A DNA stretch of 41,768 nucleotides, taken from positions 1 through 41,768 of the forward strand of contig JAOAFX010000008.1 in assembly GCA_026416055.1 (NCBI GenBank). The letters are read 5' to 3'. Position 1 is the first letter of the stretch. Each line of letters begins with the position of its first letter. Source of the DNA: Caldifarciminota bacterium. Lineage in GTDB: Bacteria > Hydrothermota > Tepidihabitantia > SM23-42 > JAOAFX01. The notes below the pieces were generated by a model. The model worked only from the letters and a program-made list of their open reading frames with translations. It was not told the origin of the DNA and made no database searches. Positions 1-41,768 of this stretch are shown here, one piece after another. The translations under genes and the position numbers were made by a program.

Positions 1-420
1 TTCTTAACTAAAGACCCTGGTATCTTCTCAGGATTTATGCTGAGCCAATATACCGCTGATATGCTAATCGTTGAACAACGCATCCTTTCTATGCCTGCTT
101 CAATCCAGTCAATTCCAGCTGCTGCGGATCAGGAAGATTTCGTCTCAATGGGGATGAATACAGCATTGAAGAATGAGCAGATTCTTGATAATGCCTATGG
201 GATACTCGGTATTGAGTTTATGGCAGCAGCCCAGGCATTAGATTTTCGCGAATTCAATCCAGGACGGGGTGTGAATGTAGCAAGAAGGGTTATTAGAAAA
301 TATGTTCCTCATCTTGAAGAAGACAGGGAACTCTATCCTGACCACAATAAAATGAAGGAGCTGGTGAAATCATGTGAGATTCTTGAGGAGGTTGAAAAAG
401 AAATTGGCAGTCTGGAATAA
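1..420 (+). CDS. hutH: Histidine ammonia-lyase, C-terminal part (5' end outside window)
   Basis: The reading frame is open from base 1, so the gene starts upstream; about 139 C-terminal residues are present. Histidine ammonia-lyase removes ammonia from L-histidine to give urocanate, the first step of histidine degradation, in the cytoplasm. The recognisable part is the segment reading PASIQSIPAAADQEDFVSMG, the conserved block of the HAL/PAL aromatic amino acid lyase family that follows the MIO-forming core, and then the helical C-terminal region. The MIO triad itself (Ala-Ser-Gly) lies outside the window, so activity cannot be judged. No other hut gene is visible. The stop codon touches the stop codon of the convergent lpxH-like gene with no spacer. 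A related aminomutase is possible, but HutH is the best reading. Confidence 0.9.
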   Translation, partial: FLTKDPGIFSGFMLSQYTADMLIVEQRILSMPASIQSIPAAADQEDFVSMGMNTALKNEQILDNAYGILGIEFMAAAQALDFREFNPGRGVNVARRVIRKYVPHLEEDRELYPDHNKMKELVKSCEILEEVEKEIGSLE

Positions 421-1113
421 CTAACGGTAATAATTTAAAGAAACAATACCATCCTTTAACTTTACATAGGAAAAGTTATCAACCCAGTCTCCGGTATTGA
501 TATAGTACTTACCGTTCTTTAGATTTTTGAAGACAGGAATGTGGGAATGGGCAAGGATAACAATATCAAACTCATTTAATTTTTCAAGGGCAAATCGCTC
601 GAGCATGATGCTCAAATTAAGATTCCTTGGTTGCTGACGGGATAAATGTGCAACTCCCTGTGCCAGGAAAACCCCTATGTCTGGATGGAGCAGGCTGTAT
701 AAAGCATGGTTGATTTTTGAATTCAATAGATTTTCCCAGAACAAAGTCCAGATTCTCCGGTCTATCCGGTTACCATGGGCAAGGTAAATCTTTTTGCCAT
801 CAAGTTCAATTCGGGCATCGTCTGGATATAATACAAACCCGAGGTTTTTCAAAAAATCGCCTATCAATACTTCGTGGTTGCCAAGAATATAATGCAACCC
901 AACTCCACTGAGATGGAGATTGTAAAATGTAGCAAGAATCTTGAAATAATCTTTAGGAATGACGACGTTATATTCAAACCAGAATTCAAACAGGTCACCT
1001 ACAATAAAAAGATTTTTTAATTCACCTTTTATTTCGTTTAAAAATTTCACCAGCAGTTGTGCACGTAAACTATCATCCTTCCTTATATGAGCATCGCTCA
1101 GAAATATGTGCAT
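421..1113 (-). CDS. lpxH: LpxH-like UDP-2,3-diacylglucosamine hydrolase (metallophosphoesterase)
   Basis: A 230-residue calcineurin-like phosphoesterase. The metal-binding motifs appear in order: D7 and H9 (SDAH), D40 in GDLFEFW, N79-H80 in GNHE, H113 in LAHG, and H189/H191 in AHSH. The GDLFEFW block and the C-terminal INTGDWVDNFSYV segment are typical of the LpxH branch, which cleaves UDP-2,3-diacylglucosamine to lipid X plus UMP during lipid A synthesis at the inner membrane face. Length matches the family (about 230-260). Proteobacterial LpxH usually has GNRD where this has GNHE, so a related phosphoesterase cannot be excluded. It stands alone on the minus strand, with a candidate promoter only 5 bases upstream of its ATG and no visible Shine-Dalgarno sequence. 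Confidence 0.75.
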   Translation of the reverse strand: MHIFLSDAHIRKDDSLRAQLLVKFLNEIKGELKNLFIVGDLFEFWFEYNVVIPKDYFKILATFYNLHLSGVGLHYILGNHEVLIGDFLKNLGFVLYPDDARIELDGKKIYLAHGNRIDRRIWTLFWENLLNSKINHALYSLLHPDIGVFLAQGVAHLSRQQPRNLNLSIMLERFALEKLNEFDIVILAHSHIPVFKNLKNGKYYINTGDWVDNFSYVKLKDGIVSLNYYR

Positions 1114-1118
1114 AAAAT

Positions 1119-1146
1119 AATTTAGTCAAAATTTTTCTTAAGTCAA
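1119..1146 (-). promoter_or_regulatory. Candidate sigma-70 promoter of the lpxH-like gene
   Basis: Read on the minus strand, TTGACT (1146-1141) is followed after 16 bases by TAAATT (1124-1119), which matches four of six bases of the -10 consensus. Only 5 bases (1118-1114) separate it from the ATG at 1113, so transcription would start at or next to the start codon. The -35 box is strong and the -10 box is weak. Confidence 0.4.
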
Positions 1147-1344
1147 TAATCAAACAGCGCTTTCTTTCGTCAACAAGACCTTACCCAAAGCAAATTACAT
1201 GATTTATGTGAAAGAAAGTAGTGAGGAATGGATTGATTATTTTAGCAGTTAAGTAATTTTGTAATGTAAAAATCAAAAGTTTTAACCCTTTTTAAAATCT
1301 CATACGCGAAGTTGGTTTTGGGTTCAAATCTCTGCGATTGAGTA

Positions 1345-1372
1345 TTGACTTTTCCTTTTTTTTTGATATAAT
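1345..1372 (+). promoter_or_regulatory. Sigma-70 promoter of the hydrogenase operon, probably leaderless
   Basis: TTGACT (1345-1350), a 16-base mostly T spacer, and a perfect TATAAT (1367-1372). The ATG of the first operon gene is at 1382, nine bases after the -10 box, so the transcript would begin within about three bases of the start codon. There is no Shine-Dalgarno sequence. The remaining upstream spacer (1147-1344) is AT-rich; I see no gene, terminator or clear operator in it. Confidence 0.75.
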
Positions 1373-1381
1373 CTCTGTCTT

Positions 1382-2383
1382 ATGAATTTTTTACTACCCG
1401 CTCATAATCTCGAAAAATGGCTAAAACGACTTGCAGCCTGGGCTAAAATTTTTTATTCTTTCACGGAAAATGGTAAGGCGCATACTATTAGATATAACCC
1501 TGATAATTTTATATCTCCTGATTTTAAAAATATAAGGACAGCAGAAAACATAAAACATTTCTTTTTTCCCAGCCGGGGGGTTGTCGCGCGGTTTCCTACT
1601 GTGCTGGATCTGCGACCAGAACCGATTGTTATCATGGGTGTAAAAAATTGTGATTTAAGGGGTGTTGATGTCTTTGACAGAGTTTTTTTACACTGGCAGC
1701 CAGTGGATGATTTATATAAAATCAGAAGAGAAAATACCATTATCATTTCTTCAGACTGCCCGGAACCTATGGAGACCTGCTTTTGCAATTTTGTTGGCTT
1801 GAAACCATATCCCGAGGGTATTGCTGATTTAAACATCACATTGGTGAAATCCGGGTATTTAATTGAAGTTTTTTCAAAAAGAGGCGAGGATTTAGTCCAC
1901 GCCGACAGTGATTTGTTTGAAGAAGTTAAGGATGGATTTGTTGACGAAAGGGAAGATACAAGAAGGAGGGCCCTTGAAAGGCTTGATGGGATTAATAAAA
2001 ATAGAATTAATGATAAAATTCCAGGACTCGTAGAAAAAGCATCAAAAAATAAAATCAGAGATGCCCGGGATGATTGTGTGGAATGTTTTTCCTGTTTACA
2101 CTGTTGCCCTACCTGCTATTGTTTTTTATTGAGTGATTACAAAAGGGGAGATGATATTGAAAGAATAAGAACCTGGGATGCATGTTACTATGCAGCATAT
2201 GCGAGGGTCGGAGGGGGTGCTAATCCCAGAAGCAGGATTGATGAGAGATTCTGGAACAGGTTCCAGTGCAAGTTCAATTATTTTTATCAATATGAAAGGA
2301 TCTTTGCCTGTTCTGGTTGCGGAAGATGTTTTTCCGGGTGTTCGGCAAAAATAGATATAAGGGAAGTGCTCAGCAAACTATGA
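1382..2383 (+). CDS. HydB/AsrA-like 4Fe-4S dicluster protein (sulfhydrogenase beta-type subunit)
   Basis: A 333-residue soluble iron-sulfur protein. The N-terminal half has the hallmark stretch MGVKNCDLRGVDVFDRVFL of the HydB (sulfhydrogenase beta) / AsrA (anaerobic sulfite reductase A) family. The C-terminal half has two [4Fe-4S] sites: C232-x2-C235-x2-C238 with further cysteines in the following CCPTCYC, and C310-x2-C313-x2-C316-x3-C320. In known complexes this subunit passes electrons between the flavin-containing gamma/B subunit and the catalytic core. The very next gene is that partner, overlapping by four bases (ATGA). The start follows directly from a promoter and has no ribosome site, but the N-terminus fits the family. 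The exact electron partner in this operon is inferred. Confidence 0.85.
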   Translation: MNFLLPAHNLEKWLKRLAAWAKIFYSFTENGKAHTIRYNPDNFISPDFKNIRTAENIKHFFFPSRGVVARFPTVLDLRPEPIVIMGVKNCDLRGVDVFDRVFLHWQPVDDLYKIRRENTIIISSDCPEPMETCFCNFVGLKPYPEGIADLNITLVKSGYLIEVFSKRGEDLVHADSDLFEEVKDGFVDEREDTRRRALERLDGINKNRINDKIPGLVEKASKNKIRDARDDCVECFSCLHCCPTCYCFLLSDYKRGDDIERIRTWDACYYAAYARVGGGANPRSRIDERFWNRFQCKFNYFYQYERIFACSGCGRCFSGCSAKIDIREVLSKL

Positions 2384-3186
2384 ATCCTTATGCACCGAAA
2401 TTAACCAAAATTAAGAAAATCATTGAAGAGACACCAACAATCAGAACTTTTGTTCTGGAAGGGAAACCGATTGAATTTGAAGCGGGTCAATTTGCAGAAC
2501 TTACCGTACCAGGAGTGGGTGAAGCACCATTCACACCTTCATCGTCCCCATACGCTCCTGACCTTGAATTTACCATCATGAAGGTAGGCCGGGTTACCAG
2601 AGCACTCTTTGAATTAAAAGAAGGTGAAATAATCGGAGTACGAGGGCCTTTTGGAAAACCCTATCCGCTCAATGATTTCAAAAAAAAGGATGTTTTTATC
2701 GTTGGAGGTGGAGTGGGTTTTGCACCGCTCCGTTCACTCTTCCTTGCATTGATTGAGAACATAAAGGAGTATAAAAAGATTTATATTCGTTATGGGGCAA
2801 GAACACCAAAAGATATCGTTTATAAATACTTGATCCCCGGATGGCAGAAAATAAAGAATGTTGATATATTACTAACAGTGGATGTAGGCGATGAAGAATG
2901 GAAAGGAAGGGTGGGTGTGGTGACCACCATTCTTGATGAAATACCGGTAGATGTGAAGACAACACCTGCGATTGTCTGTGGACCGCCATTGATGATGAAG
3001 TTTACAACCCAGCGTCTCGTTGAAGCCGGATTTAAGGATTCAAATATTTATCTTTCCATGGAAAAGAATATGTCCTGTGGAATTGGTAAGTGTAATCATT
3101 GTAGGGTGGGTAAATTTTATGTGTGTAAGGATGGGCCGGTGCTGACCTGGAAAGATGTTAAGGATATAGAGGACCCGTTCTTATGA
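2380..3186 (+). CDS. HydG/AsrB-like FAD- and NAD(P)-binding oxidoreductase subunit
   Basis: 268 residues counted from the ATG at 2380, which overlaps the upstream TGA. An earlier in-frame ATG at 2317 lies inside the upstream gene and adds nothing family-like. A ferredoxin-reductase fold is visible: an FAD-domain stretch ending APFTPSSSP, then the nucleotide-binding loop VGGGVGFAPLRS, then CGPPLMMK. At the C-terminus C233-x4-C238-x2-C241-x7-C249 forms the [2Fe-2S] site seen in PyrK, AsrB and sulfhydrogenase gamma. The family moves electrons between NAD(P)H and iron-sulfur partners. Beside the HydB-like gene it makes a pyridine-nucleotide input/output module for the downstream hydrogenase. NADH versus NADPH preference cannot be read from the sequence. 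Confidence 0.87.
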   Translation: MNPYAPKLTKIKKIIEETPTIRTFVLEGKPIEFEAGQFAELTVPGVGEAPFTPSSSPYAPDLEFTIMKVGRVTRALFELKEGEIIGVRGPFGKPYPLNDFKKKDVFIVGGGVGFAPLRSLFLALIENIKEYKKIYIRYGARTPKDIVYKYLIPGWQKIKNVDILLTVDVGDEEWKGRVGVVTTILDEIPVDVKTTPAIVCGPPLMMKFTTQRLVEAGFKDSNIYLSMEKNMSCGIGKCNHCRVGKFYVCKDGPVLTWKDVKDIEDPFL

Positions 3187-4745
3187 ACATTCGAAGCTCC
3201 GCACCCGAGATAAGAAGGGCTTTATGTACTTTCTGTGGATACGGATGCGAATTCGGAATTGTATTTGATGATTTTGGAATAAAGGGTGTAGAATATTTGA
3301 AAGACACACCTAACAATGGTCGACTCTGCCCTCGAGGTAGTGCTTCTATTTTTTATCTAAATCATCCGAAGCGGCTTTATATTCCAGTTGTGAAAGATAA
3401 ATATACGGAATGGGAATTTATTAAAAAAGATTTTTTGAATATTTTAAATGAACCGGATTCGATTGCAGTTACGATTGATAAAAATCTCACAATAGAGGAG
3501 GAACTATCAGTAATCGGTTTTTGTAACAAATACAATATAAAAAATATTGCTTCTGCCTATCTTGAACCTGAGGGAATGATTGGATACCTTAAAGATAGAA
3601 ATTCCCTGGCATCCCCTGATGAGATTGATACCTGCGATTTTATAATCGTGCTCGGCGATGTTTTTAATTTTGCACCGATGATTTCCAGAAATCTGATAAA
3701 CTGGAAACTAAGTGACAGAAAACATCGGCTGGTCGTGATTGATTCAATTCATAACCATACTTCCCATTTTGCCACTGATTTTCTTAAGGTGAAACCTGGA
3801 TCTGAAGGAATTTTCATGTTAAAACTTGCCGGTGAGCCGTTGTCAAAAGTTAATGTGGAAGAAATTTGTGGCATTCCAGTAGCAAAGATTGAAGCCATTG
3901 CTGGGGATTTTAACTCAGCCAGAAATGGACTGTTTATCGTTACCATGGCGTTTGCCCATATAGATGAACCACAATTGGTTTTTGAAGGAATAAGAAAGCT
4001 TAGTGAAGAGACCAAAAAACGAATACTACCGGTATTTGAATTTCTACATCACCACCGATTGAAACCTTTCGCAACAGTTTTGGAATTAATTAGAAATAAT
4101 AAGCTTAAATATTTAATCAATTTCGGGGAGTTATTTCCATTTTATTATCCACAGCTGTTAAGGGAAATTTCCAATTTAAATATCTATTCAACATCAACCA
4201 TTCGTTTTAAAGATTGTGTTCAATTGCCTTTTGCATTGAATATGGAAAAATCGGGTTCGGTGATGACAATGTGGGGTGTGAAAAAATTGTACGGTGAAAT
4301 TCAGCCGCCGAGCGGTGCCAAAACAATCAGCGAAATTTTTAAGATACTCGAAGTTGAAATCGCCGACACCAAAAGCGACGAGTGGAAGTTAAAAATTGAC
4401 TTAAAAGAAGGTATTCAGCGGATTCGGGAAAGAGTTAAAAAAAGAGGTCTGACACTATTCGGAGAAAAGATTTCTTTTTATTACCTTGGATTGCTGGAAA
4501 AACCAGTATTAAAAATGAATCCATTAGATGCCTATGAGATGGGATTAAATGAGAATGGTCTGGCAACGATAGAATCCAGAATGGGTGTGGCGAGGTTACC
4601 GGTAAAAATTACAAATGCAGTGCCACAGGGAGCGATCTTTACTCAGCCTGAAACTCCTGAAGTACGTCGTCTCTTTGAATATGAGATTGTGGATGATTTA
4701 GTTAACTTTATACCGACTGAGGTGAAGGTATGGCAAGAAGAATAA
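3183..4745 (+). CDS. Short formate-dehydrogenase/NuoG-like molybdopterin-family protein without visible active-site Cys/Sec
   Basis: 520 residues; catalytic FdhA/FdhF proteins usually have around 650-800. The N-terminal [4Fe-4S] site is intact: C15-x2-C18-x3-C22-x26-C49, followed by PRG. The C-terminal part (about residues 440-500, MNPLDAYEMGLNENG onward) matches the molydopterin-dinucleotide-binding beta-barrel domain. In between, the position where formate dehydrogenases carry Cys or Sec (after the NNI.. block) reads KNIASAYLEPEG, with no Cys and no in-frame UGA. The glycine-rich NVQGACDMG-type segment is also missing. It overlaps the previous gene by four bases (ATGA) and the next by 16. 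I infer an electron-relay or structural subunit comparable to NuoG, not a working formate dehydrogenase. Cofactor binding is uncertain. Confidence 0.75.
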   Translation: MNIRSSAPEIRRALCTFCGYGCEFGIVFDDFGIKGVEYLKDTPNNGRLCPRGSASIFYLNHPKRLYIPVVKDKYTEWEFIKKDFLNILNEPDSIAVTIDKNLTIEEELSVIGFCNKYNIKNIASAYLEPEGMIGYLKDRNSLASPDEIDTCDFIIVLGDVFNFAPMISRNLINWKLSDRKHRLVVIDSIHNHTSHFATDFLKVKPGSEGIFMLKLAGEPLSKVNVEEICGIPVAKIEAIAGDFNSARNGLFIVTMAFAHIDEPQLVFEGIRKLSEETKKRILPVFEFLHHHRLKPFATVLELIRNNKLKYLINFGELFPFYYPQLLREISNLNIYSTSTIRFKDCVQLPFALNMEKSGSVMTMWGVKKLYGEIQPPSGAKTISEIFKILEVEIADTKSDEWKLKIDLKEGIQRIRERVKKRGLTLFGEKISFYYLGLLEKPVLKMNPLDAYEMGLNENGLATIESRMGVARLPVKITNAVPQGAIFTQPETPEVRRLFEYEIVDDLVNFIPTEVKVWQEE

Positions 4746-5197
4746 TTTTAGACCTTGACCTGTGTTGCGGCTGCAGGTCATGTGAGGCTGCATGTCGTTC
4801 GGCTTTTAAAGGTGAATCGAGAATAAGACACGGTGATATTGAAAATGTGGCATATTTGCCACTTGCGTGTAAACACTGTAAGGAAGCACTCTGCCGTATT
4901 TCCTGCCCGGTGGAGGCAATAAAGCAAGAAGAAAAGACTGGAATTGTTACTCGTTCATCATTCCGCTGTATTGGATGTAAGAGTTGTTCATTTGCGTGTC
5001 CTTTTGGTGTCATTGAGGCACCGCTTGTACGCCACATTTCTCAGAAATGCAATCTCTGTGATGATCGTGAAGAAGGACCACGCTGTGTCTCAGCCTGTTC
5101 ATCGGGTGCACTCCAGTTCCTTGATGATACTGAGATACGTAAACTGGAGATAGGTGTGCGGATGGTATCAAAGGATGCATTTATCAGGAGAAGATAA
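4730..5197 (+). CDS. Four-cluster ferredoxin-like subunit (HycB/HydN type)
   Basis: 155 residues with 17 cysteines arranged as four [4Fe-4S] sites: C13/C15/C18/C22, C47/C50/C55/C59, C80/C83/C86/C90 and C107/C110/C119/C123, with C12 as an extra. The order and spacing match the polyferredoxin subunits of formate hydrogenlyase and formate dehydrogenases (HycB, HydN, FdhB-like). These carry electrons from the molybdopterin subunit to the hydrogenase. Its position directly after the formate-dehydrogenase-like gene and before the membrane arm supports this. The ATG lies 16 bases inside the upstream gene, preceded by a GAGGTGAAGG ribosome site. Confidence 0.88.
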   Translation: MARRIILDLDLCCGCRSCEAACRSAFKGESRIRHGDIENVAYLPLACKHCKEALCRISCPVEAIKQEEKTGIVTRSSFRCIGCKSCSFACPFGVIEAPLVRHISQKCNLCDDREEGPRCVSACSSGALQFLDDTEIRKLEIGVRMVSKDAFIRRR

Positions 5198-6117
5198 TGG
5201 AGATACTGAAGGTCTTATTCAATTATTTTATTTTCCCCGGTTTTCTATTTACTGCAGTGGTTGGAATGTTTTTGACCTGGATTGAACGTAAGGTGTCTGC
5301 AAGAGTCCAAATGCGTGTCGGTCCACCCTGGTATCAATCTTATGCCGATTTTCTGAAATTGTTAATAAAAGAGACAATAATACCTGAAGGGACTTCACGA
5401 TTTCTATTTTACCTTGGACCCCTGCTCGGCTTGATTTCTATGTCAATTCTTGCAGTAATGTTATTCACAATGAATTTTTCACCCCAGACTTCTTTTGCCG
5501 GGGATTTGATTGTGATGGTATATCTACTTGCGCTACCACCGATTGGTGTGATAATCGGCGGTTCAGCATCCAGAAATCCCTTTGCCAGTATCGGGGCCTC
5601 AAGGGAGATGACCCAGTATTTTGCATATGAGTTACCATTTTTGATTGTGATTGCTGGAATAGTTTTAAAATCAGGAGGAACAATAAAATTTGGTGAGATA
5701 ATTGAGCTCCAGAAATCAAATGGACCATTTTTATATTCAATATCAGGAATAATCTTTGGAATGGTGATGTTGCTGGTGATGCAGGCCAAGCTGGGATTCG
5801 TTCCCTTTGATATTCCTGAGGCTGAACAGGAAATCATGGCTGGGCCATACATTGAGTATTCGGGAGTTGCTCTCGGGGTCTATAAAATCTCAAAAGGAAT
5901 GATGCTCTTTCTCTTACCAGTTTTTATAATTTCATTAGTATGGGGCGGTATCACAGACTGGTGGGCAATTTTGAAATTTTTGCTCATCATTGTGTTGATT
6001 ATACTGATTAAAAATACCAATCCCAGGTTGCGGATAGACCAGACATTGAAATTTTTCTGGATATTCTTGGGTATTTTGTCGATAATCGGGTTGGTACTGG
6101 CGGTGAATAGGTTATAA
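5197..6117 (+). CDS. NuoH/MbhM-like membrane anchor subunit of group 4 hydrogenase
   Basis: 306 residues with about eight hydrophobic membrane segments. The conserved cytoplasmic loops of the NuoH/HycD/EchB/MbhM family are present: WIERKVSARVQMRVGPP near residues 25-41 and PFDIPEAEQEIMAGPYIEYSG around residue 205-225. This subunit docks the hydrogenase module onto the membrane arm and forms the start of the ion path. The start codon shares one base with the preceding stop (TAATG) and has an AGGAGA ribosome site. Downstream come the B, C and D homologues in the usual order. Confidence 0.93.
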   Translation: MEILKVLFNYFIFPGFLFTAVVGMFLTWIERKVSARVQMRVGPPWYQSYADFLKLLIKETIIPEGTSRFLFYLGPLLGLISMSILAVMLFTMNFSPQTSFAGDLIVMVYLLALPPIGVIIGGSASRNPFASIGASREMTQYFAYELPFLIVIAGIVLKSGGTIKFGEIIELQKSNGPFLYSISGIIFGMVMLLVMQAKLGFVPFDIPEAEQEIMAGPYIEYSGVALGVYKISKGMMLFLLPVFIISLVWGGITDWWAILKFLLIIVLIILIKNTNPRLRIDQTLKFFWIFLGILSIIGLVLAVNRL

Positions 6118-6175
6118 ATGGATAAAGCAGGTATAATAAAGGTGAAAAATGGAAAAATAAAAAAGGAGGCAGGTG

Positions 6176-6595
6176 ATGGGAAAATTTAAACTCTGGGGAT
6201 TGAAAAAATCGCCATGGGTCTTTCATGTGGCAGCTGCTTCCTGCAATAATTGTGATATTGAGATACTTGATGTTTTGACTCCAAGATGGGATGTGGAGCG
6301 GTTTGGAATTGTTCTGGTTGGCTCACCCAGGCATGCAGATGTCCTGCTTGTAACCGGGGTTTTGAATAGGAAAACTTTGCCCAGGGTTTTGAGGGTTTAC
6401 GAAGAGACACCAAAACCCTGTCTGGTCATCGGCGTGGGAACCTGTACCTGCCACTGCCACATGTTTGAGAAATCTTATAATGTTGTCGGTCCATATGACA
6501 GGCATCTTCCGGTTGATGTATATATTCCTGGTTGTCCGCCTAAACCAGAGGCGATAATAATGGGTGTTGTAAAGGCATTGCAGAGGCTGGGATGA
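6176..6595 (+). CDS. [NiFe] hydrogenase small subunit, group 4 (NuoB/MbhJ-like)
   Basis: 139 residues from the ATG at 6176. A GTG three bases earlier is too close to the GGAGG at 6165-6169. The proximal [4Fe-4S] ligands are visible: C23 and C26 (SCNNCDIE), the cysteine in GVGTC, and the one in IPGCPPKPE. The short single-cluster form is typical of group 4 hydrogenases and NuoB rather than of uptake hydrogenases. It relays electrons between the ferredoxin-type subunits and the NiFe site. The stretch GTCTCHCH carries two extra cysteines of unknown meaning. A 58-base AT-rich spacer separates it from the NuoH-like gene. Confidence 0.93.
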   Translation: MGKFKLWGLKKSPWVFHVAAASCNNCDIEILDVLTPRWDVERFGIVLVGSPRHADVLLVTGVLNRKTLPRVLRVYEETPKPCLVIGVGTCTCHCHMFEKSYNVVGPYDRHLPVDVYIPGCPPKPEAIIMGVVKALQRLG

Positions 6596-6647
6596 AAAAG
6601 AAATATTGGAGACAAAATTTAAAATTAGAGGAAACAGAGTGTTATAG

Positions 6648-7088
6648 ATGAAGAAAGAATATTCCGAAGATATCTTACGCAATATCGAAGATAAATTCCC
6701 GGGTGTGATGATTAAAATTCATTCACCCCGGCGTACCTATATCAAAATAGACCGGGAAAGGGTCTATGAATTTGCAAGGTATTTATATAAAGATTTAGGC
6801 TGTAGATTATCAATAGCCACGGGTATCGATACCCGTGAAGGGATAGAGCTCATCTACCATTTTTCCCATGACCCCTCCGGAACATATTATAATATCAAGA
6901 CCATTGTGCCCAAGGATGATCCAAAGGTAAAGAGTCTTACCGATTTTCTACCTGCGGCAGCTTGGATTGAAAGGGAGATTTACGAATTGCTGGGTGTCGA
7001 TTTTGTTGGACATCCGAATCTAATACCGCTTTTGACACCTGATGACTGGCCAGAAAAGACTTATCCTTTGAGGAGAGATTATGAATGA
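6648..7088 (+). CDS. NuoC/MbhK-like hydrogenase subunit
   Basis: 146 residues. The C-terminal block AAAWIEREIYELLGVDFVGHP followed by LLTPDDWP and YPLRRDYE is the signature of the 30-kDa NuoC/EchD/HycE-N family. The protein has no cofactor motif; in complex I and Mbh it stabilises the small and large subunits. It lies between the B and D homologues as expected, and overlaps the large-subunit gene by eight bases. No good Shine-Dalgarno sequence precedes the ATG (the nearest GAGG is 16 bases upstream), so initiation efficiency is uncertain. Confidence 0.9.
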   Translation: MKKEYSEDILRNIEDKFPGVMIKIHSPRRTYIKIDRERVYEFARYLYKDLGCRLSIATGIDTREGIELIYHFSHDPSGTYYNIKTIVPKDDPKVKSLTDFLPAAAWIEREIYELLGVDFVGHPNLIPLLTPDDWPEKTYPLRRDYE

Positions 7089-8274
7089 GATAAATTCGAA
7101 ATATCGCATTGTTCCAATCGGTCCCTACCATCCCCTCCAGGAAGAGCCAGAGTTTTTTAAGTTGATAGTTGAAGGAGAGAGGGTTATCGATTTAGAAATA
7201 AACCTCGGTTATAACCATCGGGGTCACGAATATCTTGCCCAGACAATGACCTTTGACCAGGTGCCGTTTCTGGTGGAACGAATCTGTGGTATCTGTTCGA
7301 ATTCACATCCTTATGCTTATTGCCTGGCAGTTGAAGATATTTGTGGTATAAAGCCTCCACCGAGGGCACAATATATAAGAACGATTATTGGTGAACTTGA
7401 GAGAATTCATTCTCATTATCTGTGGCTCGGTCTTGCCGGTCATTTCATCGGGTATAATACAGTCTGGATGTGGGTCTGGCGTTATCGTGAACCATTGCTC
7501 GACTTATTCGAACTTATCATGGGTAATCGCAACCATTACGCAATAAATAAAATAGGTGGCGTCCGGAGGGATATTCTGCCAGAAGATTATCCTAAGATTG
7601 AGGAGTATTTAGATTTACTGGAAGAAAAGACGACCATGTTTACAAAGGCGATTCTTGATGATCCTGTCATTCGTGCCCGCCTTGAAGGCGTGGGAATTTT
7701 GAAGAAAGAAGATGCAATTGCTTACGGCGTTTTAGGACCAACAGCCCGGGCTTCAGGTATAGCAATCGATGTGCGTAAAGATGATCCCTATGATGCTTAT
7801 GATAAAGTTGACTGGGATATTATTGTTTTTGAAGAGGGTGATGTCCTGGCAAAGGCAAAGGTTAGACTGTTAGAATGTTTTGAATCTATAAAAATTGTCC
7901 GGCAGTGTCTGAAAAATATGCCTGAAGGACCGATTGAAACAAGGATTGAAGATATACCTGCAGGCGAAGGAATAGGCAGACACGAGGCACCCCGTGGTGA
8001 GGTCTTTCACTATGTTCGTTCTGATGGTTCGAACATGCCGGTACGGCATAAGATACGGGCACCGAGTTACATGAATATCGCATCGAATGTTGCGGCAGTA
8101 AAAGGCTATTCTATCGCGGATGCAGCTTTAATTCTTGCCGCGGTTGACCCGTGTTATTGTTGCACAGAAAGAACGATTGTGTATGAAAATGGTGTGAAGA
8201 AGTACACTGGAAAGGATTTACTCCGGTTATCATGGGAAAAGACAGAAGAGTTAAAAAGAAAATACCGAAGATGA
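7081..8274 (+). CDS. [NiFe] hydrogenase large (catalytic) subunit, group 4
   Basis: 397 residues, NuoD/MbhL-like. Both nickel-binding motifs are complete: RICGICSNSH with C69 and C72, and DPCYCCTER with C358 and C361. NuoD lacks these cysteines, so this is a true hydrogenase. A 36-residue tail follows C361, so maturation by an endopeptidase is possible but cannot be settled here; no hyp or protease gene lies in the window. The enzyme interconverts protons and H2 on the cytoplasmic side of the membrane, fed by the iron-sulfur subunits of this operon. The ATG overlaps nuoC-like by eight bases behind a GAGGAGA ribosome site. Exact subgroup (for example 4d or an Mrp-linked relative) needs a tree. 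Confidence 0.95.
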   Translation: MNEINSKYRIVPIGPYHPLQEEPEFFKLIVEGERVIDLEINLGYNHRGHEYLAQTMTFDQVPFLVERICGICSNSHPYAYCLAVEDICGIKPPPRAQYIRTIIGELERIHSHYLWLGLAGHFIGYNTVWMWVWRYREPLLDLFELIMGNRNHYAINKIGGVRRDILPEDYPKIEEYLDLLEEKTTMFTKAILDDPVIRARLEGVGILKKEDAIAYGVLGPTARASGIAIDVRKDDPYDAYDKVDWDIIVFEEGDVLAKAKVRLLECFESIKIVRQCLKNMPEGPIETRIEDIPAGEGIGRHEAPRGEVFHYVRSDGSNMPVRHKIRAPSYMNIASNVAAVKGYSIADAALILAAVDPCYCCTERTIVYENGVKKYTGKDLLRLSWEKTEELKRKYRR

Positions 8275-8292
8275 AAGAAAAAAGGTGATTTT

Positions 8293-9498
8293 ATGACCAA
8301 CGCTGGATTTGTGTTTGATAGAATAAGTATCTTTCTTACCATTACCTTTTTGTTCATCGGATTTATTTCTTTCTTGTACGCTCTTGCTACGATCAGACAG
8401 AAAGGACACAGGCTCGAATATTATTTGATGTTGTTTCTAATCGTTCTCTCAGGGGTTGGTACTGCAATTACCACAAATTTACTGTGGATTTTCATCTTCT
8501 GGGAGATTTCAACGTTTGCTGTCTGGCGGGCGGTTGTTTATTACAGACAGCCAGAACAAATTTCTTCAGGCAATGTGGTATTCATCACTAACTTTGTTGC
8601 AGCGGGACTATTGCTTGTCGGCATCGGAATATTGTATCTCGATAATAATTCTTTAATAGTCACTGAGATTAAAAATTTCAATATCTCTGCCGTCATTTTG
8701 ATTACAATTGGTATTTTTGCCAAGTCAGTAATTTTACCTTTATATTTCTGGCTGGTCCCTGCTTATGCATCAATACCTTCAGCCATCGGTGGTTCCCTGG
8801 CTGGAATTGCGGAAAACATTGGATTGATTATGTTCTATCGCCTTTTTGTAAATAATCCAGGGATCCCGGAAAATTATTTTTTGATTGTAGGGTACTTTGC
8901 AGTTGTCTCCAGTTTGATTACTGGTGGTTCGGCGTATATTACGAATAGATTGCGCTATCTTCTTGCCTATTCAACGATCAGTCAGATTGGATTTATACTC
9001 TTAGGGTTTTCAGCTGGAGGATTTTTTGGAACGTATGGAGCGATTGCATATATTCTTGCCCATGCCCTGGCTAAATCCGGATTGTTTTATGGGGTAGGTA
9101 CGATTGAAGACATCACCGGAGAGGCAAATATCAAGAATATTTCCTGTATGCTTAAAGTCTCACCGGTTTTGACTGTAATGATGGCGCTTCTTTTCAGTTC
9201 ATTGGTTGGCTTTTTTCCTATGATTGGATTTTTTGCAAAACTGATGGTGGTAATCGGTTCGGTTCAAAAAAATATTCTTTTTGGGTTTTTTGCCATTGCC
9301 TCTGCGATTTTCACCCTTTTATACAGCGATCGTTTCTATCATGAGTTATTCTACGGAGAAAAATGTGATATAAGAGAAATAAAATTAGAGAAAAAACCAG
9401 GTTTGATCGAAATTGGTGTGGTATTTATTCTGACGGTACTTTCTTTAATTCTGGGCGTATCATTTTATGAAATACTCACATTCATTGGAGGTATTTGA
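8293..9498 (+). CDS. Short MrpD/NuoN-like antiporter subunit
   Basis: 401 residues, about 11-12 membrane segments, proton_antipo_M family. Conserved charged residues are visible: E71 in IFWEISTFA (the TM5-type glutamate) and K144 in GIFAKSVILPLYFWL. The loop after it reads AENIG where relatives such as the MrpD of this same operon have a lysine (IKVLG). It is shorter than MrpD or NuoN at the N-terminus. It is the first of three such subunits in the operon and likely forms one ion-translocating unit next to the NuoH-like anchor. A ribosome site (AAAGGTGA) precedes the ATG. Confidence 0.85.
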   Translation: MTNAGFVFDRISIFLTITFLFIGFISFLYALATIRQKGHRLEYYLMLFLIVLSGVGTAITTNLLWIFIFWEISTFAVWRAVVYYRQPEQISSGNVVFITNFVAAGLLLVGIGILYLDNNSLIVTEIKNFNISAVILITIGIFAKSVILPLYFWLVPAYASIPSAIGGSLAGIAENIGLIMFYRLFVNNPGIPENYFLIVGYFAVVSSLITGGSAYITNRLRYLLAYSTISQIGFILLGFSAGGFFGTYGAIAYILAHALAKSGLFYGVGTIEDITGEANIKNISCMLKVSPVLTVMMALLFSSLVGFFPMIGFFAKLMVVIGSVQKNILFGFFAIASAIFTLLYSDRFYHELFYGEKCDIREIKLEKKPGLIEIGVVFILTVLSLILGVSFYEILTFIGGI

Positions 9499-11396
9499 TG
9501 AATGAAGTTTATTTGATGCTACTTTTACCAGTAGGCTGCGGTCTCTTGGGTTTTCTGATAAAAAGATTACGGAATGAAATGGGATTCCTGGGATTTATCG
9601 TTACTTTCTACTTCGCCCTGCGGATCTTTTTGATTTTTCATAATAAAACATTTGCCTACAGCATTGCGAGTATTGCGGGAATTGATTTCCGGATATATGC
9701 TGATAACCTAACCAGGTTTATCCTTCTATTCAACTCAGTTTTTGCACTTTTAATACTTCTCTACTCAATTATTACAATGCGAAAATCAAGGGGGGAAGAT
9801 GTCTATCAATTATATCTCGGTCTTACACTTTCAGGTGCCAATGGTGTTGTACTCAGTGGTAACTTATTCTTGATGCTGATCTTCTGGAATATGCTCGTTT
9901 TTGCATTATATGGAATTTTACTCGTTGGCAAGAAGGAAAGCGTGAATGCCGCGAGAAAAGCATTGACGATTGTAGGTGTTTCAGATTTCATCCTGATGCT
10001 GGGAATTATAATTGTCTACACTATTGCAGGAAGCGCAAATTTCCCAGCTGAGCCATTATTATCCCTGAATAACGGAGTGATGATTTCGGCTTATATGTTA
10101 CTCCTCGTTGGTGCAATTGCAAAAGCCGGTGCAATGCCCTTGCATACCTGGATTCCTGAGGCAGCAAGGGTAGTTCCTGCTTCGACAATGGCATTCATTC
10201 CTGCATGCATTGATAAATTACTGGGAATTTATTTTCTCGTCAGAATTTCATATTACCTTTTTGATATAACTCAGTCTCTGCCTGTAAGGATGACATTGAT
10301 GAGCATTGGTGCGATAACCATTGTTTTTGCGGTAATGATGGCCCTTATTCAAAAAGAAGCGATGAGGTTGTTATCATTCCATGCTGTATCACAGGTCGGT
10401 TATATGGTGCTGGGTATTGGGACAGGAATTCCATTAGCTGTGGCAGGAGGCCTCTTCCATATGATAAACAACGCTATTTACAAAATGTGTTTGTTTTTAT
10501 GTGCTGGTTCTGTAGAATATCGTGCTCGAACATCAGAACTTGACCATCTCGGCGGTCTGGGGACGAAGATGCCGCTGACTATGCTTTGTTTTCTTATTGC
10601 AGCATTTGCAATTTCGGGTGTTCCTCCTTTTAACGGTTTCTACTCAAAATGGATGATTTATCAGGGAATAATTGAATTGTATAAAGAAACAAATTTATGG
10701 ATTATATTTTTGGTTGCGGCAATGTTTGGCAGTGTTTTGACTCTGGCATCATTTTTGAAGATGCTTCATTCCCTGTTTCTTGGTGAACGGCCTAAGGAAC
10801 TCGATAAAGTAAGGGAAGTAAGATTCGGAATGATTGTACCTCCGCTGATACTTGCATTTTTGTGTATTATATTCGGCATCTTTGCAGAGCAGATTCCCCT
10901 TGCCCGCTTAATCTACCCATCACTTCCATTTTTTAAAATTGAGCCAATTGGCTTCTGGTCCGCGGGTTTGACAACAGTTTTGATGCTTCTGGGCATATTA
11001 ATCGGGTTAATTATATTCATTTTTGGAACCGCACTCAAACCCAGAAAGAGTAAAGTATTTGTTGGTGGCGAGGTACTTGATACTGAAGAGGCGAGAATTA
11101 CGGGTCCTAATTTCTATTCATCAGTCCATAATATCGATATGTTGGAGAAAACCTACAGATTTGGCGAAGAGGGAGCATTTGATTTTTACAACTATCTCCA
11201 GGGTATATTTGGTGGATTTGGTACGCTCTTTCGGGAAGTGATAAACAAATTCTTTGTACTTGTGTATAATGCCTTTGCAAATATAATAATTTCTCTCGGT
11301 TATGTATTTTCGGCGGTTCATAACGGTGAATTGCCTGGGTATCTCGGCTGGATATTTCTGGGTGCAATTTTCATTTTTATCCTACTGGCACTATGA
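9498..11396 (+). CDS. Large NuoL/MrpA/HyfB-like antiporter subunit
   Basis: 632 residues from the ATG at 9498, which overlaps the previous stop as TGATG with GGAGG six bases upstream. A TTG one codon earlier is less likely. At least 14 membrane segments are visible. The core lysine is present (K209 in AIAKAGAMPLHTWIPEA) and a second lysine lies in CIDKLLGIY. The glutamate usually found in TM5 (FWE) is replaced by N131 (IFWNMLVFA). The C-terminal 100 residues extend past the core into a loop with FVGGEVLDTEEARITGPNFY and a last amphipathic/membrane segment, similar to HyfB/NuoL tails. It probably conducts Na+ or H+; the Asn substitution makes its pumping uncertain. Confidence 0.87.
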   Translation: MNEVYLMLLLPVGCGLLGFLIKRLRNEMGFLGFIVTFYFALRIFLIFHNKTFAYSIASIAGIDFRIYADNLTRFILLFNSVFALLILLYSIITMRKSRGEDVYQLYLGLTLSGANGVVLSGNLFLMLIFWNMLVFALYGILLVGKKESVNAARKALTIVGVSDFILMLGIIIVYTIAGSANFPAEPLLSLNNGVMISAYMLLLVGAIAKAGAMPLHTWIPEAARVVPASTMAFIPACIDKLLGIYFLVRISYYLFDITQSLPVRMTLMSIGAITIVFAVMMALIQKEAMRLLSFHAVSQVGYMVLGIGTGIPLAVAGGLFHMINNAIYKMCLFLCAGSVEYRARTSELDHLGGLGTKMPLTMLCFLIAAFAISGVPPFNGFYSKWMIYQGIIELYKETNLWIIFLVAAMFGSVLTLASFLKMLHSLFLGERPKELDKVREVRFGMIVPPLILAFLCIIFGIFAEQIPLARLIYPSLPFFKIEPIGFWSAGLTTVLMLLGILIGLIIFIFGTALKPRKSKVFVGGEVLDTEEARITGPNFYSSVHNIDMLEKTYRFGEEGAFDFYNYLQGIFGGFGTLFREVINKFFVLVYNAFANIIISLGYVFSAVHNGELPGYLGWIFLGAIFIFILLAL

Positions 11397-11425
11397 AACC
11401 AGTACAGGTAGAAATGGAGTGATTT

Positions 11426-11956
11426 ATGATTGAGATTTATCTATTTCTAATTTTCATGATAATTGCTGCAGTAATTGCAATTGAAATCAAAAATTTACTT
11501 GCTGCAGCAATCGCAGTAGGTGCTGTGGGATTTTCTGCGGCAATATTGTTTATAATACTGCAAGCACCAGATCTGGCGATTGTTCAGATCGTTGTTGAAA
11601 TTTTAACCGTTATCATCTTTGTGGCTGTTATCTTCCGGACCACAGATATTGATAAGACTGTTGGAAAACAACTTACGTCCATGCAGATTCTGGGGATTGT
11701 TTTCTACGGCTTTTTTGCGTTGTTGTTTATAATTATATCAGAAAGGATTTTAAATACTTTGCCGCCCTTTGGATCACCGATTATGAAAGTTGCAGGTGAA
11801 TATATAAAATTGGGATTGCCGAAGGTGGGTGGCACAAATATAGTTGCGGATATCATTCTTGATTTTCGAGGTCTCGATACCCTTGGCGAAGCGACGGTTC
11901 TATTTACTTCGGCAATTGGCGTTTTAGCAGTAATGAGGAAAGCAGGGCGAAAGTAA
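11426..11956 (+). CDS. MbhD-MbhE fusion (MrpA C-terminal domain plus MrpB N-terminal domain)
   Basis: 176 residues, about five membrane segments. The first half contains APDLAIVQIVVEILTVIIF, the DUF4040-type motif of MbhD (equivalent to the tail of MrpA). The second half contains DIILDFRGLDTLGEATVLF, the motif of MbhE (start of MrpB). In Pyrococcus Mbh these are two separate small proteins; here they are one reading frame. The family forms the bridge between antiporter-like subunits in Mrp and Mbh complexes. Ribosome site GGAG precedes the ATG and the operon continues 10 bases downstream. Confidence 0.85.
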   Translation: MIEIYLFLIFMIIAAVIAIEIKNLLAAAIAVGAVGFSAAILFIILQAPDLAIVQIVVEILTVIIFVAVIFRTTDIDKTVGKQLTSMQILGIVFYGFFALLFIIISERILNTLPPFGSPIMKVAGEYIKLGLPKVGGTNIVADIILDFRGLDTLGEATVLFTSAIGVLAVMRKAGRK

Positions 11957-11966
11957 AGGGGTAAAT

Positions 11967-12407
11967 ATGGGTGGAATGAGTCTCATCGTCAGACGTATCA
12001 CAGAGATTGTCTGCGGATTTATATTTATGTACGGTCTCTATATTATCTTGCATGGACATTTGACCCCGGGTGGTGGATTCGCTGGTGGAGTAATCATCGC
12101 TGGCTCATTAATCTTACGTGTTCTCGCTTTCGGTAGTGGCACAGAGTCAGAAAGGATGCTGTCTAAAAGAATCCCTAAATTGATGAGTGTCGGTTTGTTG
12201 ATTTTCTGGGGAGCAGCTTTTACGGGTCTGTTGATGGCTGGTATATTCTTCCTGAATGCACCGATTTTTGGGCTTGGCACCCCATTTCATTTATTAAGTG
12301 CGGGATTAATTCCAATATGTAATATCGGTATTGGTATAAATGTTGCCGCTGGATTATTTTCAATCTTTCTTGCCTTTGCCGCAGTGAAATATTTTATGGA
12401 GGAGTGA
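11967..12407 (+). CDS. mrpB: MrpB/MbhF-like Na+/H+ antiporter subunit
   Basis: 146 residues, four membrane segments. HLTPGGGFAGGVIIAGSLIL is the signature of the MnhB/MrpB domain, and the final segment ICNIGIGINVAAGLFSIF also fits it. It belongs to the membrane core of Mrp-type antiporters and Mbh. Its stop codon overlaps the next start as TGATG. A second ATG nine bases downstream could be used, but AAGGGG lies correctly for the first. Confidence 0.9.
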   Translation: MGGMSLIVRRITEIVCGFIFMYGLYIILHGHLTPGGGFAGGVIIAGSLILRVLAFGSGTESERMLSKRIPKLMSVGLLIFWGAAFTGLLMAGIFFLNAPIFGLGTPFHLLSAGLIPICNIGIGINVAAGLFSIFLAFAAVKYFMEE

Positions 12408-12745
12408 TGCTAATATTCATCAGTTGCATAATATTGTTCTTAATTGGTTTATATGCTGTCGTTGCAAAAAGAAATTTATTAAAAATCGCTATTGGTTTTT
12501 GTATTATGGAATACGCTGTAAATATGCTTTTTGCACTGATAGGTTTTAAAAGCGGTGCGATAGATCCAGTTATCACCAAGGTGGATATGCCACATAATTT
12601 TGTCGATCCGCTCCCTCAAGCACTGGTACTGACTGCAATCGTGATTGGAGTAGGAACGACCGCTCTGTTTCTTTCGTTTATTGTCAGAATCTACGAAAAA
12701 TTTAAAACCCTTGATGTGAGTGAGATAAAGAAACTCAAAGGATGA
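12407..12745 (+). CDS. mrpC: MrpC/MbhG-like (NuoK-type) subunit
   Basis: 112 residues from the ATG at 12407; a GTG at 12404 sits almost on the GGAGG. Three membrane segments. The stretch DPLPQALVLTAIVIGVGTTA is the conserved MrpC motif, homologous to NuoK, with ALVLTAIVI containing the TM segment that lines the ion path. It overlaps mrpB by one base and is followed after 10 bases by mrpD. Confidence 0.92.
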   Translation: MLIFISCIILFLIGLYAVVAKRNLLKIAIGFCIMEYAVNMLFALIGFKSGAIDPVITKVDMPHNFVDPLPQALVLTAIVIGVGTTALFLSFIVRIYEKFKTLDVSEIKKLKG

Positions 12746-12755
12746 GGAGGCCTTT

Positions 12756-14246
12756 ATGATATTTCTCCCACTGCTCATTGCTCTGCCTTTATTTTCTGCG
12801 TTCGTGATTCCTTTACTTTCAAAATTATGGAAACCTTTTGCACCAGTCATTGGTAATATCACCACCTTTGTATTATTTATATTCTCTTTATATGGTATTG
12901 CTGCAATACAGGGATTTCCAATGCTGGTATATAAGTTTGGCAACTGGCCACCGCCAATTGGCATAATATTTAGCTTTGATGCGTTTTCAGCCTTTATGGT
13001 TTTTGTAATCTCGATAATTGTTTTTTCAGGTGCCCTTTTTGCAACGAAATATTTGAATCATTATACCGGTCAATGGAAATTCTGGACGTTGTATATGTTG
13101 CTAACAACCGGTTTAATGGGAATTTCTGTTACCGGTGATTTATTCAACATGTTTGTATGGATTGAAATCTCTGCAATTGCTTCTTATGCACTTGTCAGTT
13201 TTGGTATCGAGGCAGAAGAACTTGAGGCTTCTCTGAAATACATGGTCATGGGTGAGATTGCGGGTATGACACTGCTTCTGGCTATTGCATTGATTTATGC
13301 AAAGACTTCAACACTGAATCTTGCAGATATTGCCCTTTCCTTTCAGACTATACAATATTCTAAATTTTACTGGTCAATTCTCGCATTGTTACTTTTTGCC
13401 TTTTCTGTAAAAGCAGCACTCGTGCCTTTCCATTTCTGGCTTCCTGATGCACATCCTGCTGCCCCTGCTCCGATATCAAGTTTGTTATCAGGAGTGTTTA
13501 TAAAAGTTCTTGGTGTATATACCAGTGCCCGTTTTATTTTCAATATCTTTGGATTAACCCGTGAAAATGCTCCGTTTTTCTTTAATATTTTGGTTGGTAT
13601 TGGTTTACTATCGATAGTATATGCTGGTATTACTGCATTGAGTCAGAAAGACTATAAACGATTGCTTGGCTTTTCAACTATCTCACAGGTTGGTTATATA
13701 ATGTTGGGTCTGGGAATCGGTAATTTTTATGGCATTGCGGGTGCAGTACTCTATATCCTTGCCCATGGCATTTCAAAGGCATTGCTCTTTTTAACTTCTG
13801 GTTCGGTTGTATATGTAACAGGAGAAAGGAATATTGAAAAACTCGGTGGCCTGGGTGAGAGTATGCCAACGACTGCCTGGAGTTTCAGGTTTGGAGCACT
13901 TTCACTCATTGGACTGCCACCACTTATTGGATTCTTTGCGAAATTTTTGATTGCACTCGGTGCAATAAAACAGGGATTCCTGTGGCTTGCAATCGTTGCG
14001 ATTGGATTCAGTGGCGTCACCCTTGGTTATTTATTAAAAATTGAAAATAATGTTTATTTGAAAAAGAACGGTGTAGAAGCAAAAGAAGCACCTTTCCTTA
14101 TGCGTGTGGCGATGGTGTTCCTGGTGATTTTGCTTCTGGTCCTAGGGATAGGATATAAACCGCTTATGGATTTTGTAATTCAACCAGCAACCGACGCGTT
14201 ACTCAGAGGAACTGAGTATATAAATTTAATACTGGGGGGAATATGA
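12756..14246 (+). CDS. mrpD: MrpD/MbhH-like Na+/H+ antiporter subunit
   Basis: 496 residues, about 14 membrane segments, full MrpD length. Conserved features: E137 in FVWIEISAIASYAL (TM5 glutamate), the lysine and His in SVKAALVPFHFWLPDAHPAA, the second lysine in GVFIKVLGVY, and SQVGYIMLGLGIGN. This is the main antiporter-like unit and should exchange Na+ and H+ across the membrane, driven by or coupled to the hydrogenase. GAGGAGG precedes the ATG, and the stop overlaps mrpE by four bases (ATGA). Confidence 0.94.
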   Translation: MIFLPLLIALPLFSAFVIPLLSKLWKPFAPVIGNITTFVLFIFSLYGIAAIQGFPMLVYKFGNWPPPIGIIFSFDAFSAFMVFVISIIVFSGALFATKYLNHYTGQWKFWTLYMLLTTGLMGISVTGDLFNMFVWIEISAIASYALVSFGIEAEELEASLKYMVMGEIAGMTLLLAIALIYAKTSTLNLADIALSFQTIQYSKFYWSILALLLFAFSVKAALVPFHFWLPDAHPAAPAPISSLLSGVFIKVLGVYTSARFIFNIFGLTRENAPFFFNILVGIGLLSIVYAGITALSQKDYKRLLGFSTISQVGYIMLGLGIGNFYGIAGAVLYILAHGISKALLFLTSGSVVYVTGERNIEKLGGLGESMPTTAWSFRFGALSLIGLPPLIGFFAKFLIALGAIKQGFLWLAIVAIGFSGVTLGYLLKIENNVYLKKNGVEAKEAPFLMRVAMVFLVILLLVLGIGYKPLMDFVIQPATDALLRGTEYINLILGGI

Positions 14247-14728
14247 AATATATCATCTATTTCATTATTGGTTTTGGGCTTTGGTTACTACTAACACTAT
14301 CTACCAATTTAGATCATATTATTGCAGGTATCATCGTGGTTTTTTTAGGAACGATATTGTTCGGTGGTTATTTCACGGATAAACCACAGAAATTTCTTCA
14401 ACCACACAGGTTGTTTTGGTTGATTATATATATCCCCGTTTTTATATGGTACATGATAAAAGCAAACCTTGATGTGGCATACAGAACACTTCATCCGCAG
14501 AGACCATTGAAGCCTGGTATCGTTAAGATAAAGACGATTTTAAAATCAGATACTGCAAAGGTCTTTTTAGCAAATTCAATTACCCTCACTCCTGGAACTA
14601 TGACGGTTGATATTGACGGTGACTATTTATACATTCACTGGATTTACGTCCAGGATACCGATATCGATGCTGCTTCAAAGATTATTGCCCGTCCATTTGA
14701 ACGGTTTTTAAGGAGGATATTTGATTGA
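14243..14728 (+). CDS. mrpE: MrpE-like subunit
   Basis: 161 residues with two N-terminal membrane segments and a soluble C-terminal domain. The stretch KVFLANSITLTPGTMTVDID is the defining MrpE/MbhA motif. It starts with an ATGA overlap on mrpD. Its known role is in assembly and ion path of the Mrp complex rather than redox chemistry. It is followed by a 144-base spacer before mrpF, the only sizeable gap within the operon. Confidence 0.92.
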   Translation: MKYIIYFIIGFGLWLLLTLSTNLDHIIAGIIVVFLGTILFGGYFTDKPQKFLQPHRLFWLIIYIPVFIWYMIKANLDVAYRTLHPQRPLKPGIVKIKTILKSDTAKVFLANSITLTPGTMTVDIDGDYLYIHWIYVQDTDIDAASKIIARPFERFLRRIFD

Positions 14729-14872
14729 AATCTCGAATTCTAAATTCAGCATTCTAAACAAATTTGGAAAATTAGAATTTAGATATTGTTTAAGATTTCT
14801 TATTTCTGGCTTAGAATTTCGTATAAATTCTTTGGTTATTCATTTTATCGGGCATATTGTGAGGAGTGTATC
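14729..14872. repeat. AT-rich spacer with inverted repeat between mrpE and mrpF
   Basis: This 144-base gap interrupts an otherwise tightly packed operon. It contains TCTAAATTC (14739-14747) and its exact inverse GAATTTAGA (14775-14783), plus further copies of the words ATTCTAAA and TTAGAATTT. An open frame through it reads like KISYFWLRISYKF, the kind of translation produced by dispersed AT-rich intergenic repeats in some environmental genomes. I see no gene or clear promoter here. Confidence 0.4.
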
Positions 14873-15127
14873 ATGATTTTAATGTTAATAGTTCTCTTCT
14901 TCAGTGCACTTTTATGCCTTTATAGAATCCAACAGGGTCCGACCATTCCGGACCGTGCAGTGGGTGTTGATATTATGGGAACGATATTTGTAAATATCAC
15001 TGCACTCACGGCAATATTTTATAACCTTCCGTATCTAATGGATCTGGCAATCATCATTGCACTGTTCAGCTTTATTGGAACACTTGCGCTGTCAAAATAT
15101 CTTGAAAAAAGGAGTCTTGATGATTAG
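14873..15127 (+). CDS. mrpF: MrpF-like subunit
   Basis: 84 residues from the ATG at 14873, preceded by GAGGAG. The open frame reaches back to 14786, but that extension is repeat-like and unlike MrpF. Three membrane segments; GPTIPDRAVGVDIMG is the family motif, with the conserved Asp in the first loop. It forms part of the Mrp membrane core and is the likely partner of MrpG, whose start overlaps the end of this gene by eight bases. Confidence 0.92.
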   Translation: MILMLIVLFFSALLCLYRIQQGPTIPDRAVGVDIMGTIFVNITALTAIFYNLPYLMDLAIIIALFSFIGTLALSKYLEKRSLDD

Positions 15128-15473
15128 TCCTGTTGGCTGGATAATAATCTGGATTGGGATTCTATTTAATCTCCTTGGAACCGTGGGGCTTGTTAGATTC
15201 CCAGATATTTACAATCGTCTTCAGACTTCAACAAAGTGTGTGACACTGGGTTCATTCGGATTAATGATAGGTATATTTCTGCTCCATGGTTTTTCACAGA
15301 CCGGGATAAAAGCATTAATTTGTGGCGCATTTTTGCTTTTGACAAATCCAGTGGGTGCGCATGCCTTGATGAAGGGTTCGCTCCATTACGGAATAAAACT
15401 CTGGAAGGAATCTATCGTTGACAGATATGGTACGGAAAAGCTTGGTGGAGAGCAGATTGAAGAAAAAAGTTAA
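15120..15473 (+). CDS. mrpG: MrpG-like subunit
   Basis: 117 residues from the ATG at 15120, placed by an AAAGGAG ribosome site; a longer open frame from 15057 lies inside mrpF. Three membrane segments with the MrpG pattern LLGTVGLVRFPDIYNRLQ, followed by KCVTLGSFGLMIG and LLTNPVGAHALMKG. Completes the E-F-G trio, in the same order as in Mrp and as MbhA-B-C. The C-terminus is a charged 30-residue tail. Confidence 0.92.
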   Translation: MISPVGWIIIWIGILFNLLGTVGLVRFPDIYNRLQTSTKCVTLGSFGLMIGIFLLHGFSQTGIKALICGAFLLLTNPVGAHALMKGSLHYGIKLWKESIVDRYGTEKLGGEQIEEKS

Positions 15474-15496
15474 AAGAGAATAAATGAGGGAGAGCT

Positions 15497-16102
15497 ATGA
15501 GAAAACCTAAATTACGAGAACTTGGAGAAGCGATAAGAGCGATATTTAGGGGTCCTTTTACAAGCAAGTTTCCATTAAAGCCTTCTCCAGCGGCAAAAAG
15601 ATTTCGGGGAAAAATAGAATTTAATTTTGATAAATGCATTTTATGTGGTGCCTGTGTTGAAGTCTGTCCGGCAAATGCCCGTGCACAGATTGACGACAAG
15701 ATTAGAAGGATACGCAAAGAGATTCATTACCAGGAACGTTGTGTATATTGTGGTCAGTGTGTAGCATATTGCACAACAAAAGAAGGAATCTATCATACAC
15801 AGGAATATGACCTGGCACAGATAAAAAAAGAAGGTTATGAAAATGCGATTGAGAAGGAATTGATTCTTTGTGAGCGTTGTGGAGAAGTTATTACTACAAG
15901 GGCACATCTTTTATGGATTGCACGCCGGGCTGGTGAGCTTGCTTATGCCAATCCCAATTTATTTTTAATTTTATCTCAGGAACTGGGTGAGGAAGCGATT
16001 CCCAGAATGCCTTCACCGTCACCTTACCGGAGTGAACATTTGAGATTCTTGTGCCCATCATGCAGAAGGACGGTATATCTCCAGGAAATCTGGGGATATT
16101 AA
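15497..16102 (+). CDS. NuoI/MbhN/HycF-like two-cluster ferredoxin subunit
   Basis: 201 residues. Two [4Fe-4S] motifs: C47-x2-C50-x2-C53-x3-C57-P and C82-x2-C85-x2-C88-x3-C92, the second followed by Thr instead of Pro. It also has two C-terminal CxxC pairs (C125/C128 in CERCGE and C186/C189 in CPSCR), which could bind zinc or another cluster. The N-terminal amphipathic stretch fits docking on the NuoH-like subunit. It relays electrons from the input module to the small subunit. It is the last gene of the operon, 23 bases after mrpG with a GAGGGAGAG ribosome site. No strong terminator follows. Confidence 0.88.
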   Translation: MRKPKLRELGEAIRAIFRGPFTSKFPLKPSPAAKRFRGKIEFNFDKCILCGACVEVCPANARAQIDDKIRRIRKEIHYQERCVYCGQCVAYCTTKEGIYHTQEYDLAQIKKEGYENAIEKELILCERCGEVITTRAHLLWIARRAGELAYANPNLFLILSQELGEEAIPRMPSPSPYRSEHLRFLCPSCRRTVYLQEIWGY

Positions 16103-16143
16103 AAGATATTTTGGACCTGGCTGACTTGTGTGTGACACTAATC

Positions 16144-16178
16144 AAACTTAAGTTTACAAAGGATAACAATCTATCCTT
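16144..16178. promoter_or_regulatory. Two dyads upstream of the subtilase promoter (candidate operators)
   Basis: A perfect 12-base palindrome AAACTTAAGTTT (16144-16155) is followed three bases later by AAGGATA (16159-16165), six bases, then its inverse TATCCTT (16172-16178). The second dyad overlaps the -35 box. Either could be an operator. The second could also be a weak end signal for the hydrogenase operon, but no T-run follows. Confidence 0.35.
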
Positions 16179-16206
16179 GACTTTAAGGGGACTTTTATTT
16201 TATAAT
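16177..16206 (+). promoter_or_regulatory. Sigma-70 promoter of the subtilase gene
   Basis: TTGACT (16177-16182), an 18-base spacer and a perfect TATAAT (16201-16206). Transcription would start near 16213, leaving a 5' leader of about 100 bases before the ATG at 16318. The leader holds two GGGGG runs and a consensus AAGGAGGT ribosome site; I see no riboswitch fold in it. Confidence 0.65.
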
Positions 16207-16317
16207 AATTAGGCAATCGATGAAAGGGGGTGCAGGGGGCTTAAAACACAGATCAATCTTAAAGACTGCATTCAAAAAAGTTAAGGTGCATTCCGTAGGG
16301 AGAAAAGGAGGTTGAAA

Positions 16318-19197
16318 ATGATAGGATTACTCTCAATAATGCTGGTTATATTGCTACCACCGGTTCCGGGTAAGATTACGCCGGAGCTTGTGGAGATATT
16401 GAAAAACACATCGCCGCAGGAGAAAGTCTTCGTAATTGTTCATATGAATACGCAGTATCCTTATGCTGAGATTGAGAAATTAACACCGCAGGAGAAGTGT
16501 AATGTCTTTGAGAGTGTGGCGATGAGTTCCCAGAGGGATGTAGTGGATTATCTCAATTCGTTACCGAAAGAGAAGGCCGAGGTGGTAAGGCAGTTCTGGA
16601 TTTTCAATGGTTTTCATTTGAAGGCGACAAGGGATGTGATTGAGGAGTTAGCAAGGCGTGATGATATCTGGTTTATTTGTTATAATGCTACGGTTCAGCT
16701 GGATTACAGGAAGGGTGAGGAGATTCCGAAGGATGATCCGGATGCTCCGGAGTGGAATGTTACGAAGGTGATGGCAGAGTCCTGCTGGGCTGCGGGTTTT
16801 AATGGTGCGGGTATAATTCTCGGGCATATTGATACTGGTGTTTTGACGACCCATGAGGCGTTGGTGGGAAAATGGCTTTCGCCTTACTGGCATGATGGTG
16901 TCAATGGTCAGTCATCGCCTTATGATGATAATGGTCATGGTACGCATACGATTGGTACGATTTGTGGTGGTGATGGTCCTGGTCCGTTTGTCAATGATAT
17001 TGGTGTTGCTTATGGTGCGCGGTATATCCCGACCAAGGCATTCAATGCTGGTGGTTCAGGTCAGTATGCCTGGATTGATGCCTGTATGCAGTATTTAGCG
17101 AATTTGAAGCAGCAGGGTGTTGATATTCGGGCGATTGGTAATTCGTGGGGAAGTAGCAATGGTTCAGATTTGCACTGGTGGGATATTGTTTTGAACTGGA
17201 AGAATCTTGGTGTATTTCCGGTCTTTTCCAATGGAAATTCTGGACCGAGTTCAGGGACCGTGGGTGCGCCTGCGAGTTATCCGACGACGATTGGTGTGGG
17301 TGCTACTAATAGTGGTGATAATATTGCGAGTTTTTCATCCCGTGGTCCAGCTCCGAATATTTCGCCGATTAACAATCCCCAGTACTGGTATTATTCAACA
17401 TGGAATTTGTTGAAGCCGGATGTTTCAGCACCTGGTGTGAGTGTTCGTTCTTCTTATAATAATGGTGGTTACACCGCTCTTGATGGTACTTCCATGGCAT
17501 CGCCCCATGTTACTGGTGGGACTGCGATTTTATTGCAGAAGAATTCAAGTTTGACGGTTCAGGATTTGTATGATCTATTCCGGAATTATTGTGATCGTCC
17601 TTCCCAGGGTGGAACATATCCGAATAATAACTATGGCTGGGGCAGGATCAACTTGTGGCGTTCATTACAGAATGTGCCCACATCCAATCGGCCAAATGTT
17701 GTGCTCAATCGCACAGTAGTCGTTAACGACAATAATGGAAATGGCAAACTCGACCCCGGTGAGAATGCAGGGATTGTATGCTATATAAGGAATACCGGTG
17801 GTGCACAGGCGACGAATACGACCGCTCGGCTGCGCACGAGCGATATATATATCACATTGATTGATAGTACAACGAGCTATGGCACGATTCCTTCCGGTGA
17901 TTCCGCAAATAACAATTCTGATCCATTTACACTTTCAGTTTCGCCCAACTGTCCTGATGGCCGCACTATTGATTTTCAATTATACATAGTCTGTGCCGAG
18001 TCATCATGGACGAGGAATTTCAGCCTTATTGTCGGTACTCCAGGACTTGATTATGTGACCCATGATTGTGGAAATTGCCGGTTTACAGTAACCCGTTACG
18101 GTGCTCTCGGATTTATGAGTTCAGGGCAATCGGGCGGGGTAGGTTTCAGGTATCCTGCTACCGGTTCCAATCATTTGTTTTATGGCTCTTTTGCAGTGGG
18201 AAATAGCCCCAGTTATTGCGTGGATCAGTATTATGAAAGTCAATCAGGTGATGATGACGATTGGGCAACGACGAGCTCGCCAGATGGTAGATGCCGGATA
18301 TATGAACCCTGGCAGAATAATATTGATGAGTATGCGACAGCACGTTATAATGATGGCGGGCATTCTTCACCGCAGGGTTTATTATGTGAGCAGTATTCCT
18401 GGGCGTGGAATGATGCAACTGCGAATGATTTTGTAATAATGAAATTTGTCCTTACCAATACGGGAAATAACACATTGAGCAATCTCTATGCTGCAATCTT
18501 TATGGACTGGGATATAAGTTCTTCTTACACCAGTAATTATGGGAATTCTGAGACAGCGCGTAATCTAACCTATATGTACTACAGCGGTTCGTATCCTTAC
18601 GTGGGCGTGGAGGTTCTTGATCCACCTCGTACCACACCTGCCCGCAATCTTGCGATAATAGACAACCAGACCTATGTCTGGCCTTATTATGGACTGCCCG
18701 ATAATATACAGATTCAATTCATGGACGGCACAATCCAGAATCCTTCCGGCACGAACGCTAATGATTGGTCAACATGTAACTCTGTAGGTCCATTCACATT
18801 AGCACCAGGTCAGAGTAAGATAGTGGCATTCGCCATTCTGGGTGGAACGAATTTAGCCGATTTGCAGGCGAATGCAGATACCGCGTATAACAGGTACTGG
18901 AACTGGACGGTTGTAGAAGAAGAAAAAGAACAGCAAGTAAAGGCACAGTTCAGTGTTTATCCGGTGGTTACGGGTGGCAGGTTAAATCTTGCCCACAATG
19001 GTTTTGCTGGCGAACTTAAGATAACTGTCTATGATGTTAGTGGTCGCAAGGTTGCAGAAAAAATCTGGCATAATGGGAAAGACGATGGTATACTGAATAT
19101 AGATATTTCCAACCTTGCTGGTGGTATCTACTTTTTGAATGTGAATGCTGAAAAACTTGCTAAGCCGGTAATCCAGAAGATTATTCTGGTGAAATAA
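16318..19197 (+). CDS. Secreted subtilisin-like serine protease with T9SS-type sorting domain
   Basis: 959 residues from the ATG at 16318, six bases after AGGAGG; a TTG two codons earlier is too close. A short signal peptide (about residues 1-17) and an I9-like propeptide precede an S8 peptidase domain. Catalytic residues are D172 (GHIDTGV), H207 (GHGTH) and S392 (GTSMASPHV), with N307 (SNGNSG) as the oxyanion-hole residue. From about residue 460 come beta-sandwich regions, one with a calcium-type loop DNNGNGKLDPGE. Residues 878-959 match a type IX secretion C-terminal sorting domain (FSVYPV..., VYDVSGRKV, GGIYFLNV). It probably acts at the cell surface or outside, on proteins. Codon choice changes clearly near 17690: the protease half favours T- and G-ending codons. 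Its own promoter and terminator make it monocistronic. Confidence 0.9.
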   Translation: MIGLLSIMLVILLPPVPGKITPELVEILKNTSPQEKVFVIVHMNTQYPYAEIEKLTPQEKCNVFESVAMSSQRDVVDYLNSLPKEKAEVVRQFWIFNGFHLKATRDVIEELARRDDIWFICYNATVQLDYRKGEEIPKDDPDAPEWNVTKVMAESCWAAGFNGAGIILGHIDTGVLTTHEALVGKWLSPYWHDGVNGQSSPYDDNGHGTHTIGTICGGDGPGPFVNDIGVAYGARYIPTKAFNAGGSGQYAWIDACMQYLANLKQQGVDIRAIGNSWGSSNGSDLHWWDIVLNWKNLGVFPVFSNGNSGPSSGTVGAPASYPTTIGVGATNSGDNIASFSSRGPAPNISPINNPQYWYYSTWNLLKPDVSAPGVSVRSSYNNGGYTALDGTSMASPHVTGGTAILLQKNSSLTVQDLYDLFRNYCDRPSQGGTYPNNNYGWGRINLWRSLQNVPTSNRPNVVLNRTVVVNDNNGNGKLDPGENAGIVCYIRNTGGAQATNTTARLRTSDIYITLIDSTTSYGTIPSGDSANNNSDPFTLSVSPNCPDGRTIDFQLYIVCAESSWTRNFSLIVGTPGLDYVTHDCGNCRFTVTRYGALGFMSSGQSGGVGFRYPATGSNHLFYGSFAVGNSPSYCVDQYYESQSGDDDDWATTSSPDGRCRIYEPWQNNIDEYATARYNDGGHSSPQGLLCEQYSWAWNDATANDFVIMKFVLTNTGNNTLSNLYAAIFMDWDISSSYTSNYGNSETARNLTYMYYSGSYPYVGVEVLDPPRTTPARNLAIIDNQTYVWPYYGLPDNIQIQFMDGTIQNPSGTNANDWSTCNSVGPFTLAPGQSKIVAFAILGGTNLADLQANADTAYNRYWNWTVVEEEKEQQVKAQFSVYPVVTGGRLNLAHNGFAGELKITVYDVSGRKVAEKIWHNGKDDGILNIDISNLAGGIYFLNVNAEKLAKPVIQKIILVK

Positions 19198-19220
19198 AGG
19201 ATAGCATATTCCCTCTGATA

Positions 19221-19258
19221 CCGGGTCAGAAAAGTTTCTTGTTCTGACCCGGTTTTTT
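19221..19258 (+). terminator. Rho-independent terminator after the subtilase gene
   Basis: CCGGGTCAGAA (19221-19231) pairs perfectly with TTCTGACCCGG (19242-19252) across a 10-base loop and is followed directly by six T residues. An 11-base-pair GC-rich stem plus T-run in an AT-rich background is a strong terminator. It begins 24 bases after the subtilase stop codon. Confidence 0.93.
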
Positions 19259-19259
19259 C

Positions 19260-19287
19260 TTGACTTTGTTAATTTTTTACATATAAT
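19260..19287 (+). promoter_or_regulatory. Sigma-70 promoter of the PPIase/SurA operon, probably leaderless
   Basis: TTGACT (19260-19265), 16 bases, then a perfect TATAAT (19282-19287), starting two bases after the terminator T-run. The ATG at 19295 is only seven bases beyond the -10 box, so the mRNA would begin at or one base before the start codon. Confidence 0.75.
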
Positions 19288-19294
19288 AAATTTA

Positions 19295-20590
19295 ATGGAG
19301 GTAAAATTGCTAAAATCGATTCTGCTTTTAGTGGTTATTTTTTTTATGGTTTGCAGAAGGAATGATACCTTTGTGGTTATTGGCGATGAAAGGTTTACAT
19401 TGAGCGATTTTAATGATTTCTATCAATTTACACCGGCTGATGATTCTTTGCGACGGGCAAAGATAATAGAAGACTTTATTAATCAAAAAATGGCAATCAT
19501 TGAAGCCAGAGCAACTGGTTATGCTGAAGATTCAGTAGTGATGGCATCAATGGAAGCAAGTAAAAGAGATGTGATTATCCGGGAGTATTATAAGAAAAAG
19601 GTTCTTGATAAAATTAAGATCAAGGAGAGCGAGATAAGGAAAGTTTATGAGCAATTCGTCAATCAATACCATCTTGCAGAAATTGTTGTTGAAAATGATT
19701 CCGTTGCAAAACACATAATGAAAGAGTTGAAAAAAGGCATCCCCTTTGAATCCCTTCTGGTCTATTCACTTGACACCATAACCCCTGGTGGAGATATAGG
19801 TTTTAATTCGGAATTCCAGATGCCGTCTGAAGTGGCAAGGATACTAAAAAGGACTAAAGTTGGTAAGGTTGCCGGACCAATAAAACTTGGAAATTACATT
19901 TACTTCTTCAAACTTCTGGAACGAAGGAGACTGACTTCGCCTAAATATGAAGAAGTGAAAGAAAATCTTAAAAGTAATATGATACGCCAGAAGGCGACCG
20001 AGTTTGGGCAGAAATACATCGAGAATTTACTCAAACAGGCACGGGTTGAATACAACCAGGAAGGCATCAATCTTTTGTCAAAGCCAGAATCTACATTAAC
20101 CGAAAAGGAATTGAATACCTGGGTCGTAAGAAAATATGACACAAATTTTGTTCGAGTCAAAACGGTAATCAGGTCTGTGCAGGCGCACTTAAAAAAGGCT
20201 CCGCACTTGGATCCAAAATTTTTAATAGAGCGCGAATTAATTCCAGAACTTGTCTTTGAAAGAGCACGACAGGAAAAAGCAGAAAATTATCCGGAAATAA
20301 GGCGGGCGTTAAACAAAACCCTCGATATACTTATCTATCAAAAATATTATTCGGATAATATTACGGAGAAGGTCAGGGTTGATTCTCATCAAGTTGTAGA
20401 TTACTATAATAAGCACAAAGCAGATTATCCAGATAAAAAACTGGGAGATGTCTATACCATAATTTATGCTAAGCTTCGTGACGAAGCGATAGCTAAGCTA
20501 AGAGATAGTTTGTTCAGCACGTTGAGGAAAAAATACCAACCTGTTTTGAATCAAGAAAAATATGCAAAGTTATTGAAAGGAGAAAAATGA
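19295..20590 (+). CDS. SurA/PpiC-like periplasmic chaperone lipoprotein
   Basis: 431 residues. The N-terminus is a lipoprotein signal: a hydrophobic run ending FFMVC with a cysteine to be lipidated, then RR. After it comes a SurA_N-like helical region (IIEDFINQKMAIIEARATGY) and a parvulin-type region at about residues 125-215 (GGDIGFN, GPIKLGNYIYFFKLLERR). The rest is helical and charged. Two starts compete: the ATG at 19295 as a leaderless start, or TTG at 19307 preceded by GGAGG in the same frame, which gives MLKSILLL. Both leave the lipobox intact. It probably helps fold exported or outer-membrane proteins, with the two similar genes downstream (overlap ATGA). Enzymatic isomerase activity is not assured. 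Confidence 0.75.
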   Translation: MEVKLLKSILLLVVIFFMVCRRNDTFVVIGDERFTLSDFNDFYQFTPADDSLRRAKIIEDFINQKMAIIEARATGYAEDSVVMASMEASKRDVIIREYYKKKVLDKIKIKESEIRKVYEQFVNQYHLAEIVVENDSVAKHIMKELKKGIPFESLLVYSLDTITPGGDIGFNSEFQMPSEVARILKRTKVGKVAGPIKLGNYIYFFKLLERRRLTSPKYEEVKENLKSNMIRQKATEFGQKYIENLLKQARVEYNQEGINLLSKPESTLTEKELNTWVVRKYDTNFVRVKTVIRSVQAHLKKAPHLDPKFLIERELIPELVFERARQEKAENYPEIRRALNKTLDILIYQKYYSDNITEKVRVDSHQVVDYYNKHKADYPDKKLGDVYTIIYAKLRDEAIAKLRDSLFSTLRKKYQPVLNQEKYAKLLKGEK

Positions 20591-21450
20591 AAATTTTAAA
20601 AGATGTAGAACGAAATAGATATATTGTAAGAAAGATGATTATACTTTTTTCGGCAGTCACATTTGTGATTTCTGGTTGCACTAAAAAAGAGAAGAATGTT
20701 CTGGTAAGGGTGGATGGTTCTACTTTAACCCTTGAGGAATTTCAAAAATACATCCCTGAATCAGAATATAAGAATCTACCCGAGGAAACTATTACCGAGA
20801 TACTTAATAACTGGGCAAACCAGGAAATGCTCTATCTTGAAGCAAAAAAGAAGGGAATTGACAAAGAAGATTCGGTTGTTATTCTGATTGAACAATATAC
20901 AAAAAATCTCATGGCGATGGCGTTGATTCGTCGTTCTTTTGGCACGACGACGGTGAGTGAAACAGAAATACTCAACTATTTTAATGCACATCAGGAAGAG
21001 TTCACATATGCGGTGAAACTTGCGCAGATTGTTTTACCCAGCTACGAATCGGCAATGCTCACCTACAATGAAATACAATCAGGTGCAGATTTCATGAAGA
21101 TTGCAAAGGAAAGAACACTTGCCCGTATTGAAAACCCTGAGAATCCCCGGATTATAACTGAATATCTGCCGCGCGGTCGGATTGGAGACTTTTCTACCGA
21201 GGAGTTAATATTCAAACTCAAAATGAATGAAGTATCCCAGCCGATTCCCTATATCCAGGGAACATACCTTATTGTTAAACTTATTGATAAGAAAAAAATT
21301 ATGCCAAAGGCAGAGCTGAACGACGAGTTAAGAGGGCAAATCTATAATCATCTAATCTCAAAGAAATATCAAGAATTCCTGCAGAAGTTTATCGATAGCC
21401 TGAAAACAGTTTATAAAGTTACTACTGACTTAACACCTTTAAAGAAATGA
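20587..21450 (+). CDS. PpiC/PrsA-like lipoprotein, second of three chaperone genes
   Basis: 287 residues. The lipobox VISGC lies near residues 27-31. The ATG at 20587 has a good AAAGGAG ribosome site and overlaps the previous stop by four bases; an internal ATG at 20635 would give a shorter, more standard signal peptide. SurA_N-like helices (ILNNWANQEMLYLEAKKKG) are followed by a PPIase-like domain from about residue 140 (VKLAQIVLPSYESAM, GADFMKIAKER, LPRGRIGDFSTEELIFKL). The family holds or folds secreted proteins on the periplasmic side. The domain is degenerate at several parvulin positions, so a pure chaperone role is likely. Confidence 0.75.
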   Translation: MKILKDVERNRYIVRKMIILFSAVTFVISGCTKKEKNVLVRVDGSTLTLEEFQKYIPESEYKNLPEETITEILNNWANQEMLYLEAKKKGIDKEDSVVILIEQYTKNLMAMALIRRSFGTTTVSETEILNYFNAHQEEFTYAVKLAQIVLPSYESAMLTYNEIQSGADFMKIAKERTLARIENPENPRIITEYLPRGRIGDFSTEELIFKLKMNEVSQPIPYIQGTYLIVKLIDKKKIMPKAELNDELRGQIYNHLISKKYQEFLQKFIDSLKTVYKVTTDLTPLKK

Positions 21451-22676
21451 ATTTAATTCTGTTAATTATCTTCTCAACACTCGCCGACGAGATTACTGCA
21501 ATTGTTGATGAACAGATCATTCTAAGGAGTGAAGTTGATGAATATGTATCCTACATTATGTCAGATCCAGGTATGCTAGGTAATTTCTCCGAAAGTGAAA
21601 TACGGAAGGATGTTATAAAAGGTATTATCTCAAAAAAGATTCTTATCCGGGAGGCTGAGAAAGAGTCGATAGCAGTGGCCCGGGAGGATATTTTAAAGCG
21701 TGTTGAAGAGAGAATTGAGTTAGTAAAACAAAGATTTCCTTCGGAGGCCGATTTTTATAAAGCCCTCGATGCACAGGGTCTCTCACTCGATCAATTGAGA
21801 AGGAATTACGAAGATAGCATAAGAACCGAGTTTTTAATGCAACAGCTTGTTCAGAAAAAGCTGGCTTCAAAGATAATGATTTCACCTGTTATGGTTAAAA
21901 AATTTTATGAAGAAAATAAAGACTCTATTGCCATTCTACCGGGAAAGATTAAACTCGCTCATATTTTAATTCCTATCCGGCCGAGCGAGGATTCTTTAAA
22001 AAAGGGTTTTGAGCGGGCAGTGGAGGTGTACCAGTTATTGATGAGTGGTGCGGACTTTGCTACAGTTGCGCAGGAATTTTCAGAAGATGAAAGCTCCGCA
22101 AAAAAAGGTGGGATGCTGGGAAAAATAAGGAAGGGAGAAACGATAGAGGAATTTGAAAGAACTGTTTTTACATTAAAACCTGGTGTTATCTCACAGCCTT
22201 TTCCCACACGGCTCGGTTACCACATCGTGGAAATTCTGAATAAAGGAACTGACTGGGTTCTTGCACGCCAAATATTGATAAAAGTTTTACCGACAAAATT
22301 TGATACAATCCGGAGTGAGAGGCTCGCTATGAAGATAAAGGAACTTGTAAAACAAGGTGCTGACTTTGATAGTCTGGCAAAGATATATTCAGCAGTTCCG
22401 GAGATTGACATTGGCGAGTTTTTTATTAAACAGTTTATGCCTCCTTATGATACAATCATTGCAAAGTTAGAAACTAACGATGTGAGTGAGCCGATACTGA
22501 CACCCGATGGTTATCACCTCTTATACGCCCGGGAAAAAATTCCTGAGAGATTATTGAGTTTCGAAGATTTGAGGGAGCAAATATATCAGTATTTATACTG
22601 GCAGGAATTGCGATCTCTGTACATGGCTTACATAGAGGAGATAGAAAAAAAGACATTTATAGAGATATTTGATTAA
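21447..22676 (+). CDS. surA: SurA-like peptidyl-prolyl isomerase / outer-membrane protein chaperone
   Basis: 409 residues, close to the length of SurA (about 430). A short signal peptide (MNLILLIIFSTLA) is followed by the SurA N-terminal domain with EITAIVDEQIILRSEVDEYV, then a good parvulin domain at about residues 170-265 (LAHILIPIRP, GADFATVAQEFSEDESSAKKGG, LGYHIVEIL). A second, weaker parvulin-like repeat follows (ARQILIKVLP, LTPDGYHLLYAREK). In bacteria with two membranes SurA escorts beta-barrel proteins through the periplasm. It is the only member of the trio without a lipobox and the most canonical. It overlaps the preceding gene by four bases and ends the operon. Confidence 0.88.
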   Translation: MNLILLIIFSTLADEITAIVDEQIILRSEVDEYVSYIMSDPGMLGNFSESEIRKDVIKGIISKKILIREAEKESIAVAREDILKRVEERIELVKQRFPSEADFYKALDAQGLSLDQLRRNYEDSIRTEFLMQQLVQKKLASKIMISPVMVKKFYEENKDSIAILPGKIKLAHILIPIRPSEDSLKKGFERAVEVYQLLMSGADFATVAQEFSEDESSAKKGGMLGKIRKGETIEEFERTVFTLKPGVISQPFPTRLGYHIVEILNKGTDWVLARQILIKVLPTKFDTIRSERLAMKIKELVKQGADFDSLAKIYSAVPEIDIGEFFIKQFMPPYDTIIAKLETNDVSEPILTPDGYHLLYAREKIPERLLSFEDLREQIYQYLYWQELRSLYMAYIEEIEKKTFIEIFD

Positions 22677-22697
22677 ACACAATCCTTTTAGATACTC

Positions 22698-22724
22698 AAT
22701 TAATTACTGCTTCTATTAATTTTT
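22698..22724 (+). terminator. Weak AT-only hairpin after surA (possible terminator)
   Basis: AATTAAT (22698-22704) and ATTAATT (22715-22721) can pair across a 10-base loop and are followed by three more T residues. The stem has no GC pairs, so it is a poor terminator at best; nothing better is visible in the 190-base gap. Confidence 0.25.
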
Positions 22725-22779
22725 GCTATTAGATATTTAAAAACGCAATATTATAAATCTCATTGAATAAAATCGATGA

Positions 22780-22807
22780 TATTTCGAGAGTTTTTTCTAT
22801 TTCGAGA
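22780..22807. repeat. Direct repeat TATTTCGAGA upstream of the dcw promoter
   Basis: TATTTCGAGA occurs at 22780-22789 and again at 22798-22807, 18 bases apart, ending 13 bases before the -35 box of the mraZ promoter. The position suits a transcription factor site, but no known factor is recognised. Confidence 0.35.
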
Positions 22808-22820
22808 TTTATTTTCCCCC

Positions 22821-22848
22821 TTGACAATTTACAAATAATATGTAAAAT
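22821..22848 (+). promoter_or_regulatory. Sigma-70 promoter of the dcw cluster
   Basis: A perfect TTGACA (22821-22826), 16 bases, then TAAAAT (22843-22848), five of six -10 bases. Transcription would start near 22855. That places the upstream TTG codon at 22852 outside the mRNA and supports the ATG at 22867 as the mraZ start. Confidence 0.75.
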
Positions 22849-22871
22849 GGGTTGAAGTGGGGTAAAATGGG
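22848..22871 (+). promoter_or_regulatory. MraZ box: three TGGG repeats with 10-base period
   Basis: TGGG occurs at 22848-22851, 22858-22861 and 22868-22871, exactly 10 bases apart (TGGGT-TGAAG-TGGGG-TAAAA-TGGGG). This is the TGGGN-N5 repeat arrangement known for the MraZ operator in enterobacteria. It overlaps the end of the -10 box, the expected transcription start and the mraZ start codon, so bound MraZ would block its own promoter. Confidence 0.8.
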
Positions 22872-23346
22872 GAACATAAGGTTCAGAGGATTTTTCAAAC
22901 ATACTATAGATGACAGAAAACGGCTTTCGATACCGAGTCAATTCAGGACAGTCTTGCTTGCTGAGTCAGAAGGTAGGGTGGTCTTGACCCCGGGATATGA
23001 CTATGAAATTGCCGTTTATGCATTGAAGACCTGGCAAGAATTTGAGGATAAAGAACTTCTCAGTTTATCAATGGATAAAATCCAGGCAAGGCGTTATCGC
23101 CGGCATTTTACATTTGGTATTAAAGAAGACCACCTCGATGCCCAGGGTAGAATTCTTATTCCTGATTTTCTCCTTGAATATTCTGGTATAACGAAAGATG
23201 TTATAATCGTTGGCGAGATTAATTATTTCACCTTATGGTCTCCGGAGAACTATCAGAAAATAAAAGAAGAGATTGATAAACATTATCTTGAGGATGCAGA
23301 AACAATTGAGAAAATAAGGAGGCATAATGAAAATCCAGATCGTTGA
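22867..23346 (+). CDS. mraZ: MraZ, transcriptional regulator of the dcw cluster
   Basis: 159 residues from the ATG at 22867. A TTG at 22852 is in frame but lies upstream of the predicted transcription start. Two AbrB-like DNA-binding repeats are visible: HTIDDRKRLSIPSQFR near residues 11-26 and DHLDAQGRILIPDFL near 84-98. MraZ proteins are usually 140-155 residues and bind TGGG repeats at their own promoter as ring-shaped oligomers; such repeats are present here. It opens the cluster and overlaps the STAS gene by 20 bases. Autoregulation is inferred from the box. Confidence 0.93.
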   Translation: MGNIRFRGFFKHTIDDRKRLSIPSQFRTVLLAESEGRVVLTPGYDYEIAVYALKTWQEFEDKELLSLSMDKIQARRYRRHFTFGIKEDHLDAQGRILIPDFLLEYSGITKDVIIVGEINYFTLWSPENYQKIKEEIDKHYLEDAETIEKIRRHNENPDR

Positions 23347-23668
23347 AGGTGTAAAAAATAAAAAAGTCTCGTTTTTTCTTCCAAGTGGTGAAATCAATGA
23401 AAGCGAATTTGAGATCATGGCTGAGAAACTGAAAGGTATGCTGGAGAAAGGGGAATTCAATGTTATCATCGATTTATCAAGGGTTACGCATATCAATTAC
23501 AAAATCGTGGGTGACTTGATAGAATTCCAGAAGAAATTTAAAGAATATGGCGGCGATATAAAACTGGTGAACGTTTCTCCGTATCTATACAACATCCTGA
23601 GACTATATGGTTTCTATCCCTTTGAAATCTATCCGTCACGGCGCGCGGCGTTAAAAAGTTTTCAATAA
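23327..23668 (+). CDS. STAS-domain protein (anti-sigma-factor antagonist-like) inside the dcw cluster
   Basis: 113 residues, a single STAS domain: an N-terminal strand, VIIDLSRVTHINYKIVGDLI around residues 45-64, and a later DIKLVNVSPYLYNILRLYGF helix-loop. In SpoIIAA-like antagonists the loop reads DSSG with a phosphorylatable Ser; here the matching place is NYKI, so serine phosphorylation by an anti-sigma kinase is unlikely. No kinase or sigma gene is nearby. AAGGAGG precedes the ATG, which lies inside mraZ, so translation is probably coupled. Possible roles are a phosphorylation-independent regulatory or scaffold protein in division control; the role is unknown. Confidence 0.75.
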   Translation: MKIQIVEGVKNKKVSFFLPSGEINESEFEIMAEKLKGMLEKGEFNVIIDLSRVTHINYKIVGDLIEFQKKFKEYGGDIKLVNVSPYLYNILRLYGFYPFEIYPSRRAALKSFQ

Positions 23669-23675
23669 TCTGGAT

Positions 23676-24554
23676 GTGGAAAAATTCCACGAGCCTGTTT
23701 TAGTGGAAGAGGTCATTTACTGGATGAACCTGAAGGATGAAGGGATCTATTGTGATTGCACAGTCGGTGGCGGTGGTCATCTGTTTATGATGCTACAAAG
23801 AACGAAAAATGCGCGTTTTATCGGCATCGATTGGGATCCTGAGGCAATTAGTTTTACGCAAAAAAGACTGAGCAATTTTCGGAATCGGGTTATACTTTGC
23901 GAAGGGAATTATGCAGACCTTGATGTGATTATGAAGGAATTGAATATAAAAAGTGTTAATGGATTATTATTTGATCTCGGTGCATCGCTTTATCAACTCA
24001 CTACGCCCCAGCGAGGGTTTAGTTTTAATCACAGCGGAAGGTTGTTGATGCAGATGGCACCGCAAGTTATACCACTTTACAAAAGATTACGCAACGCTGA
24101 TAAAAGAACACTCTACAATGTTTTGAAAAATTATGGAAATGTTCCTAATGCAGAGAGACTTTCTAGGCTCATTTTTGAACACCGGTACAATCTTCACACA
24201 ACTATGGATTTACGGCAGATAGTGGAGGAAAATTTTAAAGGCAGGCTGCTGAAAAAAAATCTCCACAGGGTCTTCCAGGCTTTCCGCATCTGGACGAACG
24301 AAGAATTCAAAAATATAGAACAAGGACTAAAAAAGGCGATAACCCTGATGGAACCTGAAGGAAGGCTTGTTGTGATTTCTTACCATTCAGGCGAAGACAG
24401 GATTGTCAAAAACTTATTTAAAGAGTTTGAGAAAAAAGACCTGCTAAAGCGTTTAAACAAAAAGGTGATAAAACCGAATATCGATGAAGTTCGTCGTAAT
24501 CCCTCAGCAAGGAGTGCCAGGATGCGGGTAGGTGAAAGATGCGTTTCTTTGTAA
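23676..24554 (+). CDS. rsmH: 16S rRNA (cytosine-1402-N4)-methyltransferase RsmH (MraW)
   Basis: 292 residues from a GTG start that fits the family N-terminus (KFHEPVLVEEVIYWM); the nearby ATG at 23674 is in another frame and no clear ribosome site is seen. The SAM-binding loop is DCTVGGGGHL (about residues 27-36), followed by FIGIDWDPEAI, LLFDLGASLYQL and QRGFSF. Other conserved blocks are FRIWTNEEFKNIEQGL and VISYHSGEDRIVK. The enzyme methylates N4 of C1402 in 16S rRNA in the ribosomal P site. Its place second or third in dcw clusters is standard. The usual SVQLDxxxRGF-like loop reads ASLYQLTTPQRGF, a small difference. Confidence 0.93.
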   Translation: MEKFHEPVLVEEVIYWMNLKDEGIYCDCTVGGGGHLFMMLQRTKNARFIGIDWDPEAISFTQKRLSNFRNRVILCEGNYADLDVIMKELNIKSVNGLLFDLGASLYQLTTPQRGFSFNHSGRLLMQMAPQVIPLYKRLRNADKRTLYNVLKNYGNVPNAERLSRLIFEHRYNLHTTMDLRQIVEENFKGRLLKKNLHRVFQAFRIWTNEEFKNIEQGLKKAITLMEPEGRLVVISYHSGEDRIVKNLFKEFEKKDLLKRLNKKVIKPNIDEVRRNPSARSARMRVGERCVSL

Positions 24555-24790
24555 TCATTTTTTTTATCCTGATATATCTTTTCAGTCTGGTGTACATTGA
24601 GAGTGAACTTGTAAAATATAATATCCGGAAAGAAGAATTGAAAAATCAGGTGCAGGAACTGAAAAATGAAAAGGCAAGCTTAATGGCCAGACTCAATTAT
24701 TTCTCAAATCTCGCGTATATTGAGGCTGAAGCAAAGAAACGCGATTTCATATTTCCAGCACGCGAGGATATACTTGGTATTGTGAAATGA
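24539..24790 (+). CDS. ftsL: FtsL/DivIC-like division protein
   Basis: 83 residues with the FtsL layout: one membrane segment at about residues 3-20, then a coiled coil (LKNQVQELKNEKASLMARL) and a short C-terminal part with a family-like ending (IEAEAKKRDFIFPAREDI). FtsL forms the FtsQ-FtsL-FtsB subcomplex that activates septal FtsW-FtsI. Position between rsmH and ftsI is the standard place. It overlaps rsmH by 16 bases and ftsI by four. Sequence conservation in this family is low, so the call rests on size, topology and position. Confidence 0.8.
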   Translation: MRFFVIIFFILIYLFSLVYIESELVKYNIRKEELKNQVQELKNEKASLMARLNYFSNLAYIEAEAKKRDFIFPAREDILGIVK

Positions 24791-26412
24791 AAAAGATAAA
24801 GATTTATAATCTCTGCCTTTTCTTACTTTCATTTGTCTTCTTTACTTATATCTTTTTTATTCAGTGTCTTAAAAACAAACACTACCAGGATATTGCAAGA
24901 CGTGAACATCAGAAAAAAGTAATTCTTTATGGTAGCCGTGGTAATATTTTTGATCGCAATGGTATATCACTCGCAATTTCAGAACCATGTTTTTCAATCT
25001 TCTGCACCCCGGTCTATTCTCCAAATAAAGAACGGCTGGCAAAAAGAATTGCTGAAATATCAGGGCGATCGCTGAGTGAGATTAAAACATTGATAAGCAG
25101 AAACAGATTTTTCTGGATAGAAAGAAAGATTAATTTGAAAAAGCGCGACGAATATTTAAATTTAAACGACCCGAGCATCGGTTATACACACGATTTGAAT
25201 CGCATTTATAATATGCCTGAAGTATTTTCCAGTATCATTGGTAAATGCAGTGTCGATAATCGCGGACTGGAAGGTCTGGAATTATTTTTTGACGAAATTC
25301 TCACCGGAAAAAGCGGTTTTATTGTTTATCAAAAAGAACCAGACGGGGATATCTTTCCTTACTACAGATATCCAGAGAGAGAACCTATTTCCGGACATGA
25401 CTTATATTTGACAGTTGATTTTCAGTTGCAAACAATACTATATTCGAATCTCAAGGAATGTTTAGAAAATGAAGATGCCAGGTGCACTGCAGGGTTAATC
25501 TTGAATCCAAAAACAGGAGAACTCCTTGCCTTGGTGAATATCAGTAAGAGTAATAATGCGCGGAATTTAATAATCTGTGATGAATTTGAACCGGGTTCGA
25601 CATTTAAACTCCTGGGGCTGGTCTATGCACTCCAGAATGGGATAAAGGATAGCGAGAAATTTAATACATATGGTGGCAAAATAAAGATCGACGGACATAC
25701 TATAAACGATAATAAAGACTTCGGTATTCTGACACTTCGCGGGGCAATTGCCCATTCCAGCAATGTTGTTATGGCAGAATTATCAAAACGATTTGATAAA
25801 GAAAATTTTTTGCTTTTAATACGGGATTTCGGTTTTACCCAGCCTACTGGCATAGAACTGCCGGGTGAATCAAAGGGCAGATTGATGAAACAGAAAAATC
25901 TCAATAATATTGAGTTTGCAACATTGCTCTTTGGACAGGGAATCACCTGCAATTTACTACAATTAGCACTCGCATATCAAGCTATCGCAAATGGTGGTAT
26001 TTTGCAAAAGCCATATGTGATTAAGAAAATAATGGATGGAAATCGTATTCTCTATGAGGCAAAACCCCTGAAAATCAGACAGGTCGTTGATGAAGGTACG
26101 GCGCACATGGTGACCAGTATTTTGTGCAGTGTTATTGAAGAAGGTAGTGGAATCGAGGCAAAGATTGACGGCATGAGGATTGCCGGCAAGACTGGCACTG
26201 CCCAGAAGGTTGTTAATGGTAAATATTCAAATTCTGCTGTCATCACCACCTTCATTGGTTATTTCCCAGCAGAGGAACCTGAATATCTTGTTGCCTTACT
26301 CGTTGATGAGCCAAAGAAAGGTATGTGGGCAGGAACGGTTATCGCCCCTGTCTTTAAAAAGATTGCCCAGAGTATCTGCCAGGCAACAAATTTACAATAT
26401 GCGACTAAGTGA
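24787..26412 (+). CDS. ftsI: Septal class B penicillin-binding protein (FtsI/PBP3)
   Basis: 541 residues: an N-terminal membrane segment (about residues 8-27), a PBP dimer domain beginning GSRGNIFDRNG, and a transpeptidase domain. Active-site motifs are S271-T-F-K274, S324-S-N326 and K468-T-G470. No PASTA domains are present. It crosslinks septal peptidoglycan with FtsW. The gene overlaps ftsL by four bases and murE by 14. A sporulation-type or elongation-type PBP is less likely because of its position next to ftsL and murE. Confidence 0.93.
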   Translation: MKKIKIYNLCLFLLSFVFFTYIFFIQCLKNKHYQDIARREHQKKVILYGSRGNIFDRNGISLAISEPCFSIFCTPVYSPNKERLAKRIAEISGRSLSEIKTLISRNRFFWIERKINLKKRDEYLNLNDPSIGYTHDLNRIYNMPEVFSSIIGKCSVDNRGLEGLELFFDEILTGKSGFIVYQKEPDGDIFPYYRYPEREPISGHDLYLTVDFQLQTILYSNLKECLENEDARCTAGLILNPKTGELLALVNISKSNNARNLIICDEFEPGSTFKLLGLVYALQNGIKDSEKFNTYGGKIKIDGHTINDNKDFGILTLRGAIAHSSNVVMAELSKRFDKENFLLLIRDFGFTQPTGIELPGESKGRLMKQKNLNNIEFATLLFGQGITCNLLQLALAYQAIANGGILQKPYVIKKIMDGNRILYEAKPLKIRQVVDEGTAHMVTSILCSVIEEGSGIEAKIDGMRIAGKTGTAQKVVNGKYSNSAVITTFIGYFPAEEPEYLVALLVDEPKKGMWAGTVIAPVFKKIAQSICQATNLQYATK

Positions 26413-27832
26413 ACTTATTGCTGGCCTGAATTGCCGGGTCTATAATTTCAAGGACATACGTATTGAAGAACTGACATGCGATTCGCGCCGCGTAGCGCCT
26501 GGAAGTCTTTTCATTGCAGTTAAAGGAAATAAATATGACGGACATGAGTTTGTGAAAGATGCAGAAAGGTCAGGTGCTGTTGCAATCGCTACACAAAAAA
26601 AAGTCACGAGTTCACTTCCACAGATTGTTTTCAAAGATACCCGGGAAATGATGGGCAAGATTGCAAGAAATTTTTACGGCGATTTTTCCGAACTAATGAT
26701 TGTAGGTGTCACCGGTACAAATGGAAAGACAACCACAACTTTCCTCATCCACTCTATACTGAACAGGGCTGGACTTGCACCAGGTCTGATTGGAACGATT
26801 TATTATATGGGAAATGAAAAGGTGAAGGCCGAAAGAACGACTCCGGAAAGCTTAGAGTTATTTAAACTTATCGATAGGTTCCGTAAAGGCGGGATGAAAA
26901 GTATTGTGATGGAGGTATCATCCCATGCCCTGGCATTAAAAAGGGTAGAGGAATTGAGATTCCGGGTGGCAATCTTTACCAATCTTTCGCAAGATCATCT
27001 CGATTTCCATAAAACGATGGCTGAATATAAAAAAGCAAAACTCCACCTTTTTGACCTTTTAAGTAAAGAAGGCATTGCAGTCTACAATCTGGATGACCCG
27101 GTGGCAGAAGAGATTCAGAGGCTTTATCTCCCTTGTTCTTTAAATTACGGATTCAGTAATGGTGCGATGATTAAAGGTGAAATAGTTGAGGATAATCTTT
27201 CAGGCCTGCGGATGAATATCCTCCATAAGGACAAAAAGTTAGATATAAACTCAAAACTCGTTGGCACATTCAATGGTTATAATATTCTTGCAAGTTTTGC
27301 AGCCGGTGTTGCATTGAATATTGATTATGGAATTATTAAAGAAGGTATAGAATCTCTTAAAAATGTTCCGGGTCGGATGGAGCATGTGGCGGAAAACATT
27401 TTTGTCGACTTTGCCCACACACCGGGTGCCATAGGCAATCTATTAAACTCTTTACGAAAATATACCACAGGCCGACTGATAATAATCTTTGGCTGCGGAG
27501 GGGACAGGGATAAGGAGAAGCGTCCACAAATGGGGGCGATTGCGAGTGAGAATGCCGATCTGGTAATTCTGACTTCAGATAACCCCAGAACAGAAGAACC
27601 AGAAGAAATTATAAAAGATATTGTAAGTGGAATCAAAAAGAACAATTTTATTATCATTCCGGACAGGAGAGAAGCGATTGAGTATGGTATAAAGATAAAA
27701 AAAGCCGAGGATATCCTCGTTATTGCCGGAAAAGGACACGAAGAGTATCAAATCGTCAAAGACAAGATAATCCCGTTTGATGATACCCAAGTGGTAAGAG
27801 AAACTTTAGGAGTCCATGACCATGTACATTGA
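26399..27832 (+). CDS. murE: UDP-MurNAc-L-Ala-D-Glu:meso-DAP ligase MurE
   Basis: 477 residues from the ATG at 26399; the open frame runs back to 26180 inside ftsI, but that part is not MurE-like. ATP-binding loop GTNGKTTT (residues 106-113), SSHAL and the D394-N-P-R397 motif are visible. DNPR marks meso-diaminopimelate as the amino acid added, so the cell wall should be of DAP type. Cytoplasmic third-residue ligase of the lipid II pathway. It overlaps ftsI by 14 bases and has no clear ribosome site, which suggests translational coupling. Confidence 0.95.
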   Translation: MRLSELIAGLNCRVYNFKDIRIEELTCDSRRVAPGSLFIAVKGNKYDGHEFVKDAERSGAVAIATQKKVTSSLPQIVFKDTREMMGKIARNFYGDFSELMIVGVTGTNGKTTTTFLIHSILNRAGLAPGLIGTIYYMGNEKVKAERTTPESLELFKLIDRFRKGGMKSIVMEVSSHALALKRVEELRFRVAIFTNLSQDHLDFHKTMAEYKKAKLHLFDLLSKEGIAVYNLDDPVAEEIQRLYLPCSLNYGFSNGAMIKGEIVEDNLSGLRMNILHKDKKLDINSKLVGTFNGYNILASFAAGVALNIDYGIIKEGIESLKNVPGRMEHVAENIFVDFAHTPGAIGNLLNSLRKYTTGRLIIIFGCGGDRDKEKRPQMGAIASENADLVILTSDNPRTEEPEEIIKDIVSGIKKNNFIIIPDRREAIEYGIKIKKAEDILVIAGKGHEEYQIVKDKIIPFDDTQVVRETLGVHDHVH

Positions 27833-29099
27833 AATGATGCTAAAAAAGGCGGTTAAGGTTATGAGGGGTAAAGGTGGAGATATCAGAAACGAGCTGGTCA
27901 GGGGTGTCAGCATAGATTCACGAACAGTAATGCCAGGTGAATTATTCTTCGCTCTGAAAGGAGAAAATACTGATGGTCATCAGTATACCAATGAGGCAAT
28001 GAAAAAAGGTGCAGTGGCAGTGGTTGTACAAAGAAGGACGAATGTGCCTAATGAAATTTTGGTGAATGATACCCTTTTTGCTCTGGGTGAACTTGCGCTT
28101 TACTATCGCAGCCATTTCTCCATACCAATTGTGGCAATCACTGGAACAAATGGTAAGACAACAGTAAAGAATCTGGTTGCCAGTATACTTTCCACAAAAT
28201 TCAAAGTACTCTGGACGAAAAAAAGTTATAACTCCCTCATTGGATTGCCACTGATGATTTTTGAAATTTCAGGTCAGGAAGATTATATCGTCCTGGAAAT
28301 GGGTACAAGCAATCCAGGAGAGATAAAAAGATTGTGTAATATTAGCAAACCATCCATTGGTATAATCACCAATGTTGGCCCGGGTCATATCAAAGGACTT
28401 GGTTCTATTGATGGTGTGAGAAAGGAAAAGCTTTCATTGATCGAATCTTTGCCTGAGCACGGCATCGGATTTGTAGGACCCGGGGTGGGGAAAGTAGAAA
28501 GGAAAAATGTGGTATATTTTTCATATGATGAGTTATCAGGTATCAATATTGACGAATCTGGCTCGCGATTTATCTACAAAAATACTTTATTTAATACCCC
28601 TCTTCTGGGGATAAATAATGTATATAACTGCCTTACGGCACTTACTGTGACAGAGAGGCTGGGAATTGAAACAGCAGCACAGAAAGAGGCGCTGGGAAAA
28701 ATCAAACCTGAAAAAGGAAGAATGGAACCGATAAGAGCCGGTGATCTTTTGATAATAGATGATACTTATAATGCCAATCCAGCGTCCATGAAGTCGGCAA
28801 TAGATTTTATAAAAGAATTGAAGCGGAGAAAGATTCTAATATTAGGTGATATGCTGGAATTGGGCGATGAATCTGAGAAATATCACCGTGAGATTGGCAG
28901 GTATGCAAAGGAATGTAGCGACCTGCTTCTGACTACAGGGGTTGAGGCTGAGAACTACAGCGGGATACACTTTGATGATTCAGATAAACTGGTAAGTTAC
29001 TTATTACGAAATCTGAGAGGGGACGAGGTTATACTGGTAAAAGCATCACGGGCAATGAAATTTGAAAGGATTGTGAAAAAGATTTTAAGGAGGATATAA
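27816..29099 (+). CDS. murF: UDP-MurNAc-tripeptide:D-Ala-D-Ala ligase MurF
   Basis: 427 residues. The ATP loop GTNGKTTVKN begins at residue 110; LEMGTSNPGEIKRL, NVGPGHIKGLGS and DDTYNANPASMKSAI are MurF-specific blocks. It adds D-Ala-D-Ala to the UDP-MurNAc tripeptide. The start could be ATG 27816 or, better spaced from AGGAG (27808-27812), ATG 27822; both lie inside the end of murE. Next comes mraY after one base. Confidence 0.95.
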   Translation: MTMYIEMMLKKAVKVMRGKGGDIRNELVRGVSIDSRTVMPGELFFALKGENTDGHQYTNEAMKKGAVAVVVQRRTNVPNEILVNDTLFALGELALYYRSHFSIPIVAITGTNGKTTVKNLVASILSTKFKVLWTKKSYNSLIGLPLMIFEISGQEDYIVLEMGTSNPGEIKRLCNISKPSIGIITNVGPGHIKGLGSIDGVRKEKLSLIESLPEHGIGFVGPGVGKVERKNVVYFSYDELSGINIDESGSRFIYKNTLFNTPLLGINNVYNCLTALTVTERLGIETAAQKEALGKIKPEKGRMEPIRAGDLLIIDDTYNANPASMKSAIDFIKELKRRKILILGDMLELGDESEKYHREIGRYAKECSDLLLTTGVEAENYSGIHFDDSDKLVSYLLRNLRGDEVILVKASRAMKFERIVKKILRRI

Positions 29100-29100
29100 G

Positions 29101-30186
29101 ATGCTTTACCTGCTTTTATATCCATTAAAAGAAATTTTCGGACCATTTCGATTATTTGGCTATATTACCTTTCGTGCTGCATACGCATTAATTCTGGCAA
29201 TACTGATTGTTCTAATTATAGGGAATTATTTTACGAATCTCATGAAAAGGAAATCTATCACACAAAGAATCAGAGAAGAAGTCCCCCGGCATCATAAAGC
29301 TAAAGAAGGTACACCATCCATGGGTGGGTTGATGATTCTCATATCAATATTGATTTCTGTTCTGCTTTTTGCTGATTTAACCAATCCTAATATTTTAATA
29401 TTGATGATTGCAACAATATACTTTGGTACCCTGGGATTTATTGATGATTATATAAAGATTTTCAAAAATAAACCGAGGGGTTTGTCCATAAAGACAAAAC
29501 TCCTGTTTCAGATTATATTCGGGGTCGCCCTTGGCATTTATTTGTATTTTCATGGTCCACAGGGTTATAACACAAAGACGAATCTATTATTTTTGAAAAA
29601 TTATGTGGTGAATTTCGGCATATTTTATCCGTTGTTTGTTGCACTTGTAGCTGTGGGTACCTCTAATGGAGTTAATCTTACTGATGGTCTTGATGGACTG
29701 GCCGCTGGTCTGCTCGGCATAAGTGGTCTGGCATATGCAGCACTTGCTTATGCCAGCGGTCACAGTGGCATAAGTCATTATCTAAATATAATCTTCGTAA
29801 AAAATGGTGGTGAAATAACGGTCTTCTGCACTGCTATGGTTGGTGCACTACTGGGTTTCTTGTGGTTTAATGCCTATCCAGCCCAGGTCTTTATGGGTGA
29901 CACCGGCTCATTGAGTCTGGGTGCAATACTGGGGACGATTGCGATTCTTATTAAACACGAATTTTTATTGGTATTTGTGGGCGGGGTCTTTGTGATTGAG
30001 GTAATTTCAGTAATTCTTCAGATTATATATTTCCGGCACACAAAGGGTAAAAGATTATTTTTGATGGCTCCTCTTCATCATCATTACGAGTTAAAAGGAC
30101 TTGCTGAACCGAAGATTGTGGTGCGCTTCTGGATTGTGGGAATTATCTTTTTAATGGTTGCCCTTTCCACACTGAAGATAAGATGA
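29101..30186 (+). CDS. mraY: Phospho-N-acetylmuramoyl-pentapeptide transferase MraY
   Basis: 361 residues, about ten membrane segments. Conserved cytoplasmic motifs are present: GTPSMGGLMIL, the DD pair in GFIDDYIKIF, NLTDGLDGLAAG, NAYPAQVFMGDTGSLSLG and PLHHHYE. MraY transfers phospho-MurNAc-pentapeptide to undecaprenyl phosphate, giving lipid I at the inner membrane face. It lies one base after murF with AAGGAGG upstream and overlaps murD by four bases. Confidence 0.97.
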   Translation: MLYLLLYPLKEIFGPFRLFGYITFRAAYALILAILIVLIIGNYFTNLMKRKSITQRIREEVPRHHKAKEGTPSMGGLMILISILISVLLFADLTNPNILILMIATIYFGTLGFIDDYIKIFKNKPRGLSIKTKLLFQIIFGVALGIYLYFHGPQGYNTKTNLLFLKNYVVNFGIFYPLFVALVAVGTSNGVNLTDGLDGLAAGLLGISGLAYAALAYASGHSGISHYLNIIFVKNGGEITVFCTAMVGALLGFLWFNAYPAQVFMGDTGSLSLGAILGTIAILIKHEFLLVFVGGVFVIEVISVILQIIYFRHTKGKRLFLMAPLHHHYELKGLAEPKIVVRFWIVGIIFLMVALSTLKIR

Positions 30187-31484
30187 AGATACTTCTTTTG
30201 GGTTTAGGCCGGGCGAATTTGCATGTTGCACGCTATCTCCTGGATAAAGGTATTGAGATATTTCTTTATGAAGAAAACTTAAATAATCTAAGTGAAGAAG
30301 CTCAAATGCTCATCAAGAGCGGGAGAATAAAAGAATATCAAAAGATCAAATATGATCTTGTGGTCTCTTCACCGGGTTTCCCGGATTCAAAGCCCATACT
30401 CCAGGAACTCAGAAAAAAAGGATTGGAAATTATTGATGAGACAGAATTTACATATAATAATTTGCCCAACCCCAGGGTGATTGCCATCACCGGAACAAAT
30501 GGTAAGAGTACAACTGCAGCACTGATAAGCAATATTCTCAGTGCTGCCGGGATAAGAAATTTCTTGGGCGGTAATATCGCACCGGGCCGTCCTTTTTCCT
30601 CAGCACTTTTTGAAAAACCTTTCGATTATTATGTGATTGAACTGTCATCATTCCAGTTGATGCGGATAAAAAATTTCCATCCAGAGATCGCAATTCTTAC
30701 CAATATATCTGTTGATCATCTCAACTGGCATAAAGATTTGAATGAATATATTGGTGCTAAAAAGAGAATTTTTATGAATCAAAATTCCTGTGATTATGCA
30801 GTGCTCAATTATAATGACGAAAGAGTTAGGTCCGTGGAGAAGGAAATAAAGGCCCGTGTTGTGTTCTTTGGAACCGGGTGTCACGATGGTGCCTGGCTTA
30901 ATGGTATTTTACATTTTAAGGATGAAGAAATAATAAACGACGACGAGATACCACTTCTCGGTCAGCATAACCGTTTTAATGTCCTGGCGGCGATAGCGAC
31001 CGCAAAAATATTAAGGATACCGAATGAATTCATAAGAAAAGGAATAACAGGGTTTGCACCCTTACCCCATCGCCTTGAAGATTTAGGTATTATTGGTGGT
31101 ATTCGTTACATTAACAATTCGATGAGTACTAATGAGGCATCAGCAATCGCCTCTTTTATGGCTGTACCTGGAAATAAGGTCGTTATCGTAGGGGGCAGGG
31201 AAAAAGGAGATCGTGCGGAGAATTATTTGAAGATTCTAACCCAGTGGGCAAAGGCTGTTGTGATACTTGGAGAGAATGCAGAAGATATTGCAGGATATTT
31301 TGACCGGAATCAATTTCAAAAATACAAAATTGCAAAAAATATGGATGAAGCAATTTATTTCGCCCGCAAGTTTGCCCAGCCTGGAGATGTGATTATGCTC
31401 AATCCTGGTTTCGCTTCTTTCGGACATTTCCGGGATTTTCAGGAAAGGGGGGAGGCATTTAAAAATGGTGTCTTCAAGGATTGA
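30183..31484 (+). CDS. murD: UDP-MurNAc-L-Ala:D-Glu ligase MurD
   Basis: 433 residues. N-terminal nucleotide-binding fold (LLGLGRANLHVARYL), ATP loop GTNGKSTT (residues 104-111), GGNIAPG, LSSFQL, NISVDHLNWH and the later NNSMSTNEASAIAS block are MurD features. It adds D-glutamate to UDP-MurNAc-L-Ala in the cytoplasm. The usual DSKATN reads NSMSTN here. It overlaps mraY by four bases and ftsW by 20. Confidence 0.93.
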   Translation: MKILLLGLGRANLHVARYLLDKGIEIFLYEENLNNLSEEAQMLIKSGRIKEYQKIKYDLVVSSPGFPDSKPILQELRKKGLEIIDETEFTYNNLPNPRVIAITGTNGKSTTAALISNILSAAGIRNFLGGNIAPGRPFSSALFEKPFDYYVIELSSFQLMRIKNFHPEIAILTNISVDHLNWHKDLNEYIGAKKRIFMNQNSCDYAVLNYNDERVRSVEKEIKARVVFFGTGCHDGAWLNGILHFKDEEIINDDEIPLLGQHNRFNVLAAIATAKILRIPNEFIRKGITGFAPLPHRLEDLGIIGGIRYINNSMSTNEASAIASFMAVPGNKVVIVGGREKGDRAENYLKILTQWAKAVVILGENAEDIAGYFDRNQFQKYKIAKNMDEAIYFARKFAQPGDVIMLNPGFASFGHFRDFQERGEAFKNGVFKD

Positions 31485-32526
31485 CCATATTCTATTTATC
31501 ACGATTATAATCTTACTCGTACTCGGTTCTATTTTCGTATTCTCATCATCATATTATCAGGCACTCCAGCAGGGTGAGAACACACTTTATTATCTGATCG
31601 GTCATATTAAAAGGCTTCTGGTCGCGGTGGTTTTTTTCTTCGCCGGATTGCTCATACCCGTTGAAAAATACCGGAAGCTGATATTACCTGGTTTCCTTTT
31701 TATTCTACTCGTTTTAATTTTCACCCTGGTAATTGGTAAAATGCAATACGGAGCAAAGCGCAGTATTTTGATTTCTTCATTCGGGATTCAGATTTCGGAA
31801 TTTGTTAGAATCTGGATTGTTTTATTCCTTGCCAATTTTTTTACCAATCATCCCGACACCGCCCGTACCCGGAGCGGAATTTTGGTGGCAACTGCACTTC
31901 CACTTTCATTAATAATCCTGGTGGCGGTCCAGCCTTCAATCTCAGTTGCAATTATTACATTTTTGACTATGATAAGCATGATAATTTACAGTGATGCAAA
32001 ACTTAAAGTTCTAACCCCGGTCATTTTAATCGGCGTTGCTCTTTTTGCAATAGCAGTTCTAACTTTCCCACATGTCCGTCACCGTATTTTCAGCTTCATC
32101 TCAAATCCAGCCTATCAGGTGCAGCAATCATTGATTGCAATTGGAAGCGGGGGAATTTTAGGGCGAGGCATTGGTGCGGGTATACAGAAATTTCTTTTTC
32201 TACCACGCATCCATAACGATTTCATATTTGCCCATATTGCTGAAGAGACTGGATTTATCGGCACTTTAATTATCTTCATCCTTTACTGGGAGATATTTTT
32301 GCGTGGTTTGTCGATTGCCCAGATGGTATATGATGAATTTGCAAGACTTGTGGTTATGGGTCTAAATACTACAATTTTTGTTATTTTTCTTGTCCATGTT
32401 GGTGTGAGTATTGGACTCTTACCGCCAACCGGAATTCCTCTGCCTTTTGTCTCCTACGGTGGCTGGTCACTCTGTGCCAATCTATTTTCTATGGGATTGA
32501 TTTTACAGATTTCAAAGATGGTGTAG
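31465..32526 (+). CDS. ftsW: FtsW, SEDS peptidoglycan glycosyltransferase of the divisome
   Basis: 353 residues, about ten membrane segments. The SEDS family signatures are present: ISEFVRIWIVLFLA, DFIFAHIAEETGFIG and PTGIPLPFVSYGG. FtsW polymerises lipid II during septation together with FtsI. The start lies 20 bases inside murD after a GGGGGAGG ribosome site. RodA is the alternative SEDS protein, but the location between murD and murG is that of FtsW. Confidence 0.93.
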   Translation: MVSSRIDHILFITIIILLVLGSIFVFSSSYYQALQQGENTLYYLIGHIKRLLVAVVFFFAGLLIPVEKYRKLILPGFLFILLVLIFTLVIGKMQYGAKRSILISSFGIQISEFVRIWIVLFLANFFTNHPDTARTRSGILVATALPLSLIILVAVQPSISVAIITFLTMISMIIYSDAKLKVLTPVILIGVALFAIAVLTFPHVRHRIFSFISNPAYQVQQSLIAIGSGGILGRGIGAGIQKFLFLPRIHNDFIFAHIAEETGFIGTLIIFILYWEIFLRGLSIAQMVYDEFARLVVMGLNTTIFVIFLVHVGVSIGLLPPTGIPLPFVSYGGWSLCANLFSMGLILQISKMV

Positions 32527-32529
32527 AAG

Positions 32530-33564
32530 ATGGGCAGGGTTTTAATAATTATTTCGGGAATCGGCACCGGAGGTCATTACTTTCCAGCAGCGGTGGTGGC
32601 AAAGGAATTTGTGAAAAATGGTATGGAGACAATCTTTTTAGTTAGAAAAAATTATCCTGAAGAGACAATTGCCCGGAAATACGGTCTGAAGACTTTTTAC
32701 ATTTCACCCCGCCCTTATTACGGTAAATCAGTTATAAATAAACTGATTGCGCTTGAAAAGGTTCTGGAATCGGTGTTGAGGTTGAATAAATTAATGGCTG
32801 AAAAATGCGCCGGTATTTCATTTGGTGGGTTCGGTTCACTACCTCTGGTTTTGTCATGCATGATAAATAATCACCCTTTCTTTCTATTTGAACCGAATTG
32901 TATACCAGGCCGAACTACAAAGATGTTTGCACGATTTGCGCGGAAGGTGTTTCTTGGCTTACCCTCTTCTGTTGATTTAAAGGCTGAAGCAGTGGTAAGT
33001 GGTATTCCGGTTCGTGAAGAATTTAAGCAGGTCTCCAGAAAGATGGCTCCGGCAGAAAAAAAGACTATTCTTTTCATGGGGGGAAGCCAGGGTGCAAAGA
33101 GATTGAATGAGCTCGCGATCGGATTACAGAAAATTCTACCTGTGGAATATAGACTCGTCATAATTAGCGGGAAAAGAGATTTTGACTGGGTGAATAGTTT
33201 AAAGGATTACAGAACCGATGTCATACCTTTTACAACCGAGCCTTGGAATGTAATTGCTGATGCCGATGTCGTTGTTTCACGGGCAGGTGCATTGAGCGGT
33301 TATGAACTGCTGATAATGAAGAAATCCGTGATATTTGTTCCTTTCCCCTATGCGATTGACGACCATCAGTTTTACAATGCCCAATACTACGCCCGGATGC
33401 CCAATGTGAGAGTCATAAGGGAAAGGGATCTGAACGAAGAGATATTGTTAAAGATGGTATTAGAACTTATGAATACAAAGGAACTTGAATCGGAAAGGGA
33501 GTTAGAGATTAAATACGATGCAGAAAAAGTTATCGTGGAACATGTGCTTAAGGAGATGAGATGA
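32530..33564 (+). CDS. murG: MurG, lipid II-forming GlcNAc transferase
   Basis: 344 residues, GT-B fold. GIGTGGHYFPA at the N-terminus is the MurG lipid-binding loop; FGGFGSLPLVL, FEPNCIPGRTTK and FMGGSQGAKRLNEL follow. The C-terminal UDP-GlcNAc site shows SRAGALSGYELL and DDHQFYNAQYY. It adds GlcNAc to lipid I at the membrane face. Starts three bases after ftsW and overlaps murC by four bases (ATGA). Confidence 0.94.
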   Translation: MGRVLIIISGIGTGGHYFPAAVVAKEFVKNGMETIFLVRKNYPEETIARKYGLKTFYISPRPYYGKSVINKLIALEKVLESVLRLNKLMAEKCAGISFGGFGSLPLVLSCMINNHPFFLFEPNCIPGRTTKMFARFARKVFLGLPSSVDLKAEAVVSGIPVREEFKQVSRKMAPAEKKTILFMGGSQGAKRLNELAIGLQKILPVEYRLVIISGKRDFDWVNSLKDYRTDVIPFTTEPWNVIADADVVVSRAGALSGYELLIMKKSVIFVPFPYAIDDHQFYNAQYYARMPNVRVIRERDLNEEILLKMVLELMNTKELESERELEIKYDAEKVIVEHVLKEMR

Positions 33565-34934
33565 GAAAACTTCTGGGCAGAATGAGCCATATTCATTTTG
33601 TCGGAATCGGTGGGATTGGTATGAGCGGGCTGGCGCTGATTTACCATAATCTTGGTTTCAAAATTTCTGGTTCTGATATCAAACATTCTGCGGTGATTGA
33701 GGCGTTGAAAAAAGCGGGTATGAAAGTGAAGCTATCGCACGCGAAGGAAAATGTGAGAAATGCTGATGTGGTGGTTTATTCCACGGCAATAAAAGATGAC
33801 AATTGCGAAATCATTGAGGCAAAAAGGCTTGGCATTCCAGTGATACACCGGAGCGAACTTCTTGCTGAGCTTACCAGGATAAAAAATTCAATATGCGTTT
33901 CCGGCACACATGGTAAAACCACGACGTCGTCACTCATTGGCGAAGTCCTTGAAAAAGGTGGGTTGAAGCCCACAACAATCATCGGTGGAATTGTGAAGGA
34001 TAAAAGCCAGGCATGGTATGGCCTGGGTGATTACCTTGTCTGTGAAGCTGATGAATCGGATAAATCATTCCTCAGGCTTTTGCCTGCTTATGCAATCATA
34101 ACAAATATTGAGCCTGAGCATCTCGATTTTTATAAAGATTTGAGAGAGATAGAAGATAATTTCACATATTTTGCCAATCATGTTCCATTCTGGGGTTGCG
34201 TTTTTTTAGGTGCAGATTCACCGAGCAATTTAAATATAAAAGATAGAATAAAAAGGAGGGTTATTTTATACGGGTTGAATGAAATCGCTCACTTAAGAGC
34301 TGAAAAAATTGAGAGGGTTGATTTCGGTTCCCGCTTTAAAGTCTACTGGCACAATAAGGATCTTGGAGTGTTTAAAATCAACCTTCCTGGCCGGCATAAT
34401 GTAATAAACAGCCTTGCTGCCATAGGTGTGGGATTGGAACTTGAGGTAAAATTGAAAAATATTAAAGATGCGCTGGAGAACTTTAAAGGTGTCCAGCGCC
34501 GGATTGAATACCGTGGTACGGTGAATGAGATCATGATATTTGAAGATTATGGCCATCATCCGACAGAAATAAGTGTCACCCTGCAAACTTTGCGGGAATA
34601 TTTCCCACAGCGGCGCATAATTTCCATTTTTCAACCCCATCGTTATACAAGAACATACTACCTTTTTAACGATTTCGGCCGGGCATTTATATTTGCTAAT
34701 GTTGTGATTTTGACTGAAATCTATTCTGCCCATGAGATACCCATCCCGGGCATAAATGGGGAAGCCCTTGCCCGGAGGATTAGCAAAGAACAGGAAAATG
34801 TGTTTTTCGCACCGACCTTTGATGAGGTGATAAAGAGGGTGAAAAAAATTGTGGCACCTGGAGATCTCATCGTTGTCCAGGGTGCCGGTGATATTAATCG
34901 TATCATAACTCCATTGTTTGAGGTTTTAAAATGA
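33561..34934 (+). CDS. murC: UDP-MurNAc:L-Ala ligase MurC
   Basis: 457 residues. IHFVGIGGIGMSGLA is the N-terminal MurC motif, GTHGKTTT (residues 115-122) the ATP loop, followed by CEADESDKSFL, EDYGHHPTEI and FQPHRYTRT, all typical. It adds the first residue, L-alanine, to UDP-MurNAc. It overlaps murG and murB by four bases each, so the three are probably translated together. Confidence 0.96.
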   Translation: MRKLLGRMSHIHFVGIGGIGMSGLALIYHNLGFKISGSDIKHSAVIEALKKAGMKVKLSHAKENVRNADVVVYSTAIKDDNCEIIEAKRLGIPVIHRSELLAELTRIKNSICVSGTHGKTTTSSLIGEVLEKGGLKPTTIIGGIVKDKSQAWYGLGDYLVCEADESDKSFLRLLPAYAIITNIEPEHLDFYKDLREIEDNFTYFANHVPFWGCVFLGADSPSNLNIKDRIKRRVILYGLNEIAHLRAEKIERVDFGSRFKVYWHNKDLGVFKINLPGRHNVINSLAAIGVGLELEVKLKNIKDALENFKGVQRRIEYRGTVNEIMIFEDYGHHPTEISVTLQTLREYFPQRRIISIFQPHRYTRTYYLFNDFGRAFIFANVVILTEIYSAHEIPIPGINGEALARRISKEQENVFFAPTFDEVIKRVKKIVAPGDLIVVQGAGDINRIITPLFEVLK

Positions 34935-35815
34935 GGACGCTATTTAATGGCATAAAAGGTTTAAAGGTTTTTAAAAATGAACCACTCAGTGCTTATACTT
35001 CTCTCCGTATCGGGGGTAGGGCACGATATTTGATAAAGGTCTATGATGAACAAGCATTGTGGGAAGCGATGGAAATCATTAAAAGAAGACATTTAAATTA
35101 TCTCGTACTTGGCAAAGGAACGAACATTCTATTTCCGGATAGAGGCTTTGATGGTGTTGTGATAAAACTACATGGTACATTCCAGAGGATTGAACAGAAG
35201 TACAATATTTTTTCTTGCGGTGGAGGGGTTTTGATAAAAGACTTCGTAAAGCAGGCACAGAATTCCGGATATGGTGGAGTCGAATTTCTTGTAGGAATTC
35301 CTGGCACGATCGGCGGTGCAGTGAAAGGCAATGCCGGAGCATTTGGCAAAGCGATATCAGATGTATTGACCAGTGTTACAATCATTGGGCCAGATCTCAG
35401 AATTAGAAAAATAAAACGAAATGAGATTAATTTTGATTATCGAAAATCAGATATTTCTGATGAAGAGATTATTATCAATGCAGAGTTTAAATTGAAAAAG
35501 ATTAAAAAACAAATTATAGAAAATAAAATAAATGAGTATCTGAAAATCCGCAGAGAGAAACAGCCCAGGGGTTTTTCTGCGGGTTCGTTTTTTAAAAATC
35601 CAAGACCGCTCAGTGCAGGAAGATTGATCGATGAATGTGGTTTGAAGGGTTTACGAGTGGGTGACGCGATGGTGAGTAAAAAGCATGCCAATTTTATTAT
35701 CAATCTTGGCAGGGCCCGCGCTCGAGATGTTTTGAGGCTGGTGAAGATTATCCAGAATAAAGTGAAGGCATTGAAGGGTATCGAACTTGAACCGGAAGTG
35801 AGGATTGTAAAATGA
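34931..35815 (+). CDS. murB: UDP-N-acetylenolpyruvoylglucosamine reductase MurB
   Basis: 294 residues. YTSLRIGGRARYL, GKGTNILFPDRGFDG and GIPGTIGGAVKGNAGAFG are the FAD-binding blocks; AGSFFKNP supplies the proton-donating Ser, and E near the C-terminus (LEPEVRIV) is the second catalytic residue. The compact length and C-terminal LIDECGLKGLRVGDAMVS fit type II MurB. It reduces UDP-GlcNAc-enolpyruvate to UDP-MurNAc with NADPH. It overlaps the following short ORF by four bases. Confidence 0.95.
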   Translation: MRTLFNGIKGLKVFKNEPLSAYTSLRIGGRARYLIKVYDEQALWEAMEIIKRRHLNYLVLGKGTNILFPDRGFDGVVIKLHGTFQRIEQKYNIFSCGGGVLIKDFVKQAQNSGYGGVEFLVGIPGTIGGAVKGNAGAFGKAISDVLTSVTIIGPDLRIRKIKRNEINFDYRKSDISDEEIIINAEFKLKKIKKQIIENKINEYLKIRREKQPRGFSAGSFFKNPRPLSAGRLIDECGLKGLRVGDAMVSKKHANFIINLGRARARDVLRLVKIIQNKVKALKGIELEPEVRIVK

Positions 35816-36126
35816 TTAAGGTCATCGCGATGATTATAATTTTTATTTTAATCATTATCATAATGATACAAATACCTTTCTTTACTGATAAGAAGTTAAA
35901 GGGTGAATATATTACATTGAAAGAAGTGATACCCGATGCCAAAATTATTTCGGAAACCGAAGGTATAATTGAATATAAAGGTAAAAAATTCATTCTGGGT
36001 TTGAATGATTTGAGAAGGAAGAGAGACCTCATAAGGAGCCTGTGCCTCGACACCCTTTCCGGTTATAAAGAAATTGACCTGCGTTTTCGCAGGCAGATAA
36101 TAGTGAGGAAGAATGATTTGGAATGA
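35812..36126 (+). CDS. Minimal FtsQ/DivIB candidate (single membrane segment, very short)
   Basis: 104 residues, in the exact place of ftsQ between murB and ftsA. A membrane segment spans about residues 4-24, followed by only about 80 external residues. FtsQ proteins usually have 220-290 with a POTRA domain after the membrane helix; there is no room for one here. The C-terminal stretch YKEIDLRFRRQIIVRKND resembles the last beta strands of FtsQ (vDLRfxnqivvr), the part that binds FtsB. The reading frame is intact, overlaps murB by four bases and shows no sign of decay. I infer a reduced FtsQ; an unrelated small membrane protein is the alternative. Confidence 0.5.
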   Translation: MIKVIAMIIIFILIIIIMIQIPFFTDKKLKGEYITLKEVIPDAKIISETEGIIEYKGKKFILGLNDLRRKRDLIRSLCLDTLSGYKEIDLRFRRQIIVRKNDLE

Positions 36127-36169
36127 ATCAATTGTTTATTTTATTGATTGAACACCCCAGGAGGTGTAC

Positions 36170-37402
36170 ATGGCAAGAAAAGAAAGAATCGTTGGTGTTG
36201 ACCTCGGAACAACAAAAGTTGCAGCAATCATTGCAGAGGTAGAAGATAATGAATTGAAAATTGTAGGGGTTGGTTCTACCCCTTCTTATGGTTTGAAGAG
36301 AGGGGTTATTGTTAACCTTGAGAAAGCAATAGCATCCATTAAAAAGGCTGTGGATGAAGCATCGAAGATGGCAGGTGTAAAAGTCGATTCATGTTATGCC
36401 GGAATTTCAGGTTCCCATATTGAGAGCATCAATGCGCATGCAATGATTGCTACTTCAAGAACCGGGGGAATAATTACCAAGAGGGATATTGAAAGAGTCA
36501 TTGAACAGGCGAAGGCGATAATTCTGCCTATGGACCGGGAGATTATTCATGCCATTCCGATTGAATACATCGTGGATAATGAGAAGGGGATCAAAGATCC
36601 AATCGGCATGAGTGGTGTTAAGCTTGAAGCAGAGGTTCACATCGTCACCGCGGCTATCGCCTCAGCACAGAATATCTACACCGCACTCAATCGTGCCGGG
36701 CTGAAGGTAAAAGACCTCGTTCTTCAACCACTTGCTTCATCTTATGCAGTGCTACAGCCCGATGAACTTGACCTCGGGGTATGCCTGCTTGACATCGGCG
36801 GTGGAACGACGGATCTGGCAATCTTTTATGATGGTGCAATACGCCATTCTCAGGTTATTCCTCTGGGTGGTGAGTACATAACTAACGATATTGCAATCGG
36901 CATAAGGACGCCACACAACCAGGCTGAGGCGATCAAAAAGAAATATGCAACATTGAGTTTACGTGAAGAAGAGAGAAGAGAAGAAATCAAAGTTCCGGGT
37001 ATCGGGGGTAGAGAAGATAGAACAATAACTAAAGAAACATTGTATAATATCGTAACACCCAGGGTTGAAGAGATATTAATGATTGCGAATCGGGAGATAA
37101 AGAAAAGTGGTTTTGCCGACGTTTTAGGTGCTGGAGTTGTGATTACCGGTGGCACAGCAAGACTGGCAAATCTTGATAAATTTGCCGAAGAAATTTTTAA
37201 TCTACCTGTGAAGATTGGAATACCTAAAAGGATTGGCGGCCTCACCGATATTATTCTCGATCCCATCTATGCCACCGGTGTGGGCCTGATACTCTATGGA
37301 TTTGAGAAGAAGAATGTATCACTCATCCAGCGTGAAAAAGGGATGAGTATTATAGAGGCGATTAAGAAGAGATTTGAGGATCTTTTTAACAAATATTTTT
37401 GA
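36170..37402 (+). CDS. ftsA: Cell division protein FtsA
   Basis: 410 residues from the ATG at 36170, five bases after AGGAGG; a GTG at 36164 overlaps the ribosome site. Actin-like ATPase motifs: VDLGTTKVAAII (phosphate 1), LDIGGGTTDLAIF (phosphate 2) and VVITGGTARLANLDKF (adenosine). The SHS2/1C region lies at about residues 80-165. The C-terminus ends in an amphipathic helix (SIIEAIKKRFEDLFNKYF) that binds the membrane. FtsA tethers FtsZ to the membrane by binding its C-terminal peptide. Confidence 0.96.
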   Translation: MARKERIVGVDLGTTKVAAIIAEVEDNELKIVGVGSTPSYGLKRGVIVNLEKAIASIKKAVDEASKMAGVKVDSCYAGISGSHIESINAHAMIATSRTGGIITKRDIERVIEQAKAIILPMDREIIHAIPIEYIVDNEKGIKDPIGMSGVKLEAEVHIVTAAIASAQNIYTALNRAGLKVKDLVLQPLASSYAVLQPDELDLGVCLLDIGGGTTDLAIFYDGAIRHSQVIPLGGEYITNDIAIGIRTPHNQAEAIKKKYATLSLREEERREEIKVPGIGGREDRTITKETLYNIVTPRVEEILMIANREIKKSGFADVLGAGVVITGGTARLANLDKFAEEIFNLPVKIGIPKRIGGLTDIILDPIYATGVGLILYGFEKKNVSLIQREKGMSIIEAIKKRFEDLFNKYF

Positions 37403-37414
37403 AAGGAGGTATTT

Positions 37415-38527
37415 ATGTTAACTCTGGCTCAAGAGCCGCAATTCAAGGCAAGGATAAAACTTATTGGAGTGGGTGGTGCAGGTGGTAATACTGTAAGTTT
37501 TGCTTCAGAGTTTGGAATTGAGGGTGTAGAACTAATCGCAGTAAACACCGATGCACAACACCTCCAGTATCAAGTACGGGCACCGGAGAAAATTCAGATT
37601 GGAGTAAATATAACAAGAGGACTGGGCGCAGGCGGTGATCCGGAAATCGGCCGGAAGGCAGCAGAAGAATCCCGCGAAGAAATTAAAAAGCTTGTCCAGG
37701 ACGCAGACATGGTTTTTATTGCCTGTGGCCAGGGGGGTGGGACAGGAACCGGAGCATCGCCGGTGATTGCTAAAGAGGCAAAAGAAGCAGGTGCATTGGT
37801 CGTGGCGGTTGTAACCAAACCATGGCTCCATGAAGGTCCAAAAAAGATGAAGATTGCAGAAAGAGGAATTGAAGAATTGAGTGAAATCGTGGACACCTTG
37901 ATCTGTATTCCCAACGAGAAAATAAACATGGTATTTCCTCAAGACCAGAATGCGGTCGACTCGCTTCGGGCAGGGAACATCGTCCTTTTCAACGCCATAA
38001 AAGGGATTGCTGAACTTGTGACAAAACCCGGTCTAATCAATCTCGATTTTGCCGATGTCCGTGCAGTGATGACAGAAAGGGGCAAGGCAATACTTGGACT
38101 CGGTATTAGTGAAGGTGAAAATAGGGCAGTTCAGGCTGCACAGGCAGCAATTTCATCTCCGCTCCTGGATAACATTTCGCTCAGTAGCGCCAAGGGTATT
38201 CTGATAAACATCAGCGGTTCGGATGTAAAAATGAAAGAGGTGTCAGATGCGTCCAGCCTGATAATGGGTGCAATCAATAACCATGACGTGAATGCCAAGA
38301 TAGGATTGGTTGTGGATGAAAGTTTGAATAATAAAATTCAAATTCTTGTGGTTGCAACTGGTATCACGGATGAACCTGTTGAATCCAGAATTGAGTTTGG
38401 ATTGCGTACGGAGAATATTGAATTACCTACTTTCAAACGCCGAGAGCCGAAAAAAGAAACCAAAGAAAAGGCATACAATCCAAACGACCTTGAAGTTCCA
38501 ACATTTTTGAGAAGGCAGGTAGATTAA
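37415..38527 (+). CDS. ftsZ: Cell division protein FtsZ with doubled C-terminal peptide
   Basis: 370 residues, tubulin-like GTPase. The GTP signature GQGGGTGTGASP lies at about residues 105-116 and the T7 loop LINLDFADVRAVM is intact. The C-terminus holds the conserved peptide LEVPTFLRRQ (residues 359-368) that binds FtsA and other partners. An upstream near-copy, IELPTFKRRE (335-344), lies 24 residues before it, with only a short lysine-rich linker between. FtsZ forms the division ring. It follows ftsA by 12 bases with AAGGAGG upstream. Confidence 0.97.
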   Translation: MLTLAQEPQFKARIKLIGVGGAGGNTVSFASEFGIEGVELIAVNTDAQHLQYQVRAPEKIQIGVNITRGLGAGGDPEIGRKAAEESREEIKKLVQDADMVFIACGQGGGTGTGASPVIAKEAKEAGALVVAVVTKPWLHEGPKKMKIAERGIEELSEIVDTLICIPNEKINMVFPQDQNAVDSLRAGNIVLFNAIKGIAELVTKPGLINLDFADVRAVMTERGKAILGLGISEGENRAVQAAQAAISSPLLDNISLSSAKGILINISGSDVKMKEVSDASSLIMGAINNHDVNAKIGLVVDESLNNKIQILVVATGITDEPVESRIEFGLRTENIELPTFKRREPKKETKEKAYNPNDLEVPTFLRRQVD

Positions 38528-38574
38528 AAATTATATAAGATTAACATTTCATAAATTTTTTAAGGATACGAACT

Positions 38575-39495
38575 ATGAACAAAAAAGATTATGATTTATT
38601 AATCATTGGTGCTGGTCCCGCGGGTCTGTGTGCAGGTATTTACGGAGCACGGGCTGGTCTTTATACTGCTATTTTAGAAAAGAAAATTCCTGGTGGAACA
38701 ATGACCCTGACTGATTTAATTGAGAACTATCCAGGATTTCCTGATGGAGTTGCTGGCCATTATCTCGGTGAGCTTATGAAAAAACAGTGCCTGAAATTCG
38801 GGGTGGAGATTCTAAATGGTGAGGCAAAAGGAATAATAAAGGAAGGAGATGTATTCTACACCCGTTTAGAAAATGATACAATCCGGTCGCGAACAATCAT
38901 AATTGCCACTGGTTCTTCGCCCCGTCGGCTTAATATCCCCGGTGAGGAAAAATTTCTGGGCAGGGGAGTGAGTTATTGTGCAACATGTGACGGTCCGCTT
39001 TTCAAAAATAGAGATATTGCAATAATCGGCTGTGGAAATTCAGGATTGCAGGAAGGTAGATTTCTGCAAAGGTTTGTCCGTTCTATCACCTTTGTTGAGT
39101 TCCTGCCTCGGGCGACCGCTGATAAGATATTGATCGATCATTTCAAGGATAAAGAGAATATTCAATTCTTACTGGCTCATGAAGCTATTGAAATCATGGG
39201 TGGGTCAAATGTTGAGGGTATTAAGGTGCGAGATAGAAAGACCGGAGAAGAAAAATATATTAACGTCAATGGAGTATTTATATATGTGGGATTAATCCCC
39301 AACACACAATTTGTCAAAGATACCCTTGAGATGGATGAACAGGGTTTCATTATTACTGATGAAGAACTCAATACTTCAATTTCGGGGATATTTGCTGCTG
39401 GTGATGTAAGGGCAAAAAAGATTCGCCAGGTGGTTGTCGCATGCAGTGAGGGAGCTCAGGCAGCGATAAATGCATACCATTTTCTGAATCGCTGA
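38575..39495 (+). CDS. trxB: Thioredoxin reductase-like FAD/NAD(P) disulfide oxidoreductase
   Basis: 306 residues. FAD loop IGAGPAGLCAGIYGARAG at the N-terminus, redox-active pair in SYCATCDGPLF, NAD(P) loop IGCGNSGLQEGRFL and the C-terminal ISGIFAAGDVRAKKIRQ block. Length and motif order match TrxB. It reduces thioredoxin in the cytoplasm. The NAD(P) site lacks the usual HRR/R pair after the loop (VEFLPRATADK), so NADPH preference is uncertain and an NADH or ferredoxin-linked reductase is possible. It lies 47 bases after ftsZ, with AAGGA before the ATG. Confidence 0.9.
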   Translation: MNKKDYDLLIIGAGPAGLCAGIYGARAGLYTAILEKKIPGGTMTLTDLIENYPGFPDGVAGHYLGELMKKQCLKFGVEILNGEAKGIIKEGDVFYTRLENDTIRSRTIIIATGSSPRRLNIPGEEKFLGRGVSYCATCDGPLFKNRDIAIIGCGNSGLQEGRFLQRFVRSITFVEFLPRATADKILIDHFKDKENIQFLLAHEAIEIMGGSNVEGIKVRDRKTGEEKYINVNGVFIYVGLIPNTQFVKDTLEMDEQGFIITDEELNTSISGIFAAGDVRAKKIRQVVVACSEGAQAAINAYHFLNR

Positions 39496-39506
39496 ACTGG
39501 GTAAAA

Positions 39507-40658
39507 ATGGAACAGATAATTGTTTATATCGCAATAGTTATCCTCATTATATTTGTATTCATTTCAAGGGTCTTTTCACCAGTTGGGCTTTTGTTATTGA
39601 CCCTGATCATACTCTGGCCTCAGCGAAAGAAAGGAGTGGCGCGGACTTTATTCTTTATTTCAATTCTTTTTCTTGTTCTATTTGTTATAATACGCTATTT
39701 TTCCATATTGATGCCGTTCATAATAGGTGCCGGTATCGCCTATATAATCGCGCCCATTGTCGATACCTTTGAGAAAAGAAAGATTCCCCGGGTTGTGGCA
39801 ATTCTGATCGTTCTCTTGCCGCTTATGGCTATCATTCCTTCGGTCCTTTTTTTATTGACCATTAATTTAATCAATGAATTGAAATTTCTAACCGCGAAAA
39901 TCCCTGATTTTATTACACAGAGCCGTATACTCTTTGATGTTCTGATTAAGAGACTCAATATGATCGGATTTAATATTACCCAGGAAATAGTTATGAACGC
40001 TATTAATAATTATCTGGGAACACTTTTAAACGGCATTCTGCAGACAGTCTTGCGGCTCGGGCAGGGTATGAAGGGTCTTTTACTATTACTCTATAATTAC
40101 ATTCTTATACCAATCATCACATATCTTTTGCTTCTCGATAGAGAAAAAATAAAGGCGTGGATCGAAAACCTATTACCCGGTGAAGAAAAGGAGAGTTTTA
40201 ATTCCCTTTTGAAAAAGTTGAATGTAAGTCTATCAAGATACTTCAGAGGTCAGCTTCTGATGACGATCATTGTGGGTTTTTTAATCGGTTTTTCTTTGTG
40301 GCTTGTTGGTGTCAGGTATTATGTATTCCTGGGTATCATTTCTGCACTTTGTAATTTAATACCCAATGTGGGTTTTATAATAAGCTTCATACCGGCATTA
40401 CTTATTGGAATGCTTACGCCACCATCTTCAATCACGATTATTAAAATTATTTCAGTTTATGTCGGTGAACAGATTCTTGAGAATCTCTTGCTCGGACCGC
40501 TCATTATTGGAAAGGTTTCCCGGTTACATCCAGTGGTTGTGATGTTAGCACTCATTCTGTGTGGTGGAGCTGGTGGATTTTGGGGATTGCTTCTCGCAAT
40601 CCCTATAATCATCTTTATTCGTGAATCTTTAAACCATTTTTTAGGTTTGAAATTGTAG
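39507..40658 (+). CDS. PerM/AI-2E-family transporter
   Basis: 383 residues with seven to eight membrane segments. The N-terminal IIAPIVDTFEKRKIPRVVAILIV and the C-terminal ISALCNLIPNVGFIISFIPALLIG, then VGEQILENLLLGPLIIGKVSRLHPVVVMLAL, are the signatures of the UPF0118/AI-2E transporter family. Members export small molecules or act as Na+/H+ antiporters; the substrate cannot be read here. The gene begins 11 bases after trxB and ends 34 bases before the convergent rpoC. It has an N-terminal extension of about 50 hydrophobic residues before the usual first segment. Confidence 0.87.
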   Translation: MEQIIVYIAIVILIIFVFISRVFSPVGLLLLTLIILWPQRKKGVARTLFFISILFLVLFVIIRYFSILMPFIIGAGIAYIIAPIVDTFEKRKIPRVVAILIVLLPLMAIIPSVLFLLTINLINELKFLTAKIPDFITQSRILFDVLIKRLNMIGFNITQEIVMNAINNYLGTLLNGILQTVLRLGQGMKGLLLLLYNYILIPIITYLLLLDREKIKAWIENLLPGEEKESFNSLLKKLNVSLSRYFRGQLLMTIIVGFLIGFSLWLVGVRYYVFLGIISALCNLIPNVGFIISFIPALLIGMLTPPSSITIIKIISVYVGEQILENLLLGPLIIGKVSRLHPVVVMLALILCGGAGGFWGLLLAIPIIIFIRESLNHFLGLKL

Positions 40659-40692
40659 AATTATTCAGTTTATTTATAAAAGAGCAGAAGAT

Positions 40693-41768
40693 TTACCCGG
40701 CTTCAACTTCAGTTGCCTTCTCGGGGAGGAGTTCTACTTTTTGAAATTTTCTAAATCCGGTACCGGCAGGGATGATACGCCCAACGATGACATTTTCTTT
40801 CAATCCTTCAAGGGTATCTGTTTTTCCTTCGAGCGCAGCATCGGCAAGTACCCGTGCAGTTTCCTGGAATGAAGCAGCGGAGAAGAATGATTCACTCGAA
40901 AGGGCAGCCCTTGTTATCCCCAAAAGTACCGGGCGGTAGGTGGCTGGTTTTGCATGCCCTCCTTCACTTCCTGAAAGTATCCTCTGATTTATTTCAGTTA
41001 CTCGCCTTTTGTCTACTATCTCTCCGCTCACAAATTGTGTTGTCCCTGGATCTTCAATCTTTACCTTCTGGAGCATCTGGCGAACAATGACTTCAATGTG
41101 TTTGTCATCAATCTTGACATCCTGAATTCTGTAAACTTCCAGTATTTCATTGACGAGAAATCTCTGTGTTTCCATTGGACCCTTTATTCGCAAAATATCA
41201 TGGGGATCGATAGGTCCTTCGCACAGTGGGTCACCAGCTTTTATTTGCTCTCCGGAATGCACTTTTAAATAACGGGATGCAGGAATTTTATATACTTTTT
41301 TCTCACCAACTTCAGGTGTGACTGTTACAACCCATGCGCCCTTTTCTTCTTCAACATCCACGATACCATCTATCTCAGATACCACAGCTGCATCTTTTAC
41401 ATATTTTGCCTCAAAAAGTTCCTCCACCCTGGGCAAGCCTCCGGTGATATCCTTACTCTTTCCGATTTCTTTCGGGATACGAGCAATTAAAGTTCCGGGG
41501 GTTATCTCTTCACCATTTTTTACCATGAGATAAGCACCAGCCGGGATTGAGAAGCTTTTTATTTCTTTATCAGTCCGGGGGTCGAAGACGATAATCTTGG
41601 GATGATACTTACGCATGCGATCTTCAACGATGATCGCCTGTTTGCCACCGGATCTTTCGTCAACCCAGTTTTCCTGAAGCGTTATTCCGAGTTCGATGTC
41701 CCGGTATTTCACCCTGCCACCGACCGGAGATATGATTGGAATTGAATAAGGATCCCACACAAACAGGA
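40693..41768 (-). CDS. rpoC: RNA polymerase beta' subunit, C-terminal part (5' end outside window)
   Basis: The frame is open to the window edge, so the gene continues beyond it; about 358 C-terminal residues are present. A GTG at 41760 is internal, not a start. Recognisable RpoC segments are VWDPYSIPI, GGLPRVEELFEAKYVKDAAVVS, and near the end LLGITRAALSSESFFSAASFQETARVL with LKENVIVGRIIPAGTGF. It is the largest catalytic subunit of RNA polymerase. It converges with the PerM-family gene, and I see no clear terminator in the 34-base gap. Confidence 0.97.
   Translation of the reverse strand, partial: LFVWDPYSIPIISPVGGRVKYRDIELGITLQENWVDERSGGKQAIIVEDRMRKYHPKIIVFDPRTDKEIKSFSIPAGAYLMVKNGEEITPGTLIARIPKEIGKSKDITGGLPRVEELFEAKYVKDAAVVSEIDGIVDVEEEKGAWVVTVTPEVGEKKVYKIPASRYLKVHSGEQIKAGDPLCEGPIDPHDILRIKGPMETQRFLVNEILEVYRIQDVKIDDKHIEVIVRQMLQKVKIEDPGTTQFVSGEIVDKRRVTEINQRILSGSEGGHAKPATYRPVLLGITRAALSSESFFSAASFQETARVLADAALEGKTDTLEGLKENVIVGRIIPAGTGFRKFQKVELLPEKATEVEAG

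Follow-up and report, generated by a model that had tools for sequence, protein, structure and literature searches.

The open reading frame between murB and ftsA in the window (the whole stretch of DNA analysed, 41,768 nucleotides) most likely encodes a homologous remnant of FtsQ in the ftsQ position, and not a canonical member of the family, since the POTRA domain, a defining feature, was checked for and is absent. We consider it probable (about 80%) that the gene is a descendant of ftsQ whose product, an inner-membrane anchor followed by the final strands of the beta domain with their helix, clamps FtsBL. This reading draws on homology to FtsQ, the ftsQ position of the gene, its predicted fold, searches that found no POTRA or other FtsQ, conservation in the order, and the retention of the FtsB strand. 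FtsQ is viewed as an essential hub at the centre of the divisome, its POTRA domain being taken for the recruitment module.

The window is contig 152 of a MAG (2.1 Mb, 163 contigs, ~85% complete) belonging to the uncultured WOR-3 phylum, its closest named relatives being candidate division WOR-3 bacteria. The dcw cluster occupies ~22852-38527 and, with names assigned by sequence and order, consists of mraZ, a STAS-domain-like gene, rsmH, an ftsL-like gene, ftsI, murE, murF and mraY, followed by murD, ftsW, murG, murC, murB, the reduced ftsQ, ftsA and ftsZ. As is usual for FtsQ/DivIB, the gene lies directly before ftsA (murB-X-ftsA-ftsZ); its ATG start overlaps the murB stop (ATGA), and ftsA begins at 36170. 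The first-pass annotation had placed a 104-residue gene in the ftsQ position at 35812-36126, and the reading frame is found exactly there. The ftsL-like protein matches DivIC (E 1.4e-5) and FtsL TIGR02209 (E 3.7e-5), both under the curated cut-offs. The features are as follows:

24539..24790, + strand: ftsL-like gene, 83 aa, between rsmH/mraW and ftsI
24787..26412, + strand: ftsI (PBP3), by sequence and position
31465..32526, + strand: ftsW, by sequence and position
34931..35815, + strand: murB, upstream neighbour, its stop overlapping the reduced ftsQ start
35812..36126, + strand: reduced ftsQ-like gene, 104 aa, in a murB-X-ftsA position kept in the order
35815..35898, + strand: membrane-anchor helix, residues 2-29 (AlphaFold2; hydrophobic sequence)
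35899..35940, + strand: conserved linker, residues 30-43, at the site of the POTRA and first beta-domain strands of full-length FtsQ
35941..36111, + strand: beta fragment, residues 44-100, the end of the FtsQ beta domain (AlphaFold2, Foldseek, hhalign)
36064..36111, + strand: putative FtsB-binding strands, KEIDLRFRRQIIVRK region (alignment; interface residues from PMC6134095)
36170..37402, + strand: ftsA, downstream neighbour
37415..38527, + strand: ftsZ, by sequence

Searched alone, the window protein has no sequence match in Pfam, NCBIfam or the PDB, and nothing in it or anywhere in its genome reaches the Pfam cut-off for FtsQ_DivIB_C, a model which also misses many full-length WOR-3 FtsQ. 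The end of the protein had been likened, by eye, to the last FtsQ beta strands, and a sensitive profile search had been proposed. With hhalign, the window family matched 19 full-length WOR-3 FtsQ with an E-value of 4e-8 (probability 95), aligning to their end, and FtsQ of other phyla with an E-value of 4e-6 (probability 87), each value being that of one comparison. These matches uphold the likeness, as does the motif DLRF..QIIVR, which is the shared end of full-length FtsQ from other WOR-3 families and neighbouring phyla. Further, an HMM built from FtsQ of other phyla only gave the window ORF 15-16 bits, while none of 4,800 shuffled family members exceeded 10.5 bits and no other ORF in the window 3.3. 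The protein is therefore homologous to FtsQ over the C-terminal part of the beta domain.

AlphaFold2, run with 24 sequences, predicted one membrane helix and a small beta fragment (pLDDT 84). The single N-terminal helix coincides with a hydrophobic stretch conserved in the family alignment, and the cytoplasmic tail ahead of it is almost nil (1-2 residues). In the beta fragment (pLDDT ~86-94 per block), strands at residues 44-47, 52-55 and 58-61 are followed by a helix at 67-76 and strands at 85-89 and 97-100. When this model was compared with the PDB using Foldseek, ranks 1-9 were all FtsQ, with mostly unrelated proteins below; the best match was 8p1u (probability 0.97, E 0.048), and the FtsQ chains among the top ranks were 8p1u, 8bh1, 6h9o, 8hhf, 2vh1, 5z2w and 2vh2. 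The best E-values are modest (0.02-0.05), as the fragment is short (~57 residues), and the weight rests on the unanimity of the FtsQ matches. A model of the reduced FtsQ of families f17-f19 and f24 likewise retrieved FtsQ only at ranks 1-10. The predicted fold is thus the one seen at the end of FtsQ's beta domain, a likeness whose absence would have told against the first-pass annotation. No POTRA_1 match was found in the protein, nor is there room for a POTRA, since only residues 30-43 lie between helix and beta fragment. The earlier description of a membrane helix without a POTRA is borne out, and the reduction goes further: relative to full-length FtsQ, the first half of the beta domain and nearly all the cytoplasmic tail are missing as well.

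One might suppose that FtsQ was displaced here by an unrelated small membrane protein which came to resemble it by convergence, given the lack of Pfam, NCBIfam and PDB matches for the single sequence and the low HMM score. Such a replacement is most improbable in view of the two profile comparisons, the fold search led by FtsQ and the identical position, to which are added graded intermediates such as family f28 and the co-conservation with FtsB, both described below.

A protein search of 41 genomes detected the reduced ftsQ in 26 of the order's 27, at 34-61% identity to the window protein and with orthologue E-values from 1e-15 to 1e-33. The orthologues lie between murB and ftsA in every locus read, and the comparison of lengths in related genomes that had been suggested earlier gave 98-116 aa across the order where read, counted from the conserved start. 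In the one genome lacking it (G018), a run of N (masked) falls inside a truncated ftsA frame at the locus. Since all relatives of the order with a readable locus have an orthologue with the same neighbours and size, the ORF is more than a chance one. A lone truncated or misassembled gene is ruled out by this order-wide conservation, and the gene is not broken. The frame is open throughout, mean column identity is 50%, length is uniform over two families and more than 10 genera, and the invariant columns of the order alignment include P41, G51, G57, G63, L67, L77, L79 and D89. These same properties make it unlikely that we are looking at a decaying FtsQ heading for loss, with little or no function left, a view that could appeal to the several related families without FtsQ at this position and to the grouping of reduced and absent states on the MurB/MurC tree. 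Against decay also speak the FtsB strand retained alongside and, in the sister family, a presumed rare start codon kept against synonymous drift.

Searches with PF03799, PF08478 and a WOR-3-specific FtsQ profile turned up neither a full-length FtsQ nor a second copy, in this genome or elsewhere in the order; the last of these profiles detects one copy per genome, including in several single-contig relatives. A full-length ftsQ elsewhere had been named as the finding that would overturn the first reading, and the profile searches revealed none in the ~85% complete genome. The sole POTRA match in that genome is BamA, and no FtsQ-type POTRA scored above cut-off in any of the 27 genomes of the order, several of which are single contigs more than 90% complete. 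Across the class, the Pfam FtsQ models gave no match, because such models miss divergent FtsQ, and the weak POTRA matches sit in long frames of 570-770 aa; calls of 'FtsQ absent' that rest on Pfam are unreliable in such phyla. The incompleteness of the genome and the failure of Pfam POTRA_1 to detect divergent WOR-3 FtsQ leave some room for an FtsQ that is split and not reduced, its POTRA being supplied by a separate gene, but the single copy per genome and the POTRA searches across the order make this highly improbable. We also considered whether POTRA loss is tied to loss of the FtsK membrane domain and rejected it, as FtsK_4TM is present in most f1 and f2 genomes and in full-length families alike (families of the phylum are designated f, loci L).

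In E. coli, FtsB residues 64-87 suffice for FtsQ binding, and Y248 of FtsQ is the centre of the interface; an F is accepted at this position, a W or K is not, and the Y248F protein complements fully (PMC6134095). Residues D89-L90-R91-F92 of the window protein align with D245-L246-R247-Y248 of E. coli FtsQ. Residue 92 is F or Y in 24 of 24 alignment rows, D89 is invariant and R91 is replaced by K or S in a few, so that by alignment the FtsB-contact residues (Y248 or F, R247, D245) are in place. The same genome encodes an FtsB of 92 aa (L114:1974-2252, - strand) ending in ARNELGMIKKNEKIFLIIK, which has the FtsQ-binding C-terminal strand and keeps, when aligned by eye with the E. coli protein, counterparts of R72, E82 and an aromatic. 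Its coil is not obviously shortened.

We then compared FtsB and FtsQ across the phylum, using 58 FtsB-match reads, a few of which are not FtsB. The FtsB strand (a GMIKxGEKxYxI end) is present in all 16 families where full or reduced FtsQ and FtsB were read, in a shortened version in f11, and is lost in eight of the nine families without detectable FtsQ (f4, f6, f7, f9, f27, f32, f33 and f34). The FtsB-like proteins of these eight (L121-L127, L235-L249) end directly after the helix or enter unrelated tails. With families as units the association gives a Fisher p of 8e-6, the families not being independent. A phylogenetic pair test yielded 3-4 independent contrasts, almost all of which either agree with expectation or are neutral, a number with which significance is unreachable. 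Since there are only these 3-4 contrasts, the sequence comparison supports, without proving, that the reduced FtsQ is kept for FtsB. The only family that keeps the FtsB strand without a detected FtsQ is f37 (L109, L110, L134, L251, L254), where the murB-ftsA gap of 320-510 nt holds no forward frame of 40 aa and the searches detected no FtsQ in other parts of the genomes; f37 has either a hidden FtsQ or a recent loss.

The stretch directly past the membrane helix carries an EVIP.A.IIS motif (residues 38-47; window 35923-35952), which is among the most conserved parts of the protein and has no clear counterpart in full-length FtsQ. This linker may be a new interaction site, and one could imagine a remnant that has given up FtsB for another partner, for instance a WOR-3-specific periplasmic factor. 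We regard this as very unlikely, because the best-matched segment is the FtsB-binding one and the FtsB strand is lost where FtsQ is absent.

Across the phylum, we located ftsA in 130 of 147 genomes and read the gene before it in ~70. The FtsQ_DivIB_C model picked out full-length FtsQ in part of the WOR-3 families and gave short matches in others. Full-length FtsQ (~202-258 aa) occurs in f11-f16, f29, f30 and f36, with a match of similar size in f31; as a set these proteins match FtsQ of other phyla with an E-value of 1e-31, and that of L073 passes POTRA_1. Family f28 (L096) has a protein of 152 aa with a membrane helix and the whole beta domain and no POTRA, the domain limits being set by alignment. 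Reduced FtsQ of 98-160 aa is found in f1, f2, f3, f17, f18, f19, f21 and f24. Those of f3, f17, f18, f19, f21 and f24 share the locus, the membrane helix and the beta-domain end with the window protein, but their identity to it is low and their linkers are mostly longer; f21 (155-160 aa), like f28, keeps more than the window protein does. The murB and ftsA genes are directly or almost directly adjacent in f4-f9, f22 and f25-f27, and f32-f34 yielded no FtsQ.

A MurB+MurC tree (two genes, 98 rows) gathers the reduced and absent states in one large group (f1-f9 with f17-f27) and leaves the full-length families outside it; f28 sits among the latter, and f32-f34 stand apart. The tree is rough, since it places two non-WOR-3 rows within that large group. 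It suggests early loss of the POTRA and proximal strands and then repeated total loss of FtsQ, with separate events in f28 and in f32-f34. The ancestor of the large clade would probably have lost the POTRA and proximal beta strands first, and several descendants would later have lost the whole of FtsQ, the FtsB strand along with it.

The remnant resembles FtsQ/DivIB (PF03799 plus PF08478; E. coli P06136) in its place before ftsA, its single membrane helix, the presence of an FtsB partner, and the last beta-domain strands and helix with their D-L-R-F/Y motif. It differs in lacking the POTRA, the proximal half of the beta domain and nearly all of the cytoplasmic tail, in its 104 residues against ~210-280, and in lying below Pfam detection. 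In cryo-EM of FtsWIQBL only the FtsQ beta domain is well resolved, the POTRA and membrane helix being flexible or unseen, and the POTRA is thought to bind FtsK (PMC7614612, PMC10764723). The ordered, FtsB-bound part of FtsQ in the P. aeruginosa complex (8p1u, 8bh1), our best fold matches, roughly corresponds to the window remnant; there the remainder exists but is flexible, whereas the window gene does not encode it.

By analogy, the fragment would lie in the periplasm and hold the FtsB/FtsL coiled coil; the periplasmic placement is tentative, as charges flank the membrane helix on both sides in the family alignment and the N-tail has only 1-2 residues. The C-terminal strand of FtsB (NEKIFLIIK) may add to the FtsQ sheet at residues 85-100 by beta-augmentation, with F92 at the centre of the contact, after the model of the E. 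coli FtsQ-FtsB complex. In that case the reduced FtsQ would brace FtsBL and FtsWI but would not recruit FtsK, a role proposed for the POTRA in E. coli. Published FtsWIQBL structures rise ~70 A above the membrane, so the geometry would be tight, the FtsB coil being not obviously shortened and only ~14 residues joining helix to fragment.

We lean towards seeing the full-length, POTRA-less, fragment-only and FtsQ-less WOR-3 as a graded natural deletion series, in which the FtsB strand goes when FtsQ goes; the irreducible function of FtsQ would be that of a short membrane-tethered FtsB clamp, and POTRA recruitment, and finally FtsQ itself, would be dispensable for FtsZ-based division. Which part of FtsQ is essential is something we infer, since function and essentiality are putative and several relatives have no FtsQ at all. 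A whole order with the tether and FtsB-binding fragment alone would separate clamp function from recruitment, and the window protein offers a ready-made minimal construct for testing in E. coli. The linked loss of FtsB strand and FtsQ in other lineages provides evolutionary evidence, independent of mutagenesis, that FtsQ and FtsB have this one contact in common. The chlamydial FtsQ homologue is another divergent FtsQ from a lineage with an unusual divisome (PMC4643143); we found no paper on a POTRA-less FtsQ or on FtsQ in WOR-3, the search having covered literature outside subscription, so that priority is unproven.

In sister family f2 (L004-L021, L023-L025; 21 loci read) the conserved start of the reduced ftsQ is not an ATG, GTG or TTG, and in several genomes no standard start codon precedes the membrane helix at all. 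A conserved ATT is found ~7 nt past a GAGGAGG-type ribosome site inside murB (e.g. L010:1492-1494). The overlapping MurB Leu codon is TTA in 21 of 21 loci, while TTA makes up 0-50%, mostly less than 25%, of the Leu codons of f2 murB genes. The codon pattern suggests that the f2 gene starts at a conserved AUU, a rare start codon.

Finally, some other features of the window may be mentioned. The STAS/anti-sigma-antagonist-like gene between mraZ and rsmH in the dcw cluster (23327-23668, + strand) encodes 113 aa. Directly upstream of the cluster are three successive SurA/PpiC-type peptidyl-prolyl isomerase-like genes (19295-22676, + strand), and before them, named by sequence only, a subtilisin-like protease of 961 aa whose C-terminal tail resembles a type IX secretion sorting domain (16312-19197, + strand). 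A large operon at 1382-15473 (+ strand), its genes likewise named from sequence alone, resembles a membrane-bound [NiFe]-hydrogenase / Mrp antiporter and also includes a formate-dehydrogenase-like molybdopterin subunit and genes of ferredoxin type.
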